Below, one piece after another: positions 1 to 64,000 of a stretch of 64,000 nucleotides of DNA. The position numbers and the translations under genes are program-made. The DNA lies in the NCBI RefSeq assembly GCF_004762035.2, contig NZ_SIJK02000005.1, forward strand, positions 1 through 64,000. The letters are read 5' to 3'. The notes under the pieces were generated by a model. That model saw nothing but the letters and a program-made list of their open reading frames with translations, was not told the origin of the DNA and did not search any database. This DNA comes from Candidatus Chloroploca mongolica. Lineage in GTDB: Bacteria; Chloroflexota; Chloroflexia; Chloroflexales; Chloroflexaceae. Position 1 is the stretch's first letter. Each line of letters starts with the position of its first letter.

Positions 1-1330
1 TGCTCGTTGCCGTCGGTACGATGGTGCTGGTATTGGTGGGAAGAGCGGTAGTGGTTGGCGCGGCGGTGCTCGTCGCCGTTGGCACAGCGGTGCTGGTACT
101 CGTGGGCACGGTGGTGGTGGTGCCGGTGCTGGTTGGGGCGGCGGTGTTCGTCGCCGTCGGTACGATGGTGCTGGTATTGGTGGGCAGGGCGGTGGTGGTG
201 CCGGTGCTGGTTGGCGTGGTGGTACTCGTCGCCGTTGGTACGATGGTGCTGGTATTCGTCGGTACGGCGGTGCTGGTACTCGTGGGCACGGTGGTGGTGG
301 TGCCGGTGCTGGTTGGGGCGGCGGTATTCGTCGCCGTTGGTACGGCGGTGTTGGTTGGCGCGGCGGTGCTGGTATTCGTCGGTACGATGGTGCTGGTATT
401 GGTGGGAAGAGCGGTAGTGGTTGGCGCGGCGGTGCTGGTTGGGTCGGCGGTGCTCGTTGCCGTCGGTACGATGGTGGTGGTGCCGGTGCTGGTAGGCGTG
501 GCGGTGCTGGTATTGGTCGGGGCGGCGGTACTCGTCGCCGTTGGTACGGCGGTGGTGGTAGGCGCGGCGGTGTTCGTCGCCGTCGGTACGATGGTGCTGG
601 TATTGGTGGGCAGGGCGGTGGTGGTGCCGGTGCTGGTTGGCGTGGTGGTACTCGTCGCCGTTGGTACAGCGGTGGTGGTGGGCACGGCGGTGTTCGTGGT
701 AGTTGGCGCGGCGGTGGTGGTTGGGGCGGCGGTGCTCGTTGCCGTCGGTACGATGGTGCTGGTATTGGTGGGAAGAGCGGTAGTGGTGGGCACGGCGGTG
801 CTCGTCGCCGTTGGTACAGTGGTGCTGGTGTTGGTCGGCACAGCGGTGTTGGTGCTGGTTGGGACCGGTGTGTTTGTGGTGGTTGGGGCGGCGGTATTCG
901 TCGCCGTTGGTACAGTGGTGCTGGTGTTGGTCGGCACAGCGGTGTTGGTGCTGGTTGGGACCGGTGTGTTTGTGGTGGTTGGGGCGGCGGTATTCGTCGC
1001 CGTTGGTACAGTGGTGCTGGTGTTGGTGTTGGTCGGCACAGCGGTGTTGGTGCTGGTGGCTGTGGGTGGTGCGGTGGGAAGGGCGGTGCTCGTTGCCGTC
1101 GGTACGACGGTGCTGGTATGCGTGGGAAGGGCGGTACTCGTCGCCGTCGGTAGGGCGGTGCTGGTGCTGGTGGCTGTGGGTGGTGCGGTGGGAAGGGCGG
1201 TGCTCGTTGCCGTCGGTACGACGGTGCTGGTGTTGGTTGGTAGGGCGGTACTCGTCGCCGTCGGTAGGGCGGTGCTGGTGCTGGTGGGCACAGTCGTATT
1301 AGTGGCTGGAGGTACCGGTGTGTGCGATGG
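1..1330 (-). repeat. Degenerate tandem repeat encoding Thr/Pro linker
   Basis: Short in-frame units, mostly 12-30 bp, encode variants of (A/V/L)PT(A/N)TST on the minus strand. Higher-order copies are visible, for example around 811-900, 901-975 and 976-1060, and 1062-1170 against 1171-1280. The array lies within the coding frame and probably changes length by slippage or recombination. Confidence 0.8.
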
Positions 1331-2245
1331 TTCCGGGATCGTCACGAAAGGCGTGTCGCTTGACCAGTGCTGGGCTGCACCCCCGCTGCGAGGGCGCAAG
1401 ATGCCAGGGCTGGCATTACCTGTCGCGGTATCGTTGATCGTCGTGCCAGCGCCTTCATCGAAGCGGTAGAGGGCCACCGTCTGCGTATCGACCGGGTGTG
1501 GTTCAATCGGACGAATGAACGTTGCGGTGTAGCGCACGCTGTTCGAGATGCGCACATCGTCAAGCAACCCGTTGTAGTGGAGGCTCCCAGGGTAGTCGTG
1601 TTTTTCGGCCCCAAAGACCAAGTAGGGGTCGCTGTTGGGCCAGGCTGTTGCGCGGTTCAGAGGGTAGGCAAGTGATCCAGTTGGTCCATCCATCGTGGCA
1701 TCAAGTTGCCCATCAACAAAGATCGCCATGCTCCCCGTGGCTGCGTTGCGCGTCACGGCGAGATGCCGCCATTCATTGGTGGCGACAAGGGTGTTCCCCA
1801 CGAGCAAGCGATCATTGTTGCCGGTATTCACGCCAAAAACAAGCCGCCCGGCACAGAGCGCAAGGCCGTAATCAGGCAGATCCGCCCCAAAAACATCCCG
1901 GTCAATGATGATGTTGCCATAGTACCAGCCCTGACCAGTACAGTCTGCGGCGGTATTATTGCTTGCTTCTGCTTTGACCCAAAATTCAATGGTAAAATCG
2001 TTATCGAGATTCACTGGAAATGATGTCGTCATGCGTCCCTCGTTGTCAAGCAGACCAAGAGGGATCTTGACGCGATCAAGATCAGTGGTGCTGCTGCCGT
2101 AGAGGCGTAACGCAGAGTTGCTTTGTGCATAGGTTGACGCCGAAGTGAGTCGCCAATAGCTCGCCATGGTCAGGCCTATCAAGAGCACGGCACCAGTCAC
2201 GATCAGTCGGTGCAGACGGGTTGCGAACCACCTCGGAGCTGTCAT
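1..2245 (-). CDS. LamG-domain surface protein, copy 1 (3' end outside window)
   Basis: Secreted or surface-anchored protein of unknown ligand. The N-terminus has an uncleaved-looking signal/anchor (about residues 14-30), then a LamG/concanavalin-like domain (about 45-285) with FTIEFWVKAE, a GSMAIFVDGQ strand and a GLLDDVRISN strand. From residue about 306 (position 1330) the frame stays open to the window edge as more than 440 residues of Thr/Pro/Ala/Val/Ser repeats, so the C-terminus is missing here. ATG at 2243-2245 matches the start of the neighbouring copy at 3918. The LamG part is almost identical to that copy, while this linker is more than twice as long and richer in Ala/Val. No stop (tta, cta or tca on the plus strand) lies in frame between 2 and 2243. 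Role as adhesin or carbohydrate binder is inference from LamG families. Confidence 0.85.
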   Translation of the reverse strand, partial: MTAPRWFATRLHRLIVTGAVLLIGLTMASYWRLTSASTYAQSNSALRLYGSSTTDLDRVKIPLGLLDNEGRMTTSFPVNLDNDFTIEFWVKAEASNNTAADCTGQGWYYGNIIIDRDVFGADLPDYGLALCAGRLVFGVNTGNNDRLLVGNTLVATNEWRHLAVTRNAATGSMAIFVDGQLDATMDGPTGSLAYPLNRATAWPNSDPYLVFGAEKHDYPGSLHYNGLLDDVRISNSVRYTATFIRPIEPHPVDTQTVALYRFDEGAGTTINDTATGNASPGILRPRSGGAAQHWSSDTPFVTIPEPSHTPVPPATNTTVPTSTSTALPTATSTALPTNTSTVVPTATSTALPTAPPTATSTSTALPTATSTALPTHTSTVVPTATSTALPTAPPTATSTNTAVPTNTNTSTTVPTATNTAAPTTTNTPVPTSTNTAVPTNTSTTVPTATNTAAPTTTNTPVPTSTNTAVPTNTSTTVPTATSTAVPTTTALPTNTSTIVPTATSTAAPTTTAAPTTTNTAVPTTTAVPTATSTTTPTSTGTTTALPTNTSTIVPTATNTAAPTTTAVPTATSTAAPTNTSTATPTSTGTTTIVPTATSTADPTSTAAPTTTALPTNTSTIVPTNTSTAAPTNTAVPTATNTAAPTSTGTTTTVPTSTSTAVPTNTSTIVPTATSTTTPTSTGTTTALPTNTSTIVPTATNTAAPTSTGTTTTVPTSTSTAVPTATSTAAPTTTALPTNTSTIVPTATS

Positions 2246-2280
2246 GTACTCTCCTGCATAGTCTCGCTACCAGGTTTGCG
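1271..2280. repeat. 1,010 bp direct duplication, copy A
   Basis: This segment matches 2944-3953 base for base at a constant offset of 1,673 with no indels. I saw only about six substitutions, five of them between about 1320 and 1395 and one near 2259. It covers the LamG domain, signal anchor and start region; the linkers on the downstream side differ. Recent duplication or gene conversion is the simplest reading. Confidence 0.93.
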
Positions 2281-2374
2281 CAGGAATAGTTGTAGGTTGA
2301 CCTTAGCAGACCTGTGTAACATCGGGCTAAATGCCCTAGCGGTCTGGATGTCATGTCGTTTAGGATCACGCTGA

Positions 2375-2421
2375 GGTGTGGTCAAACCAGGCGAACCCAG
2401 TCCGCCTGGTTTGACCGCACC
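2375..2421. repeat. Hairpin 3' of LamG copy 2
   Basis: Arms 2375-2393 and 2403-2421 are complementary over 19 bp with one mismatch and a 9 nt loop. It lies 33 nt past the stop codon of the LamG gene ending at 2455, as expected for a transcription end or mRNA-stability element. No U-tract follows. Confidence 0.75.
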
Positions 2422-2454
2422 AGCGTTTTCTGGAGGTTACGCCGCCAAACATGC

Positions 2455-3918
2455 TTACCGCGCAGCAAAGGGAAGCCATACGATGTTGCGTTGGCGGGTT
2501 GGGGTTGGCGTCACCGTGGGTTGTGTCGTTCGGGTGGCGGTCGGCGTTGGTGAACTGGTGCTGGTGGGCGTGATTGTGCCGGTACTGGTGGGGGCGCTGG
2601 TGGTGGTGGCCGTCGGTGTGGGTGGGACGCTGGTGTTGGTGGGGGTAGGCGGGACGCTGGTATTGCTGGCGGTTGGTGTGGGTGAGACAGTGCCGGTACT
2701 GGTGGGGGCACTGGTGTTGGTGGTTGTTGGGGTTGGTGAGTTGGTGCTGGTGGCTGTGGGTGTCCTGGTGTTGGTGGCTGTGGGTGTGGGTGAGACAGTG
2801 CCGGTACTGGTGGGGGCGCTGGTGTTGGTGGCTGTGGGTGTGGGTGTCCTGGTGCTGGTGGCTGTGGGTGGCGCGGTGGTGTTGGTGGGCAGGGCGGTGC
2901 TCGTTGCCGTCGGTACGGCGGTACTCGTCGCCGTTGGGAGGACGGTGCTGGTGCTGGTGGGCACAGTCGTATTAGTGGCTGGAGGTACCGGTGTTTGCGA
3001 TGGTTCCGGGATCGTCACGAAAGGCGTGTCGCTTGACCAGTGCTGGGCTACACCCCCACTGCGGGGGCGCAAGACGCCAGGGCTGGCATTACCTGTCGCG
3101 GTATCGTTGATCGTCGTGCCAGCGCCTTCATCGAAGCGGTAGAGGGCCACCGTCTGCGTATCGACCGGGTGTGGTTCAATCGGACGAATGAACGTTGCGG
3201 TGTAGCGCACGCTGTTCGAGATGCGCACATCGTCAAGCAACCCGTTGTAGTGGAGGCTCCCAGGGTAGTCGTGTTTTTCGGCCCCAAAGACCAAGTAGGG
3301 GTCGCTGTTGGGCCAGGCTGTTGCGCGGTTCAGAGGGTAGGCAAGTGATCCAGTTGGTCCATCCATCGTGGCATCAAGTTGCCCATCAACAAAGATCGCC
3401 ATGCTCCCCGTGGCTGCGTTGCGCGTCACGGCGAGATGCCGCCATTCATTGGTGGCGACAAGGGTGTTCCCCACGAGCAAGCGATCATTGTTGCCGGTAT
3501 TCACGCCAAAAACAAGCCGCCCGGCACAGAGCGCAAGGCCGTAATCAGGCAGATCCGCCCCAAAAACATCCCGGTCAATGATGATGTTGCCATAGTACCA
3601 GCCCTGACCAGTACAGTCTGCGGCGGTATTATTGCTTGCTTCTGCTTTGACCCAAAATTCAATGGTAAAATCGTTATCGAGATTCACTGGAAATGATGTC
3701 GTCATGCGTCCCTCGTTGTCAAGCAGACCAAGAGGGATCTTGACGCGATCAAGATCAGTGGTGCTGCTGCCGTAGAGGCGTAACGCAGAGTTGCTTTGTG
3801 CATAGGTTGACGCCGAAGTGAGTCGCCAATAGCTCGCCATGGTCAGGCCTATCAAGAGCACGGCACCAGTCACGATCAGTCGGTGCAGACGGGTTGCGAA
3901 CCACCTCGGAGCTGTCAT
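2455..3918 (-). CDS. LamG-domain surface protein, copy 2
   Basis: Complete 487-residue version of the neighbouring protein. Signal/anchor about 14-30, LamG domain about 45-285, then a Thr/Pro/Ser linker (about 306-472) and a C-terminal RNIVWLPFAAR. The linker's last 75 or so residues closely match the end of the PQQ protein encoded at 6107-8221, so linker modules have been shared between different exoproteins. The C-terminal hydrophobic motif resembles that of the same PQQ protein and of the giant surface protein ending at 46695, and may be a sorting or anchoring signal (inference). ATG at 3916-3918. LamG domains generally bind glycans or proteins; the ligand here is unknown. Confidence 0.9.
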   Translation of the reverse strand: MTAPRWFATRLHRLIVTGAVLLIGLTMASYWRLTSASTYAQSNSALRLYGSSTTDLDRVKIPLGLLDNEGRMTTSFPVNLDNDFTIEFWVKAEASNNTAADCTGQGWYYGNIIIDRDVFGADLPDYGLALCAGRLVFGVNTGNNDRLLVGNTLVATNEWRHLAVTRNAATGSMAIFVDGQLDATMDGPTGSLAYPLNRATAWPNSDPYLVFGAEKHDYPGSLHYNGLLDDVRISNSVRYTATFIRPIEPHPVDTQTVALYRFDEGAGTTINDTATGNASPGVLRPRSGGVAQHWSSDTPFVTIPEPSQTPVPPATNTTVPTSTSTVLPTATSTAVPTATSTALPTNTTAPPTATSTRTPTPTATNTSAPTSTGTVSPTPTATNTRTPTATSTNSPTPTTTNTSAPTSTGTVSPTPTASNTSVPPTPTNTSVPPTPTATTTSAPTSTGTITPTSTSSPTPTATRTTQPTVTPTPTRQRNIVWLPFAAR

Positions 3919-3953
3919 GTACTCTCCTGCAGAGTCTCGCTACCAGGTTTGCG
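2944..3953. repeat. 1,010 bp direct duplication, copy B
   Basis: Partner of 1271-2280. Its right edge lies about 25 bp from where the transposase remnant at 3978-4316 begins, so the duplicated block may have ended at, or been moved with, the insertion-sequence material. Confidence 0.93.
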
Positions 3954-3977
3954 AAACATAGAGTTGCAGGTTGATCC

Positions 3978-4316
3978 GTGGTGAGCGCTGTTGCTGTCCC
4001 CACCATCACACAACATCAGGATTGAGGTGGCATCTGGATACTGGTGTTGTCCGTGACGATACCACCAGTGGCGCAGAATATCACAGGCGAATTTACTGGT
4101 GTCGTGATTAGAACCCAAATTGATACACGTCGTGTTTACCTCCACATCATAGATGAAATAAAGAACGACTTTCTTTGTGTAAAAGATGTTGAATTCTTCA
4201 TCAAAAATCTCAATCGCTTCCTTGGCAGAGAGAAAGCCAGCCTGGGAGAAGTCACCGATGACCACTTTTTCTTGGTGTTGATGATCAGGATCAGATTATC
4301 CTAATCGCTTAAAGGA
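3978..4316 (-). pseudogene. ISAzo13-family transposase remnant
   Basis: Reading 4265 to 3978 on the minus strand gives VIGDF near the start, IYDVEVNTTCINLGSNHDT in the middle, and then FACDILRHWWYRHGQ, YPDAT and LCDGGDSNS. This is the order of motifs in ISAzo13-type DDE transposases (VGNF, GIYD, HDT.EFA.D..RRWW, YP.A..LL, DGGGSN). Just upstream the typical D-T-K-K-K segment appears as INTKKK in another frame, so a frameshift lies near 4266. Both ends of the transposase are absent and homology stops at about 3978. It cannot encode a working transposase. Family assignment rests on motif recognition and should be checked by a profile search. Confidence 0.75.
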
Positions 4317-4331
4317 AGGGCATATTAAGGA

Positions 4332-5501
4332 TCAGCCTTGTAGCTCTTTATCACATATAGATTGCTTATGGGCTGCGCTATTATTGGGTGTAAAGCTAGT
4401 TAATTGTTGCAAGCGATCCTTTAGCTTCAGGCAGGGAAGTTCTACTATGTGCCAACTTAGAAAAGCAAGTGCCAGAGTTGGTGGAAGGGCCAGCAAGCTG
4501 ATTGACAAAGGTGAAAGACTGGTTCCTAGGAACAACACTATCAATTGTTGAATTGGAAATGCGTAGAGATAGATACCGTATGAAAAATCACCTTTTGAAG
4601 CAAAGCGGCTTAAGCGCTTTGTTGGAAAGAAACCTAGATAAAAGACAACATAGGCTCCAAATGTCATAAGACCGAATATAAGACCTATTCCTAAGGCAGA
4701 GAGAGCAATAAGAACTAAAATTGATAGTATAAACAGCTTTGCTGAAAACAGAATTTTATCTCGGTATAAAAAAAACATTGATCCAGCTAGAAAGAAGCCA
4801 ATAAATTCAATGTGGTGATTTAGTTCGCCAAATATCATCTTAGCATAATTATTTTCAAATAGTTCAATACTAACTCCGCCAGTCGCTGACCAACCCGCCA
4901 GCATAAAAAGCCAAAACACGAACAAACCCAGCATCAAGAGTCGCTGTTTTAAGAGCCCGATAATACCTAGTGCTGCAAGAAATATGTAGCACCAGAATTC
5001 ATAGCGAATTGTCCAGGCAGATCCATTTATGGCACCTGGAATCGGATTTGTGGCAAACACATACTGATTCCCGGGAAAATATAGAAGAGCTTGGTGGACA
5101 ATAAATTGAAATGGATTGATCTCAGCGAGCCATTGATTGCGATCTCCTGTTGCTATTGGGGATACAATCACTAAGCAGAAAATAGACATAGCAATGAAGC
5201 CAGGATAGATTCGTAAAAATCGTCGTATAATATAATTATCTAATCGCTTATTTTTAAGCCAGCTTTGTGTAATTAAAAATCCACTAATAATAAAAAAATA
5301 TGCAACAGCAATTTTTCCTCCTGTAATTTGACCATTTGTTAATACTGAGAACGGTTCAATTGCATTGCCTATTTCTTCACCATACCGTAATGGATAACTA
5401 TGTGAAAAAATTACGAGTGTGGCAAAAATAAAACGTAAAAAATCTAAATTGTTTTCTCGATTAAGATCATTGATCGAAAATTTAGTATATTTTGAATTCA
5501 T
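4332..5501 (-). CDS. Acyltransferase 3 family (OafA/YrhL-like) membrane protein
   Basis: 389-residue polytopic membrane protein. The N-terminal NNLDFLRFIFATLVIFSHS has the conserved Arg and the His of the acyltransferase-3 family, followed by YFFIISGFLI and YIIRRFLRIYPG, both family hallmarks, and about ten hydrophobic segments. Members O-acylate extracellular sugars, typically O-antigen or exopolysaccharide residues, using an acyl donor from the cytoplasm; the acyl group and acceptor here are unknown. The gene is visibly AT-rich with runs of A and T and Ile/Lys/Asn codons ending in A/T, unlike every other gene in the window, and lies next to a transposase remnant. Horizontal acquisition is likely. 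ATG at 5499-5501; no strong ribosome site is visible. Confidence 0.9.
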   Translation of the reverse strand: MNSKYTKFSINDLNRENNLDFLRFIFATLVIFSHSYPLRYGEEIGNAIEPFSVLTNGQITGGKIAVAYFFIISGFLITQSWLKNKRLDNYIIRRFLRIYPGFIAMSIFCLVIVSPIATGDRNQWLAEINPFQFIVHQALLYFPGNQYVFATNPIPGAINGSAWTIRYEFWCYIFLAALGIIGLLKQRLLMLGLFVFWLFMLAGWSATGGVSIELFENNYAKMIFGELNHHIEFIGFFLAGSMFFLYRDKILFSAKLFILSILVLIALSALGIGLIFGLMTFGAYVVFYLGFFPTKRLSRFASKGDFSYGIYLYAFPIQQLIVLFLGTSLSPLSISLLALPPTLALAFLSWHIVELPCLKLKDRLQQLTSFTPNNSAAHKQSICDKELQG

Positions 5502-5551
5502 TTTACACCAATAAATTTAAGATTAAATTACATCCAGATAAATCTATCCAC

Positions 5552-5588
5552 AACCTCAAAAATCAGCTCTAGGCAGTTTTTTGAGGTT
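5552..5588. repeat. Inverted repeat upstream of acyltransferase
   Basis: Arms 5552-5562 (aacctcaaaaa) and 5578-5588 (tttttgaggtt) are perfectly complementary over 11 bp with a 15 nt loop. It sits about 50 bp before the acyltransferase start, so it could be an insertion-element end or a leader structure; neither is shown. Confidence 0.5.
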
Positions 5589-5881
5589 CGATATGTGAAA
5601 TAAGTCTATCTCGGTGCTATAAAAGTACAATAAAGATCGCCGTGTGACTGAGTGAAGGACTTGTTAATTCTTGAATCTATTCTCGTGTTCGTTACCAGAT
5701 GGAACTCAAGAAATTACAGAACACAAGGATTTGTGATCCTGTCACTAACTTGACCAAAAAACTGCACAATAGTAGAGCCTGCGCATCATTCGCTTCTGAA
5801 TAGATCGCTGCTCTACAGGATCTTCCGGACTAAAATATTTGTGCTATGACGCGCATGGATCCCTAATGCGATAAAGGAGCA

Positions 5882-5922
5882 GGTATTTCACACGGTTTCG
5901 TGTTAGAGCCGTGTGAAATACC
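5882..5922. repeat. 14-bp perfect hairpin downstream of PQQ gene
   Basis: Arms 5882-5895 (ggtatttcacacgg) and 5909-5922 pair perfectly around a 13 nt loop. It lies about 185 nt past the PQQ gene stop. No U-tract follows in that direction. Confidence 0.65.
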
Positions 5923-6106
5923 GGTAGATCCTAGCTAGAGATCCTAGATCGCTTCTGGATCCTTGGCTTCTGGATGGACTGTCATGGCTGTGCTCCTCCT
6001 GAATCACACTTGGCAGTTTACTTGCGTGGCATTACATCCTTTGCCCAGATACCGCAAATCCGCTGAACTCCACCACTATCTCAATAAGTTATTTGATCGC
6101 CATTCC

Positions 6107-8221
6107 TTAGCGCATAGCGAAGGGGATCCATACGATGTTGCGATTGTTGGTTGGGGTAGGCGTCACCGTGGGTTGTGTCGTTCGGGTTGCGGTGGGCGTT
6201 GGTGAACTGGTGCTGGTGGGCGTGATCGTGCCGGTACTGGTGGGGGCGCTGGTGTTGGTGGCCGTCGGTGTAGGTGGGACGCTGGTGGGGGTAGGCGGGA
6301 CGCTGGTATTGCTGGCGGTCGGTGTGGGTGAGACAGTGCCGGTACTGGTGGGGGCGCTAGTGTTGGTGTTGGTTGGTGTTGGTGAGTTGGTACTGGTGGC
6401 TGTGGGTGGCGCGGTGGTGTTGGTTGGGGTGGGTGAGCCGGTTGGGGTGGGTGTCGCCGGCTCGGTTCCTACGGGTGCCAGCGCGATAATGGCACCATCG
6501 ACGCTCTTCCAATAGAGCACGCCGTTGTCAAAAGCGGGTCCCCGTGCCGAAGGGGCGAAATACTGATCGTAGACTTTTTGACTGCTGTAATAGAGGTAGA
6601 AGCCACGATCAAGTTGATACCCTTCGCCATCACCTGGTGTGTGCTCCTCGGGACAAAAGCGTCGTGCCGAGTCACGTGAGGCACATTGTCCCGCTCCGAT
6701 CGTATTGCTCACCGAAAGATACTCGACACTCGGGATTGGATCGCCGAAACTGCCGCCGCCAGTGGTGCGATTGGTGATCCGGATCGCCCCCATCGACATC
6801 CAGTGCGAGTGAAAGAGCACATCGCCGACCATTGAGAGTGAACCTTGTTCGTCCGTGGGAACCCTGATGGTTCCCTGGTTTTTGTGGTCATTGACAAAGC
6901 GTATCGTGCCGGTAGCAAGATCCATCTCGCCAATCGTTGTATCTTCACGCCCATCACAGAACGAGACCCGGCATGCATTGCGGTTGCGCCAGAAGAGATA
7001 GGCGACGTCGGTACCGTCACCCAGGCGTTTGACCACTGCCTGTGGTGGTGAAGAGTAATAGTAATTGCCGTTGCCAATGGCACCCCCAAAGACTGGAGCG
7101 GGCAGATCAAAGCGACTCGTGCCATCGCTGAGGTTGAGCACAAACAACGATTGATGGCTCGGGTTGTTCTGGAGATACTGGCGCGTTTCGTTTTGGTTGA
7201 CTGGTGCGCCGGCACTCAAGGCCCAGGTGTTATTCCAGTCATAGTACGAGCGGATGATGACGACATTGGCTGCTTCGGCAACGACCGGGTAGGTGTCGGG
7301 AAAGTAGCGTGCTGGCCGTGGATGACTAGAGGTCAGGTTGCGCGGCGGGCGGGCGAAGGCCGTGACGGGTGTGCGCCATGCCCGTGCCCCTGTAGCGACG
7401 CGGATGGCATGGACGGCCTGGTCTTCGGCAGGCACAATAATTAACCCATTGCCATTGGCACTGTAGGCTGGCGAGGCGGCAATGCCTGCCCCCGCGTTGT
7501 AGACCCACGTCTGTTGCATCGTTGCCGTGTTGATCCGGTAGAGATTGCCGCCCATTGTGCCAACATAGACGCTGTCGTTGACCAGCAACACTGCCCCTTC
7601 AATCGCGGCACCGGCGTTAAATTCGCCCAGGATGGTACCGTCGGTGGCGCGCAGCTTGTAGAGGTTGCCGTTGGTTGAGCCAAAGAAGACTGCCCCGGTT
7701 AGCGCGTCATACGCGCCCGTGTTGAAGATGCTGCCCCCCAGGTTGCGTGTCCACGCGACGCTGCCATTGGCTGTATTGATCGCCCGCACGGCCCCGTCGT
7801 TGTGCCCAATATAGAGCCGTCCGTCACCGAGAATGGGCGCGGCGCTATCAGGGAGATGCAGGTGCCCTGCCGCCGGGCCGCTATCGCCATTTGCGCCGTT
7901 CCAGACCCAGAGCACGCGCCAGCTTGTGTTGAGCTGGCTGCCGCTGGTATTGGTTGGTAGCGCTGCGTCAACATAGTGGGTGCGTTGCGCGTTGCCGCCG
8001 AGTTGATGCCACCCGGCGCTGTTAGCTAGGGACGCGTCAGGGAGCGTTGCTACCTGTTCATCACTTTCAGCAGGACGGGCCTGGGCAGGTGCCGGTGTTT
8101 GAACGCTGGTCTGATTCGCTTCGGTGGTGCTACGGAAGAGGCCCGCGAGCATGAACGCGAGCAGGATAACGCTCAGGATAATCAAAGGCCATGAGATCAG
8201 GTGTCCCTTACGACTCATCAC
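6107..8221 (-). CDS. PQQ-like beta-propeller exoprotein with Thr/Pro linker
   Basis: 704 residues. An N-terminal membrane segment (about 10-29) is followed by an extracellular region with several PQQ/BamB-like blades, recognisable by the repeats GDGRLYIGHNDGAVRAIN, NGNLYKLRATDG, GGNLYRINTAT and AVHAIRVATGARAW. A second half continues the propeller with Cys-containing loops. Residues about 588-691 are a Thr/Pro/Ser linker and the protein ends NIVWIPFAMR. The linker closely matches that of the LamG protein at 2455-3918. PQQ-type blades here are most likely structural, since no dehydrogenase active-site motif is evident. ATG at 8219-8221. It probably projects from the cell surface; substrate or partner unknown. 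Confidence 0.85.
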   Translation of the reverse strand: MMSRKGHLISWPLIILSVILLAFMLAGLFRSTTEANQTSVQTPAPAQARPAESDEQVATLPDASLANSAGWHQLGGNAQRTHYVDAALPTNTSGSQLNTSWRVLWVWNGANGDSGPAAGHLHLPDSAAPILGDGRLYIGHNDGAVRAINTANGSVAWTRNLGGSIFNTGAYDALTGAVFFGSTNGNLYKLRATDGTILGEFNAGAAIEGAVLLVNDSVYVGTMGGNLYRINTATMQQTWVYNAGAGIAASPAYSANGNGLIIVPAEDQAVHAIRVATGARAWRTPVTAFARPPRNLTSSHPRPARYFPDTYPVVAEAANVVIIRSYYDWNNTWALSAGAPVNQNETRQYLQNNPSHQSLFVLNLSDGTSRFDLPAPVFGGAIGNGNYYYSSPPQAVVKRLGDGTDVAYLFWRNRNACRVSFCDGREDTTIGEMDLATGTIRFVNDHKNQGTIRVPTDEQGSLSMVGDVLFHSHWMSMGAIRITNRTTGGGSFGDPIPSVEYLSVSNTIGAGQCASRDSARRFCPEEHTPGDGEGYQLDRGFYLYYSSQKVYDQYFAPSARGPAFDNGVLYWKSVDGAIIALAPVGTEPATPTPTGSPTPTNTTAPPTATSTNSPTPTNTNTSAPTSTGTVSPTPTASNTSVPPTPTSVPPTPTATNTSAPTSTGTITPTSTSSPTPTATRTTQPTVTPTPTNNRNIVWIPFAMR

Positions 8222-8252
8222 TACTGCTCCTTTCCATGCCAGCTTGGCATGC

Positions 8253-8345
8253 TATAGCAGTCCTAGACGATGTGTGTCTGAGGAGTGCCGGCTTTAGCCG
8301 ACTAAAGCCGGCACTCCTGTGTATAACCCAGATAGGACTGCTATA
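8253..8345. repeat. Nested inverted repeat, MITE-like
   Basis: Outer arms 8253-8264 (tatagcagtcct) and 8334-8345 are perfect 12-bp inverted repeats. Inside, 8281-8297 pairs with 8302-8318 over 17 bp with a 4 nt loop. The inner arm begins aggagtgccggcttta and is related to the hairpin at 59033-59088, so it belongs to a dispersed family. It lies 18 nt beyond the stop of the hydrolase gene ending at 8364. Confidence 0.8.
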
Positions 8346-8363
8346 TGGATGATCGGTTACAGA

Positions 8364-9290
8364 CTATGCTCGGAGGGGGACGCGTTGCTGATCAAGCCAA
8401 GCAAGCAGGCTTGCCATGGCACCACGATGGTACCGCTCGGCCCATCCCGGATCTTCCCAATCAAGCGGGCCAGTTGTGATGTCGAACAGCGTGTGTTCAG
8501 CACCTTCCGCAACATAGAGGCTGGCACCGTAGGGCAAGGCTGCCTGGTGGGCGGCAACGGCTTCGGGGCCGATCCGGTTCAATTCGGCTTCGCTATCGGC
8601 AACAATAACATGGATCGGAGCCTCGATGGCAACGATCATGGCTTGATCAAGGAGATTGGAGAGCAGAGCAACGCCACGTGGGGGAGCGATAGTATGGTAC
8701 GCGGCGAATTGCTCAGCTACATTGTACGTGCCAATGCTCTGGGCGGCAATGAATATATAGTCCTGGTTTATTTCGGATGCACTGGTAGCCGCTTGATAGG
8801 CCGCCAGGGCATCGTCGCTCTCGCAGCAGCCATAGGTTCCTGCGCTTGCGCCGGTGCCGCGTTTGTCAAAGCGGAAGACGGCATAGCCCCTGGCAAGCAA
8901 GAGTGGTTCCATATAGGCATAGGCTGTGCGGTCTACTGGACCTGAGTGGTGAATAATAACCACCAGTGGATACGGCGGCAATCCTGCCGGCATAGCGAGT
9001 TCGCCCGCCAGCAGGGTGCCGTCGGCAGCCGGGAAGCTGATCTCGCGCCGTGCCTGGGCGCTTGCGGTCGGCAGAGGGGTCGGCAGAAGCGTTGGTGCAG
9101 GGGCCTGCTCGCTCTGTTGTGCTGGTGCTGTGCAGCCGACCAGCATAACAACCAGGAGAAGTAGACCGAGCCATCTTGGTACCTGTTCATAGGTGACGTG
9201 GCAGGCAGCCCTGGGAGCGAGGGCGTCCCGCCCTCGAAGGCACCCCGAGGGCGGGACGCCCTCGCTCCCAGGAAAAGGACAACTCCTCAT
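8364..9290 (-). CDS. Alpha/beta-hydrolase lipoprotein
   Basis: Serine hydrolase with a probable lipid anchor. Residues about 38-53 form a signal peptide ending in the lipobox LVGC (Cys53), followed by a Pro/Thr/Gln-rich spacer and an alpha/beta-hydrolase fold: HHSGP, FDKRGTGAS, nucleophile elbow AQSIG (Ser185), and likely Asp232 and His266. Dienelactone-hydrolase/esterase-like function is plausible; the substrate is unknown. The only in-frame ATG (9288-9290) overlaps the TGA of the upstream gene, yet residues 9-30 before the signal peptide are encoded by a 27-bp inverted repeat (9210-9272). Either the repeat inserted in frame and lengthened the n-region, or a non-ATG start nearer the signal peptide is used. 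I see no good GTG or TTG candidate. Confidence 0.8.
   Translation of the reverse strand: MRSCPFPGSEGVPPSGCLRGRDALAPRAACHVTYEQVPRWLGLLLLVVMLVGCTAPAQQSEQAPAPTLLPTPLPTASAQARREISFPAADGTLLAGELAMPAGLPPYPLVVIIHHSGPVDRTAYAYMEPLLLARGYAVFRFDKRGTGASAGTYGCCESDDALAAYQAATSASEINQDYIFIAAQSIGTYNVAEQFAAYHTIAPPRGVALLSNLLDQAMIVAIEAPIHVIVADSEAELNRIGPEAVAAHQAALPYGASLYVAEGAEHTLFDITTGPLDWEDPGWAERYHRGAMASLLAWLDQQRVPLRA
9210..9272. repeat. 27-bp perfect hairpin inside the 5' end of the lipoprotein gene
   Basis: Arms 9210-9236 and 9246-9272 are fully complementary, with a 9 nt loop. The core is gagggcgggacgccctcg. It begins 15 nt after the stop of the gene ending at 9287, but also lies within the reading frame of the next gene. 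Confidence 0.9.
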
Positions 9291-10960
9291 GGTTGCCGTT
9301 CCAGCACCACACGGTAGACGCTCACCTCGTTTTGGGCAAAGACCAGTTCGAGCTCGGGGGCGGCGTCAAGCAAGGCCTCGCGGGGCACATCCTGCTCACG
9401 CGCAATGACATAGCTTACCGCAAACTGGTTCAGGATCGCCTCGCGCTCGGCAGGTTGCGCCGTCGGATCGAGCACCACCTCGGCCATGCGCACTTTTTCA
9501 AAGTAGTCGAGGGTGCCGGCCCAATGCGCCAGAAACGCTCGCGCATCAGTCCAGACGGGTACGTGCTGGTTGATCATCAACGTGCCGAGCACGACATCAT
9601 CACGCGTAGTGGCGGCTTCGAGCCAGCGCAAAGCTGCGACTTCGCTCTGTGCGAGATAGTATGGTTCGCTGTAGCGCGTCAGATCATAGAGCCGCCAGGT
9701 CCAGATATAGACATTGGTCGCCACACTCAACCCCAGGATCGCTGCAAGCAAGAAGGGGGCCGTGCGCGGGGTGCGCTGCTGTAACCAGGGCCAGACATGC
9801 GTATAGATCGCCGTAGCCGCCAGAATCGCGATCGGCATCTGCCAGCCAAGCAATAGATGGATCTGAAATTTGAGTGGCAAATAGATCAAAACAAAATGCA
9901 CCAGGAACCAGATCGCGACGAGGAGCTCGGTATCGTTGCGGCTCTGCAGCATCCGTGGGCGAAAGGCGATCAGTGCGAGCAGCAGCGGCACGCCCATCAG
10001 GATCGGCAGATGCAAGAGATTCGGCGTCCAGGCACCGGCGTTATCAAACTGGGCAAGTTTGCCGCCCCAGGTCGCATCATTCAGCACCAGGTACGCCAGG
10101 TAGCCTGCCGGAGGAATCGTACAGACCGCAATAATCGCGGCACTCTTGCCGAGAAAAACGGGAAAACGGCGATCGCGCCACCAGATCAAGATCCCCCACA
10201 GGCCAAGCACGCTGTAGATGGTCAGCAGATCATAGGCATGTTGCAGCCCGATCAGCGTGCCAACCAGCCCGGCGGCAACGGCATAACGCAACTGTTGCCG
10301 CTGCTGCGCATAGAGCGTCAACCCGATCATGCCGATGAGTAGGGCAAGGGCAATGGCAAAGTGGGGAAAGGCCATGATCTGAAAGAAGCTATTCGCCTCT
10401 GACGTATAAATATCAAACGGAAAAGGCGCATCGGGGAGATCCTGGGCATACTTGACGATGATCCAGACAAACCCGACGCCACCTGAAAAACAGAAGAAGA
10501 GGAACGCGAGCCAGCGTTGTTTCACGTCGGGTACGGCAATGCGCAAGAAGGCATATGCGACGCTTACCAGCAAGACCGTTGCAACGACGCGCAAGAGCGT
10601 GAAGATGACATAATATTCAACCCCAAAAAAATCCCCGATCCGTCCCGCGCTCCACCAGAGCAGGTGAAACAACGCCGGATCATTTGGCTCGGCGGTCAAC
10701 CGATTAGGGGCCAGATGCTCGTGCCGCAGATCGCGCATCCAGGCGAAGTACTGATTATGATCGGGAATATTAAAGATAACCCCGGTAAAAAACCGATCTT
10801 CTGGCGCAGTCACATTCGCATAAATTGTCGGAATAAGGCTGAGTATCACCATCAAGAGGGTGATCAGCGCAACAAGACGCCATTCCCAGCCATAGCGCTT
10901 GGCTTGCACCTTTGCCGGGTTGGTGCTTGATATCGTCAAAGGGCGCTCATTGATTGACAT
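9287..10960 (-). CDS. Polytopic membrane protein, GT-C glycosyltransferase-like
   Basis: 557 residues from the chosen start. After a short cytoplasmic N-terminus there are roughly ten to twelve membrane segments; the first extracellular loop carries PEDRFFTGVIFNIPDHNQYFAWMRDL, split by acidic residues as in GT-C enzymes, and the C-terminal 120 residues are soluble and look extracellular. GT-C proteins transfer sugars from lipid-linked donors at the outer face of the membrane; the specific family is not clear to me. ATG at 10958-10960 is preferred over an upstream one because GGAGG lies 8 nt before it and it falls just after the preceding stop at 10972. The stop overlaps the next start as ATGA. 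Confidence 0.7.
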   Translation of the reverse strand: MSINERPLTISSTNPAKVQAKRYGWEWRLVALITLLMVILSLIPTIYANVTAPEDRFFTGVIFNIPDHNQYFAWMRDLRHEHLAPNRLTAEPNDPALFHLLWWSAGRIGDFFGVEYYVIFTLLRVVATVLLVSVAYAFLRIAVPDVKQRWLAFLFFCFSGGVGFVWIIVKYAQDLPDAPFPFDIYTSEANSFFQIMAFPHFAIALALLIGMIGLTLYAQQRQQLRYAVAAGLVGTLIGLQHAYDLLTIYSVLGLWGILIWWRDRRFPVFLGKSAAIIAVCTIPPAGYLAYLVLNDATWGGKLAQFDNAGAWTPNLLHLPILMGVPLLLALIAFRPRMLQSRNDTELLVAIWFLVHFVLIYLPLKFQIHLLLGWQMPIAILAATAIYTHVWPWLQQRTPRTAPFLLAAILGLSVATNVYIWTWRLYDLTRYSEPYYLAQSEVAALRWLEAATTRDDVVLGTLMINQHVPVWTDARAFLAHWAGTLDYFEKVRMAEVVLDPTAQPAEREAILNQFAVSYVIAREQDVPREALLDAAPELELVFAQNEVSVYRVVLERQP

Positions 10961-10971
10961 CTGTGCCTCCG

Positions 10972-12639
10972 TTATCTTCTGCGCCGCAGCATCCACACCC
11001 GCATCGCAATCACCGAGCCAAAGACCAACACCACCGGGAGCAGCGCCAGGCCAATCGCCTCGTAGCCTGTTGTCTCCCAACGTGGCCGTTCGCCCAGGGG
11101 TGGTGTTTGCTGGATGCCTGCCGGCAAGGGCGTCGGGGTCGGGGTTGTCTCGCTCACGGCTGCTTCGACGACGGGTATCGCCGTTGGCACCGGTGTAAAG
11201 AACGGCAAGGGCGTCGTTGCCGGTGCGCCAAGGGGCCGACTGCTATGCCACACCCGATAGCGTGCCCGTTCGCTATCAAAAAGATCGTCCCGATTGCGCG
11301 TAAACCAGACCGCGTGCAATTCGTTGCCATTGAGCACGGCCAGCTTTGGATATTCGGGATAGAGGTCGTTGCGCACGATTTCGGTTGGCTGCCCCCAGCG
11401 CCCGTTGCTATAGGTCAGATGCCAGAGCCCGGGTGGGGTAAAGACATCCGTGAGATCATCAAAGGGGCGAAAGGCGACGAGCAACAGATGGACATTGCCT
11501 GCCCCGTCGGTTGCCATATGGTAAATATCAAGATCGGAAGGCCGCGCACGCAGGTTGGGCAATTCGACCGCCTGCGTCCACGTATTGCCGCCATCAGGCG
11601 AAGATTGGGCATAGATGCGGTTGACAGCGACGCCACGAAAGACGATCACCGGATTGCCACTGCCATCGAGCCCGAGCGTGGTCTGTTGCACGGCATCAAG
11701 CGGGGCCGCTGAGGCTGTGGCCGGTTCCGGCGTGAGTGAACGCTCGGCTGGTTGGCGGGCGGCCTGCTCATACGCGGCCAGGGCGACGCCACTGTCCGGC
11801 AAGCGAACATAGGTTGGCGTGGTCCAGTTCTTCCCCCCATCATCCGACCGCCGATAGACCCCTGCGCGTGCCAACCCTGCCCCTGCGAACCAGTCAATGC
11901 CCTCATCCCACACCACGTGAATGCGATCAAATTGGTCAATCTGAACATGCGGCCGATTCTCGCCGTCGTTGGGCGTGTCCGACAAATTCATCGGACTGCT
12001 CCAGGTGACTCCGCCATCGTGCGAATTGCGATAGAAGAGGTCGGCACAATTAGGACAGACCAGATTGGGCGGTTGACCTGGTTCATCGCTGATCGCTTCT
12101 GACCAGAAGGCGTGCAGGACACCGTGGCTATCGCTGGCTATTTCGACATAATAGGCTGCGCCAAAACCACTGATGCGTACCGGATCACTCCATACTAGTG
12201 CATTACGTGCTTCTGCGATGGGGGCACTGGTATGCAAAATACTTGTTGTACTTCGATAGATTGCATGCAAGCGTCCATCACGGGCCACCGTCAGCCGGTT
12301 ACGTACCGTAAAACCACCTGTCCCGGGGGCCAGTACTTCGCTGATTGACGACCAGACGCCATCACGTCGTTCGCGGTACATCAGCAGATCGAGGCTGCCG
12401 CCGTCGCGCTCACTCAGGCCAATGCCGCTGTACCAGGTAACATGCACGGTTTCCGGTGGGCTCACCGCGATATCAGGGAACCACGACGAGCCATAGCGGC
12501 GTGCGTTGGGATCATCCTCGGCTGGACGTGGCGGCGACAGTTCGAACGGCGTTGACCAGGCACTCCGCTGGGCCGCGACCGGACTCAGCATGACCGCAAC
12601 AAGACTCAGGGCTATAAGTGCAACAAAGAATGTTTTCAT
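10972..12639 (-). CDS. Membrane-anchored BNR/Asp-box propeller (sialidase-like fold)
   Basis: 555 residues with a cleavable signal peptide (about 1-23, ending VAAQ), a beta-propeller carrying at least three Asp boxes (SHDGGVTWSS, SDDGGKNWTT, SPDGGNTWTQ), a Thr/Pro-rich stretch, and a C-terminal membrane helix (about 528-549) followed by RRRR. Asp boxes occur in sialidases and many other propellers; I cannot identify the sialidase Arg triad or catalytic Tyr/Glu with confidence, so an enzymatic role is unproven. The start ATG overlaps the stop of the upstream polymerase gene by 4 bp, indicating translational coupling. Likely displayed outside the membrane in the polysaccharide-assembly operon. 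Confidence 0.8.
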   Translation of the reverse strand: MKTFFVALIALSLVAVMLSPVAAQRSAWSTPFELSPPRPAEDDPNARRYGSSWFPDIAVSPPETVHVTWYSGIGLSERDGGSLDLLMYRERRDGVWSSISEVLAPGTGGFTVRNRLTVARDGRLHAIYRSTTSILHTSAPIAEARNALVWSDPVRISGFGAAYYVEIASDSHGVLHAFWSEAISDEPGQPPNLVCPNCADLFYRNSHDGGVTWSSPMNLSDTPNDGENRPHVQIDQFDRIHVVWDEGIDWFAGAGLARAGVYRRSDDGGKNWTTPTYVRLPDSGVALAAYEQAARQPAERSLTPEPATASAAPLDAVQQTTLGLDGSGNPVIVFRGVAVNRIYAQSSPDGGNTWTQAVELPNLRARPSDLDIYHMATDGAGNVHLLLVAFRPFDDLTDVFTPPGLWHLTYSNGRWGQPTEIVRNDLYPEYPKLAVLNGNELHAVWFTRNRDDLFDSERARYRVWHSSRPLGAPATTPLPFFTPVPTAIPVVEAAVSETTPTPTPLPAGIQQTPPLGERPRWETTGYEAIGLALLPVVLVFGSVIAMRVWMLRRRR

Positions 12640-14087
12640 CCTTGTCTGACTATTTCGCTATGTTGCTGTGCAACGGGCTTGGCGTGCTGACTCACGCGAT
12701 CAACACTAATGATCAAACCAAGGAAGATCCAGTTATAAACGATATAACTGAAGCCTGTAATGCCCTGATTATAGGCAAACGGTAACATCCAATCACCAAA
12801 GATCATTGAAAACTGCGCAGCGATCCATCCACTAAGTGAAGTCATCGCCGTGATACGCAGTAGCCCTTCTGGGGCATTGCTCATCACTCGCCACCCATAG
12901 CGCACACTTGCCACGGTAAACCAGATCCAGACAGCCATCCCGACAAAGCCAAACTGCGCCAGGATATCCATATGATTATTGTGGGTTGAGCGGGCATCCC
13001 ATGGAAAATAGGTCATATTGTAGGGCGAGTAGCCAGCTGGTCCAGTGCCGAGGAACCAGTGATCAAAAATTACACCAAAGTTTCGTTCCCAAATCGCGAA
13101 CCGTTCTAGCCCACCCTCATCAATTTCTTCAGCGATCATTTGTTCAATCTGAGGGCGAATTGATCCAAAAAAGGTAAAGCTAATAGTCACTGCGATCAGA
13201 ATAGTAAATATTAAGCGTGAACGCATCCAGAGAATGATCGCTATGGCTAGAATAGTTGGAACCCAACCCGAGAGCCAGCTTGAGTTGAGGATCATCATAA
13301 CGTAGAGATGCCATACGATTAGTGTGATAATCAGCAAGCGCCAGTACCAACGCAGTTGTTGTGTCGTAAGTATGACAAAAAGTGAGACTACAGACCATAG
13401 ACCGCAACTACCACGGTCATTGAGGATGTTCTGGCGTATGCTGAAAAATTGTGTAACCGTCATTAATATGCCACAAACAATGAAACAGACTAGATAGAAT
13501 TTAATCTTCCAAGCTTGATCAATAAACCGTCCGACCAAAAAGGGAATACACATCAGGCTGATCATCGTCACGAGTGACCCGATCTGGGTGAAGATGAAGT
13601 TCCCTCCCATCACGCGCATATTGAGGATCGGATCGCGCCAGAGGATGCCCCAGGGCAATGAGATGATGCAGATCAGCATAAAGATCAGCAACGGCCAGGT
13701 AAAGGGCGACGCTGGCACTTGCCATTCACGCCGGACGATCATTGTTAGCCCCCAGATGGCAACGAGTCCGAGGGTCAGCACAAGACTGGCTGGCAGCGTG
13801 CTCTCGGTTCCGGTTGGCAATTCGATGAACCGGAGCAGCAGCGCGGTCAGGGGCAAGACCAAGACCAGGGTATCAAAGTAGCGCACCGAGGCACCAAAGC
13901 TTACGGCCATGAACGGCAAAGCTACCAGCGCCAGCATCGGGAGGATGCGCCCCGAGCCGCCAAGCAGTCCTATGAGCACGGTGAGGCCGAGCAACCCGAG
14001 CAGCACGCCCCCGATCTTTACCGTTCGGGGAAGCTGATGCAGCAGGTAGCCCAGGTAGCCAATGGTATCGCCACGGATCAGTTGCAT
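12636..14087 (-). CDS. O-antigen ligase/polymerase-like membrane protein (Wzy-like)
   Basis: 483 residues with about eleven membrane segments and the large periplasmic-side loop typical of Wzy/WaaL proteins. The loop contains HWFLGTGPAGYSPYNMTYFPWDA followed by THNNHMDILAQFGFVG, the H-N-x-x-L/DxxxxxG arrangement that is the best hallmark of this superfamily. It probably polymerises undecaprenyl-linked repeat units or transfers chains to an acceptor outside the membrane. Wzx-like flippases and a Wzz-like protein in the same locus favour the polymerase role. The start at 14087 lies 3 bp from the preceding stop. Confidence 0.85.
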   Translation of the reverse strand: MQLIRGDTIGYLGYLLHQLPRTVKIGGVLLGLLGLTVLIGLLGGSGRILPMLALVALPFMAVSFGASVRYFDTLVLVLPLTALLLRFIELPTGTESTLPASLVLTLGLVAIWGLTMIVRREWQVPASPFTWPLLIFMLICIISLPWGILWRDPILNMRVMGGNFIFTQIGSLVTMISLMCIPFLVGRFIDQAWKIKFYLVCFIVCGILMTVTQFFSIRQNILNDRGSCGLWSVVSLFVILTTQQLRWYWRLLIITLIVWHLYVMMILNSSWLSGWVPTILAIAIILWMRSRLIFTILIAVTISFTFFGSIRPQIEQMIAEEIDEGGLERFAIWERNFGVIFDHWFLGTGPAGYSPYNMTYFPWDARSTHNNHMDILAQFGFVGMAVWIWFTVASVRYGWRVMSNAPEGLLRITAMTSLSGWIAAQFSMIFGDWMLPFAYNQGITGFSYIVYNWIFLGLIISVDRVSQHAKPVAQQHSEIVRQG

Positions 14088-14090
14088 TGT

Positions 14091-15035
14091 TTATGCGATC
14101 TCTTCGGTGACAGGACGACGCCAGGTGTGACGTTTCACTGCCATCAATAGAAGTGCGCCATCGCGGGCGAAGGCGTGCCCGGTTGGATGTTTTGCTGCGG
14201 TTGCCAGGAGGATGACCCCCCCAAGCGTCGCTTTGCCCAGAAAAATGGTCTGCAAGCCGACCCCAAGCGTTGTGCGGGCCAGGTCGCCATAGTGCTTGCC
14301 AAAAAAGCGTAGTTTGCTCAGGTAGAGTTCCGCTTTCATCCGGGTCGCCGAGCGCTTGCTGCTCTGCCCGCCAAAATGGATCACTTCAGACGCGGGGAGG
14401 TAGCAGACCTTCCAGCCAGCCTGACGGGTGCGGTAACACCAGTCAACCTCTTCCGTATACATAAAGTAGCGCTCGTCCATCAGCCCGACCTGGCCGAGGA
14501 TGCTGCGCCGGATCATCAAGACCGCCCCGTCAATCCAATCAGTGCTATACACGATCGTACCATTTTTGGTCGGGTAGCGCCAGCGCAAGCGTACTTTTTT
14601 GCCGACCAGTTCGGTTAGCAGATTGGGAAAGAGCGCCCATGAACGCTGCAATGTTCCGTCGGCATTGAGCAGGCGCGACCCGACGATGCCAACATCCGGG
14701 TGGGCATCAAGAAAGTGGACGAGGCGAGTGATCGAGGCGGGTTGGGCAATGGTGTCGCTGTTGAGCAGCAAGACATGGCGCCCGTCACTCGCCCGGATGG
14801 CCTGGTTGTTGGCGGTGGCAAAGCCCCGATTGTCGCGGTTGGCGATGATCTGGACTTCGGGGAACGCCGCCCGCACGTCGGCGACGCTGCCATCAACCGA
14901 GCCATTGTCGACTACCCAGGTCTCGGCTTTGATGCCCTCGGTTGCCGCCGGTAGTGCCGCAAGACAGTCGAGCAGCAGTTGGCGGGTGTTCCAGTTGACA
15001 ATAACAATCGTGACATCAGCCTGTGGTGATGGCAT
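14091..15035 (-). CDS. Family 2 glycosyltransferase
   Basis: 314 residues from the chosen start. GT-A fold: VTIVIVNWN at the N-terminus, WVVDNGSVDGS, NRGFATANNQAI, LLLNSDT (nucleotide/metal-binding Asp) and DERYFMYTEEVDWCYR, the pattern of rhamnosyltransferase-like GT2 enzymes. A hydrophobic C-terminal segment may attach it to the membrane. ATG at 15033-15035 is chosen because GGGGGAG lies 8 nt upstream and homology begins two codons later; it overlaps the preceding gene by 20 bp. It should add a sugar to the lipid-linked repeat unit in the cytoplasm; donor and linkage unknown. Confidence 0.9.
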   Translation of the reverse strand: MPSPQADVTIVIVNWNTRQLLLDCLAALPAATEGIKAETWVVDNGSVDGSVADVRAAFPEVQIIANRDNRGFATANNQAIRASDGRHVLLLNSDTIAQPASITRLVHFLDAHPDVGIVGSRLLNADGTLQRSWALFPNLLTELVGKKVRLRWRYPTKNGTIVYSTDWIDGAVLMIRRSILGQVGLMDERYFMYTEEVDWCYRTRQAGWKVCYLPASEVIHFGGQSSKRSATRMKAELYLSKLRFFGKHYGDLARTTLGVGLQTIFLGKATLGGVILLATAAKHPTGHAFARDGALLLMAVKRHTWRRPVTEEIA

Positions 15036-16236
15036 GGCGGTAGCTCCCCCTGGTTGCAATCGTCTGTAACAGATCTTCGAGTCGTTGCGCAAGAACCTGC
15101 CAATCATAGTGTGTGGCGACAGCCCGTCGCCCGGCCTGGCTGAGGCGTACGCGTGCCGATGCATCTTCGAGCAGCTGCAAGGTCGCTCGCGCAAAAGCGT
15201 CGGTACTATCGGCGATGAGCAGGTGCTCGCCGTCAACGAGGGCTAGCCCTTCACTGCCCTTGCTGGTGCTCACCACCGGTGTCCCCACGGCGAGCGCCTC
15301 AAGGATCTTGAGGCGTGTCCCGCCTCCTTCCCGTAACGGCACAACCTCGATACTGCTCTGGGCAATGAGGGCGCGAATATCTTCGACATATCCGGTCAGC
15401 ACTACGCCGTCGAGGTTGGGCAACGCGGCTCGCTGTTCGGGGGTCGTGCGCCCGGTGATGCGCAGGAGCGTCTGCGGGCGTTCCTGGCGGATCTTTGGGA
15501 AGATCGCCTCGAGAAAATAGCGCATTGCATCGAGGTTGGCACTGTACGAGAGCGCCCCCGGATAGATGAGCGTATCGGGATCGGGGTGGTAGGTATAGTC
15601 ACGGCAGCCTGTCACATCGGCCCCATTGGGAATAACCGCAAGCTCGAGTGGATGTTTGCCGGCAAGCTGGCGTACGGTCTTGGCTTCGCCCTCTGAGACG
15701 ACGGTGACTGCCGCAAGTTGGCGCAGCAAACCCGCCACATAGCGGCGGTGTTTGATGGCGGTCAGCACATAGCGTAGCCGCCGTTGTACATCCTGGTAGC
15801 TGCGAAACTGTTCCAGCATATAGCCGAGTTCGAGTTGTTCGAGCACCACTGGCAGGCCGCGTACCTGCAGGGCATAGGGTGCGACATCAATCTCGAAGGC
15901 GAGCACGATGTCAGGTCGGATGCGGTCTGCCGTGGTATGCACCGCCCTGGCAAACGCTTGACTCCATGTTGCCCGTACCGAGGCTGGCTCGGTGACGACC
16001 AGGCTCTGCACACGATCGGTCAGGGTCAGCGGGCGTCCGGGTCGCGGCATTGCCTGAAACGACGCGCAGATGGCCGCAATCTCGTCGGCACACACCTCGG
16101 TCGTGTCGCCCTGGGTAAAGGCGAGCAGATGCACCTCGTGCGTGCGGGCAAGGTGGCGCAGCAGGTGCATAATGCGCATCCGCGAGCCATTATCCGCAGG
16201 TTCGGGCCACCAGGTTGAGAGTGCTAGTATACGCAT
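15016..16236 (-). CDS. Family 4 glycosyltransferase
   Basis: 406 residues, GT-B fold. N-terminal MRILALSTWWPEPADNGS.R is a typical GT4 acceptor-domain start, and the C-terminal domain has VVPLREGGGTRLKILEALAVGTPVVSTSKGSEGL split around the conserved E-x7-E region of GT4 enzymes. It transfers an unknown sugar from a nucleotide donor during repeat-unit assembly. The stop lies inside the start of the following GT2 gene. Between it and the next gene upstream is 165 bp containing a dispersed repeat (16345-16370). Confidence 0.9.
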   Translation of the reverse strand: MRILALSTWWPEPADNGSRMRIMHLLRHLARTHEVHLLAFTQGDTTEVCADEIAAICASFQAMPRPGRPLTLTDRVQSLVVTEPASVRATWSQAFARAVHTTADRIRPDIVLAFEIDVAPYALQVRGLPVVLEQLELGYMLEQFRSYQDVQRRLRYVLTAIKHRRYVAGLLRQLAAVTVVSEGEAKTVRQLAGKHPLELAVIPNGADVTGCRDYTYHPDPDTLIYPGALSYSANLDAMRYFLEAIFPKIRQERPQTLLRITGRTTPEQRAALPNLDGVVLTGYVEDIRALIAQSSIEVVPLREGGGTRLKILEALAVGTPVVSTSKGSEGLALVDGEHLLIADSTDAFARATLQLLEDASARVRLSQAGRRAVATHYDWQVLAQRLEDLLQTIATRGSYRHAITTG

Positions 16237-16344
16237 GATTCAGCCTGTTCGCTCCCCTTCAATAGTCTGGAACATAAGTGTTCTGCCCCACCTCTGGCAC
16301 AGCCACCCATCGTACGCCTGGCGTCCAGATACGTTCCTCAACAC

Positions 16345-16370
16345 CCTTTGCGCCTTTGCGCCTTTGCGTC
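16345..16370. repeat. Dispersed 'gcgcctttgcg' repeat
   Basis: Two to three units of ccctttgcg/cgcctttgcg ending in tttgcgtc, also found at 27175-27225, 27262-27312 and (opposite strand) 46557-46585. It sits about 30 nt after the stop of the gene ending at 16402. Confidence 0.8.
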
Positions 16371-16401
16371 AAATCGTCGGAAAACTTAATTCACAAACTA
16401 A

Positions 16402-17583
16402 TCAATCACGGTGTGGCACCGCAAGGTCTGCCGCTGCACCCGGACGGTGCTGTCCAGTTGCGGCAACAAAACGCTGATAACTCACCAGCGTCTGTTCGGC
16501 GGTCTTCGCCCACGAGAAGGCTTGCATGCGCTGGTAGCCGCGCTCGCGCAACCGGTCGGCTTCGGCTGGTTCAGTGAGCACAGCCTCGATATGGCGGGCA
16601 AACGCATGCTCATCTTCGGCGTCGGCGATCAAGGCGGCGTCGCCGGCGACTTCGGGGATCGAGCCGCGATCCGAGGCGATCACTGGTGCGCCGCAGGTCA
16701 TTGCTTCGAGCAGCGGAATGCCGAAGCCTTCGATCCACGAGGGAAAGAGAAAGGCCGAGGCGCCGCTAAAGAGGGCGATCAGGTCTTCACGGGATGGGCG
16801 TAGCAAGAGCCGCGCAAACCCGGCCTCAACCGCTTCCTGCACGACCGGCAGGGGTTGTTGGCGTGCAAAAAAGACGATTTCGTAGCGCTCACGCAGTGCG
16901 GCAGGCAGCAAACGCCACGCGCGTACCAGCACCGCCGGATTCTTCAGGCCATCAGCAAGCAGATAGGGCCGCGTGATGCCGTGACGCGCCTGCACCTCGG
17001 CGAGCACGGCCTGGTCAGTGATGCGCCGGAGATCGGGCGTTGGGGCGTGGTGGATGGCAACCACCCGGGCAGGCGCAAGCCTCGTATAGTGCAGAATCGC
17101 ACGCCGCGCATGCTCCGAGACGGTCAGGATGCCGTGTGCGCCCCGTACCGCCTGGCTGCTCATCAGGTGCAGGTAGGTCATCATGGCGATCGTACGCGGG
17201 TTCTTGGCGTGACCGGCGATGATCTCGCGCAGGGGCATCACATTGATCGCATCGTGCAACGTGATGACGCTTGCCACACCGGCTGGCCCAAACCCATAGT
17301 TCGTCGGGAAATGCGCCACGTCCAGGGCATCCTGGGCCATCGCTCGCCGCAGCTTGACGAGATCGTTGACGAGACTCGAGTGCGGCCCGCGATACGGCAG
17401 ATAGCGCACCGTCACATGGTCGGGCAAATGCTGCAACTCAAACGGAGCCTTGGTATCCGCATAGAGCACAAAATGATGCGTACGCCCTGCTTCGATCAGC
17501 GCAGGAACCAGGTGTTTGAGATAGGTATGCACGCCGCCCACAAGCCTATGGGAAAGATAGCGTACATCAAGGCCAATCCGCAT
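16402..17583 (-). CDS. Family 4 glycosyltransferase (mannosyltransferase-like)
   Basis: 393 residues. MRIGLDVRYLSHRLVGGVHTY is the start seen in GT4 mannosyl/rhamnosyltransferases (residue 20 onwards continues the first helix). The C-terminal domain has LFPSWIEGFGIPLLEAMTCG followed by APVIASDRGSIPEVAGDAA, a textbook GT4 donor-binding region with E-x7-E. ATG at 17581-17583 has GAGGAG 10 nt upstream. 11 bp separate it from the preceding GT2 gene, consistent with an operon. Donor and acceptor cannot be assigned from sequence alone. Confidence 0.92.
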   Translation of the reverse strand: MRIGLDVRYLSHRLVGGVHTYLKHLVPALIEAGRTHHFVLYADTKAPFELQHLPDHVTVRYLPYRGPHSSLVNDLVKLRRAMAQDALDVAHFPTNYGFGPAGVASVITLHDAINVMPLREIIAGHAKNPRTIAMMTYLHLMSSQAVRGAHGILTVSEHARRAILHYTRLAPARVVAIHHAPTPDLRRITDQAVLAEVQARHGITRPYLLADGLKNPAVLVRAWRLLPAALRERYEIVFFARQQPLPVVQEAVEAGFARLLLRPSREDLIALFSGASAFLFPSWIEGFGIPLLEAMTCGAPVIASDRGSIPEVAGDAALIADAEDEHAFARHIEAVLTEPAEADRLRERGYQRMQAFSWAKTAEQTLVSYQRFVAATGQHRPGAAADLAVPHRD

Positions 17584-17594
17584 AACCAGTCTCC

Positions 17595-18512
17595 TCAGAG
17601 TGCATGCTCAAGCCGCCCAAAACGCCCCCGCCAGAAGTCCAGCCAACCCAGGCCCATGCCGATCCGTCCGCGGCGCGTGCGCCACTTCGGGCGCAGCCAA
17701 AGGCTGGCGTAGGTACGCAGATCCTGCAGCACCAGCGCGTGCAGCCAGGTGTCTGGTCTTGCCCCAATGGCCTGGAGAAAGAGCAGCCGATTGCGCGTCA
17801 TATAGTAGGCCAGGTACTCCTGGTCAAAGCGGGCATCGAGCGGGATTTTGTGCCAGACCTGCGCCGCTGGTACGTGCAGGATGCCATAGCCCGCCCGGGC
17901 CACCCGCACGGACCATTCAGTCTCCTCGTAGTACATAAAGAAGCGTTCGTCCAATAGCCCGGCCTGCTCAAGCACCCTGCGCTTGACCAGCAACGCACAG
18001 CCAGTGACGAAGTCCACCGGGCGCAATCCGGGATACTGGCCTGTGTCGCGCTGTCCGGTACCGTCCATCAGGCCGATCCCACGCTGCCAGTCAATCCATC
18101 CACCCGCCGACCAGATCAGGTCTGGGTCGACGTGGTAATAGATGGTCGGCCCCACCACCCCGGCCCGTGGACTTGCCTCAGCCGCCGCAACCAGAATACT
18201 CAGGAAGTCAGGGGCGACCTCTGTATCGTTGTTGAGCAGCAGCGCATAGTCATAGCCATGATCCAGGGCATAGCGCAGACCGACATTATTGCCTGCGGCA
18301 AAGCCCAGATTCGCCCCGTTCTCGATCACGGTGACGTCAGGAAACGCCGCCTGCACGCGCTCGGGCGTACCATCCTGCGACGCATTGTCGAGCACCACGA
18401 TCGTATAGCGCTCACAGGGATACGTAAGCTGTTGCAACGACTCCAGGCACGCCAGCGTATCTTCGATGCCGTTATAGCAGAGCACAAGAAGCGCAACCCT
18501 TGGTTTCATCAT
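17595..18512 (-). CDS. Family 2 glycosyltransferase
   Basis: 305 residues from the chosen start MMKPRVALLVLCYNG. Motifs: VVLDNASQDGTPE, NLGFAAGNNVGLRYA, LLLNNDTEV (Asp in the DxD position) and DERFFMYYEETEWSVRVARAGY, so it belongs with the rhamnosyltransferase-like GT2 group, as does the gene at 14091-15035. The two tandem ATGs at 18510-18512 and 18507-18509 straddle the TGA of the preceding gene, a coupling overlap. The C-terminus has Arg/Trp-rich segments that could lie on the membrane. Linkage specificity unknown. Confidence 0.9.
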   Translation of the reverse strand: MMKPRVALLVLCYNGIEDTLACLESLQQLTYPCERYTIVVLDNASQDGTPERVQAAFPDVTVIENGANLGFAAGNNVGLRYALDHGYDYALLLNNDTEVAPDFLSILVAAAEASPRAGVVGPTIYYHVDPDLIWSAGGWIDWQRGIGLMDGTGQRDTGQYPGLRPVDFVTGCALLVKRRVLEQAGLLDERFFMYYEETEWSVRVARAGYGILHVPAAQVWHKIPLDARFDQEYLAYYMTRNRLLFLQAIGARPDTWLHALVLQDLRTYASLWLRPKWRTRRGRIGMGLGWLDFWRGRFGRLEHAL

Positions 18513-19840
18513 GCAGCCTCCGGGAACAAATTTGGCTGGTGCTGAGCGATGATGCGTGTGTAGGTTGCCAGCAGACAATCCAGTTCTTCATCAATGCTTG
18601 TGGGCGTGCGCACCCCCGCCACGAGCCGGGCGAGCAGCCCTGGCTCATCACGGAGCCGCTTGATCTGGCGAGCCAGATCTTTCGCCTCACCGGGGCGGAA
18701 GTGCAAGCCGTCGACCTCATCCTGGACAAGTTCGGCCATGCCGCCAAAAGCCGAGGCGAGCACAGGCCGTCCGGCACTCTGGGCTTCCAGGATGGTCAGC
18801 GGGCTATTTTCGTACCAGATCGAGGGCACAATGAGGGCATCAACCGTCGCCAGTACCTCGGCGATCCGTCCGTTCGCAAAACGCCCGGCAAGGGTGATCC
18901 GAGGATCTTTGGCCATCAGATTGCGCAGGCGCTGCGTATAGGTTGGATGCTGGTCAAGATCGCCATACACCTGCAACTGAACCGTGCGCTCACCTTGAGG
19001 CAGCAGGCGCAACGCCTCGATGATCAGATGTACGCCTTTGTGTTGCGCAATCTGTCCGATATAGGCGAGTTGCAAAGGATTGCCCTGTGGTGGTGGTGGG
19101 GAGTCCAGGTCTTTGGTATTGATCCCAAGGCGTACAACCTGAAGCCGCGAGGGCTCAACCAGGTCACGAAACATCCCGGCGAGAAATTGTGAAGGAGCGA
19201 TCACCAGGTTCGCCAGACCGAGGGCCTTGCGTAGATAGGCGCGTCGTGCCGCCTGTTCGTGGCGGCCCGCCTCGCCATTCAAGGCAATCCAGGTACGTCC
19301 GGCGGCACCACCACTCAGTTGTTCCGTCAGGCGATAGCGCCGTTGATCCTGTTGCAAGCACCACGCACACTCAGCCGGGTCGGTTGGTGGCGTCGTGCAG
19401 ACCTTGCCATCGCTGCGCAGCAGCGTAATGCGTGGACAGAGGAACCAGTAGTCATGCAGCGTCACAATGCTCGGCACCCCGAGTTGATGGGCCACCTCAA
19501 GCACACCTGCACCAATCAAATAGCCGCTCTGCAGGTGCAGTAGATCAGGCCGTGCGGCGCGCATATAGTCTGCAACCCACGCTGCCACCATCGGGTTTGC
19601 GTAGCTCCAGTTGCTCGGTGCATTGCGCAGCCCGAGGTGCAAACGCCAGACCGAAACACCTTCATAGGTATCCTGAATTGCCTCCACCCCGACGGGCCGC
19701 TCTTCATCAAGCGTCTCGATACAGACAACCTCGGCCTCGTGGCCCTGCTCAAGCAGCCAGCGGGCCAGCCGAAAGGTGTAGAGCTCGGCCCCGGCACTGT
19801 AGCGCGGCGGAAAGTGGTGAACCGCAAGCAAGACCTTCAT
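18509..19840 (-). CDS. Family 4 glycosyltransferase
   Basis: 443 residues. MKVLLAVHHFPPRYSAGAE is the GT4 start, HDYWFLCPRITLLRSDGK follows, and a Cys cluster (C in VCTT, ECAWCLQQ) is present in the acceptor domain, seen in a subgroup of GT4 enzymes. The donor domain has GQIAQHKGVHLIIEAL and VPSIWYENSPLTILEAQSAG. It closely resembles the GT4 gene at 21714-23108 in layout, including the Cys-rich segment, suggesting an old duplication. Start overlaps the flippase stop by 4 bp. Confidence 0.9.
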   Translation of the reverse strand: MKVLLAVHHFPPRYSAGAELYTFRLARWLLEQGHEAEVVCIETLDEERPVGVEAIQDTYEGVSVWRLHLGLRNAPSNWSYANPMVAAWVADYMRAARPDLLHLQSGYLIGAGVLEVAHQLGVPSIVTLHDYWFLCPRITLLRSDGKVCTTPPTDPAECAWCLQQDQRRYRLTEQLSGGAAGRTWIALNGEAGRHEQAARRAYLRKALGLANLVIAPSQFLAGMFRDLVEPSRLQVVRLGINTKDLDSPPPPQGNPLQLAYIGQIAQHKGVHLIIEALRLLPQGERTVQLQVYGDLDQHPTYTQRLRNLMAKDPRITLAGRFANGRIAEVLATVDALIVPSIWYENSPLTILEAQSAGRPVLASAFGGMAELVQDEVDGLHFRPGEAKDLARQIKRLRDEPGLLARLVAGVRTPTSIDEELDCLLATYTRIIAQHQPNLFPEAA

Positions 19841-21312
19841 AGTGCCCCCTGCTGTGGTTCCGCCGCTGCACGACGTGCGGCGAGCAAGCCACGCACAAAG
19901 ATCGCTTCTTCACGCCCTACGACCCGCAATGCAAGGAGCAGCCCACTATAGACGAGGGCGCCCAACGAAATCGTTACGACGACCGGCCACTCACGTCCAA
20001 CATAGACGAGCAATCCCATCACACCGACAGCGGCAACCGTACGCACCAGTTCACGCCACTGCATCTGCCCAAGCATATCGCGCAACAGCCAGAGATACTG
20101 GCTCACCAGGACAACCTCGGTGACAACGGTAATGATCGCCGCAGCGGCGACACCATAGAACGGGATCAGGGCCAGGTTTGCGACAATATTGATGCTGCTA
20201 CTGATCATAATTGCCCGCGCCACCTTGACTTCGCGCCCGGCAATAACGACCACATACCCCAGAAACTCGGATAAAAACATCAGCGGCACCGCCCAGATCA
20301 GCACCGCCAGCAACGGGGCCGCCGGTGCATACGCCGGCCCAAAGAGCAGCGCCACAATGGGATCTGCCAACAGATAACCACCAACCGCAATTGGCAAGGC
20401 CACCAGCATCAAATAGCGCAACATCCGCTCGTAGATCTGCGGCAACGTCTCGGGGGCCGTCGTCGCCTGCCGCGAGAGCGACGGATAGAGCGCGGTATTG
20501 AGTACATTCGAGAGCGTGACGAGGGCAAAGATCAGATTGTAGGCGGCATTGTAATGGCCGGTAGGCGTATCGCCGCTAAAGATATTGAGCAACACCGTAT
20601 CAAAACGGTACGAAATGCCGAGTGTCAGGCCAATCACGCCAAAAGGGAATGCCGCCCGCAACAACGAAAGCCAGCGCGCGCGACTGATCCGCCCGAGCCT
20701 GATCCCAAGCGGCTTCAAGGCCCGGACAACCAAGAGCGTCATCACGAAGACCCCGGCCATCGTTGCGAAAATCAGGCCATAGTAGCCGAAACCAAGCCAG
20801 AGGGCAAAGCCCCCAAGCACCACAAAAATCAACTGATTGACCACCTGCACGCCAGCGGTCAGATCAAGCCGCTCGTAGCCGGCAAGAATGGCGCTGCTAC
20901 TGCCATGCACCGCATAGATAAGCACCGTGACCGAATTGAGCGCAATAGCGCCAATCATCAGGCCAGGGCGCCCGGTCAACACGGCCGCAGTCACCACACA
21001 GATCCCGGCCACAACCGCCAGCATCAGGCGCAGCACAAGCACATCGGCATAGAGATCCCTGATGCGCTCGGGACCATCGGGAGCATCGCGCAGCCGGGCC
21101 ACCTCGCGCACTGTATACGGAGCCAGCCCGAGATCGGCGATGAAGAGAAAGACCGTGCCAAAACCGATCACCGCAGCATACTGACCAAAATCGGTCGCCC
21201 CCAAATTGCGAATGATCAGCACCGTGAAGGCAAACGACAAAAACTTGATCGCAAGTTGTGCGATCAAGCCCACGGCGGAATTACGCAAAATAGTTCGCGA
21301 AAGTTGCTGCAT
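19837..21312 (-). CDS. Polysaccharide flippase (Wzx/MVF-like), first copy
   Basis: 491 residues with about fourteen membrane segments. N-terminal ILRNSAVGLIAQLAIKFLSF and IRNLGATDFGQYAAVIGF are the hallmark of the oligosaccharide flippase (polysaccharide synthase) family. It should move undecaprenyl-linked repeat units across the cytoplasmic membrane. Two more flippases occur in the window (25501 and 57627), so several different units or a multi-step export may be served. The ATG at 21312 has no strong ribosome site, and 400 bp of intergenic DNA precede it. Confidence 0.9.
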   Translation of the reverse strand: MQQLSRTILRNSAVGLIAQLAIKFLSFAFTVLIIRNLGATDFGQYAAVIGFGTVFLFIADLGLAPYTVREVARLRDAPDGPERIRDLYADVLVLRLMLAVVAGICVVTAAVLTGRPGLMIGAIALNSVTVLIYAVHGSSSAILAGYERLDLTAGVQVVNQLIFVVLGGFALWLGFGYYGLIFATMAGVFVMTLLVVRALKPLGIRLGRISRARWLSLLRAAFPFGVIGLTLGISYRFDTVLLNIFSGDTPTGHYNAAYNLIFALVTLSNVLNTALYPSLSRQATTAPETLPQIYERMLRYLMLVALPIAVGGYLLADPIVALLFGPAYAPAAPLLAVLIWAVPLMFLSEFLGYVVVIAGREVKVARAIMISSSINIVANLALIPFYGVAAAAIITVVTEVVLVSQYLWLLRDMLGQMQWRELVRTVAAVGVMGLLVYVGREWPVVVTISLGALVYSGLLLALRVVGREEAIFVRGLLAARRAAAEPQQGAL

Positions 21313-21380
21313 CAGTTCCCGTACGTCGACGAACGACGCCTTCTTCTTGGTAGTCTATAAGGTACGTTTCCCGCGGTATT

Positions 21381-21454
21381 GTCACCCTGAGCGCAAGCGA
21401 AGGGTCTCAGGCGTCCCAATGGCAGAGATGCTTCGCTACTCCGTTCGGGGTGAC
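21381..21454. repeat. Imperfect palindromic dispersed element
   Basis: gtcaccctgagcg at 21381 is answered by cggggtgac ending at 21454, with internal gcgaag / cttcgc arms. Sequences of this look are common as intergenic palindromes in many bacterial genomes. The rest of the 21313-21713 gap holds a 12-bp palindrome near 21500-21511 (ggcccgcgggcc) and no gene. Confidence 0.65.
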
Positions 21455-21640
21455 AAGGGCGGGCCTGGGCAACACCCTGGTTGCTCACGGCATCACTGGC
21501 CCGCGGGCCACTTGGTGCTCAACATGACACGTTCCTTCGCAAGGCCTTGTGCCTGTTCCCTGGGGACGACTACAGCATACGCGAGTGAGGTAACTTCCCG
21601 CTAAATTCAGGCGAAACAGAAGTGACAGTTTTGTATAGTT

Positions 21641-21681
21641 GCGGCTGGGAGCGCGGGCCACTGGCCCGTGCTCCCAGCCGC
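21641..21681. repeat. 19-bp hairpin 3' of GT4 gene
   Basis: 21641-21659 pairs with 21663-21681 over 19 bp with one mismatch and a 3 nt loop. It begins 32 nt past the stop of the GT4 gene ending at 21714. GC-rich stem, no U-tract on the far side. Confidence 0.8.
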
Positions 21682-21713
21682 AGGGTGACACGTATGCATC
21701 TCAGGCTTCCTGT

Positions 21714-23108
21714 CTACCGGGGCGTATGACACGGTGTGGCAGTATCGCCCCAGTTTCGTTCGTGGGCGCTGGTTCGTTCGTTGTTGCTGGCGGGTGTTTG
21801 TTGCCGGGTAAGCTGTTGATAGAGTCCTTCAAGCCGATCCATAGCTGCTTGGTGCGAGAAGAAGGGCATTGCGTTGGCCCGCAGGTGCGGCAGCAGCTCT
21901 GGCTCATCCAGCAAGCGTTGTAGATTCTGCGCCAATTCGTTGGGGTCATCCACAGCAAAAAGAAGACCGTTGCGGTTGTGCTCAACGAGTTCGGCAATGC
22001 CGCCAAGCTTTGTGCCCACAATTGGTACACCTACAGCCTGGGCCTCGAGAATGCTGTTGGGGCTGTTCTCAACCCAGCGCGACGGTACCACGACAACATC
22101 AAGCTGTGCCAGCACTTCCCACACCCCACTGCCCTGATAGGTGCCGTGCCAGGTAGCATCGGGGAGTTGCGCGAGCTCCTGACGAAGCTGCTGCTCGTAG
22201 TCTGGTTCACCTGCTGCCGAGCCATAGATCTCAAGACGGCGCGGTTGCGTTCCACGCAGCTTCTTCCACGCTTCAATCAGGAGATCCACGCCTTTGTGGG
22301 GCTTGACCTGGCCGAGATAGCCAACGCGCAAGGTGGCTTCGTTGGTACGCAGAGGGCATTGTGTCAACTCGACCCCCTGCCGCCAGACGCACATTCGTTT
22401 CTCATTTGTCCCGTGGCGCTGATAAAAATTAGCCAGGAATTGCGACGGAGCCAGCAAGACATCGGCTTTGGCGAGCGCCGCTTGCAGCCGTGCTGCGCGC
22501 GACGCCTGGGCCGGCAAGCCGAGCATGGGGCCGAGCAGATTGTCGGGTTGCACGAGTGACCAGGCCATATCAGCATTATTGGGTGATAGCTGCGCCGGCA
22601 GGCGAAAACGACGATGCTGTTCGGCATGGCAACGCGCACAGCCAACCTGACTCGGCTCGTCACACCGTTTGCCCAGCGGGGTCAGCAGATTGATGCGATG
22701 ACAGTGCCACCAGTAGTCGGTGAGATCAATCACCACGCGTACCCGGCGCGCGACTGCCGCATCAACGGTAGACGCCCCAAGCAGATACCCGCTGAAGAGA
22801 TGCAGCAACTCGGGATGCCAGTCGTCAATCACCCGACCAACGGCGGCCCCAAGCTCGGGATGGTCATAACTCCAACGAAAGGGATCGGGGTTCGCACCAC
22901 CACTGAAGGCCATGCGCCATACATCAATCCCATCCTGCGCACGATGCGTCATCCGCAGATCCGTGTGTTCGGCGTTATCGGTGTGAATACAGACGACGGC
23001 CACGTCATGACCGCGTTCAGCCATCGCACGGGCGGTACGCTCGGCTCGTCGTTCGGCACCTCCATTATGTTCGGGTGGATACCCATGCACTGCGATGAGA
23101 ATACGCAT
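21714..23108 (-). CDS. Family 4 glycosyltransferase
   Basis: 464 residues. MRILIAVHGYPPEHNGGAE starts the GT4 fold; the acceptor domain has a Cys pair (VGCARCHAEQ) like the enzyme at 18509-19840; the donor domain has GYLGQVKPHKGVDLLIEAW and VPSRWVENSPNSILEAQAVG. The C-terminal 25 residues are Gln/Asn/Arg-rich and outside the fold. It lies 18 bp after the SpeD-like gene and is probably co-transcribed with it. Donor sugar unknown. Confidence 0.9.
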   Translation of the reverse strand: MRILIAVHGYPPEHNGGAERRAERTARAMAERGHDVAVVCIHTDNAEHTDLRMTHRAQDGIDVWRMAFSGGANPDPFRWSYDHPELGAAVGRVIDDWHPELLHLFSGYLLGASTVDAAVARRVRVVIDLTDYWWHCHRINLLTPLGKRCDEPSQVGCARCHAEQHRRFRLPAQLSPNNADMAWSLVQPDNLLGPMLGLPAQASRAARLQAALAKADVLLAPSQFLANFYQRHGTNEKRMCVWRQGVELTQCPLRTNEATLRVGYLGQVKPHKGVDLLIEAWKKLRGTQPRRLEIYGSAAGEPDYEQQLRQELAQLPDATWHGTYQGSGVWEVLAQLDVVVVPSRWVENSPNSILEAQAVGVPIVGTKLGGIAELVEHNRNGLLFAVDDPNELAQNLQRLLDEPELLPHLRANAMPFFSHQAAMDRLEGLYQQLTRQQTPASNNERTSAHERNWGDTATPCHTPR

Positions 23109-23126
23109 CCATATGTCTTTCTTTTT

Positions 23127-23546
23127 TCATCGTTGATTTTGCCACATATGCAATTCGCGTTTCACATCACGTTCCCAGTGAATGCCCCGGTCGGCCACCT
23201 GGCGCTCGATAATTTCATAGCTGCCAAAGTGTTGCTCAATAACCTCTTCGGCTAAGATTGGATCAAATGGCTTGCACGAAAACACATCTAAAAAAGCTTG
23301 GCCGAGGTGTGGGTAGGTGTGGATCGCAGCGTGTGATTCGTACAGGATCACCACACCTGAACATCCCGCATGATCGGGTGGGCCATCTTCACGCCCGGCG
23401 AGCGGCCCCGCCAGGATGCGCATATCGAGCCGCCTGACCAGATCGATCAGAAACCCGTTCACTGCCGCTTCATTATCCAAGGCTTCCTGATTGGCAATGG
23501 CCCCGAGCCGCATGGTAAGGTGTACGCCGTAGATATCACGTGACAT
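23127..23546 (-). CDS. speD: SpeD-like pyruvoyl-dependent decarboxylase
   Basis: 139 residues, the size of class 1B S-adenosylmethionine decarboxylases. YESHAAIHTYPHLGQAF and VDVF-type LDVFSC show the self-processing and catalytic residues with canonical spacing: Ser71 (source of the pyruvoyl group after E70-S71 cleavage), His76 and Cys91, the same 5- and 15-residue steps as in the Thermotoga enzyme. AdoMet decarboxylase supplies the aminopropyl donor for spermidine; some SpeD homologues instead decarboxylate ornithine or arginine, and residues seen here do not settle which. ATG at 23544-23546 is chosen because AAGGAGGA lies 8 nt before it; it overlaps the asparagine-synthetase-like gene by 11 bp. 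Location inside a sugar-transferase operon is unusual. Confidence 0.85.
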   Translation of the reverse strand: MSRDIYGVHLTMRLGAIANQEALDNEAAVNGFLIDLVRRLDMRILAGPLAGREDGPPDHAGCSGVVILYESHAAIHTYPHLGQAFLDVFSCKPFDPILAEEVIEQHFGSYEIIERQVADRGIHWERDVKRELHMWQNQR

Positions 23547-25479
23547 AGTCTTCCTCCTTGTTAGTAATGAGCTCTCTTCCGTCTGGTGATGCGACATCAA
23601 ACAGCCGCCGCATCACCATCTCCAGGGTCAGCAGTGGTGCGATTTTGCCAATCGTCCAGAGTTGCTCGCCGGCAAGATGCTGCTGCCACAGCGAACGTAC
23701 CGCTGCTTGGTCAAACAGGCCGCGCTCGAGGGTGCGCTGATCAAAGAGGACGCTCTCGGCCCAGTTCCGTAGATCAGTGCGGAGATACGCTTCGTAATCA
23801 GCATAGAGACGCGGTCGTTGGGGAAAGAGCCCCCCAACACGTCGGTTGATCCAGGCCTTGCCTCGGCGCAAGAACCCGTCACCGTTGCGGAACAACTGGC
23901 TGCTATGGGGCAACCGGTCGTCTTTTTCGTAGGGCACTAGGGCGAGTTCCGGTTTGCGTTTGGTGAGAATAGCCCGCCGGAACTCCGGTTGCGTGCGGAT
24001 CGTGTCGGGCAAACAATACATAAAGTCAACAAAGCTGTAGTCGAAATAGGGACAACGTACCTCAAGCATTGAGCGTTGCGTGACGATCTGATTTTGTAGG
24101 CTGCGCCGAATCAGATTCTGGATAATAAAGTAGTCGGTGCGATGCGCGGGGCGGTAGTGACGTGTACGGGCGAGTTCTTGTCGCATCGATTCAAAGGCTC
24201 GATCCCGCAGATGAGTGCGGCCTGCTCCACTCAGCAGACTCGCCGCCTCACCTTCGCTCATGCCAGGCCAGGTGACATCTTGGCAAAAGGCGCGAAACAT
24301 GCGTTCATAAAAGGCTGTCTCGTCGGGTGGATGCCGATAATAGCGGTCAGCCTGATGCTCTTCGAGCACGGCAAACCCGCCCATCGTCGTGCCACCATCC
24401 CAGCCGCTCAGGTTCACATCCATATGCTGGCGTGCCGTGGCGAGCATGCTAATCCCGTGGGCGTGCATCCAGCTATGCATGCCTTCGGTCAGGGCTAGGT
24501 GCAGGTCGTGATAGGTCAGCACCCACCGTCCATCTTCCAGGGGTACCCAATGATGTTCAGCCCCGGCGCGGCGGGCGAGCCGTGCGGCATAGACGACATC
24601 ACGACTGCCCGGTGCACCAAAGGTGAAGGTCGGCGGTGGCGTGGGCTGATCGGCAAAGGCGAGAATGATACGCCCATCCAGCCCACCACTCAAGAAAATC
24701 CCCGGGCGTAACGGCGGCGCCGTCATCGCCTGAATTGCCCGTTGAAAGAGGCGACTCGCTTCCTCAACCGCTTCGTCAAAGGTCAGACCGGTGATTTCGC
24801 CTATCTGATCCCAGTCCCAATACTGCTCAAGGCTTAGTTGATTATGCTCCAGGTCGTAGCGCAGCAGCGAGGCGGGTGGCAAAAGCTGCACATCCGCAAA
24901 CCAGGTTTTGTTGCCGAGCAGTTGCTGAAAACGTAGATACTCGGCCAGCGCCGTTTCGTTGAGCCGCTGCGGTACCTCGGGCGCACTGATCACCCCTTTG
25001 AGCTCGGGCGCAAAGGCGAAGGCACCCCGGGCATAGGCATAGTAGTGTGGGTAGAGCCCGTAGCGATCGTTGATGAGCCAGAGGATCTGTGTCCGGCCAT
25101 CCCAGATGCTGCAGGTGAAGGCCCCATCAAGCTTGGTCAGCCCACTGGCCCCGTCGCGCAGAAAGAGGGCCAGCGCAAACTCGGCCGCACTTGCCTTGCT
25201 GTCTAGCCATCCTTCCCGTTCAAGCTGGTGGCGCTGCGCCTCCTGGAAGTAAAACTCACCGGCTAGGCAGAGCGCCACCTTGCCATCAGCGCTTTGCGCC
25301 GGTTGGGGTTGCTGATTGAGCAAACCAATATGCCGTCGCCCGAGGGCTACCTGCGGGCTGATCACCGTCTGTTCAAGCTGCTGGGTGAAGACATGGCGCA
25401 TTCGTGCGCCCATCGTCTGGATCACCTGGGCAACGGGTTGGGCTGTTGTGCGGCCAAGATAACCAAAAACTCCACTCAC
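23536..25479 (-). CDS. Asparagine-synthetase-like protein with altered active sites
   Basis: 647 residues with the two-domain layout of AsnB: an N-terminal class II glutaminase-like domain (about 2-200, with LAGEFYF, LDGAF and NDRYGLYPHYY) and a C-terminal adenylating domain (about 235-600). The protein begins MSGVFGYLG, so the Cys nucleophile of glutaminases is replaced by Ser, and the ATP-pyrophosphatase loop reads SGGLDGR (264-270) instead of SGGxDS. It is therefore unlikely to make asparagine from glutamine in the usual way; it may adenylate a carboxylate for amide formation with another amine, as related beta-lactam synthetases do, or be regulatory. It overlaps the SpeD-like gene, an attractive source of an amine substrate (inference). 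Confidence 0.85.
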   Translation of the reverse strand: MSGVFGYLGRTTAQPVAQVIQTMGARMRHVFTQQLEQTVISPQVALGRRHIGLLNQQPQPAQSADGKVALCLAGEFYFQEAQRHQLEREGWLDSKASAAEFALALFLRDGASGLTKLDGAFTCSIWDGRTQILWLINDRYGLYPHYYAYARGAFAFAPELKGVISAPEVPQRLNETALAEYLRFQQLLGNKTWFADVQLLPPASLLRYDLEHNQLSLEQYWDWDQIGEITGLTFDEAVEEASRLFQRAIQAMTAPPLRPGIFLSGGLDGRIILAFADQPTPPPTFTFGAPGSRDVVYAARLARRAGAEHHWVPLEDGRWVLTYHDLHLALTEGMHSWMHAHGISMLATARQHMDVNLSGWDGGTTMGGFAVLEEHQADRYYRHPPDETAFYERMFRAFCQDVTWPGMSEGEAASLLSGAGRTHLRDRAFESMRQELARTRHYRPAHRTDYFIIQNLIRRSLQNQIVTQRSMLEVRCPYFDYSFVDFMYCLPDTIRTQPEFRRAILTKRKPELALVPYEKDDRLPHSSQLFRNGDGFLRRGKAWINRRVGGLFPQRPRLYADYEAYLRTDLRNWAESVLFDQRTLERGLFDQAAVRSLWQQHLAGEQLWTIGKIAPLLTLEMVMRRLFDVASPDGRELITNKEEDYVT

Positions 25480-25500
25480 GGCGCTTGCTCCATTCTTCTT

Positions 25501-26991
25501 CTAGGGTGTCGTTGTCCGCAATCGTCGTAGTCGTTCGAGGCCCTGATTGATCAAGGCTTGATCAACGAGCCGCAGCCCGAGGGCCATGACTCCATAACTT
25601 GTTATGCCAATGATCACCGCCACAGGCAGGGGCAAATCTCGTCCCAACGCAACAGCCACGCCCATCACGACCGAGGCAAGCACAATGCGAAACATACGCG
25701 AACCGAGGGCCTCAAGCCGCATGCGTTTGCCGAGCAGGCCAAGAAAGAGCAGGGCACAGATGCCGTCGGTGATCACGGTGATCGCAGCTGCCGCGATGAT
25801 GCCATAGGCGGGAATGAAGATGAGGTTCAACCCGATATTCAAGATGGTGCCGAGCAGGTAGATGCGTGCCGCCGGCCATTCCAGGCCCATCGCGACCGCT
25901 GCACTCCCGCAAAAGGCGGTGAAGAGCAATAAGGGGATATCCCAGGCGAGGATGGCGAGGGCCGGCCCGCCGGGGGCAAAGGCCGTGCCAAAGAGGGTCG
26001 TCGTGACTGGTGTGGCGAGCAGGCTTAGCCCAACTGCCGCCGGCAGACCAAAAAACGCGAGCCAGCCTACGGTCGTACTTGTCCAGGCCTGTACCTGTTC
26101 GGGGTCATTGACGTGTTCGCGCGCCAGCGAGGGCGTCATTGTCAATAACAATCCATCGGCAACGGCCACGAGCTTGAAGACGAGGCCATAGACCGCGCTG
26201 TACCATCCCACTTCGCTATCGCTGCGCAGACTACTCAAGATAACGGCATCGGCATTGAAGTTGAAGGTGAGCGCGAGCGACGTCAGGCCAAAGGGAATGC
26301 CTGCAACGAGCAGGGTCGGCCAGCGGGTCAGATGGATGATCGGACGCAATGATCCGAGGCCGAGCCGTCGAATAAGCCGAATTGCCATCAGGATCTGGAC
26401 CGGCAAAATCAGGTAGCCAATGCTCAGCAAGCCCAGCACCCCGCCACCGAGCCACAGAACAACCAGACTGATCCCGATGCTCATCAATTGTGTGCGCACC
26501 TGGATCGCCGCGACTGCATCGAAACGCTCGGCCGCATTGAGCACCGAGAGCAACGGCATAAAGAGCGCCGCCAGCACAAAGGTGCCCGCATAGAGTACCA
26601 CGCCCATCACGAGATCCGGGTGATACCCAAAGCTCCAGGCAATGATCGGCAGCACCACAATCGCCGCAACTGCGAGGATGATGCGGAGCGCCATCAGATC
26701 GCCGAGCACCTCTTGAATCTTGCCGCCGTCGCGAGCCAGATTGCGCTCGACATACTGGGTCATGCCGAGTTCAAAGAAGACCCCGAACATCCCGACGAAC
26801 GCGATCACCGCTGCATACTGACCATACCCACTCGCGCCGAGCAGGCGCACAACTGCAATCAGATAGAAAAAGTTTGCAGCTTTAAGGCCCCAACTCGCCA
26901 CCGTGATGACAAGCGTATTCCGCAAAATAATCTGAGCAAGATCACGTTGTTCTGAAGACTGATTGTTTTGTTGCTTTTGTTGCTCTGTCAT
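25501..26991 (-). CDS. Polysaccharide flippase (Wzx/MVF-like), second copy
   Basis: 496 residues, about fourteen membrane segments, with ILRNTLVITVASWGLKAANF and RLLGASGYGQYAAVIAF at the N-terminus as in the oligosaccharide flippase family. It shares layout with the flippase at 19837-21312 but differs clearly in sequence. The N-terminal 20 residues are Gln/Asn-rich and cytoplasmic. 21 bp from the following asparagine-synthetase-like gene, suggesting co-transcription. It likely exports a lipid-linked glycan precursor. Confidence 0.9.
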   Translation of the reverse strand: MTEQQKQQNNQSSEQRDLAQIILRNTLVITVASWGLKAANFFYLIAVVRLLGASGYGQYAAVIAFVGMFGVFFELGMTQYVERNLARDGGKIQEVLGDLMALRIILAVAAIVVLPIIAWSFGYHPDLVMGVVLYAGTFVLAALFMPLLSVLNAAERFDAVAAIQVRTQLMSIGISLVVLWLGGGVLGLLSIGYLILPVQILMAIRLIRRLGLGSLRPIIHLTRWPTLLVAGIPFGLTSLALTFNFNADAVILSSLRSDSEVGWYSAVYGLVFKLVAVADGLLLTMTPSLAREHVNDPEQVQAWTSTTVGWLAFFGLPAAVGLSLLATPVTTTLFGTAFAPGGPALAILAWDIPLLLFTAFCGSAAVAMGLEWPAARIYLLGTILNIGLNLIFIPAYGIIAAAAITVITDGICALLFLGLLGKRMRLEALGSRMFRIVLASVVMGVAVALGRDLPLPVAVIIGITSYGVMALGLRLVDQALINQGLERLRRLRTTTP

Positions 26992-27174
26992 TATCCATAC
27001 ATAGAACGTTTCCAGATCGTTTGACGTAATGCAGTTACTCTGGAAATGCCCGTAGAATGGGACACTACTCTGGTTTCATGTTTAGCTGGTACTACCCAGC
27101 ATACCGTAGCCTGGTAACACTGTCCTAAATCTTGTGCTCTATGAGGTGACAGTTTTGTTTGGGCCGCACATTGC

Positions 27175-27312
27175 GCCCTTGCGCCTTTGCGTCAAAACAA
27201 ATAAGCTCACGCGAAGGCGCGAAGGCGCGAAGGGGTAACGCACCTAGGCTAAAACCTTTGTGCCCTTGCGCCTTTGCGTCAAAACAAATAAGCTCACGCG
27301 AAGGCGCGAAGG
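27175..27312. repeat. 51-bp direct repeats of a dispersed hairpin element
   Basis: 27175-27225 and 27262-27312 are identical 51-bp copies, each containing gcgcctttgcgt and acgcgaaggcgc arms (one mismatch) around a 16 nt centre. The second copy ends 3 bp before the stop codon of the gene ending at 27316. The remaining 26992-27174 interval holds no gene that I can see. Confidence 0.88.
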
Positions 27313-27315
27313 GTT

Positions 27316-28482
27316 CTACAGATAGTTCAGCACCTTGGGATACCGCTTGCGCAAATCCCGATATGCGCCGCTGAGCGGCACCAGGATCAACAGCCCTGCG
27401 CTGAACGCAAGGCACCCCCAGATGACGGCTGGCCCCGGGGTGGGTAGCACCGCGAAGATCCGGGCAATGAAGTGATAGACCACAATGTGCGCGACGTAGA
27501 AGAAGAGGGCGACCTGTCCAATGGTCACCAGTGGTTGGAGTGGGCCGCGGGCAAGCAAGTTGGGTACGGTGAAGAGGCCCGCCAGGATGAGCGCTGCCAA
27601 GCCCAGGTTGAACGCAAAATAGGTGAGACTCGGCGGGGCTTTGCTCATAATCAAGAAGTGCGCCGGGGTTCCGCCAACCTGACCGACTGATCCGAGATCG
27701 CCATAGCCGCCGAGCAAGCGCAGCCCAAGCCAGAGCCCGAGCAGAGCGATGCCCGCAAGCAGCCATGTGCGCGGCTGGCGCATTGCTTCACGCCCTTGCA
27801 GCGCCCCAAGCGCATACCCTAGCCACATCAATGGCCCCCAGCCCAGGATTGGAAAGCCGACCGCCGGTACCGTGTCGTAGCTATAGGTGAGCCAGAACGC
27901 CTGCCAGAAACCCTGCGGGGTGTCGGCAGCGAGGGCAGGCGCCATGGCCCCGATGACCCACTGGTAGCCGAGCAAGACTGCCCCTGCAACAATGGCGAGC
28001 AGGTGCTTTGGCAGGAGACGGAGCAAACTTAACATAACCATGGCAACCGCAATCGCGGTGAGCACATGCACATAGGGTGCGTCGCCCATCCAGAAGAACC
28101 AGCAGATCGTCAGATCGAGCACCAGAATCACTGCCGCCCGGATCAGCATGTACCGACTCACCGCCCAGTTGCTCCAGCCTTTGCGCTGCCGACCTGCACT
28201 AAAGAGCGCCAGGCTGTAGCCACTCAAGAGCCAGAAGATTGGTGAGGCAAGATTCGTGACCAGCCCCAGCCCCCAGTACGCAATGCTCTGGAGGGTGACG
28301 AACTGGCCGCCATACGACTCGGCCTGTAACCCGGCCCCCACAAAGAAACTGGCGTGGTCGAGCGCCATAAAGAGCATCGCCAGCCCGCGCAAGGCATCGA
28401 TGGCGAGAATGCGCGTGGTGCTGACCGCCTCTTCACGCGTCAGGACATCTGCTTTTTGAACGGTGCGTGCCTGGATCGCCAT
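27316..28482 (-). CDS. DUF1624 / HGSNAT-type membrane acyltransferase-like protein
   Basis: 388 residues with about ten membrane helices. STTRILAIDALRGLAMLFMALDH is the hallmark N-terminus of DUF1624 proteins, related to the catalytic region of heparan-alpha-glucosaminide N-acetyltransferase, with the conserved Asp-x-x-Arg-Gly and the following Asp-His. SPIFWLLSGYSLALF is also typical. Family members are thought to move acyl groups across the membrane onto amino sugars or related acceptors; this substrate is unknown. ATG at 28482 has AAGGG 9 nt before it. A 51-bp repeat abuts its stop codon. Modification of an amino group on the exported polymer would fit the neighbours (inference). Confidence 0.8.
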   Translation of the reverse strand: MAIQARTVQKADVLTREEAVSTTRILAIDALRGLAMLFMALDHASFFVGAGLQAESYGGQFVTLQSIAYWGLGLVTNLASPIFWLLSGYSLALFSAGRQRKGWSNWAVSRYMLIRAAVILVLDLTICWFFWMGDAPYVHVLTAIAVAMVMLSLLRLLPKHLLAIVAGAVLLGYQWVIGAMAPALAADTPQGFWQAFWLTYSYDTVPAVGFPILGWGPLMWLGYALGALQGREAMRQPRTWLLAGIALLGLWLGLRLLGGYGDLGSVGQVGGTPAHFLIMSKAPPSLTYFAFNLGLAALILAGLFTVPNLLARGPLQPLVTIGQVALFFYVAHIVVYHFIARIFAVLPTPGPAVIWGCLAFSAGLLILVPLSGAYRDLRKRYPKVLNYL

Positions 28483-28503
28483 ACGTCACCCTTTTCGATG
28501 AGT

Positions 28504-28546
28504 GGCCGAAGCATTGCCTTGGCTATGCCAAGGCAATGCTTCGGCC
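28504..28546. repeat. 19-bp perfect hairpin 3' of the spermidine-synthase-like gene
   Basis: 28504-28522 pairs perfectly with 28528-28546 around 5 nt. It starts 4 nt past the TAA at 28551-28553 and lies within a probable operon, where a strong terminator would be unexpected. No U-tract follows. Confidence 0.88.
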
Positions 28547-28550
28547 TTAC

Positions 28551-31022
28551 TTAGTCAGCCGCCAGCCCTGGTATGGAGCCAGACTCGGCTGGCACGCGTC
28601 GTTCCATCGTCACTCGCCAGAGGGCCGGGGCAACGATGGCGGCGGCACCATAGCAGATCGCTCCACAGATCATCGCGACGGTAAACGAGCTTGCCATGCT
28701 GATGATGATTACCATCACTGACCCGAGTACCGAGAAGACCCCGTTGACCCCCCACGCCCACGGGGTCAACGCTGGGGCCTGAGCCCCCAGTTGGCGCAGT
28801 CCCGTCGGGAAGGGCATGCCCATCACCAGCGACAGCGGTGCAATGAGGATGACGCTCACGATGGCCCGCGTCAGGTCAGGCAGATAGAGCAGGGCGGCAA
28901 AGATCGTGGGTAGGGCGAGAATGTAGAGCCCAATCAGGCCGACAATCACGGCGAGCGCGATGCGTAGCTGCGCCGCTGTTTGCAAGATCTGTCGCCCGAT
29001 CAGGCTGCCTAGGCCTGAAAAGACGAGCATGCTCGCAATCGTAATCGTGGTCGCATGAATAGGGTAGCCAATAAAGAGCGTAAAACGTTGAATGAGAATG
29101 ATCTGGACAAAGATATAGCCCGCCCCCAACAGGCTAAAGTAGGTCAGCACTGGCATCGCGCCGGGCGTTCGTAGTCCGTCACGCTTGTACCGGATCAAGG
29201 GCAGCACAATAAAGAGTGCTGCCGTGATCAGGGCCATGCTAAACATCGTCAGGAGGATGAGATTGCCAATAGGGAAGCGGTTCAACCGGCCTTCATATGC
29301 GCTATTGAAGTGCAGGTTGCTCCATTTGAAATAGTTGTAGAAGAAGGGATTGTCGTCGGTGACCGGGTAGATATGGAACGTATAGGCTGCCTCATACGCG
29401 CGTGGATCGGGCGCGTAGAGGTAATCGGCAAAGGCCGTTGTCTGCCGCACAAACGGGTCGTGCAGCATGCCAAAGTTGTTGGCCTCGGCCCAGGTACGCA
29501 GTTCGGTGATGGCCTCTTGGGTAAAGGGCGACGGCGAGACGAGCAGCGTTGCATTGCCGCCCGCTTCGTTGGCGACAATGGCAATATGCGCGGCTGGCTC
29601 GGCCACGCCATTGCGCCGCAACGCTTCGGCGGCCAGCCCCGTCAAGCGTAGCATCTCGCGGGGTGGGCTATTGACATCACGGGTCCACGAAAAGACCCCG
29701 TTGGGCGTGAGTTGACCGAGGGCTTGCTCGACGGCATCCACGGTGTAGAGGTATGACTCGGCTAGTACGTAGGCACCACCCGAAAGTGCTGCCAGGTTAT
29801 CAAGGCCAATGCCCTGAATGATGTCATACTTTTCGGTATTGCGCGTCAGGTAGCTCCGCCCTTCGGCAACAATCAATTCGGTACTCGGATGTTCGGCAAT
29901 GCGCCCGGTGTAGTCGGCATATGGGCCTTTGAGCAACGATACGATCGTCGGGTTCAGTTCGATCGCGGTGATCTTCCGCGCATCATAGAGCCGCGCAAGC
30001 AGAATATCGAGACCGCCACCGACCCCGATCAGCAAGGCAGCTGGCTCTTCCAGGCCGATATAGTAGGGCGCACTGATGACGGCGTGATCGAGAAAGCGGA
30101 AGCGCTCGAGATCGGCATCGCTGCCGTCAAAGGCGTACATCCCTGTCATCGAAGTCCCGTCAATCGTCAGCAGTTTCAGCGGCAGATCCGGCTTGCGCTC
30201 GAGATCTTGCAGATAGACCGAGCCGACCGCGCCGACGATCATCGGTTCGCGAACGACAATTTCCGGCATGACATCAACGCGCCCTACAGGATCCCAGCGC
30301 GTGTATTCTGGCCCGGTCTCCTGCGCCTGCATTGCCCAGCCCAGTTCCTTCGAGCCGGGTACCGGCAACCGCAAGGGCGCGACGGTCGCAATGAGGGTTG
30401 TGATCACTAGGGCAACGACTAGTGCCGCCGGGGCAAGCCGTCGCCAGCGCGGGGCCGTTTCGCTCCCTAGGAATAACCCCGCCAGGGCGACAACGGCTGC
30501 CACCAGCGCAATGGTGCCAGGCCCGCTGAAGGTCTGGATCAGCACCAAAACGCCGATGGTGCTGATCCCTGCGCCAACCATATCGGCAAAGTAGAGCCGG
30601 TGCGCTTGCCCGACCCAGCGACTGAAAATTGCAGCAATCGTAAGTCCACCACTGAAAAAAGTTGCAAAAAGACAACTAAAATAAATACCGAGACCGACAA
30701 TTGTCCAGGGCAACTGTCTTGCCCGCAGCGGATCAATGCCAACCAGGCTGATCGCAACAAGATTGACCAGGGTACACAGGCTAAAGATCACCGCAAGCAG
30801 ACCAATGCGTCGTCCGATTGTGGCGTGATCCCACTGGCGCACGGCGAGAAACGTTCCGGCTGCGCCACCGCCAAGCATGGCGACACCAATGACTAGATAG
30901 GTGAAGTGGTGCCAGATCATCAATGAGAAGATGCGCGTAAACGTGATTTGCAAGGCCAGAACCGCGCCTGAAATAAGGGCCAGTCCGACGTAGCGCTGCC
31001 AGGCTGTAGATGAAGTACTCAA
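28551..31022 (-). CDS. Membrane protein with spermidine-synthase-like domain
   Basis: 823 residues: N-terminal membrane helices (about 10-215), a soluble Rossmann methyltransferase-like domain (about 300-460), and C-terminal membrane helices (about 580-800). The central domain has LIGVGGGLDILLARLY (nucleotide loop, 332-347), AIELNP (353-358) and EGRSYL (387-392), matching aminopropyltransferases. The usual DSSDP motif with the catalytic Asp is not evident; the equivalent position reads IIQGIGLD, so aminopropyl transfer is unproven. Such membrane-fused proteins are widespread and mostly uncharacterised. The start is TTG at 31020-31022 with GGGGG 8 nt upstream. A SpeD-like gene, which could supply decarboxylated AdoMet, lies 5 kb downstream. 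Confidence 0.82.
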   Translation of the reverse strand: MSTSSTAWQRYVGLALISGAVLALQITFTRIFSLMIWHHFTYLVIGVAMLGGGAAGTFLAVRQWDHATIGRRIGLLAVIFSLCTLVNLVAISLVGIDPLRARQLPWTIVGLGIYFSCLFATFFSGGLTIAAIFSRWVGQAHRLYFADMVGAGISTIGVLVLIQTFSGPGTIALVAAVVALAGLFLGSETAPRWRRLAPAALVVALVITTLIATVAPLRLPVPGSKELGWAMQAQETGPEYTRWDPVGRVDVMPEIVVREPMIVGAVGSVYLQDLERKPDLPLKLLTIDGTSMTGMYAFDGSDADLERFRFLDHAVISAPYYIGLEEPAALLIGVGGGLDILLARLYDARKITAIELNPTIVSLLKGPYADYTGRIAEHPSTELIVAEGRSYLTRNTEKYDIIQGIGLDNLAALSGGAYVLAESYLYTVDAVEQALGQLTPNGVFSWTRDVNSPPREMLRLTGLAAEALRRNGVAEPAAHIAIVANEAGGNATLLVSPSPFTQEAITELRTWAEANNFGMLHDPFVRQTTAFADYLYAPDPRAYEAAYTFHIYPVTDDNPFFYNYFKWSNLHFNSAYEGRLNRFPIGNLILLTMFSMALITAALFIVLPLIRYKRDGLRTPGAMPVLTYFSLLGAGYIFVQIILIQRFTLFIGYPIHATTITIASMLVFSGLGSLIGRQILQTAAQLRIALAVIVGLIGLYILALPTIFAALLYLPDLTRAIVSVILIAPLSLVMGMPFPTGLRQLGAQAPALTPWAWGVNGVFSVLGSVMVIIISMASSFTVAMICGAICYGAAAIVAPALWRVTMERRVPAESGSIPGLAAD

Positions 31023-31043
31023 CAGTGGTTCCCCCTCGGTATT

Positions 31044-33071
31044 TCACAGAGCTGATAGACTGTACCCTGCTTCAATGGTTGTGCGTCCATGGGGCACATA
31101 AAAACTGACATATTCGTGTCCGGCAAGGCGGCGACGATGCCACGGATGGGTCTCGCCATTGAGACGGATGCTGCTCAACTCGGCCCCGTTGTGTTGCTGG
31201 GGGAGCATCAGTTCAAGTGGGCCGGCTGGCTGGGGGGGAAGATCGAGGATCGCCTGCCAGCGGCCTGTTGCGGCTTGCCATTGCACCTGCTCGACCCTGG
31301 CCGCCATGCGTGCCTCGACAAAAGCCAGCCAGCGTTCTGCCGAAAGGGTTGCCACGCCAAGGTCGGTGGCAAAGTCAAGCGTCTCTTCAAACCATTGGCC
31401 CACATTCGCCGCCTTCTCACCACCAAGCAGGAAGGGGTCAATATGGCACTGTACCCCCAGGGCCGACGGGTACCGCCCGACACTCTCGGCGATCTGGTGC
31501 CGACTGAGGCTTGCGGCCATTGACCCATCAAGGCCCTGGTCGTAGCCAGTATCGAAGACATTCATCATGTGCTCGTCAACCAGGTGGGTGGCCTGTTGAA
31601 AGACATTGAGCAGCGTGCCATCCTGGTCAATAAAACGCATCGGCAGCCCGGTGCCGCCGAGGTAGCCTGAACGCCACGCGCCATCAGCGGTGCGGACGGT
31701 GCTCCCAATGTGGTAATGGTCGAGGTTCATGCGCAGCCCATACTGCGCCTGAACACGGGCATTCTCGACCCACCCGTGCCAGAGGATGCGATGGGTACGT
31801 ACCGTCGGCGGGACTGGTCCATAGCCAAATTTCAGAAACTCATTCCAATAGGCGTTGTAGCCGTAGGCAAGGCCTTCTTCGACATACGGATGCATGCCAA
31901 ATTCATGGCCCCGTTCGCGCCACGCCGCCAGGTGCCCTGGTGTGGGCAGAGGCTGATCGCGCTCGAGCAGCACCCCCATCACCGGCACATCGGCAGCCCA
32001 CCACCGGGCCTTGCGGGTCATCCGTCCGAGCGTACTCGCCGGCGGGGGGGTGTAATAGACCGACATCGTGCCGCCCCGTTGCTCAACGCGGGCGAGCACT
32101 TCCTCGACATAATTGGCCGTACTGCCGTGGGCATCGCCTGTCGTCACCAGCACGCTCGGCGTTCCACCAGGAAAATACCAGAGCCTCGGCAGCGGCACGG
32201 TCGCACGGCTGAGTTCCAGCAGCATATTCGCGAGCAACCGCTGTTGTTCGTCAGCCTGCGGCACATGGATGCGCTCAACATCAATCCAATCCACAAACAT
32301 ATCAACGGCACGCACCCCTGGAATGTTATCCCGGTCGGTATCGGCCTCTTCGGGATTGCCCTGCCGTTGCAAGGCAATGCTGTGCGCCAGATCAAAGGCC
32401 CAGAGTGCCGCCCGGCCAGATCCAACATAATGCAGTGTGATCAGCGGTGCGCCTGTCTGACTACGGGCCAACTCTTGTGCCCCGGCCAGTTCGAGGCGAT
32501 CGCTCGGGCTGTGGTACTGCAAGCGCCCAGTTTCAATCCCGGCGACGGCTGGTGCCCCGGGCACAACTTGGAGCGAGCCACGTGCTTCGACTGCGCCAAG
32601 GTGACGCACGCCAAAGACCTCGTCAAGCCGTGGATCAGGGCGCAAGGCCAGGAGCATGCCACCCTCAACGACATAGCGTCGCAGCAGCGCCGCTTCGTCA
32701 GTCGTGACCGGCCCGGCGCTCAAGACGACGAGCGCATATTGTTGCAATGCTGTGAGCGTAAGCTTTGTCACCTCAGCCTCTTGAAACGCAAACAATCCCT
32801 CGGCTCGTAGGATCTCGGCCAGATACCCAGCAAACGACGGCACGGCACGCGCGTTGCTAACCACCAACAGCGGGGCCGTCGCAGGCGCAGGCAGGGTGGT
32901 GGCCCCTGCGACAACGCCGTGTTCAGGCCCAAAGGGTGGCGGGGCCTGACGCGCCTCAAGCCCATAACCAATCCCGGCAGTACTCAGCCCAACGGCACCA
33001 GCGGCAAGCGTGCCAAGAAACTGGCGGCGTGTCAGAAGGGTGCGTTGCTTCACCTTAGCGGGCCTCAACAT
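31044..33071 (-). CDS. Tat-exported polysaccharide-deacetylase-like protein
   Basis: 675 residues from the chosen start. The N-terminus has LLTRRQFLGTLAAGAVG, a twin-arginine signal. Residues about 70-260 resemble a class I glutamine-amidotransferase-like fold (VLSAGPVTTDEAALLRRYV, VVEGGMLLALRP), and about 290-560 a NodB/deacetylase-like barrel with VLVTTGDAHGS in place of the usual TxDD, GHEFGMHPY and QCHIDPFLLGG. Metal ligands could be Asp and the two His, but the canonical double Asp is missing. A C-terminal beta domain follows. Likely acts on the exported polymer outside the membrane. ATG at 33069-33071 is chosen to give a normal Tat n-region; it overlaps the Wzz-like gene by 17 bp and its ribosome site is weak. 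Confidence 0.72.
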   Translation of the reverse strand: MLRPAKVKQRTLLTRRQFLGTLAAGAVGLSTAGIGYGLEARQAPPPFGPEHGVVAGATTLPAPATAPLLVVSNARAVPSFAGYLAEILRAEGLFAFQEAEVTKLTLTALQQYALVVLSAGPVTTDEAALLRRYVVEGGMLLALRPDPRLDEVFGVRHLGAVEARGSLQVVPGAPAVAGIETGRLQYHSPSDRLELAGAQELARSQTGAPLITLHYVGSGRAALWAFDLAHSIALQRQGNPEEADTDRDNIPGVRAVDMFVDWIDVERIHVPQADEQQRLLANMLLELSRATVPLPRLWYFPGGTPSVLVTTGDAHGSTANYVEEVLARVEQRGGTMSVYYTPPPASTLGRMTRKARWWAADVPVMGVLLERDQPLPTPGHLAAWRERGHEFGMHPYVEEGLAYGYNAYWNEFLKFGYGPVPPTVRTHRILWHGWVENARVQAQYGLRMNLDHYHIGSTVRTADGAWRSGYLGGTGLPMRFIDQDGTLLNVFQQATHLVDEHMMNVFDTGYDQGLDGSMAASLSRHQIAESVGRYPSALGVQCHIDPFLLGGEKAANVGQWFEETLDFATDLGVATLSAERWLAFVEARMAARVEQVQWQAATGRWQAILDLPPQPAGPLELMLPQQHNGAELSSIRLNGETHPWHRRRLAGHEYVSFYVPHGRTTIEAGYSLSAL

Positions 33072-34740
33072 CGCCTGGTGGAGGCGTGACAATGACCCGA
33101 TCATCATTGGCACGGGGTGGCTCAGCTTGAGTCTGCTCAATCTGGGCGTCAACCTGCCCGTCTTCCAACATTGGCGCGTTCTTGACCAAGGGCAGCCACG
33201 GGTACTGGGTCTGGGCCGGGTGGGCCAGCACCTCTTCGGTGAGCATCACGGCCCCGAGCAGCGTGGTCTGCCGCTTGCGCGTCAGGCGTGCTTTGCTCTC
33301 GGTAATGGCGCCACGATTGTCATAAGCAGGATTGAGGGTGAGTACCACCCCATCAACCAGCGGGGCAAGCAGGGCGGCATCAACGCTCGGCAAGGTTGAT
33401 GGCCCATCAAAGATGACAATATCAGCGACTCGCTTCAAATGCTCGACCAGTTCGCTCCACGGCAGTGATGGTGTCAGGGCGACCCCATCTGGCCCCACAT
33501 TGTGTGCCAGCAAGAGCACATTCTTGAGCATGGTTGGGTACATCCGCGACCAGATTTCGGGTTTGCCGTTGGTGTAGAGCGTGCCATTCGCTTCGGGATG
33601 ATCACCAACGAGCATCCGGGTCAGGATGGGTTGTTCCATATCGGCATCAACGAGCAGGACACTATAGCCCGAGCGGGTAAAGAGTTGGGCCAGATCGATA
33701 CTGAAGGCGCTTCGTGCGTCCGACGGAGTCGGGCTGGTGATCATCAAGCTACTGCTGCCCTGTTCCATCGCCGCGAGCACGATGTTGGTATGCGCTTCAC
33801 GCATCGCGAGTTCACGTTGCCCGGCGCTGCCAGGCTTGAGCGTGATCAATGGGCGACGCCCTGGCACCAGACCAAGCGACGGCATCCCAAAGCGTGAACG
33901 TAGGTCACTCTTGCTGCGCCAGCGATCATCGAGCATATCGAGCAGCAAGGCCGCCAGAGCAGCCAGGATGAAACCACCCATACCAGCCATCGCGACTGTA
34001 AGCATGCGTTTATCGGGCAGCGGCTGGGTCGGTACACGCGCTTCTTCAAGCACCCTAAGCGTATTGGCGATACTCCCTTTTTCGATGAGGATCAGTTGAT
34101 TGTAGGTATCCTGGGTACTCTCGCGGGTACGCTCCAACTCGTCGATACGATTACGCAACTCACGCAGATCAGCGGCCCCCGACGTGCGTGCCTGCATTGC
34201 CCGGGTCTCGTCGAGGGTCTCATCAATGCGTCCGAGATTCGCCTGCACCTGGGTGAGTTGTTCCTGGATCAACAGGCGCTGTGACGCCACTTTTTCGGGC
34301 GAGTTGGGACTGTACGCAATCAACTCATTTGCAACAGCCGTCGCCAGCGCTGCCGCCCGTTCCGGGCTGGTGTCGGTAATTGTAATGTTGAGCAAGCTTG
34401 CCCGATTATTCACCGAGGTCGTGAGCATATAGTTTGCGATGACCTGCCATTCAAAGGCGAGCCCCAGCTTTTCAGTGACCGGGCCGAGGATCGGTTCACG
34501 GCGGGCCATTTCGCTATAAAACATGGCCAGCGCGTTGCTCAACCCGATCAACTGGGCATCAGGCGTTGCCGAGGTCAGCGAGTCACCAATCATCAAGGTG
34601 GTCTGGGCGACATAATATTTCGGCTGGCGCGAGGCCATGACAAAGGCTACGCCCGCGGCAAGGACGGTCCCCAGCACGAGAACCCACCACCAGCGCAAAA
34701 GAACGCGTAGATATGTCCATAGATCATCGAACGTCAGCAT
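33055..34740 (-). CDS. Wzz-like chain-length protein fused to degenerate BY-kinase domain
   Basis: 561 residues. A Wzz/GNVR-type part has membrane helix 1 (about 17-37), an extracytoplasmic coiled coil (about 150-220), a Pro-rich motif (VPTQPLPDKR) and helix 2 (about 246-269). The cytoplasmic domain resembles bacterial tyrosine kinases of capsule systems: VLLVDADMEQP (Walker A', 361-371) and VADIVIFDGPSTLPSVDA (Walker B) are present, but the P-loop position reads ITSPTPSDARSAFS without Gly-Lys-Ser/Thr, and there is no C-terminal Tyr cluster. It probably controls chain length or assembly without kinase activity. ATG at 34738-34740 is preceded by AAGAGGAG-like sequence upstream. Confidence 0.85.
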   Translation of the reverse strand: MLTFDDLWTYLRVLLRWWWVLVLGTVLAAGVAFVMASRQPKYYVAQTTLMIGDSLTSATPDAQLIGLSNALAMFYSEMARREPILGPVTEKLGLAFEWQVIANYMLTTSVNNRASLLNITITDTSPERAAALATAVANELIAYSPNSPEKVASQRLLIQEQLTQVQANLGRIDETLDETRAMQARTSGAADLRELRNRIDELERTRESTQDTYNQLILIEKGSIANTLRVLEEARVPTQPLPDKRMLTVAMAGMGGFILAALAALLLDMLDDRWRSKSDLRSRFGMPSLGLVPGRRPLITLKPGSAGQRELAMREAHTNIVLAAMEQGSSSLMITSPTPSDARSAFSIDLAQLFTRSGYSVLLVDADMEQPILTRMLVGDHPEANGTLYTNGKPEIWSRMYPTMLKNVLLLAHNVGPDGVALTPSLPWSELVEHLKRVADIVIFDGPSTLPSVDAALLAPLVDGVVLTLNPAYDNRGAITESKARLTRKRQTTLLGAVMLTEEVLAHPAQTQYPWLPLVKNAPMLEDGQVDAQIEQTQAEPPRANDDRVIVTPPPGDVEAR

Positions 34741-34787
34741 TAAAATACGCCTTTTCTTTTTAAGAGGAGCCTGCTCCTAACCCCCAA

Positions 34788-34832
34788 TGCGCTACCGTGA
34801 TGAGGGGCGCAGCCCCTCATCACGGTAGCGCA
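34788..34832. repeat. 21-bp perfect hairpin containing a stop codon
   Basis: 34788-34808 and 34812-34832 pair over 21 bp around 3 nt. The right arm contains the last three sense codons (Ala-Leu-Pro) and TGA (34820-34822) of the membrane-fusion gene, so the gene's own 3' end is present twice in inverted orientation. Confidence 0.92.
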
Positions 34833-36391
34833 ACGGCCTCACCTTCACGTAGACCAGCACGTATTTCGATTCGTTCGTCGCTCACCGCACCGACCACAAC
34901 ATCAATGCGTTCTTCTGTCCCCGCGCCTACGCGGAGCACATAATCAGTTGCATCGCGGCGCAGCGCCTCGGGTGGCAACCAGAGCACATCCTGCTGCTCG
35001 CCGAAATCAAAAGTCACACTGGCGAGATCATCATTGCCAAGGTTGAGCTCGGGCGCGTTGTAGCTCACCGCTACCATTGAACCACCGCCAGCCATCGTCC
35101 CGGCTGAGGTCATCCGTACGGTGCCAGCAACCTGGCGTTCGGGATAGCGAGTAAACCTGATTTGCACGGGCATCCCCGAGGTGATCCGGTTCAGCGTGGC
35201 TTGATCAAGACTGCTGAGCGTCACTTCAAAGCCCGAGTTATCCATCAACCGGATGACCGGAATTTCAGCTTGTACCGGGAAACTTGCCATCGCTTCAACG
35301 GCCGTAATCGTGCCATCGAAAGGTGCATAGATGCGGCGGGTCTCAATGGCATTCTCAATCTCTTTCACCGCGAGTTGCGACGACGATAGCGCGACCACCA
35401 GGCGCGGGTCGGGGCGGGCATTCTGGCGTGCCGCATCAAGCTGAACGCCTGCCAGCCGGACGGCGCGCTCGGCCTCGGCTACTTGAAATGGATCAGGCCC
35501 GGCCACCAGTTGGTTCAGGGTGGCACGGGCGAGATCGACATCAGCCTGGGCCGACTGGAGCGCCGCAATTTCGTTGCCAAAGGCCGTGTCATAGTTGATT
35601 TGCGCCACCGCAACGGCACTCTCGGCGGCCCGCACACTTGCTTCGAGCTCACGCAGATCGGCCCCCGCAACGGTCGCGGGATTTTGTTCACTCTGGGCTA
35701 CCAGTTCGGCATAGCGAACTTGCAGGCGCTCAAGCTCGGCCTTCGCATCGCTGAGTTCCCGCTCGGCGCGCGTCTTCTCGGCTGAGGCATCGTTGCGCGT
35801 GCGGGCGAGCGCCGCTTCGGCGCGTTCGACGCGCGCCCGGGCTTCACTTACCGCCTGGGCACTGGGTGGGGTTTGCAGTTCGCTCAGCGCAGCGCGGGCT
35901 TCTTCAAGCGCAAGTTCGGCCCGGCGCACTTCGATGCTCCCACCTTCATTGGCCCGGCTAATCGCCACGGCATCCTGCTCGGCCACGATCTGCGCCTGCC
36001 GCAACTGCTCTTGCAACGTGCCAAGGTCAAGCTCGGCGAGCAAAGTTCCTGCCGTGATACTCATCCCAGGATCGACATAAAGCCGACGAATCACCCCGCT
36101 TTGCCGAAACGCCAGTTCACGTTCCAGCACAGGGCTCACTTGCCCATTCAGTACGCGGATATCGCGGACGTTGCCGCGTTGCACGGCAACGGTACGTCCT
36201 TCATCCGTTGTCGTGACCACCGCTGTCGGTACAGGCGTGGTTGCCGTGATGTCAGTTGGCACAACGGTCGGCATGGTAAAAGGTTCCGGGGTAGGTGCGC
36301 CTACGATCTGTCCAATGCTACAGCCAGCCAGCGCTAGCCCCAGCAAGGGGATGCTCAACCCGCGGATCAGTTTCTGGCAAAACTCGTTCAT
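34820..36391 (-). CDS. Membrane-fusion (HlyD/RND adaptor)-like lipoprotein
   Basis: 523 residues. Signal peptide with lipobox LALAGC (Cys24). Then a biotinyl-lipoyl half (about 95-120), a long coiled coil (about 125-300, heptads rich in Ala/Glu/Arg), the second lipoyl half (ETRRIYAPFDGTITAVEA) and beta-barrel domains ending in IRAGLREGEAVALP. Such adaptors link an inner-membrane pump with outer components, or in monoderm bacteria act with ABC exporters; no ABC or RND pump gene lies beside it. Its position upstream of Wzz suggests a role in polymer export (inference). The stop codon is inside a perfect hairpin. Confidence 0.88.
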   Translation of the reverse strand: MNEFCQKLIRGLSIPLLGLALAGCSIGQIVGAPTPEPFTMPTVVPTDITATTPVPTAVVTTTDEGRTVAVQRGNVRDIRVLNGQVSPVLERELAFRQSGVIRRLYVDPGMSITAGTLLAELDLGTLQEQLRQAQIVAEQDAVAISRANEGGSIEVRRAELALEEARAALSELQTPPSAQAVSEARARVERAEAALARTRNDASAEKTRAERELSDAKAELERLQVRYAELVAQSEQNPATVAGADLRELEASVRAAESAVAVAQINYDTAFGNEIAALQSAQADVDLARATLNQLVAGPDPFQVAEAERAVRLAGVQLDAARQNARPDPRLVVALSSSQLAVKEIENAIETRRIYAPFDGTITAVEAMASFPVQAEIPVIRLMDNSGFEVTLSSLDQATLNRITSGMPVQIRFTRYPERQVAGTVRMTSAGTMAGGGSMVAVSYNAPELNLGNDDLASVTFDFGEQQDVLWLPPEALRRDATDYVLRVGAGTEERIDVVVGAVSDERIEIRAGLREGEAVALP

Positions 36392-36444
36392 CGCTCCACT
36401 CCGTCGAAGGTGTCAGGCCCTCGTTTTCAGGCACTTGACTATGT

Positions 36445-37062
36445 TTAGAGGCTTGGCTCGGTCTGGTTACGCCCAACCAGTGTAGGTACGTGCGCGTCGG
36501 TAGGACTCTGGAGCTGCGCTTGCTCGGCAATGATCCACCGGGCGGCAGCGAGGAGGTCGTCAACAACAAGATCCGGAAGGCAACGAGTATCCGGCTTCTC
36601 TGCAAGATCGACTGCCCCTCGTCCCGTTCGTACCATGATTGTTCGACATCCACAGGCTCGTGCCGCCGCGATATCGGTCAGCGCATCACCAATCATGATG
36701 GTCGTCTGCGGATCGATCTGATGGGCCTGAATCAGGCTCATGAGCATGCCAGGGGCCGGTTTGCGACAGGCGCACTCTTCGTCGGGACGGTGGGGGCAAT
36801 AGCGAAGATCTTCTACTATGATGCCACATTTTTGCATGATCTGCCGCATACGTTGGTGAATCATCTCGACGGTTGCTGCGGTCACGATGCCACGATTGAT
36901 GATGGCCTGGTTGGTCACCACAAAGAGCGTATACCCTGCGCGATTGAGCAAGTGCATCGCTTCAAGTGAACCTGGGAGAAACTGAAACTCGTCCCATGTC
37001 TTCACATGATCCGAACGGTTTTCGTTGATTACTCCATCCCGATCAAGGAAAATGGCACGCAT
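36445..37062 (-). CDS. gmhB: D-glycero-D-manno-heptose 1,7-bisphosphate phosphatase-like (HAD)
   Basis: 205 residues from the chosen start MRAIFLDRDGVIN. HAD motifs: DRDGV (nucleophile and acid Asp), VVTNQ, CRKPAPGML, and GDALTDIAAA; the zinc site Cys-Pro-His-x6-Cys-x-Cys is complete (CPHRPDEECACRKP). These define GmhB-type heptose or related histidinol phosphatases. It removes one phosphate from heptose bisphosphate on the way to an activated heptose. Its divergent neighbour encodes a heptose-7-phosphate-kinase-like enzyme, supporting a heptose-containing polymer. ATG at 37060-37062 has GAGGAG 6 nt before it. GmhA and a nucleotidyltransferase are not in the window. Confidence 0.87.
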   Translation of the reverse strand: MRAIFLDRDGVINENRSDHVKTWDEFQFLPGSLEAMHLLNRAGYTLFVVTNQAIINRGIVTAATVEMIHQRMRQIMQKCGIIVEDLRYCPHRPDEECACRKPAPGMLMSLIQAHQIDPQTTIMIGDALTDIAAARACGCRTIMVRTGRGAVDLAEKPDTRCLPDLVVDDLLAAARWIIAEQAQLQSPTDAHVPTLVGRNQTEPSL

Positions 37063-37142
37063 CGCACTCCTCGCTAGGCTCATCGGCCTACTCAGGATAG
37101 TCGCCGCCTATAAAATGTGGCTAAATATCGTCTAAACACGGC

Positions 37143-37156
37143 TGACAATCTTGTCA
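37143..37156. promoter_or_regulatory. Palindrome in divergent promoter region
   Basis: TGACAA-TC-TTGTCA is a perfect dyad in the 199 bp between the divergent phosphatase and kinase genes, 81 bp before the phosphatase start and 105 bp before the kinase start. It could be an operator acting on both. A possible -10 (tatagt, 37209-37214) for the kinase lies downstream with a weak -35 (tttatc, 37186-37191). These assignments are tentative. Confidence 0.35.
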
Positions 37157-37261
37157 CAAGCGTGGGCAGAAGCTGTGCGCCCGCGTTTATCCTGATACAG
37201 TAGACTTGTATAGTGCGACGTTCGTTGTGGCCGGTGGCGTAAGCATGACAAAAGGAGCCGA

Positions 37262-38251
37262 ATGATTATCTCGCGAACACCCTTGCGGATCAGTTTTGCC
37301 GGTGGTGGCAGTGACCTGGCGGCTTTTTATCGCCACGAGCCCGGGGCGGTGGTGAGCGTCAGTATCGACAAGTATATCTATATCAATGCGAATGCCAAGT
37401 TTGATCACCAGATCCGTGCTAGTTATTCCGTCACCGAAATTGTCAATTCGGTCGAAGAACTCCAACATGAGTTGATCCGTGAGGCTCTTAAGTTGACCGG
37501 TCGCGATCAGAGCATCGAGATAACCTCCATTTCCGATATCCCCTCGCAGGGCACGGGACTTGGCTCTTCCAGCACTTATACCGTTGGTCTGTTGAATGCC
37601 TTGCACGCCTTCTGCGGTCGTTTTGCGAGCGCCGAGCGTCTGGCGCGTGAAGCGTGTTATATTGAGATCGAACGTTGCGGTGCGCCTATCGGCAAGCAAG
37701 ATCAGTATATTGCAGCCTATGGCGGTTTGCAATTTATTCAGTTCAATCCCGACGAGACGGTTTTTGTTGACCCTGTCATTTGTTCTGCAACAACCCGTGC
37801 GACGTTGCAAAACCGTCTGCTCATGCTCTATACTGGTCAGACCCGCCAGACGGCGACGGTGTTGACCGAGCAGCGCTCGAAGACCGAGCAGGATGCCCGC
37901 CAGCGCGAGAACCTTCGTCGCCTCGTCCGCCTGGCCCACGATCTGCGGGCGGTGCTGGTCGCAAATGATGTTGATGCCTTCGGTGAGATTCTGCACGAGG
38001 GCTGGATGCTGAAACGCCAACTGGCTTCGGGTATCTCGAATGACCGTATTGATGCCTGGTATGAACGTGGACGCGCTGCCGGGGCAATGGGAGGCAAGAT
38101 CCTTGGCGCTGGCGGCGGTGGCTTTTTGCTCCTCTATGCCCCCGTTGAACGCCACGCGGCGATCCTTGCCGCCTTGCCCGAGTTACGGTGCGTGCCCATC
38201 CGTTTTGAACCACAGGGAAGCAAGATTATTTATGTGGAGGAGGAGTTGTAG
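37262..38251 (+). CDS. hddA: GHMP kinase, D-glycero-D-manno-heptose 7-phosphate kinase-like
   Basis: 329 residues. MIISRTPLRISFAGGGSDL and YHEPG-type FYRHEPGAVVS at the N-terminus, GTGLGSSSTYTVGLLNAL (ATP-binding GHMP loop) and KILGAGGGGFLLLY at the C-terminus are those of HddA and related sugar kinases (fucokinase-like group). It phosphorylates heptose 7-phosphate at C1, the step before GmhB, in GDP-heptose synthesis. ATG at 37262 has AAAAGGAG 7 nt before it. It faces away from gmhB across a 199-bp promoter region. A 27-bp hairpin begins 9 nt after the stop. Other GHMP sugar kinases cannot be excluded. Confidence 0.85.
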   Translation: MIISRTPLRISFAGGGSDLAAFYRHEPGAVVSVSIDKYIYINANAKFDHQIRASYSVTEIVNSVEELQHELIREALKLTGRDQSIEITSISDIPSQGTGLGSSSTYTVGLLNALHAFCGRFASAERLAREACYIEIERCGAPIGKQDQYIAAYGGLQFIQFNPDETVFVDPVICSATTRATLQNRLLMLYTGQTRQTATVLTEQRSKTEQDARQRENLRRLVRLAHDLRAVLVANDVDAFGEILHEGWMLKRQLASGISNDRIDAWYERGRAAGAMGGKILGAGGGGFLLLYAPVERHAAILAALPELRCVPIRFEPQGSKIIYVEEEL

Positions 38252-38259
38252 CCGCAATG

Positions 38260-38318
38260 CATGCTGGTTGTGACGAAGCATGCCAGTTACGCTGGCATGC
38301 TTCGTCACAACCAGCATG
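38260..38318. terminator. 27-bp perfect hairpin 3' of the kinase gene
   Basis: 38260-38286 pairs fully with 38292-38318 around ttacg. It begins 9 nt after TAG (38249-38251) and ends 15 bp before the next start. No U-tract follows, so it may act as an RNA end or stability element more than as a classical intrinsic terminator. Confidence 0.7.
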
Positions 38319-38333
38319 TGGAGGAGGGAGCTT

Positions 38334-39998
38334 ATGTTTCGTTCCCGGATCAGGGTGCTGTTGCTCATAGGCTGTTGTCTGAGTTTTAGTGCTGTGCTCG
38401 TCTTCGCGCAAGTCATTCCTTCCCACTTCCTCTTTTTACCCATTGTTGCTCAACCCGGCCCTTCACCCACAACCGTTGTCCCATCAAGAACCGCAACGTC
38501 AACGCCCGCTGCTACTGCGACGCCAACGCCTACCCGTGACCCGACAATGACGGTCACGGCGACTGGTACAGCAACGTCGACCGCAACGCCGACTACAACG
38601 AGCACGGCAACGTCGACGGCAACAAGCACGGCCACAAGTACCGCGACGGCCACAGCTACAAGCACGGCCACGCCCACCGCAACGAGCACAACGGTGCCGA
38701 CCCCGCAACCTCGCTCGGCCTATCGCGTTCACGCGCCCTACCACGCCGTTCAGGATCTCAGTACCAAGTTTGGCGAAATGGCGCTCTTCTGGTTTGGGCA
38801 GGTGACGCCGTCGCAGAACTATACTGATGTGCGCATTAGCTCGAATGACCAGGAACTCTATGTCTATCTGGCGATCTTTGACCGCCGCCTTTGGTATAAT
38901 CTCAATCCTTCCGTCGCCACATTGACTGATTGGGACGCGGCGACGCTCTATCTCGATCCTGGTACCGGCACTGGCTTGAGTGCCAATAGCTATCGGTTTA
39001 CCGCGCAACTAAGCAATGGCGGCGGGGCGGCTTTTCAAGCCTCGGCCCGTGGCACTACAGGAGCCTGGGCTGCCGCTCCGGTCGCCTTCACGACCCTCCC
39101 TGGCTGGCGTGGTCAGGCGCTCAATGACAATAGCGATGACCGCGGCTGGGCGATGACCTTCCGCATTCCCTTTAGCAGCCTTGGTCTTGCCGGGCCACCT
39201 GCGCCTGGTACGGCCTGGCGGATGGCCGTTGAAGTGCATGATCGTGATGATCAAGCCGGTACGCCCATCCCTGTGCAGGTGTGGCCTCCGGCAGGCGTGA
39301 CGACCAACCCGACCAGCTGGGGCGACCTTGTTTTTGGTGCACCAGGCTACACGTCCCCGCCGACAACGAACCAGACGACCTATACCCTTCGTCAGGGGCC
39401 GGGCCTGGTGGTGCAGGATGCCAGTGTTGGTGGCGGCACGACCTGTGGCGACGGCCTCGATTTCTGGACCGAGTGGGGCCAGGCGACTGATCCGCCCGAA
39501 AGCAGCCAGTTCAATGTTCAGAACCAGTCCGATATTGCCGACTGGCCCTGTTTTGCGAAATACTATGCGATCTTCCCGCTTGCCTCATTGCCGCCAGGCC
39601 AGGTTGTCGTTTCAGCCCAGTTGATCCTGCATCAATTTGGCAATTCGCAGCCCGAGGATGCCGAACCCTCGTTGATCCAGGCCTTTGTTGTCGGCGAAAA
39701 TTGGCAAGCAGGGGCGTTGACCTGGAACAATGCGCCCCTGGCGCGTGAAAACATCGGCTCTGGCTGGGTTGATCCATTGCCCACTTTCCCAGGGTGGCCT
39801 GGCGTGTCACGCACGCTCGATGTGAGCGCAGGGGTGGCGCGGGCCTATGCGGAAGGTAGCCCCCTGCGCCTGGCGCTCTATTCGGCTGACAGCGCCTATC
39901 ACAGCGGCAAATATTTTGTCTCAAGCAAAACCGGCGACTGGAATGCCGTCGCACGTCCGACGCTCATCATTACTCTGGGCACGCCAGTTGCTCCGTAA
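38334..39998 (+). CDS. Secreted CBM9/DOMON-like and DNRLRE-domain protein
   Basis: 554 residues from MFRSRIRVLLLIGC. Signal peptide about 1-26 (ending VFAQ), then HFLFLPIVAQ, a version of the hydrophobic motif found at the C-termini of neighbouring exoproteins, and a Thr/Ala/Ser/Pro linker (about 41-125). A carbohydrate-binding CBM9/DOMON-like domain (about 135-320, ending SWGDLVFG) and a DNRLRE beta-sandwich (about 335-550, with ALTWNNAP and LRLALYSAD) follow. The final domain occurs in extracellular structural proteins. Start chosen for its GGAGGGAG 6 nt upstream; the longer frame begins inside the preceding hairpin. Role in binding the polymer is inference. Confidence 0.82.
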   Translation: MFRSRIRVLLLIGCCLSFSAVLVFAQVIPSHFLFLPIVAQPGPSPTTVVPSRTATSTPAATATPTPTRDPTMTVTATGTATSTATPTTTSTATSTATSTATSTATATATSTATPTATSTTVPTPQPRSAYRVHAPYHAVQDLSTKFGEMALFWFGQVTPSQNYTDVRISSNDQELYVYLAIFDRRLWYNLNPSVATLTDWDAATLYLDPGTGTGLSANSYRFTAQLSNGGGAAFQASARGTTGAWAAAPVAFTTLPGWRGQALNDNSDDRGWAMTFRIPFSSLGLAGPPAPGTAWRMAVEVHDRDDQAGTPIPVQVWPPAGVTTNPTSWGDLVFGAPGYTSPPTTNQTTYTLRQGPGLVVQDASVGGGTTCGDGLDFWTEWGQATDPPESSQFNVQNQSDIADWPCFAKYYAIFPLASLPPGQVVVSAQLILHQFGNSQPEDAEPSLIQAFVVGENWQAGALTWNNAPLARENIGSGWVDPLPTFPGWPGVSRTLDVSAGVARAYAEGSPLRLALYSADSAYHSGKYFVSSKTGDWNAVARPTLIITLGTPVAP

Positions 39999-40014
39999 GC
40001 AACGCCGAAGGCAG

Positions 40015-40122
40015 CGCGAAGATAAAGCTTCCGGGAAGCTTGCGTGGTGGTGGCAGCATGCTCATCGGTGGTTCGGCACGTCGGTGCGCCATGACATCTT
40101 CGCGCAGAGCTTCCCGGAAGCT
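40015..40122. repeat. Interleaved inverted repeats 3' of the DNRLRE gene
   Basis: gcgcgaagat (40015-40024) is complementary to 40096-40105, and agcttccgggaagct (40026-40040) to 40108-40122. Because the arms occur in the same left-right order they cannot nest simply; each 15-mer is also nearly self-complementary. It starts 17 nt past the stop codon. The 39999-40229 gap holds no convincing gene. Confidence 0.7.
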
Positions 40123-40229
40123 GTCGAAGATAGGATCGTAATTGCGTGGTAATGCAAACGATTTATACTGGGGAGGAGTTACAGTCGAAACATTTGTACG
40201 TACGACAGTAGTATTATCCACCATCACTT

Positions 40230-43200
40230 ATGCGCTCGCTGCTGAACAATTACAACCCATACCTCTTCCTGGCGCTGGCGATTGCGTTTGCTTATCATGG
40301 TGCGCTGCTGCTCAGCGGCACGTACACCCATACGTACGACGCATTTGTCCATATCTTCTTTGCCGATCACTACGCTCGCGCCTGGTTTGACCATTGGGAA
40401 CCGCGCTGGTATACGGGCTTCCCGATGACCAGCTACCCGCCCGGCTCGCAACAGTCGATTGCTCTGCTCTCGTCCTTTGTGGGCCTCAAGACCGGCTTTG
40501 TGATCGTGGCCCTCTTCGCGGTGCTGAATGTCACCCTTGGCATCTACCGCTTCTCGAGGATCTGGGTGAGCGAGGAGGCAGCCGGCTATGCCGCGCTAAT
40601 CCTCGTCTTCGCCTCTTGCATTGCCGAGACGGTTCATGTCTTCGGTCAATTGCCAACGATGTTCTCGCTTGGCTTTCTGCTGAACGCCTTGCCGTTTGTG
40701 CAGCGCTGGCTCGACGAGGGCAAGATCCGCTGGCTGCTCACCGCCTGGCTGCTCAACGCAGCCACGACGGCGGGGCACCATGTGACCACGCTTTTTGGTG
40801 CCGTCTTTTTTGTGGCCCCGGTGATCGGGCTCTCGCTCGTGACAGCCTTTCGGACGCCGCTGCCCGACGAACCGCTAGCGCACCCAGGGCGGGTCACGTG
40901 GGCCAACCTGCGCCCCCTGGTTGTGCGTCGCGTGCGCCGCGTGCTGCCTGCCACCATGCGCGCTGCGGTCTATGGCCCGGGTCTGATCATCGCGCTTGTG
41001 TTCGTGGTGTTGCCCTATTGGCTCTGGAGCAGGGCCGACCCGATTACGCAGGTCTCGATTCCGCACGCCTCGCGTGACTCGTTCATCGTCAACACGAGTG
41101 CCGGCTTGGTCTTCTGGCTCATCCCGTATGGTCTCTCGCTTATAGCCTTGCCCTACGTCTTCTATAAGGGCATGACCACCCGCGCCTGGCCGATGACGCT
41201 CTCGCTCGCAGCTCTGGTCTTCCTTGGCACGGGTGGCACGACGCCTTTCCCGCGGATGTTGCTGGGCGGCGCGTTTGACGTGCTGACCCTCGACCGCTTC
41301 ACCTTCTGGGCGACGATTACGATGATGCCCCTGCTCGGTGAGTTTGTGGTTAGCCTGCGCCACCGGGGGTTGGCAAGGTATCTGCGTGAGCAGTTCGGCA
41401 CGATTACATGGCGCTTGCTCCAGGTGAGCCTGATCATCACCTATCTCAGCCTTTCGGCCTTTGTCGCCAACCTGACCCAGTTCCGGCGCTTCCAGCCCGA
41501 TCCGATCGACTTTCAGCCTATTGTGACCTTCCTGGAAAAAGATGAGCACTGGCGCTGGCGCTATCTGACGCTGGGCTTCGGCGACCAGATGGCGTGGCTC
41601 TCGGCTCAAACGACGGCCAGTACGGTTGACGGCAACTATCACTCGGCCCGTCGCCTCCCCGAGTTGACCACCACCCCGGTCGAGCGACTGGAGGGCTCCA
41701 AGTACAGCGGGGTTCCCGGGATTGGCTCGCTCCAGCAGTTCCTGGCCGTGCCCGACAAGTACAACCTGAAGTTTGTCTTCTCGAATGACCAGTTTTACGA
41801 CCCCCTGCTCTTTTTCTCAGGGTGGCATCGGCTCCAGCGCCTCGAGAATGGGATCATGGTCTGGGAGCGTGAGGATATCCCGCCGCTGCCCGAGGTGCTG
41901 CCCCGCAAGGAGATTCCGCTCTACCAGCGGGCAATGTGGGGGATCATCCCGCTGACTGCGATCATTGCGGCGCTCATTGCGTTCTCCTCGCCTATCTGGC
42001 TCCCTTATTTGCGCTGGCTGCTCAACCTGAACGAGGAAGGGGGCCTGCACACGCCCCTCCATCTACGCAGCAGGCTCTGGGGCACCATCACCTGGCCGTT
42101 CCGCCGTCTTCTGCTGCCTCTGCTGGGTGCGGTCTGGTCGCGGGTCGATCTCATCGGGCGGGCGCAGCGCATCTGGGCGTGGCTCGACGGGTACCTGCGC
42201 AGCTGGTCGGCGCTCCCCGCCACCGACGACTCGCCGGCGGTACCGTGGCAGGTGTGGCTTGACTGGGGCCAGCGCTTGCCGCACTTGCGGCCAGCCACGC
42301 CAACCGCGCATCATGTGCGCCTCGCCCTGCTGATGCTTATCGCCGTCACGAGTGTCGCCACCGCTGGGACGATCTACGTGCGCCAGGCCCGCACCCCGGT
42401 CGCCGTGGTTGAGCACTACTACGACGACCTGGACTTTCGCCGCTTTAGCAGCGCCTACGCACGCCTTGACCCGTTGACGCGGCCCGCCTACGATCAGTAC
42501 CTGCTTGATCTCTCGGTTACAGGCGGCATGGTCGCCTCGTACGGCAAGCTCAACAGCGTCTATGTGCAGGTCGTCGCCGCTGATCCCGAGCGGGTGAGTG
42601 TGATCGCCGAGACCGACTGGGTCACCTCGCTCACAACCTACCCGACCCGTCAGCACCTCACCCTGGTTCTCCGTGACGGTCGCTGGTATATTCTGCTGGA
42701 TCCCGTGGATACGACGGTGCCGCCAGAACCCTTCTTCCGGCGCGGCGAGATAGGCTGGGTTGCCACCAGTCGCCGCCGGATCGTGGATAAGCCGACGGCT
42801 TTCGCTGACATCCTCGACCGCCCCGAGATCCAGATCCTCTCGGCTCGCCTCGTCCGCTACGAGGGGCGCTATATGGTTGTCGGTGAGTTGATTAACAGCG
42901 ACTCGGATCCCGCCGACGTGACGGTGACTGCGCTGCTACGTGACCCCGATGGCGTTGAGTTGACGCGCTACAACGCCCAGCAAGTGATGATGCACAAGCT
43001 CTTCCCCAAGGAGATGACGCCCTTCCGCGTTGACTTCGAGGGCGTCGCTGGGGCCGTGCTTAGCGATACCGTGGATTTGCAAACGTTCAAGCCTGACGCC
43101 TTCACGCCTCCCTTGCTCACCAGACCGCTCGGGTCGTTCGCCGTCTTCGCCAAGGCCGTTGTTACTCGCCACGACCTGAGCCGCAACCTGAGCGTGCAGA

Positions 43201-43571
43201 ACCTGGCGATCGTGCAGACGGACGATGGGAGCTACCACCTCCGCGGGCAACTCTTCAACACCGGGACGGTCGAGGCGACGATTCCTCATGTGTTGCTGAC
43301 CTATTACGATGACCAGAACCAGGTAGCCTGGGTTGATCACGTCTATATCCGTGACACGGTGCGCCCTCAGCGCGCCCAGCCGATCGATATTGTGCTGGCG
43401 GGTTATGGTGACGTCGAGGTCATAAGCGAGCAGAGCGGCCTCTTTGGGACAAACCTTGTGCCCGAGGTCAGCCTTGACACGCCCTGGCGCGAACGCCTCC
43501 CGCTCCCTGAGGCGACAGGCTTCGCCTCGTTGCGGGTGAGCGTCCATGCGTTCGAAGGGGGCGGTCTGTGA
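40230..43571 (+). CDS. Large GT-C-like membrane protein with extracellular NTF2-like and FxLyD-like domains
   Basis: 1113 residues. The N-terminal 600 residues have about twelve membrane helices; an early loop contains THTYDAFVHIFFADHYAR followed by WEPRWYTGFPMTSYPPGS, the layout of the PTPS-related/GT-C membrane family (DUF2298-like sugar transferases). After a further helix (about 690-710) come an NTF2-like domain (about 725-830; HYYDDLDFRRFSSAYARL) and two FxLyD-like beta domains (about 870-970 and 985-1090; VVGELINSDSDPADVTV, LRGQLFNTGTVEATIP). Probably a lipid-linked sugar transferase or polymer-assembly platform. ATG at 40230; an upstream in-frame TTG at 40194 is followed by a stop. GTGA overlap with the next gene. 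Confidence 0.75.
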   Translation: MRSLLNNYNPYLFLALAIAFAYHGALLLSGTYTHTYDAFVHIFFADHYARAWFDHWEPRWYTGFPMTSYPPGSQQSIALLSSFVGLKTGFVIVALFAVLNVTLGIYRFSRIWVSEEAAGYAALILVFASCIAETVHVFGQLPTMFSLGFLLNALPFVQRWLDEGKIRWLLTAWLLNAATTAGHHVTTLFGAVFFVAPVIGLSLVTAFRTPLPDEPLAHPGRVTWANLRPLVVRRVRRVLPATMRAAVYGPGLIIALVFVVLPYWLWSRADPITQVSIPHASRDSFIVNTSAGLVFWLIPYGLSLIALPYVFYKGMTTRAWPMTLSLAALVFLGTGGTTPFPRMLLGGAFDVLTLDRFTFWATITMMPLLGEFVVSLRHRGLARYLREQFGTITWRLLQVSLIITYLSLSAFVANLTQFRRFQPDPIDFQPIVTFLEKDEHWRWRYLTLGFGDQMAWLSAQTTASTVDGNYHSARRLPELTTTPVERLEGSKYSGVPGIGSLQQFLAVPDKYNLKFVFSNDQFYDPLLFFSGWHRLQRLENGIMVWEREDIPPLPEVLPRKEIPLYQRAMWGIIPLTAIIAALIAFSSPIWLPYLRWLLNLNEEGGLHTPLHLRSRLWGTITWPFRRLLLPLLGAVWSRVDLIGRAQRIWAWLDGYLRSWSALPATDDSPAVPWQVWLDWGQRLPHLRPATPTAHHVRLALLMLIAVTSVATAGTIYVRQARTPVAVVEHYYDDLDFRRFSSAYARLDPLTRPAYDQYLLDLSVTGGMVASYGKLNSVYVQVVAADPERVSVIAETDWVTSLTTYPTRQHLTLVLRDGRWYILLDPVDTTVPPEPFFRRGEIGWVATSRRRIVDKPTAFADILDRPEIQILSARLVRYEGRYMVVGELINSDSDPADVTVTALLRDPDGVELTRYNAQQVMMHKLFPKEMTPFRVDFEGVAGAVLSDTVDLQTFKPDAFTPPLLTRPLGSFAVFAKAVVTRHDLSRNLSVQNLAIVQTDDGSYHLRGQLFNTGTVEATIPHVLLTYYDDQNQVAWVDHVYIRDTVRPQRAQPIDIVLAGYGDVEVISEQSGLFGTNLVPEVSLDTPWRERLPLPEATGFASLRVSVHAFEGGGL

Positions 43572-44869
43572 GCAGGCAAAAGGCAAACGATACAAGGCAA
43601 ACCAGGGTGCCTACGATGGTGCGCGGCCTTGTGAGGACGATCCTCCTCTTCGTCATGCTGGTGTTGCTAACAGGTTGCACCGGGCGGGCGTCCGACGCTG
43701 AGCCACAACTGGCAGGTGCCCTGACGGTTCGCACTCCCGCTATCTTGCCGGCTGGCAAGCCTCTGACCGTTGTGGCCGAGCGGCTCGATGCGCCTGATGG
43801 TCTAGAGGCCCTGTTGCTGGCCCAGGGCAGCTATGGTCCGGTGCTCTACCGCGCTCGCTTTCAGGGCGGGCGGGCCGAGTTCCACCTGCCTGGTGAAGAC
43901 ACGCGGGTGGCTGGTCTGGTTGCACTCACGGCGCGTGCTGGTGCCGCCGAGGGCCACGCCGATCTGACGATCACCCCAGGTGAGGTCGTCGCCCCCCTGA
44001 CCGCCCTGGTAGGCCCACGCACGATCATCGCCGACGGGGCGCACTGGGGTACCGCCGCCGTCATCCCCTTTGACAGTCATGGCAACCCTGTGGCCGCCGG
44101 TACACCGGTCGAGTTTTACCTTGTGCGGCCCAACGCCCGTACCGAGACTATCAGCACAACCGTCCAGCACCTCGTGGGGTGGGAACGGGTCTGGAGTGCC
44201 ACCGTTGCGGGACGCACTACCGTCATCGTGCGTGTCGGCCAGGCGCACGGTCATGAGGCAAGCCTGACGGAGACGCCTGGGTGGCCGGTGCGGTTCGCGT
44301 TGAGCGCACCCCCCAGGGGCTTGCCCGCCGACGGTCGCCAACTCGTGGCGCTGCGTACCTCACCCATTGTCGATCGCTATGGCAACCAGATGCTTGATGG
44401 AACCCTGGTGACCTTTGTCGTCGAGGCACCCGATAGCACCCTCCGGCTCATTCCGGCCTATACGATCAACGGAGTAGCCGAGGCCTACCTCCAGTCGCCG
44501 GCCACGCCCGGAAGACTCACGGCCTACGCGACCCTCTACGGCGTCAAGAGCCTGCCGTTGCGGCTTGACTTCAAACCGGGCCTTGCCGTCGGCACCATCG
44601 CTGTGCGCGCCAGCGTCGATCAGAAGACCGGCATCGTCACGCTGGAAGCCGGACCACTCCTGGGTAATCTCGGCCAACTGGTTCCCGAAGGAACGGAGGT
44701 ACGCTTCACTCTGGCGGGACCTGAGGGATGGACGCAGACCTTCACCGCAGCGACTGAGGACGGATGGGCTCGCCTCGAGTTGTGGCTGGCCGACCTTGTG
44801 CCCGGTTCATATCAGGTTGAGGTTACTGTCGGCGCGAACGTGGGGGAAACGCAGTTTACAGCACCGTAG
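43568..44869 (+). CDS. Lipoprotein with invasin/Ig-like domains
   Basis: 433 residues. TILLFVMLVLLTGC gives a signal peptide and lipobox (Cys about 36). The rest is a series of about four Ig-like beta domains; PFDSHGNPVAAGTPVEFYL and VDRYGNQMLDGTLVTFVVEAP are the Big_1/invasin pattern (D.xGNPV..GT.V.F). Such domains form rod-like stalks outside the membrane. GTG at 43568 overlaps the previous stop as GTGA with GGGGG upstream; ATG at 43616 is an alternative. No catalytic motif is visible. With its neighbours it could form a surface complex with the GT-C-like protein and the glycosidase (inference). Confidence 0.8.
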   Translation: MSRQKANDTRQTRVPTMVRGLVRTILLFVMLVLLTGCTGRASDAEPQLAGALTVRTPAILPAGKPLTVVAERLDAPDGLEALLLAQGSYGPVLYRARFQGGRAEFHLPGEDTRVAGLVALTARAGAAEGHADLTITPGEVVAPLTALVGPRTIIADGAHWGTAAVIPFDSHGNPVAAGTPVEFYLVRPNARTETISTTVQHLVGWERVWSATVAGRTTVIVRVGQAHGHEASLTETPGWPVRFALSAPPRGLPADGRQLVALRTSPIVDRYGNQMLDGTLVTFVVEAPDSTLRLIPAYTINGVAEAYLQSPATPGRLTAYATLYGVKSLPLRLDFKPGLAVGTIAVRASVDQKTGIVTLEAGPLLGNLGQLVPEGTEVRFTLAGPEGWTQTFTAATEDGWARLELWLADLVPGSYQVEVTVGANVGETQFTAP

Positions 44870-44876
44870 GTAGGCT

Positions 44877-46583
44877 ATGCGCAAGACTCATCTCAAGTTG
44901 ATCATCTGGATCCTGCTCGCTATCCTGGCGACGGCAGGTTTCTGGGCTTCGGTGAGCGGCATCGCCAATCTGCTGGCCTATTTCCAGCGCGGGGCCGAGC
45001 CGGCCAGCGCACTCAACATCGTACCGAATGTGCCGCCCGACCTTCACGTCGCCCTGAGTTGGGACGCCGATGGTGACGACATTGGCCGCCCGATCGAGGC
45101 CTTCACGCGCAGCCAGGTCGAGGCGACCTACCTCCGGGCCTGGCTCCAGTGGAACCTCTCCTATATGAAAGGTGAGCCTCACGGGCTCACGACCTACTTC
45201 ACGGGACCAGCGCGAAGCGAGATCAGCGCCGCAGTGCGTCGCGCCACCGCCGATGGGCTACGCATCGCGCAGACCAACACGGCCCACCGCCTCCAGTTGC
45301 ACTTCTACAGCGCCGACGGCACGGTCGTCGCCTTCACTGACCACGATGTCCCAATTGCCCAGGTGATCCGCGCGCAATCCGGCACCATCCTGAGTGTTGG
45401 CGCGACTCGGGCCGACTACGACGTTGTCATGTTGCTCGAGGATGGTGAGTGGCGTATTCGCCATCTGGTGCGCCGCGCCGCCACTCCGCCGCCTGCGCTT
45501 CAGGTACCGCCGTGCCCCACCTGTGTCACCGCCAGCGGAACGGGTCTGGAGCTCGAGGGCGTGCCATTCCATGTCATGGGGATCAACTACTATCCTCAGG
45601 CCACTCCGTGGGATACGTTCTGGCCGCAATACAGCCCCGCCGTGATTGACCGCGACCTGAGCCGGATCAAGGGGTTGGGCCTGAACACGATCCGCATCTT
45701 CATCCCATACGAACAGTTCGGTGGCCCGCGGGTGGATCTCGTGATGCTCGACCGGCTCGGCGATCTGCTCGACCGTGCGCAGGCTCAGGATCTGAAGGTG
45801 ATTGTCACCCTCTTCGACTTCCGCGCCGACTATGGCTTGCTCCAATGGGCCTCTGCTGACCGGCACCTTGAGGCGATCCTGCCTCGCTTTGCTACCCACC
45901 CTGCCATCTTGATGTGGGATCTCAAGAACGAGCCTGACCTGGACGACAAGGTTTCGGGTGCCCCCATTGTGGATGCGTGGCTGGCCCACACCGTCACGCT
46001 CGTACGGCGTCTGGCCCCGCATCACCTCGTGACAATCGGCTGGTCGAGTCCGATGGCCGCACGGCGCCTGGCCGACCAAGTCGACATCGTGCAGTTCCAC
46101 TACTATGCGCCGGTCGTAGAATTTGCCCCCGCCTATGCCGCATTGCGCACCGAGGTTCCTGACCGGCCTGTGCTCCTCGGCGAGTTCGGCTTGCCGACCT
46201 GGAACAGCGTTTTCCCGCACGGCCACACCGAGGCCGAGCAGGCCGTCTACTACGCCGACCTGCTCACGGCAATGCGTGAGGTAGATGCCGTCGGCACTCT
46301 GGCCTGGACGCTGTACGATTTTACCCACGTACCCGCCACTGTCGCCGGGAGGTGGCCCTGGCAGACTGGCCCGCAGGCCCATATGGGCGTCATCAGGGCC
46401 GATGGGCGCGAGAAGCCTGCCGCAGCGCTGCTCGCACCGGGGGCCGTGCTTGATGTCCCGCCTGTGCCGGGATGGGCCCGCTGGCTGAAGCCCTTCTGGT
46501 TGCTGGTGGCAGGCGGCATTATCGCCGTCACAGCGGGGGGAGTGTGGTTGACCCGTCTTCACGCAAAGGCGCAAAGGCGCTAA
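44877..46583 (+). CDS. Membrane-anchored GH5-like glycoside hydrolase with NTF2-like domain
   Basis: 568 residues with an N-terminal membrane helix (about 7-28), an NTF2-like domain (about 60-205) similar in style to that of the protein encoded at 40230, a glycosidase barrel (about 215-520) and a C-terminal membrane helix (about 538-558). GH5 features: FHVMGINYYP, NTIRIFIPYEQFGG, DLKNEPD (acid/base Glu) and LLGEFGLP (nucleophile Glu). It probably trims or edits the secreted polymer at the membrane surface. The last residues (LHAKAQRR) and TAA are encoded by a dispersed repeat at 46557-46585. 7 bp separate it from the Ig-like lipoprotein gene. Confidence 0.85.
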   Translation: MRKTHLKLIIWILLAILATAGFWASVSGIANLLAYFQRGAEPASALNIVPNVPPDLHVALSWDADGDDIGRPIEAFTRSQVEATYLRAWLQWNLSYMKGEPHGLTTYFTGPARSEISAAVRRATADGLRIAQTNTAHRLQLHFYSADGTVVAFTDHDVPIAQVIRAQSGTILSVGATRADYDVVMLLEDGEWRIRHLVRRAATPPPALQVPPCPTCVTASGTGLELEGVPFHVMGINYYPQATPWDTFWPQYSPAVIDRDLSRIKGLGLNTIRIFIPYEQFGGPRVDLVMLDRLGDLLDRAQAQDLKVIVTLFDFRADYGLLQWASADRHLEAILPRFATHPAILMWDLKNEPDLDDKVSGAPIVDAWLAHTVTLVRRLAPHHLVTIGWSSPMAARRLADQVDIVQFHYYAPVVEFAPAYAALRTEVPDRPVLLGEFGLPTWNSVFPHGHTEAEQAVYYADLLTAMREVDAVGTLAWTLYDFTHVPATVAGRWPWQTGPQAHMGVIRADGREKPAAALLAPGAVLDVPPVPGWARWLKPFWLLVAGGIIAVTAGGVWLTRLHAKAQRR

Positions 46584-46585
46584 GG
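46557..46585. repeat. Dispersed 'gcaaaggcgcaaagg' repeat overlapping a stop codon
   Basis: Reverse-complement relative of the copies at 16345-16370 and 27175-27312. It supplies the final codons and TAA (46581-46583) of the glycosidase gene. Confidence 0.85.
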
Positions 46586-46614
46586 TTTGATCCATACGCA
46601 GCTTTGCGTCATTT

Positions 46615-46675
46615 GTAAAAGTGGTTGTGTGCTTGCTCGCGGCTACGCCGCGAGCAAGCACACAACCACTTTTAC
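46615..46675. terminator. 29-bp perfect hairpin between convergent genes
   Basis: 46615-46643 pairs fully with 46647-46675 around tac. The outer ends of the arms are gtaaaag and cttttac, giving a short U-run in either direction, so it can serve as a bidirectional terminator between the stop at 46583 (plus) and that at 46695 (minus). Confidence 0.82.
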
Positions 46676-46694
46676 GAACCCGTGTTGGCCCTGC

Positions 46695-49600
46695 TCAGGG
46701 TTGTCTGATCAGTGGCAAGTAGATCGATTCGGGGCCGCCCCACAAGCGTAACACCCCACCCATATCAGCGCTCACGACCTCCAAGGCAGGATCGGCATCA
46801 ACGTTTGCGAGCGCCGGCGCACCCTTCACCGCAAACGTCATTGCTCGCGGCCAACCCGCCACGGCCTGACCATCTCGATGCCAGGCGTAGACGTGCGCGT
46901 CGTCACTTCCGACGAGTACCTCGGCAATGCCATCGCCGTCAATGTCGCCAACCGCAGGCGTACCGAAAATATCAGCGCCTGTCGCCTGCGGCCAACCTGC
47001 CAGCCGCGATCCATCGTGATGCCAGATCCAGAGCTTATCATCATCGCTGCCAACGACAAGTTCGAGATCACCATCACCATCCACATCGGCTGCAACTACC
47101 GAAGAGCGCACCGTCCAGCCCGTCGAGCGCCGCCAGAGTCGTGTCCCATCGGCACCGAGCAGATAGACGTAGCCGTCGCCAGAGCCGATCGCCACCTCGT
47201 ACCCTGACCGCGTCGGATTGAAATCGGCCACCATCGGCGTCGCCAGGATCATATCATCGGTGGCAAACGTCCAGTTGAGGCTTCCATCAGCGTGAAAGGC
47301 GTACACTGTACCATTGGTCGAACCAACAACGATCTCGGGGCTACCGTCGCCATCAAGATCGTGGATGCGCGGCGAACTATTGAGGATCTGGCTTGCGTAG
47401 GCGTCGCGAACCTCGCCAATGCTCACGGGCCAGCCGGGTCGCGGGCTACCGTCGGCATTGAAGGCATAGAGCCGCCCATCCGAGAGTGGTACCACAACCT
47501 CGGGTTGTCCATCGCCATCGAGGTCGCCAACCGCTGGGGTTGCCAGGATCCGATAGGTTCGGTCAAGCTCGACCCCGACGCTGATCGGCCAGCCCGCGAG
47601 GGGCGTGCCGTCACGATGCCAGGCATAGAGGCGGCCATCCTCGGCACCAACAAGAACCTCGAGATTCCCATCGCCGTCCAGATCGGCCACCGCCGCTGCT
47701 GCACGCACACCGCCGCCGAGCGCCTGGGGCCAACCGGCGAGCGGTCGCAGCCTCGCATCGTATACCTCAATTCGGTTCGCCAGCAGGTTCCCAATGATGA
47801 TCTCTGGCCTGCCATCACCAGTCAGGTCGGCGGTAATGGGCGCGGCAAAGTAACGCGAGTCAGGCTCAATCTCAGCGGCGTTGATTGCCGCCAGATTTGG
47901 GCGGGGGATCGCGCCAGGCCAGAGCCATGCCATATCGGCGCGGGCCAGCGCGAACCAGTCCAAGCCTGTTGTACCACCGCTCGCGATGTGTTGCACGAAG
48001 CCAGGATAGCCACGCCAGATGCCGGCAAACTCCTGCGGCCAGCGCCATTGCTCGGGGAAGCTACGCGCCAGCGGCAGATCGTAGCCGATCAGCGGTGCCG
48101 TGCGATCAAAGCGATTACTCACCGTCTGCGTATTGTCGAGCCGTCCCGGTTGCACCAGGTGAACCGTTTGGGAGGTTTCGAGGACGTGCAGGTATGGATC
48201 CCACGGCAACGGTCGCAAGCCATCGAGGGGATTCGCGGTAGGATCGCTCAGCACGACCGTCAGCGTTGCCGCGTGTCCCGCAACGACACCTTGCTGGTCG
48301 ATCCGGGTATTGGTCTGTTCCATTGTCGGGGTTGGTTGCGGCAGGGCCACACGCGTGTTGGCAAAGATGATAACCATCGGGTCATCACGGTTGAAGCCCG
48401 CACGTTCGGCGCGCACTTCGGCACCTTCCGGGTCGTGTACGCGCAGGGTATACCAACCGCCGCCGGCCAGCGGCAACTGGTGGTGGAAGGCATGGTTGAG
48501 GAAGCCGGCCCCGCGTGCTAAGGCTTCGTAGTGCAATTCCACCACTGCCAGGTCGTTCGAGGGAAGCGTACCGCGCCGAATCGTTATGCGCACCAAAAAG
48601 TCATTGTAGTCCCAATCAGACCAATTAAACTTCTTGAGGTCCTCAAACGCGACGATGCTGCGTTCGGTCGTCCAGGCAAGCGGGCCGTAGACGGCTGCCG
48701 TTGCTCGATCGTCATCATCGTTGTCGGACGCAACGCGGGCACTGTTGTCAGCCGGGATAGGCTGGCCGCGAAGATCGCGCCCTGTGGCCTGGAAGCTGGC
48801 AGGGTAGCCCACGCCCGCTTCAGCGCTCTCGATAGCGGCGTCAAACGTGAGCGTGAGAATGGTGCCACCCTGAAGATCAGGCAGACTCCAGGCCAAGGGC
48901 GTACCGGAGGGATCAGCCAGCGGTGCGCCGTTGAGCCGTGCCGAGCCGGCGACAAAGCGTATGTTCGCCGGCAGACTTGGGGCCAGTGTCAACGCTTCGG
49001 CCCGCCCGCTGCCGACATTGGCAACGGTGACCAGATAACTCACCTGATCGTCGGTCTGGACTTCAGCCCGATCAGCGGCTGCGCTCACGACTAATGCCGG
49101 CACCCGCACAGTGCTCGCCACCGGGTTGCTCGTGCGCAGTCCACTGTGCGCGGTGGTGTAGCTCGCCTGGTTCGGCACGGCGTCGCCGTCACGGGCCAGG
49201 CTGGCTTCGGGCAAGCGCGCATTGATCGTCACTGTTCGCTGTTCGCCCGGTGGGATTGTGCCGAGAGCACCACTCACCACAGTACCGCTGATGGTGCCGG
49301 CACTGACGCCAGTGATCGTCAGGCCCAGATTGACCGGGTCTGTCACGACGGCTGTGTAGAGCGTCGCGTTGATCGGCGTGGCGGGAAGGGTGAGTGTATA
49401 AACCAGCGTACCACCGTAGGTCAATTCGCCATCGTCGAGCGTGACGGTTTTGCCGAGCGTTGAGCCTGGCGTCGCGAGCATCACGGTCGCTACGTTGCCT
49501 CGATAGACCCGTTCGTCCGGGATCGTATCCCCATCAATATCGCCGGGCACACCGGGTTGCGAGCTGTAGACCGGCAAGTTCGCCTGCGCAGTCAGCGTCA

Positions 49601-52600
49601 GATCGGCAGCAATGCCTGCGTCTGCCTGCGCCACAAGCAGGGTCGTCCAGGTGGCACCGTTCGGCAGCAGATCGAGCTCGTAGCTCAGCGCCGTTGCCCC
49701 AAGGGTATTGAGATCCGTGATCACTGGTGTCGCACCGCTCCAATTGGCCGGCAGGCTCACAACGCTCGACTGGGTGCTGACAAAGGTCAGGCCGGCGGGG
49801 AGAAGCTGTTCGAGCCTGAGATCGTAGCCGGGGCTGAAGCCCTGATTGCGTACCTGAAGTCGCAACGTTACATTCTCGTTGGCCCCGATCACCGTTCGGT
49901 CGGTTCCTGCGCTAAGCACCAGCGCGGGCTGCACCAGGGTTGCCGTTGCCTGCGCCCGCGGGCTCCGGCGGGTTGTTCTCGTCGTATCGAAGCCGTGGTA
50001 GCCGCCACCCGTGCCCTGATAGCCAGCCGCAGTGTCGTACCATCCGGCGTAGGCGCTGGTCGTGCCATTGCTGCGAATGGCGTTGTTGGTGTAGTACTGC
50101 GTGGTGGGGCTGCCGGGCCTATAGCCGTTGAACAGCGTCTGGAAGCTGATCGTGAAGGTTGCAGCACTGCTCCCCATCGTATTGTCGATCGTATTCAAGA
50201 ACCAGCGTACCTCGCGCTGACCATCGGCGAGCGGATTTTGCGGGTGACGGCTCGGTTCATTGTCGAGGGTCGCGCCCTGGATCGCGGTGGTGCGCAGGTA
50301 GGTGAAGCCCTGGGGCAGGCTATTGGCCTGGATGCTCGGCCAGTAGGCTACGACGCCCGCCGGTACGTTGCCAGTGATCGTCCAGGTAGCCGTATCGCCC
50401 GGACGCAGCGGGTTGGGTGTGACGCCCATGCTCAGCGTAACGCCGCGCAGGTACACCGTCTCGTCGTCGGTATTGAGATCCTCGGGATTCGTCGTCGCCT
50501 CCCATTGGTGTCCAGCGCCATCGGCGCGACTGTTATAGCTAATACTGGCCTGGTTCGTCATCTGGGCCCCGGCAGCCAGGCCGCCGGGAACCGTCGCAGC
50601 ATAACGGAACGTCTGCGTCGCGCCGGGTGCTAGACTCGCCACCGTCGCCCAGGTGAGCACGCCGCCCTGCCCGGCGGCAGGGTTGCCACTCGTCGTGACG
50701 TAACTGCTTGGGCTCGGACTGGCGCTTCCGCCACTGGCGGCAACCAGCAGATCCGCCGGCACCTGGTCGGTAACGACAAGGTTGTAGGCATTGACCGGGC
50801 CGTTGTTGATGACCGTGATTGTATAGTTCACCTCGCTGCCGCCGCTAAGACCGGTGGATGGGCTGGCGCTTTTGGTGAGCATCAGTTCGGGTGCGAGGTA
50901 CGCGATGGCGGTGCTGTCACGCAAGCTGTAGGCCGGGGTGCGCGTGCCCTGGCCGGTGAGTTTGCCAAAGTTGGCGACCAACCAGTCGGGCTGAAGATCG
51001 GGCATCGCCCCGAGGCGCGCCTCGATGGTTGCCTCCCAGGTGGCCCCGTGCGCTGCATTGCAGAGCCGCCATTCCAGATACTCCAGGCCACCGAGTGTGC
51101 CGATCGTCGGTGTGGATGGGGCGCTCGTACAATCTGGGCTGCTGTTGAAGCTTCCCGCGACGCTGTGACTGGCACTTCCTGGTACATAGCGCATCCCACG
51201 CGGCAAGAAATCACGGATGATGATCGCACGCGCATCAACATTGGACGCACTGGCGTAGCTCAGGCGAAAGCGCAGCGTATCACCGGTAAAGCCGCTCGCC
51301 TCGCTGCTCCAGGCCTCCAGATCCACGCGCCAGACGCTCTTGTCAAGCGAGGGCATCTGGGTTGTCACGGTTGCCCTGGCCTCGTCGGGCGAGGCGGCTC
51401 CCACCCGCGTTGGCTCACTCATATCGATCCAACTCCCGGTGAGAATGACCGCGTTGGTCAGCCGATCAGCCGAGACCACGGGCTGACCGGTGTAGGGTGC
51501 TGCCTCGTAGATGGGATCAACCTCGGCTACAAAGCTGAGCACAACCGTGGCCCCAGGACTGGTCAAGGCCGGATCGATCGCCCAGATCAGGGTTGTCTGG
51601 CCGGGGCCGGGTCTGTTCGGTTGCACTGCAAACGGCGCTTGTGAGGCACTGCTTTCCACATAGCTCATGCCATCGGGGAGCACATCGGTGAGCAGCACAT
51701 CGGTGGCCTGGTAATACTCGGCAATATAGATGGTCAGATCGAAGTTGACCCGGGTGCCGATGCCGACCGTCCTGGGTGTAACCGTTTTGTTGACAGTCAG
51801 ATAGTCGGCGGTGATCGTTACGGGTGCATCATCCGTCGGCGTCGTCTGGGTTCCGTCAGCATTGGTGAGGTCGCCATACACGCCCTGGGCCTCGTAGGTG
51901 AGGGCCAGCACCGTATCTTCGGGAATCGGTGCGCCCTGCATTGGGCCAGCGAAGGGGCCAGTTGCGGCAGCGCCGTCGGCACCCGTTCGGTAGGCGTAGG
52001 GCACCGCCGCGTCAAAGCTGATGCTGATCGGTGCATCATACTGAGCCGTGGTCAGCGTGCCAATGGGCCAGCGCAAGATGAGTGAACCATCCTCCTGCAG
52101 CGTGAGCATGGGTGTGACTGTGGCACCAGTCGGATTCGGGTTGATGGTGGGGTTGCCAAGATACGCTACTCCCGCTGGCAAAATCGCGGTGACACTCACC
52201 GCCGTTGTCGTACCGACCTGATTGTTGCGCAGGGTCAGGTGGTAGCGATAGGGCCAGTCGGCCCCGGCGCGTGCCCCCGGTGCAGTGACCAGTTCACCGG
52301 CCCCGCTCACCTGATGCCCGCTGCTCGACTGAGCAACCCTCGCTTCGAGATCAAGCGCCTGAGGCTGCGCCGTCAGGGAGGAGGTGGCGTTGATCCAGGC
52401 ACCACTGTTATCGGGCATACTATTGAGCCTGGCGGTAACCGTATTCGTAAACGCCATGCCAATGGTCAGGCTCGCGTCGAGCCTGGCACTCACGCTCAAC
52501 GCGAGCGCCTCGCCCGCCTCGAGGTCGGCCAGGTTATCCCAGATCAGCAAGGTCGTGCCGTCGGCCTGCGTTGTCACCTGGGACGGGGCCGGGTCGGCGG

Positions 52601-52889
52601 CGATAAAGCTGAGGCCAAGTGGGAGCGTATCAGTGATAGAGAGGTTGTAGCCACGGTCGGTCACGGGCGTTGGCGCAGGGTTGCGCAGCGTAATGGTGTA
52701 GCTCACCTGACCGCCCAGCAGCGGCTCGTCACTGATCGTCTGGGTGATCGTCAAATCTGGGGCGGAACCAATGGCCTCGAGCGTGGCGGCACGAATGGAA
52801 TTGGACGGTAGCAATGCCAGCAGTGCCAGCGCCACCAGGGCAAGACGGAAGATGCGAGTGGGAGACATTGCTTTGCTCCATTTCATCAC
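46695..52889 (-). CDS. Giant surface protein: DUF11 repeats, LruC-like and FG-GAP domains
   Basis: 2064 residues. Signal peptide near the N-terminus, then about ten DUF11-type beta repeats (DLTITQTISDEPLLGGQVSYTIT is the first; each has a V.YTIT...N.G/P pattern), a LruC/DUF4842-like region (about 1405-1510; FEDLKKFNWSDWDYNDF), and at least seven FG-GAP/VCBS blades from about 1680, with Ca-binding DLDGDGxPEVVVG loops. The C-terminus reads SIYLPLIRQP, like the ends of other exoproteins here. FG-GAP propellers resemble integrin heads. Start GTG 52889 or ATG 52886, overlapping the upstream stop. Likely a long fibre bearing a terminal propeller; function unknown. Confidence 0.85.
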   Translation of the reverse strand: MMKWSKAMSPTRIFRLALVALALLALLPSNSIRAATLEAIGSAPDLTITQTISDEPLLGGQVSYTITLRNPAPTPVTDRGYNLSITDTLPLGLSFIAADPAPSQVTTQADGTTLLIWDNLADLEAGEALALSVSARLDASLTIGMAFTNTVTARLNSMPDNSGAWINATSSLTAQPQALDLEARVAQSSSGHQVSGAGELVTAPGARAGADWPYRYHLTLRNNQVGTTTAVSVTAILPAGVAYLGNPTINPNPTGATVTPMLTLQEDGSLILRWPIGTLTTAQYDAPISISFDAAVPYAYRTGADGAAATGPFAGPMQGAPIPEDTVLALTYEAQGVYGDLTNADGTQTTPTDDAPVTITADYLTVNKTVTPRTVGIGTRVNFDLTIYIAEYYQATDVLLTDVLPDGMSYVESSASQAPFAVQPNRPGPGQTTLIWAIDPALTSPGATVVLSFVAEVDPIYEAAPYTGQPVVSADRLTNAVILTGSWIDMSEPTRVGAASPDEARATVTTQMPSLDKSVWRVDLEAWSSEASGFTGDTLRFRLSYASASNVDARAIIIRDFLPRGMRYVPGSASHSVAGSFNSSPDCTSAPSTPTIGTLGGLEYLEWRLCNAAHGATWEATIEARLGAMPDLQPDWLVANFGKLTGQGTRTPAYSLRDSTAIAYLAPELMLTKSASPSTGLSGGSEVNYTITVINNGPVNAYNLVVTDQVPADLLVAASGGSASPSPSSYVTTSGNPAAGQGGVLTWATVASLAPGATQTFRYAATVPGGLAAGAQMTNQASISYNSRADGAGHQWEATTNPEDLNTDDETVYLRGVTLSMGVTPNPLRPGDTATWTITGNVPAGVVAYWPSIQANSLPQGFTYLRTTAIQGATLDNEPSRHPQNPLADGQREVRWFLNTIDNTMGSSAATFTISFQTLFNGYRPGSPTTQYYTNNAIRSNGTTSAYAGWYDTAAGYQGTGGGYHGFDTTRTTRRSPRAQATATLVQPALVLSAGTDRTVIGANENVTLRLQVRNQGFSPGYDLRLEQLLPAGLTFVSTQSSVVSLPANWSGATPVITDLNTLGATALSYELDLLPNGATWTTLLVAQADAGIAADLTLTAQANLPVYSSQPGVPGDIDGDTIPDERVYRGNVATVMLATPGSTLGKTVTLDDGELTYGGTLVYTLTLPATPINATLYTAVVTDPVNLGLTITGVSAGTISGTVVSGALGTIPPGEQRTVTINARLPEASLARDGDAVPNQASYTTAHSGLRTSNPVASTVRVPALVVSAAADRAEVQTDDQVSYLVTVANVGSGRAEALTLAPSLPANIRFVAGSARLNGAPLADPSGTPLAWSLPDLQGGTILTLTFDAAIESAEAGVGYPASFQATGRDLRGQPIPADNSARVASDNDDDDRATAAVYGPLAWTTERSIVAFEDLKKFNWSDWDYNDFLVRITIRRGTLPSNDLAVVELHYEALARGAGFLNHAFHHQLPLAGGGWYTLRVHDPEGAEVRAERAGFNRDDPMVIIFANTRVALPQPTPTMEQTNTRIDQQGVVAGHAATLTVVLSDPTANPLDGLRPLPWDPYLHVLETSQTVHLVQPGRLDNTQTVSNRFDRTAPLIGYDLPLARSFPEQWRWPQEFAGIWRGYPGFVQHIASGGTTGLDWFALARADMAWLWPGAIPRPNLAAINAAEIEPDSRYFAAPITADLTGDGRPEIIIGNLLANRIEVYDARLRPLAGWPQALGGGVRAAAAVADLDGDGNLEVLVGAEDGRLYAWHRDGTPLAGWPISVGVELDRTYRILATPAVGDLDGDGQPEVVVPLSDGRLYAFNADGSPRPGWPVSIGEVRDAYASQILNSSPRIHDLDGDGSPEIVVGSTNGTVYAFHADGSLNWTFATDDMILATPMVADFNPTRSGYEVAIGSGDGYVYLLGADGTRLWRRSTGWTVRSSVVAADVDGDGDLELVVGSDDDKLWIWHHDGSRLAGWPQATGADIFGTPAVGDIDGDGIAEVLVGSDDAHVYAWHRDGQAVAGWPRAMTFAVKGAPALANVDADPALEVVSADMGGVLRLWGGPESIYLPLIRQP

Positions 52890-55861
52890 CCCTCACCTAC
52901 GGCAGGTTCGGGAACGACCAGCGCCAACGACGGGCGTCTCCGCCGCAGCCAGGCGAGCCGGGGCACCTCAGCTACGGCCATTGCCAGGAGGATGCCGCTG
53001 GCGAGGGACAATCCGACGAGCGAGATCGCTCCACCGAGACGCGCACTCATCGGCTCGTAGACAAAGGTGACTTCGTGCGGCCGTCCCTCCAGGGCTGGGG
53101 CCAGGATGACCGCACGGAGTAAGCCTTCGGCGCGCAAGGTAGGCGTCGGTAGGCCGTCGACATAGGCTTGCCAGCCTGGGAAGACGGTCTCGTTGATCAT
53201 CAGCAGGCCCCGCGTGTCGTTTTGCACGAGCATGCTGATGCGGTCGGGTTGGTAGGTCAGCATGCGCGTCGTCACGCTGGCCTCGGGTTGGGGTTCCAGC
53301 GCCCCTACGCCCACATCGAGGGTGAGCGGCTCCTGGCTAAGTTGCTCAAGCGCTGTGCCGGCCATGCTGCCTTTGACACCCACTAACCCATACGCCGCAC
53401 CGATCTGGCCCTCTAGATTTACCGTTGCGCCGAAGTCGGCGATCGCCGCTCGCCCTGCTGCATTCAGGCTAGTGATGCCCTCGTCGTAGGTGGCGAGGGC
53501 GATGATAGTGCCGACGGGTGCTGTGTTCAGGATGGCGGCCAGCAGGTCGCTCTCTTCACTTGATTGATACGTATCGAAACCGCCCGCGTCCAGTACCGTG
53601 CCGCTCACAGGGTCGATCAGGGCGTAGACAATGCCCCGCTGTTCCGGCGTGACCGTCACGCCGTCCACGATGACGGCACTGTACTTGATCGGCCCGCCCG
53701 CCAGGACGGTGATATCCACCGGGCTGCGTATGTCTGTTGTCCCGATCACGTAGAGTTGCTCGTCGAGCGCCTCGGGCCAGAATTGGCGCAAGGTTTCGTG
53801 GAGTGCTCCACCCTCAATCGTTACGGCGGGTTCTTGGCCGACGCCTATGCCCGGACGGTTGAGCAGACCGTTCAGCGTGATCAGCGTCTCAGCAGGGCGC
53901 AGGCTGGTGCTGAAACGGGCGTAGCTCGGCTGAGTGGCGCGTTGCCACAGCGTGCCCTGGCTATTTTCCAGTACGACTGTTGCTCCCTCCTCGGGCGGTT
54001 CTGTGGTGTCGGGTAGGGTCAGGATGTAACCGACATTCAGCAGATCGCGGCGCACGGCATCGCTCAGGTATGGCCACTCGGTCTGCAGCACAAATCGCTC
54101 TTGCATATCAAGGACGTTGTAGCCAGTGGCAAACGCGGTGCGGTAGACCTGGCTGTAGTTGTCGGGGAGCACTTCGGCAGTGTTGTCGATGCGCACTCCA
54201 TCGGGGAGGCCTGCGACCGCTGCGATCAACTCTTCCTGGTCGGTAATCTCCCAGGGTTCATTGAGCATCGTCGCAGCGTACTCACGCACGGTGAAGCGCG
54301 CCGTGTCGGGGTCCGCCTTGATCGTGTCGTGATATGGCGCGAAGGTCGCCACGTCGAGAAACATCGCCGTGGCAAGGGCGACCGCTAGGCTTCGTCCGCC
54401 GAGGCGCCCGGCGCTGCATGCCCACAGCACGCCTATGGTGAGCGCCAGGAGCACCAGGAAGAGCACGTAAGCGTTGGCGGTCTGCGTCAGCAGCGTGTAG
54501 GTGTCTGCCGAGGGCTCGCGGTTAAAGAGACTCTCGGCAAAGTAAAACTCCTCGCCGACCGGGCGATAATTTCCGATCAACAGGGCGTAGCCGATCGCCG
54601 CAAGCACCAGCGCCCCTGCCAGCATGAAACCCATGCTGCGTACGAGAATCCGAAGGCGCGCTCGTTCCCCCTCACGTAGTTCTTGCAGTAGACTCTCGGC
54701 CCCAAAAGCGGCCAGCACACAGAGGCTCAGGTTGGCAATGTAGAAAGCGCGGGCGGCGACTCGCACCGAGGAGAGCCCCGGTACAAAGCGGTAGGCCAGC
54801 CCTTCGACCGTTGTGAACCCACCGAGCGCCACGACCAGTGCCGCGACCGCCGCGACCGTAAAGAAACGTCGCTCAGGACGACCATGATCAGGCACAAGCC
54901 AGGCTGTCACCGCTAGCGCGAGGGTGAGGATGCCAGCGTAGATCCGGTACTCGGTAGCGCTCCAGTTGAGGAATTCGGGGACGAGCAGGGTGATCAGGTT
55001 GCGCGGCATAAGCGAGTGCTGAACCGCAAAGCTAAAGGACGGCTCGCCGCGTCGTGAGCGACTCAGGACTTCGGCGGCAGGCAGTAGGGTGATGCCAGCG
55101 ATTGCTGCGGCCAATACGCCGGTGAGGATAAAGAGCGCAGGCACACGCAGCCGCTGCCAGTTCCCGGTTGCTGGCCGTCGCAGATCGCCTACCCAGCGGA
55201 AGCCAGCGTACGCCACGATGGTGATGGCGCAGTAGAGCGTCGCTTGCGGGTGGCCGGCCATCACCAGTTGGCTCAGGGGCAAGCCCGCGAGAACCGCCCA
55301 GGCGATGGCTCTGGTGGGGCGCAATGCATGCCAACTGCGGTCAAGCAAGAAGAGTACAGCAGGCAGCCAGACCACGACCGCCAGCATGCTGTAGTGGCCC
55401 CGGTGCCCGATGAAGAAGCCATTAAACTCGAAGCCAATCGCGCCAATTAGGGCTGCCGCCGGGATCACCCCGAGGCCACGCAGGTAGGCGTAGAAGAACA
55501 ACCCGCCCATGGCATAGTGTGCGATCACCAGCACTTCGAAGCCGAGAAAGCTCACCTCGCTCCCGCGGAAGGCCCAGTCGAGCACCAGGTTTGGCAGATA
55601 GTAGGCTGCCACCTGCACATCGCCGAGCAGCGGCATCCCACCGAGTTGGTACGGGTTCCAGAGCGGTACCATGCCCGCCTCGAATAAGCGATGGACGAAG
55701 ACCCGCGTCGGATAGCCGCCCATCAGAATGTCGCCGCCAAAGAGTACACGGTCGGCGGGGTTGGGAGCCCAGACTTGCCAGAAGACCAGCAGGGGCAGGA
55801 CGATGAGCAGTAGTGTGGCCAGCAGGTCTGGCAACAGCCGTCGGAGAAGTTTGAGCTTCAC
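52886..55861 (-). CDS. YfhO-like polytopic membrane protein
   Basis: 991 residues from the chosen start. About thirteen membrane helices with the YfhO signature: GDILMGGYPTRVFVHRLFEAG, PLWNPYQLGGMPLLGD and GFEFNGFFIGHRGH; a large extracellular region (about 500-900) and a final helix near 950-970. YfhO proteins are GT-C-type enzymes that glycosylate lipoteichoic acid or related polymers. GTG at 55859-55861 is chosen because AAGGAGGAG lies 9 nt upstream, at the preceding gene's stop; an in-frame upstream ATG would overlap that gene by 20 bp. Stop overlaps the start of the giant surface protein. Confidence 0.85.
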   Translation of the reverse strand: MKLKLLRRLLPDLLATLLLIVLPLLVFWQVWAPNPADRVLFGGDILMGGYPTRVFVHRLFEAGMVPLWNPYQLGGMPLLGDVQVAAYYLPNLVLDWAFRGSEVSFLGFEVLVIAHYAMGGLFFYAYLRGLGVIPAAALIGAIGFEFNGFFIGHRGHYSMLAVVVWLPAVLFLLDRSWHALRPTRAIAWAVLAGLPLSQLVMAGHPQATLYCAITIVAYAGFRWVGDLRRPATGNWQRLRVPALFILTGVLAAAIAGITLLPAAEVLSRSRRGEPSFSFAVQHSLMPRNLITLLVPEFLNWSATEYRIYAGILTLALAVTAWLVPDHGRPERRFFTVAAVAALVVALGGFTTVEGLAYRFVPGLSSVRVAARAFYIANLSLCVLAAFGAESLLQELREGERARLRILVRSMGFMLAGALVLAAIGYALLIGNYRPVGEEFYFAESLFNREPSADTYTLLTQTANAYVLFLVLLALTIGVLWACSAGRLGGRSLAVALATAMFLDVATFAPYHDTIKADPDTARFTVREYAATMLNEPWEITDQEELIAAVAGLPDGVRIDNTAEVLPDNYSQVYRTAFATGYNVLDMQERFVLQTEWPYLSDAVRRDLLNVGYILTLPDTTEPPEEGATVVLENSQGTLWQRATQPSYARFSTSLRPAETLITLNGLLNRPGIGVGQEPAVTIEGGALHETLRQFWPEALDEQLYVIGTTDIRSPVDITVLAGGPIKYSAVIVDGVTVTPEQRGIVYALIDPVSGTVLDAGGFDTYQSSEESDLLAAILNTAPVGTIIALATYDEGITSLNAAGRAAIADFGATVNLEGQIGAAYGLVGVKGSMAGTALEQLSQEPLTLDVGVGALEPQPEASVTTRMLTYQPDRISMLVQNDTRGLLMINETVFPGWQAYVDGLPTPTLRAEGLLRAVILAPALEGRPHEVTFVYEPMSARLGGAISLVGLSLASGILLAMAVAEVPRLAWLRRRRPSLALVVPEPAVGEG

Positions 55862-55865
55862 GTTG

Positions 55866-57617
55866 TTACTCCTCCTTGGCCACAAACGCTACATCGTCAA
55901 AGGCGACACTGCTATTGCTTGCCAATAAGCCCACGTACCCACTGGTGTAGGTGAGCTCGGCATTTCTCACTATAATTTCATTATCGAGAATAATAGTTAA
56001 TTTGTCATCGTCAACGCTGATCGAGAGAATGTGCCACGCATCATCGCCCCCATCAGGTACCTCGGCGCTGCCCTCGAAGACGAAGTTCCCACCCTCGTCA
56101 AAGTGACCCCACTGCAGAACCTTGCCATCCTGGGTATAGTTGACGATCTGGCTGTTCGTCTTGCTGTCGCGGCGGGCCATGTTGAAGATCAACCCGCCAC
56201 CCATCGACCCGTCGAGGTGCTTCAGCCGCACCGTGGCGGTATACCTGTCACCCTGGAACAGCGAGACACTGCTCAGATCTGCGCCACTTGTGCTCGTCTG
56301 CCGGTAGGTGCCCTCAAGGTTCTGCCATGTGCCATTCAGTACCTGCCAGCCTTTCGCGTCGCCGTCGTCGAAGTCGTCAATCAGGCTGGCCATGGATGGA
56401 GAAACCTGGCTAGTCGTTGCGCGTGAGGGCAGAGTGACCCCTTCGGGCAGCGCAAGTACTGCCACATCATCAAACGAGACCTGCGCCTGCGAGGTCGAGA
56501 GCCCGACATGCCCCGCTACACTGAGGTTGCTGATCTGGGCGATTTCACGCTCATCAAACCAGATCGTGCTAGTTGCCCCATGGGTGACGACGCGTAGCGT
56601 GTGCCATTGCCCATCGTCGATGCCCGGGTCAAGGGCGATGCCTCCGTCGTAGCGGTAGGTGCCGTCAGCGTCATAGTGCCCCCACCGCAGGAAAGCCCCG
56701 CTCTCGTCAAAATCAATGAGTTGCCCACCATTGCGGCTGGTCAGGTTCGGCACGTTATAAATAATGCCGCCACCCATCGTGCCACTATCCAGGCGTAGCT
56801 GGGTCTCGAAGCTGTAGTGGGCCTGTGGCGGCAGGTCGACCAGGCTAAGAAAGTCGTAGCCGTCAGCGTTACGTTGGGTGTAGACCCCGTTGGTCATCAC
56901 CCAGTCGCCAGCGAGTGACCGCCACAGCGTCTCAGTCTGACCTTCGCTCTCGAAGGTGCTTGTAAGCAGGGGCGTGACTCGCCCGGGGGCGAGCACTGTC
57001 GTGATCGCCGGATTCACCGCCGGCATGACCGGTGCTACCTCAGGTGCCGTGGCGACAGGGGCTGCGGTTGGCACCGGCGCGGGCGGGTTGATCGGCGGGG
57101 CCGGGGCAGCCGTCGATGCAGCCGTCGGCGCAGCCAGCAGTGCGGGCGACGCACTGATGTATGTGTACGCGGCGGGGCTTTCGGCACGGTGCAGGGGTAC
57201 GATCAATACCTCCTGCTCGGCAGGGGTTGGCCCATACTCGATCACCCAGGTCAGCGTCTCGTGCGACGGCATAGTGGCCAACCGCTTGGTGAAGGGTTCC
57301 AGTTGAACGATCGCCCAGGTGCGCACACGCGTTACCTCGGCCTCGTCGAGGCGCGTAAAGAGGATGAGCCGATCACCGGGCACATAAGCACCCGTTGCTG
57401 TCTGTACGCCTGTACCGCGGGCAACTGCCGCCGCGATGTCGTTGGCAAGGGTTTGCCCGGGGAGGATTTCGGCCGGCGCTGTCGAACGGAGGACACGTAG
57501 CGCGAGCAGTCCGCCGATCCCAAGAACCCCGCAGAGAACCACAGCCATGATCAGCCAGGAGAGACGGATCTTTTGCCGCGAACGAAATGTGCGTAGGGTC
57601 GTAAGCAGATGAGCCAT
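55866..57617 (-). CDS. Membrane-anchored protein with two duplicated beta-sandwich domains
   Basis: 583 residues. One membrane helix (about 20-45), a small extracellular domain, an Ala/Pro/Thr linker (about 165-225), then two homologous concanavalin-like (DUF1080-like) domains at about 232-395 and 415-580. The pairs GTMGGGIIYNV / GSMGGGLIFNM and LRWGHYDADG / LQWGHFDEGG show the internal duplication, and both end VSFDDVAVLA / VAFDDVAFVA. Such domains bind or cleave carbohydrates; no catalytic residues can be named. ATG at 57615-57617 with AAGG upstream, preferred to GTG 57618-57620. Confidence 0.82.
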   Translation of the reverse strand: MAHLLTTLRTFRSRQKIRLSWLIMAVVLCGVLGIGGLLALRVLRSTAPAEILPGQTLANDIAAAVARGTGVQTATGAYVPGDRLILFTRLDEAEVTRVRTWAIVQLEPFTKRLATMPSHETLTWVIEYGPTPAEQEVLIVPLHRAESPAAYTYISASPALLAAPTAASTAAPAPPINPPAPVPTAAPVATAPEVAPVMPAVNPAITTVLAPGRVTPLLTSTFESEGQTETLWRSLAGDWVMTNGVYTQRNADGYDFLSLVDLPPQAHYSFETQLRLDSGTMGGGIIYNVPNLTSRNGGQLIDFDESGAFLRWGHYDADGTYRYDGGIALDPGIDDGQWHTLRVVTHGATSTIWFDEREIAQISNLSVAGHVGLSTSQAQVSFDDVAVLALPEGVTLPSRATTSQVSPSMASLIDDFDDGDAKGWQVLNGTWQNLEGTYRQTSTSGADLSSVSLFQGDRYTATVRLKHLDGSMGGGLIFNMARRDSKTNSQIVNYTQDGKVLQWGHFDEGGNFVFEGSAEVPDGGDDAWHILSISVDDDKLTIILDNEIIVRNAELTYTSGYVGLLASNSSVAFDDVAFVAKEE

Positions 57618-57626
57618 CACGTACCT

Positions 57627-58934
57627 TCAATCTGCGGTTGGGCCGCTGGCAAGGGTTGGACGCACATGGTGTTGTCGTAGCAGCAGCCAGATATCCCAGG
57701 CGACAAGGGCGAAGAACAGGCCTCCCTTGACATAGATCTGCACCAGCACGACCTCGTTCAAATCCCGGTGGAAGAGCAAGAGCGCTAGCACCTGCGCCAT
57801 CCCACCGGCCAGGCCGAGCATGCTGCCTCCTCCGTTATCGAGCGAGAGCCGATAGCTGATGACGACATTCGACAGGGCATAGAAAGTTGTCGCCAGCGCG
57901 TAGCCGCCGAGCAGCGGCGCAACGGCGAGATACTCTGCACCAAATAGCAGGCCCACGATCAACTCGGGAAAGAAGATCGTCGCCGCCACGATCGGCGCCG
58001 AGATCACCAGCACCATCCCCAACCCGGCGTAGAGCAGGTAGCGGTGCGCCTCGCCGCGGTGGTGGCGCTGCGCCACGATCGGGAAGAGCACCGTGACGAC
58101 CGACCATGTCGCGAAGAAGACAATGCGCCCGATCAGCGCCACGGCCGCGTAGAGCCCCGCCTCGTTGGCATCGAAAAAGCGCTTGACGATCAGCACGTCG
58201 CTGTTGTTGATCAGAATCTGCCCGATCAGCGCCGCAACGACCGGCACTGCAAAGCGGATAATCGTTGTGCGCTCGCTGGCCGTCAGCGGTTCGCCACTCG
58301 GTGTTGACGGCACGCTCTTGCGTGCGATCAGCCAGGCGACGACCAGCGACAGCGTCAGGCCACCAGTCGCCCCCAGCACCGACCAACCGAGCGCGACCAG
58401 CGCGATGCCGATCACCAGGCGCGACCACATCTCGGCCTGGTAGCTCAGTGACAGCACGCCAAAGCGCGTCTCGCCTTGCAGCATGCCCCGCTCGACCCCG
58501 AGCATAAAATAGAACGGCACGCCCAAGGCGAACATGACGAACGGCCAGGCCGATTCCGTGTGGAAGAAAGCCTGCCAGAATGGTGCGCCAACGGCGAAGA
58601 TCAACAAACCCACCATCCCACTCAGCCACGCCCCTCGCTCGAGCCAGCGCCGTAGCTCGGCACTTGCTGCTGGTCGCTCAGACGCGCTGTACATCGCCGC
58701 AAACTTTGCCGTCGTTGTCTGGAGCGCCACCGTCACAAAGGTGATCACCAGGAACAGCGTCACGATCAGATTGGCATCGGCGAACGCCGCCGGTCCCAGC
58801 CACCGCCCCAGGATCAGGTTGTAGATGTAGTTGCCGAGATTGACGACCGTGGCGCTCACCAGGAGCATAGCACCCCCAGTCAGACTCTGCGGCACGCGCT
58901 CACGGAGACGATGGAGAAGCGATGGGAGCGACAT
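57627..58934 (-). CDS. Polysaccharide flippase (Wzx/MVF-like), third copy
   Basis: 435 residues with about twelve membrane helices. LTGGAMLLVSATVVNLGNYIYN and LGRWLGPAAFADANLIVT are the N-terminal pattern of the oligosaccharide-flippase superfamily. Shorter than the flippases at 19837 and 25501 and clearly divergent from them. It probably exports a separate lipid-linked unit from this second gene block. 9 bp from the next gene. Upstream (58935-59072) lie two inverted repeats and no gene. Confidence 0.88.
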   Translation of the reverse strand: MSLPSLLHRLRERVPQSLTGGAMLLVSATVVNLGNYIYNLILGRWLGPAAFADANLIVTLFLVITFVTVALQTTTAKFAAMYSASERPAASAELRRWLERGAWLSGMVGLLIFAVGAPFWQAFFHTESAWPFVMFALGVPFYFMLGVERGMLQGETRFGVLSLSYQAEMWSRLVIGIALVALGWSVLGATGGLTLSLVVAWLIARKSVPSTPSGEPLTASERTTIIRFAVPVVAALIGQILINNSDVLIVKRFFDANEAGLYAAVALIGRIVFFATWSVVTVLFPIVAQRHHRGEAHRYLLYAGLGMVLVISAPIVAATIFFPELIVGLLFGAEYLAVAPLLGGYALATTFYALSNVVISYRLSLDNGGGSMLGLAGGMAQVLALLLFHRDLNEVVLVQIYVKGGLFFALVAWDIWLLLRQHHVRPTLASGPTAD

Positions 58935-58954
58935 AAGACCTCCAGTTCTTTCCG

Positions 58955-59025
58955 CCCCCTCCCTACCTCCCCCGCTGGGGGGGCGTCCGGCTCCCTCCCC
59001 CAGCGGGGGAGGGCTGGGGAGGGGG
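58955..59025. repeat. C/G-rich inverted repeat
   Basis: 58955-58983 (ccccctccctacc...ctggggg) is largely complementary to 58997-59025 with a small bulge; loop 13 nt. Lies between the receiver gene stop and the flippase start. Confidence 0.7.
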
Positions 59026-59032
59026 TAAACAG

Positions 59033-59088
59033 GGAGTGCCGACTTCAGGCGGCTGAGGCCGCCTAAGGACGCCTAAAGTCGGCACTCC
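59033..59088. repeat. Branched hairpin containing a stop codon
   Basis: ggagtgccgacttcaggcg (59033-59051) pairs with 59070-59088 with one mismatch; an inner stem aggcggc/gccgcct lies between. Related to the hairpin at 8281-8318. The right arm encodes the last residues (Glu-Cys-Arg-Leu) and TAG of the receiver gene. Confidence 0.82.
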
Positions 59089-59474
59089 GTACTCGAAAGA
59101 GCACTGCGGTTCGCGTGGAGCAATCGATCGACTGCCGCGACCAGATCCCGTGAACTGGCGGGTTTGGTTAGGAACCCGTTGGCCCCGGCAGCCTGCGCGT
59201 CCTCGCGATCCTGCTCATTACCGCTTGCGGTGAGCATAAGCAACGGAATCTCGCACGTTCGCTCGCCGTTCCGGATGTGTTTGAGCAAGGTGATGCCGTC
59301 CATGCTGGGCATCTCCAGATCCGCGATGACCACATCGACAGCCTCGGTCTCTAGCAAGCCCAGGGCCTCGTCTCCACAGGCGAGGGTGATCACATGGTGG
59401 CCGTTGTGCGTGAGCGTGTGGCTGAGCAGATGGCGGATGACGGACGAGTCGTCGATGACAAGAATTGTTGCCAT
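59073..59474 (-). CDS. Stand-alone response-regulator receiver (CheY-like)
   Basis: 133 residues, a single receiver domain: ILVIDDSS (acidic pair Asp8-Asp9), VIADLEMPSMDG (phospho-acceptor Asp52), LMLTAS (switch Thr) and FLTKPAS (Lys). No output domain. It follows a STAS protein, an RsbW-like kinase and a SpoIIE-type phosphatase, so it may transmit a histidine-kinase signal to that module; the kinase is not in the window. The final codons and stop lie in a dispersed hairpin, so the native C-terminus may have been extended or cut. Confidence 0.9.
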   Translation of the reverse strand: MATILVIDDSSVIRHLLSHTLTHNGHHVITLACGDEALGLLETEAVDVVIADLEMPSMDGITLLKHIRNGERTCEIPLLMLTASGNEQDREDAQAAGANGFLTKPASSRDLVAAVDRLLHANRSALSSTECRL

Positions 59475-59498
59475 GGCTTCCTGGATCCCCTTCGAATG

Positions 59499-59843
59499 TT
59501 AGAAGTCGGCCAGCGCCGCCTCGGCCGTGTCGGACATCGAGAAGACCCGATCGAACTTCGTGAGCTTGATGATGCGACGGGCTGCCTCCTCGGTTGGCCA
59601 GACCAGGCGCACATCACCGCCACGTTCGCGTGCCCGCTTCATCAAGCTCACCAGCACGGCCATGCCCGCACTGTCGAGGAACGGGACGTTCGAGAGGTCG
59701 AGAACGAAGCGCTTGGCCCCGTTGGTGAGTTGCTGGTCAAGCGCGGTGCGCAAGCCAGGTGCACTAAAGGCGTCGATCCGTTCGGTGGGGGCCACGACGA
59801 CGGTCCGGACAATGTGCTCGCTCAGGTTGAGGTTCATAGCCAT
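59499..59843 (-). CDS. STAS anti-anti-sigma factor
   Basis: 114 residues with a STAS domain of the SpoIIAA/RsbV type: RIDAFSAPGLRTALD, FVLDLSNVPFLDSAGMAVLV, where the Ser in DSAG is the site phosphorylated by RsbW-type kinases. In the unphosphorylated form such proteins bind the kinase and free its target. ATG at 59841-59843 has AGGAG 7 nt upstream. Immediately follows the RsbW-like gene (6 bp gap). Confidence 0.92.
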   Translation of the reverse strand: MAMNLNLSEHIVRTVVVAPTERIDAFSAPGLRTALDQQLTNGAKRFVLDLSNVPFLDSAGMAVLVSLMKRARERGGDVRLVWPTEEAARRIIKLTKFDRVFSMSDTAEAALADF

Positions 59844-59849
59844 TTGCTC

Positions 59850-60281
59850 CTACAGATACTTGGTGAGGCTCCACTCGTTGCAATCCTGCCGTCGTATGTA
59901 GGAGACGGCATCCATCAGGCTGCGCGCCAGGAACAGGCCGTAGCCGTGGATCTGGATCTCATCCAGATCTGGCTCGGCCACGGTGTCAGGGTCAAAGGCG
60001 ATGCCGGTATCGCTCAACTCGATCAAGAGTCGGCGCGGCTCAGGTTCCTGAATCAGGCGGAGCACGATACTGACGCGCCCCCCAGGGCACTCGGCATAGG
60101 CGTGCCTAATGATGTTGGCGACGATCTCGTTGACCGCAAGCTCGACGTTGTATGACGTAATGCGGGCGTCTTCGACCTCCTCGATGCGTGCAATGAAGGC
60201 GTCAAGGCAAGCCCCCAGTACGTTGAGATATTTGTTCGTCGCTGGGAGATCGAGCTTCAGGTCGTCAGCTTGCAAGTTCAC
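59850..60281 (-). CDS. RsbW-like anti-sigma/serine kinase (HATPase)
   Basis: 143 residues, GHKL ATPase of the RsbW/SpoIIAB type. N-box ELAVNEIVANIIRHAY, G1-box LSDTGIAFDP and G2 region GYGLFLARSLMDAVSY are intact. It should phosphorylate the STAS proteins beside it and bind a sigma factor or other target in competition. GTG start at 60279-60281 overlaps the stop of the phosphatase gene. No sigma factor gene lies in this window, so its target is elsewhere or is not a sigma factor. Confidence 0.9.
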   Translation of the reverse strand: MNLQADDLKLDLPATNKYLNVLGACLDAFIARIEEVEDARITSYNVELAVNEIVANIIRHAYAECPGGRVSIVLRLIQEPEPRRLLIELSDTGIAFDPDTVAEPDLDEIQIHGYGLFLARSLMDAVSYIRRQDCNEWSLTKYL

Positions 60282-61606
60282 GATGCGCCACCCTTCCCGA
60301 GTCCTTTAATGATAATGAGTGTCTGGTCGTCTTCCTGGGGTTGTCCGTTGGTGAAACTATCGATGGTGTTGTACAGACCATAGGCGATCACCTGGGCTGG
60401 CTGGTCGGCAAATTCATCCACGAGCTCGAGCAGTTGCTCGTACCCGAACATAACTCCGTTCGCGTCGTGGGCCTCACTGAAGCCGTCAGTCGTTACGACG
60501 AGCAGCGCTCCCGCACCGAACTCGAAGGTGTGGTCTTCGCTCAACGTGATCGGCAGCACGCCAAGCGGAATCCCATCGCTTTCGACAAGCCGCGCTGGCC
60601 CCTCTGGAGGCCGGTAGATGACCGGTGCATGCCCGGCATTCGCGTAGCGCATCAACTCCTGCTCGGGTATGTACTGAGCGATGAAGGCGGTGATGAAGGA
60701 GTCGAGCTGGGTCAGGTCGTCGTACAGGTCGTTGTTGGTGCGGCTCAGTACCTTGGCCGGGGTCGGGTTTGGCATAAAGCGCGCTGCGCTGCGTGTTGCG
60801 GTGTGGACGAGGCCCATGATCATTGCCGCCGAGATGCCCTTACCGGCCACGTCGCCTAGCAGCAGCAGGAGTGGCCGATCTGGTTCGCTTACGAAGTCGT
60901 AGAAGTCGCCGCCTACCTGCAGCGCCGGTCGTGAATCAGCGTAGATATCGAGCGTTGGCACGTTGGGCCGAGCCTGGGGCAACAGATGGAGTTGCACTCG
61001 CCGTGCGACGTCCATCTCGGCCTGGAGTCTTGTCTGGGCCAGCGTCTCTTGGTAGAGCAGGGCGTGCTCGATGTGGGCACCCGCCTGCTCGGCAATGGCC
61101 CGTCCGAGCTTCAGATCTGGTGCGGTGAAGTTTCCCTCACGATTGATGAGCACAAGCGTTGCGTTCAGCCTCCCTTGAAGGTTGATTGGCAGAAAGCAGA
61201 TATTCGTGATGCCAGTGGGTAGCGTAGCCTGGAGAGGGTTGAGGATCAGGTCGGTGCCGCGTTGTTCCACGATCTCCAGGTGGTTGAACAGGCTGAGGTC
61301 GTCAATGAGCGCCGTAGGGTGATGCACAATCGTCGGGCCTACGCACAGAATTGCACCCTCGACACACACCAACCGTGTCGCCTCATTGGCCAGGTGGCGC
61401 AATGTTTCGCCGAGGCCCAGGTGACTGCGCGTCGCCTGCGAAAGGTCGTACATTGCCAGCAGAAGATCCTGGGTTTCAACCAGTTGACCCGCCAGTTCCT
61501 CGATCTCACGCTTTTGCTGGCGCAGTTGGTCACGCAAGCTCGCCTCTCGGTTGGCCTGAGCATTGGGGCCTGCTGTCGCTTCGTCGCGAGCTTGCGCTGT
61601 GTCCAT
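60278..61606 (-). CDS. SpoIIE/RsbU-type PP2C phosphatase with GAF domain
   Basis: 442 residues from ATG 61604-61606. A coiled coil (about 22-55) leads to a GAF sensor domain (about 60-200) and a PP2C-SpoIIE catalytic domain (about 225-435) with QVGGDFYD, LLGDVAGKG and LVVTTDGFSEA, the metal-binding Asp residues. It should dephosphorylate the STAS proteins in response to a ligand or redox signal at GAF. A TTG at 61631-61633 would add 9 residues; neither start has a strong ribosome site. Overlaps the RsbW-like gene by 4 bp. Confidence 0.9.
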   Translation of the reverse strand: MDTAQARDEATAGPNAQANREASLRDQLRQQKREIEELAGQLVETQDLLLAMYDLSQATRSHLGLGETLRHLANEATRLVCVEGAILCVGPTIVHHPTALIDDLSLFNHLEIVEQRGTDLILNPLQATLPTGITNICFLPINLQGRLNATLVLINREGNFTAPDLKLGRAIAEQAGAHIEHALLYQETLAQTRLQAEMDVARRVQLHLLPQARPNVPTLDIYADSRPALQVGGDFYDFVSEPDRPLLLLLGDVAGKGISAAMIMGLVHTATRSAARFMPNPTPAKVLSRTNNDLYDDLTQLDSFITAFIAQYIPEQELMRYANAGHAPVIYRPPEGPARLVESDGIPLGVLPITLSEDHTFEFGAGALLVVTTDGFSEAHDANGVMFGYEQLLELVDEFADQPAQVIAYGLYNTIDSFTNGQPQEDDQTLIIIKGLGKGGAS

Positions 61607-61690
61607 GTGTATGTATGACCTGAATGCTTTCAAGAAGAAGGTGCCGTCGGGACGGTCTCAGGGTAGATGTTCGGCCTTGCATGCACCCCT

Positions 61691-62020
61691 TCAATGGGTA
61701 AAGGATGCGATCGCCTCGGTCTCGCTGGGAAAGATTTCAAACGCCCGGTTCATGCGGGTCAGTTCAAAAATGACCTGGACGGGTTGCTGCAGTGCGCAAA
61801 GCTTCAGGTCTCCTTTCTGCTGGCGGCAGCGTTTCATGCCCCCGGTCAGCGCCGCGAGCGCACTCGAGTCGATGAAATTCACCCCCGCGAGATTGACTAC
61901 AACTTGAGCTGTCCGTAGCTTCCCATACCATTCCAGAAGGGCAGGCGCCATGTGTGCGTCGAAGCGTCCGGTAAGCTCTAGTACAGTCACGTTGCCGACG
62001 GTGCGCGTGGTGAGAGCCAT
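61691..62020 (-). CDS. STAS anti-anti-sigma factor, second copy
   Basis: 109 residues. VTVLELTGRFDAHMAPALLEW and VVVNLAGVNFIDSSALAALTG are the SpoIIAA-type STAS core; Ser in DSS is the likely phosphosite. It differs clearly from the STAS protein at 59499, so the kinase may choose between two partners. Lies 57-84 bp upstream of the phosphatase and 21 bp after the GT4 gene, tying the regulatory module to glycan genes. Confidence 0.92.
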   Translation of the reverse strand: MALTTRTVGNVTVLELTGRFDAHMAPALLEWYGKLRTAQVVVNLAGVNFIDSSALAALTGGMKRCRQQKGDLKLCALQQPVQVIFELTRMNRAFEIFPSETEAIASFTH

Positions 62021-62041
62021 AACGTATCTCTTTCTTCGGAA

Positions 62042-63277
62042 TTAGCGGTGACCAAACGTAGGGAGCCTACCAGAGGTTTGACCACGTGCGGCGCGGATCG
62101 CAAGAATGTTTGCGGCGTGGATGAGGTACCACTCAACCACCTCGGCCATCGGCAGGCCGCAGGCGGCGAGATAGTTCTGTGTCCCCATGGCACGCCGACG
62201 CTCTGGGTCGTCGAGCAGCCTGGTCATGGCGTCGGCCAGGCTCTGCGGGTCGTCTGGTGTAAAGAACTCGCCGGTGTAGCCCTCTTCAGCGATCAGTTCG
62301 GCCAGATCTCCTAGCTGTGGCAGTACGACCGCACGCCCGTAATTGCCAGCCTGGTGCAGCACCCCCGAACTCCCTGTGGTGCTGGTGTATGGGAAGACCA
62401 CCACGCTTGCGTCTTGGAAGATCCGCGGCACGTCTTCCTCGGCGACATACCCGGTAAAGCGCAGCCCTTGCAGGTCGGCATTCGCCTGACGTACACCCTC
62501 GAGATAGCCGGGGGCGTTTGGGCTGTCGGTGCCAGCGATAACGAGCTCAAGATCCTGCCGAACCTTTTGCAGCAAGCGGAACGCTGCGACCAGCGGCTCG
62601 ATCTTTTTGTAGGTGCCGAATTTGCCAAAGGTCATGATTTGCAACGGACCCGGAGGCGCGTCGAATGTCGGCGGCGGTGCTTCGTCAAATGCACCATGGG
62701 GCGCAAGCAGCACATTGCTTACCCCGTACTTCTTTTCGAGGATTTCGACATAACGCGGGATCGTCACGGCGAGCAGGTCGGCACGCAACAGGATCCGTGT
62801 GCTCACCGTGCCGAAGGCTCTGATTACACCCTCGACCAGTGGGTTGCCCCCAAACCCTGCGCTCTTCAGATCCACCGTCTCCATAATATTGTGCAACAGG
62901 ACAATGGTGGCAAGGCCAGCGGCGCGCACCATCATCGGCGCGAGCAAGCCTAGGGCGGCGGACGGTTTGGATCGGCCGAACGAGGCGAACTGGATGTTGA
63001 AGAGTACAATATCTGGCGCAAGCGAGCGGGCTGTGCGTGCGATACGCAGGGCGTTGTCAAGCGCCCCAAACCGCCAACAGGGCACGATGCGCAGCGTAGC
63101 CGTGCCGGGCTGCCAGTCGGTGTCGGCGGGGTACGCCTGGTCGCCGGGCAGTTCGTCGGTCAGCACGAAGATCTCTTTGACCTCGGGCTTCTGGCGCAAG
63201 AAGCGGATGAAGTGGAAGGCATACTCGTTGAGCGAGCCGGCACTGGGCGGGTAGGGTGTGACGATGGCGATGCGCAT
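62042..63277 (-). CDS. Family 4 glycosyltransferase
   Basis: 411 residues. MRIAIVTPYPPSAGSLNEYA opens the GT4 fold (one residue less than typical), IVLLHNIMETVD follows, and the donor domain has IMTFGKFGTYKKIEPLV and VVFPYTSTTGSSGVLHQAGNYGRAVV, a variant in which the usual E-x7-E glutamates are less clear. It is directly upstream of the STAS gene. Sugar specificity unknown. Confidence 0.87.
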   Translation of the reverse strand: MRIAIVTPYPPSAGSLNEYAFHFIRFLRQKPEVKEIFVLTDELPGDQAYPADTDWQPGTATLRIVPCWRFGALDNALRIARTARSLAPDIVLFNIQFASFGRSKPSAALGLLAPMMVRAAGLATIVLLHNIMETVDLKSAGFGGNPLVEGVIRAFGTVSTRILLRADLLAVTIPRYVEILEKKYGVSNVLLAPHGAFDEAPPPTFDAPPGPLQIMTFGKFGTYKKIEPLVAAFRLLQKVRQDLELVIAGTDSPNAPGYLEGVRQANADLQGLRFTGYVAEEDVPRIFQDASVVVFPYTSTTGSSGVLHQAGNYGRAVVLPQLGDLAELIAEEGYTGEFFTPDDPQSLADAMTRLLDDPERRRAMGTQNYLAACGLPMAEVVEWYLIHAANILAIRAARGQTSGRLPTFGHR

Positions 63278-63326
63278 GGCGTTCCTGTGTTGCTACGGCT
63301 GACACGGTGAGCACCCGTCGTGTGGC

Positions 63327-64000
63327 TTAGGCTTGCGCGTAGACGCCGCGCAGATCGTTCCACTTGATGCGTACAAGGTCGCGCAGGAAGCGCTGAACCT
63401 CGCGGGAGGTGTCCACCTTGGAGCCGGGGGCGTCGATCCATGTGACTGGTACCTCGGCAATTTTGTAGCCGATGCGGTCAGCCAGGTAAAGAATTTCTAG
63501 GTCGAATGAGAAGCCGTCGATCGTCTGCGCTGCGTAGAGTCGATGTGCCGCCTCACGCGTGAAGAGCTTGAAGCCACACTGGGTGTCGCGCACCCCGATG
63601 CGGAAGAAGTGACGAACAATCCAGCGTAGCCCTCCGCTGAGGGTACGCCGCAGCAGATTCTTGTGGGCCTCTTCGGTACCGCCGACCGCTCGCGACCCAA
63701 CCGCGACGTCGTAGCCCTCCTGGTCGAGTTTCCTCAGCAGCTTGGGGAGTTCCTCGATTGGCGTTGAGTTATCGGCGTCGTCAAAGAGGATGTACCGTCC
63801 CCGTGCCTCCAGAACCCCCCGGCGCACTGCGCTGCCTTTCCCGCCGTTACGCTCGGCACGGAGCAGGCGCAGGTTGGCCATCTCTAGGCTCTCGACCAGG
63901 GCAGCGGTCTGATCCCGTGAGCCATCATCGGCAATGATTAACTCCCAGGGCAACCCCAGACCAGTCACGTACGAAGCGATTGCCCCAATCGTCGGAATGA
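63327..64000 (-). CDS. Family 2 glycosyltransferase, dolichyl-phosphate mannosyltransferase-like (5' end outside window)
   Basis: The frame stays open to 64000, so the N-terminus is missing. Seen motifs: ELIIADDGSRDQT, RNGGKGSAVRRGV, ILFDDADNSTPIEELP (DxD) and DTQCGFKLF, typical of DPM1-like GT2 enzymes that load mannose or another sugar onto polyprenyl phosphate, the donor used by GT-C enzymes. That fits the several GT-C-like proteins in the locus. No C-terminal membrane domain. The stop at 63327 is 50 bp from the next gene. Confidence 0.9.
   Translation of the reverse strand, partial: IPTIGAIASYVTGLGLPWELIIADDGSRDQTAALVESLEMANLRLLRAERNGGKGSAVRRGVLEARGRYILFDDADNSTPIEELPKLLRKLDQEGYDVAVGSRAVGGTEEAHKNLLRRTLSGGLRWIVRHFFRIGVRDTQCGFKLFTREAAHRLYAAQTIDGFSFDLEILYLADRIGYKIAEVPVTWIDAPGSKVDTSREVQRFLRDLVRIKWNDLRGVYAQA

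Follow-up and report, generated by a model that had tools for sequence, protein, structure and literature searches.

In the 64,000 nucleotides of Candidatus Chloroploca mongolica DNA analysed here, which we call the window, a gene for a SpeD-like pyruvoyl decarboxylase lies between an AsnB-like gene and a gene for a GT4 glycosyltransferase, in a glycan operon that depends on a Wzx-type flippase. This placement is real, conserved and unusual: the literature searched, at the level of titles and listings and for part of the matches, yielded no report of SpeD in glycan loci. The observed gene order, its conservation, the motifs and the position of the protein in a tree lead us to infer a substrate, a ligase role for the AsnB-like protein, a glycan product, and an insertion of SpeD rather than a loss elsewhere. 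The SpeD-like protein is probably a decarboxylase that forms agmatine. The statement as a whole, that it is an agmatine former of the SpeDA type, inserted into the glycan operon, whose agmatine is used for the glycan, is quite possible, and we hold it tentatively.

The SpeD locus and its conservation

The SpeD-like gene occupies positions 23127..23546 of the minus strand, with its ATG at 23546, preceded by AAGGAGG, and its stop at 23127; the product has 139 amino acids. On the same strand, SpeD follows the gene of the AsnB-like protein (23536..25479, 647 amino acids), itself adjoined by the gene of a Wzx-like flippase (25501..26991, Polysacc_synt_3, 75.8 bits). The next gene after SpeD encodes the GT4 glycosyltransferase (21714..23108, Glyco_trans_1_4, 109.9 bits), and the locus contains a second Wzx-like flippase (19837..21312, Polysacc_synt, 101.1 bits) and, in its wider extent, a Wzy/O-antigen-ligase-like protein (12636..14087, Wzy_C, 44.5 bits), both also on the minus strand. 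These Pfam matches bear out an earlier note on this DNA, which had placed flippases and glycosyltransferases on the strand of SpeD, and add the Wzy-like protein. The note had also pointed to an overlap of 11 bp between the SpeD-like and AsnB-like reading frames: it is present in the window, and it is not a conserved feature, the two frames being about 15 bp apart in Ca. Viridilinea.

A search of 158 genomes of the class gave some SpeD match in 32. Close copies are found in three Ca. Chloroploca genomes (that of the window, G014 and G015) and in Ca. Viridilinea (G040, 66%); these four are the carriers of an intact SpeD. In each of them the gene comes directly downstream of an AsnB-like and a Wzx gene, and in Viridilinea the gene order is kept, second flippase (19837..21312) included. 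MAG.66 (G028), of a third genus, has an N-terminal piece of SpeD near a contig end; a second SpeD of MAG.66 adjoins a speE (L037). The earlier note had proposed looking in related genomes for the co-occurrence of three genes, those of SpeD, the AsnB-like protein and a membrane SpeE-like protein. For the first two the answer is positive, in a locus of flippases and glycosyltransferases, in two genera and in truncated form in a third; the membrane gene turned out to be separate. Within the genus, a dN/dS of 0.06-0.12 points to strong purifying selection on SpeD; no value is given for the comparison with Viridilinea because synonymous sites are saturated. The gene is the only PF02675 match in the genome of the window, which measures 6.3 Mb.

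The AsnB-like gene itself is not tied to SpeD. A scan of the named genomes for its family gave 12 loci, or 13 with the window: SpeD is intact in four (the window, L111, L112 and L113), truncated in one (L114), and not seen in the other eight, of which L117 ends within the AsnB-like gene and is uninformative. A Wzx gene directly adjoins the AsnB-like gene in nine of the 13. In L104/L121 and in L116, where there is no SpeD, a relative of the GT4 gene of the window directly follows the AsnB-like gene. Since the two genes touch each other there, SpeD looks inserted between them in the glycan operon of Chloroploca and Viridilinea, though it may instead have been lost from the other loci. The AsnB-like family also occurs twice beside genes read as polyketide synthases.

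Relatives of SpeD and the predicted product

The SpeD-like protein scores 63.7 bits with Pfam AdoMet_dc, for a cut-off of 25. Residues Ser71, His76 and Cys91, which the earlier note had seen at canonical spacing, are invariant in an alignment of 15 sequences. The best PDB matches of its AlphaFold model (mean pLDDT 88) are the class 1b AdoMet decarboxylase (AdoMetDC) of T. maritima (1TLU/1VR7), with which it shares the fold and the self-processing residues. The protein thus presents a class 1b SpeD fold with Ser, His and Cys at the standard spacing.

Li et al. (2023, PMC10407285) assayed as arginine decarboxylases a set of SpeD homologues, the majority from clusters with speY and/or speB, and took the absence of a spermidine synthase as a search criterion. 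In the four genomes with an intact SpeD, a SpeE of normal size was not found, the frames that match PF01564 being all long (442-587 amino acids): these genomes therefore show the absence that served as a criterion in that paper.

A SpeD profile found a match in 152 of 400 Chloroflexota genomes, and we compared the neighbourhoods of 33 larger SpeD loci. Six of these SpeD genes adjoin speE. In 15 loci the gene next to SpeD, or joined to it in a fusion, is agmatinase-like and/or deoxyhypusine-synthase-like (DHS-like), and L258 belongs to both groups; four are the AsnB-like loci, and the other nine have neither type of gene directly alongside. L045 and L046 contain a SpeE match at a distance of some 5 kb from SpeD. 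A tree of 35 rows was computed, leaving out L033 (near-identical), L036 (broken), L048 and L050; its 16 rows labelled SpeB/SpeY include L253, whose label comes from kinship and ORF length only. A starred branch, at 100/98, separates the speE-linked homologues from those linked to agmatinase (SpeB) or DHS-like (SpeY) genes, and the clade of the window falls on the SpeB/SpeY side. Among the relatives found outside the class, G481 is the nearest, at 54% identity, and shares with the window clade a starred clade at 98/99; its SpeD is followed by an agmatinase above NCBIfam cut-offs and by a DHS-like gene. The window clade joins three long-branched rows at 92/69, below the starred level: the SpeD of phage phiN3, L040, which is read as SpeDC-like, that is, similar to ornithine decarboxylases, and a Pelagibacter phage protein. 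Thus phiN3 and L040 sit on the SpeB/SpeY side of the tree, as the window clade does. Searches of phages and plasmids returned only distant relatives of SpeD, as did a scan of viral contigs, among the 80 of 212 relatives kept.

Relatives that lie beside agmatinase-like and DHS-like genes reproduce the setting described for SpeDA (PMC10407285), which makes agmatine the likeliest product. The likeness to SpeDA, as that paper describes it, extends to the class 1b fold with its Ser/His/Cys triad, to a genome whose search turned up no normal-sized spermidine synthase, and to a tree position beside speB/speY-linked homologues. The difference is one of setting: neither speB nor speY stands beside the SpeD of the window, whose activity is putative, and its neighbours are instead AsnB-like, glycosyltransferase and flippase genes. 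We propose that the protein would be a pyruvoyl-dependent enzyme of the SpeDA kind, and not an AdoMet decarboxylase: self-cleavage at Ser71 would create the pyruvoyl group, and arginine would then be decarboxylated to agmatine. The earlier note had left the amine between decarboxylated AdoMet, putrescine and agmatine; agmatine fits better, and the tree and the neighbours of the relatives argue against decarboxylated AdoMet.

Possible uses of the agmatine, and other substrates

The AsnB-like protein scores 92.9 bits with Pfam Asn_synthase and also matches GATase_7; its TIGR01536 score of 164.6 bits is below the cut-off of 267.1. It has the two-domain architecture of AsnB and its relatives (e.g. 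TIGR03108, PDB 7YLZ), from which it differs at four motifs: Cys2 is replaced by Ser, NGE by AGE, SGGxDS by SGGLDG and GDGGDE by GWDGGT, so that neither SGGxDS nor GDE, the synthetase motifs, is found. The glutaminase nucleophile Cys2 is replaced by Ser, and the asparagine of NGE is missing, in all nine family members aligned; eight of the nine have SGGLDG, and residues similar to GWDGGT stand where seven Cys-bearing relatives from the class have GDGGDE or GEGGDE. These seven come from 12 distant loci, five of which (L060, L063, L068, L075 and L080) were dropped by the selection rule: in four of the five the longest ORF is not the AsnB-like gene, and L080 was dropped though an MCG start exists, this start being too far in for the rule. 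A structure model of the AsnB-like protein was poor (mean pLDDT 53) and was left out of the analysis.

The same residues are lost with or without SpeD, and the losses are thus independent of it. The loss of Cys2 was considered as a sign of SpeD-linked amine use, and rejected, members without SpeD also having Ser2. By analogy, the loss of the glutaminase would fit a ligase that acts on a different amine: beta-lactam synthetase is a precedent for a glutaminase-less ligase of this kind. The altered synthetase half may mean a different chemistry, or none. With or without SpeD, this glutaminase-less family is of interest in its own right.

In the scheme that we favour, the AsnB-like protein, its glutaminase half lost, could link agmatine to a carboxylated sugar through an amide bond, ahead of export by Wzx, and agmatine would decorate the glycan. 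Ca. Chloroploca is a filamentous phototroph. That it and Ca. Viridilinea carry agmatine in amide linkage on a surface glycan, by means of a dedicated decarboxylase and a glutaminase-less ligase encoded in one operon, is rather unlikely when taken in this full form; on uronic-acid amides of putrescine or agmatine, the literature searched, at the level of listings, contained nothing on point. If SpeD feeds the glycan, the operon would give bacteria a means of making a guanidinylated polymer with a positive charge, and SpeD-derived decarboxylases would be used outside polyamine metabolism. Even if it does not, we have a SpeDA-type gene away from its usual polyamine operon, and the tempting reading of a SpeD with its SpeE is corrected.

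The agmatine could also serve ordinary polyamine synthesis, through a DHS-family enzyme encoded elsewhere, in which case gene transfer would have brought SpeD into the glycan operon by chance and shared descent would have kept it there. This is possible, if doubtful. The genome of the window has a match to 1,9-bis(guanidino)-5-aza-nonane synthase, an enzyme that uses agmatine, at 577.6 bits for a cut-off of 500, and all four genomes with an intact SpeD encode this DHS-family synthase, at no less than 88% identity to the copy of the window genome. Moreover, G481 has its SpeD in a polyamine gene group, and SpeD could be inherited as a block with its locus. However, among 82 genomes of the order, 12 have the synthase at 66% identity or more, and six of these have no SpeD match: SpeD is thus not required for the synthase, which leaves room for a use in the glycan operon. 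A frame for a SpeA-like PLP decarboxylase is present in all seven genomes tested, so that agmatine need not come from SpeD; three of these frames were checked and all fall below the SpeA cut-off, and the one of the window genome is below cut-off. The window genome also has an arginase above cut-off, and two ureohydrolases were found in it, neither above an agmatinase cut-off. Finally, this explanation has to account for a SpeD that two genera have within a glycan operon, and that has no SpeB or SpeY neighbour in the window.

A second explanation, decidedly unlikely, is that the protein is a genuine AdoMet decarboxylase and that its product is taken up by an aminopropyltransferase not recognised as such; the 554-amino-acid fusion of an MFS protein and a spermidine synthase that the window genome encodes would be one candidate. 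Its catalytic Ser, His and Cys are intact, and so is the HT-P motif: the sequence HTYP of the window has the proline, at a position taken from the text of PMC10407285, which describes it as constant in AdoMetDCs. A loop of six residues, filled in all 16 SpeB/SpeY rows and in the three rows of the window clade and empty in all six SpeE rows, speaks for the SpeDA reading and makes the SpeD of the window longer there than the SpeE-linked homologues; the SpeD of phage phiN3 likewise has the long loop, and it is reported as a true AdoMetDC (PMC9992855). Against AdoMet as substrate, the Trp-Pro-Glu of the T. maritima enzyme is Tyr-Pro-His in the window and Tyr-Pro-Cys in Viridilinea, a change of Trp and Glu that is only a pointer for substrate choice. 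The side of the tree, the neighbours of the relatives and the missing partner spermidine synthase of normal size point the same way. So does the TIGR03330 score of 55.9 bits, for a cut-off of 75.65, although this is weak evidence: a SpeY-fused homologue scores 85.7 bits, and the cut-off is thus not decisive.

An ornithine decarboxylase (SpeDC), yielding putrescine, is very improbable: the case assayed in the Chloroflexota, that of Anaerolinea thermophila (PMC10407285), and the junction with L040 at 92/69 speak for it, but the signature Q, T, F, Y, at positions inferred from L040, reads V, E, T, F in the window, and the SpeD of the nearest relative, G481, adjoins an agmatinase.

The membrane SpeE-like protein and its neighbours

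The earlier note had joined SpeD, the AsnB-like protein and a membrane SpeE-like protein of 823 amino acids (28551..31022, minus strand) in one pathway, which would make an amine or aminopropyl group and transfer it to a lipid-linked glycan. We give this very little credence, and the membrane gene was rejected as a member of the pathway. The three genes do share a strand in the Ca. Chloroploca genomes, where they span about 8 kb in two cases and 11 kb in the remaining one. However, the Viridilinea gene for the membrane protein is found on a different contig, together with two neighbours of its own and without SpeD. At E 1e-20 or better, it has matches in 33 of the 158 genomes of the class, and 23 of the 33 have no SpeD match.

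These two neighbours form with it a separate trio, on the minus strand in the window: a protein with an acyltransferase-3 domain (AT3, 27316..28482, Acyl_transf_3, 53 bits), and a large protein, here called Deac (31044..33152), which adjoins the membrane gene and is polysaccharide-deacetylase-like by reading only, as neither Pfam nor NCBIfam gave a match at E 0.001. We read 20 loci of the membrane protein with a flank of about 1.5 kb, shorter where a contig ends: Deac is a neighbour in all 20 and AT3 in 14, and 16 of the 20 genomes have no SpeD match.

The spermidine-synthase-like domain announced in this protein stands as a weak match to spermidine synthases, with a best E of 7.5e-4; no Pfam family, PF01564 included, and no NCBIfam family matches at E 0.001. 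The likeness to SpeE (PDB 1UIR) covers residues 302-444, in a protein that differs by its length, by being read as a membrane protein, by its conserved neighbourhood and by the DxxD motif, which is catalytic in SpeE and is not kept here. GLDNL occupies the DxxD position in all 20 loci; in the alignment to SpeE both aspartates are replaced, and one remains if the gap is ignored. The altered active sites that had been noted in the two partners are thus present, as GLDNL here and as the Ser2 and lost GDE of the AsnB-like protein, and the aminopropyl transfer once proposed for the membrane protein finds no DxxD in any locus read.

One result favours a pairing of SpeD with the membrane protein, and we mention it as a caveat only. 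In another family of the Chloroflexota, f63, distant relatives of the membrane protein, at 26-32% identity, adjoin a SpeD-SpeB pair in two of the five informative loci: they are absent from L250, L262 and L264, while L263 and L265 are uninformative, their contigs starting within 1 kb of SpeD, and they are present in L248 and L249.

SpeD in other families of the Chloroflexota

In three loci from other families, SpeD is fused to a deoxyhypusine-synthase-like domain in frames of about 530-550 amino acids (L251:6194-7792, L252:7451-9106 and L259:5470-7068, positions within each locus): these are apparently SpeDA, the SpeD-derived pyruvoyl arginine decarboxylase, and SpeY within one protein. In family f63, two genes whose products are distantly related to the membrane SpeE-like protein (L248:4757-7483 and L249:8943-11465) are each directly adjoined by SpeD and agmatinase-like genes. 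The window's acyltransferase-3, membrane SpeE-like and "Deac" (polysaccharide-deacetylase-like by our reading) genes, at 27316-33152, form a conserved trio within the Chloroflexales.

Another gene context for the AsnB-like/Wzx pair

The AsnB-like/Wzx pair has a second setting, at L102:7594-19899 in Chloroploca Khr17 and at L116:8349-17862, where a thioesterase-like gene and genes that by eye look like polyketide synthases come next, which suggests that the pair has a role in making a polyketide or lipid as well. A GT4 gene intervenes in this order in L116.

Possible heptose genes

A GmhB-like phosphatase, whose score exceeds the cut-off of the NCBIfam model of the heptose enzyme, and a GHMP-family kinase are encoded at 36445-38251 of the window, hinting at heptose in its glycan. 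Near AsnB-like genes elsewhere, L104 and L119 have a similar kinase gene, and L122 has genes of both types.
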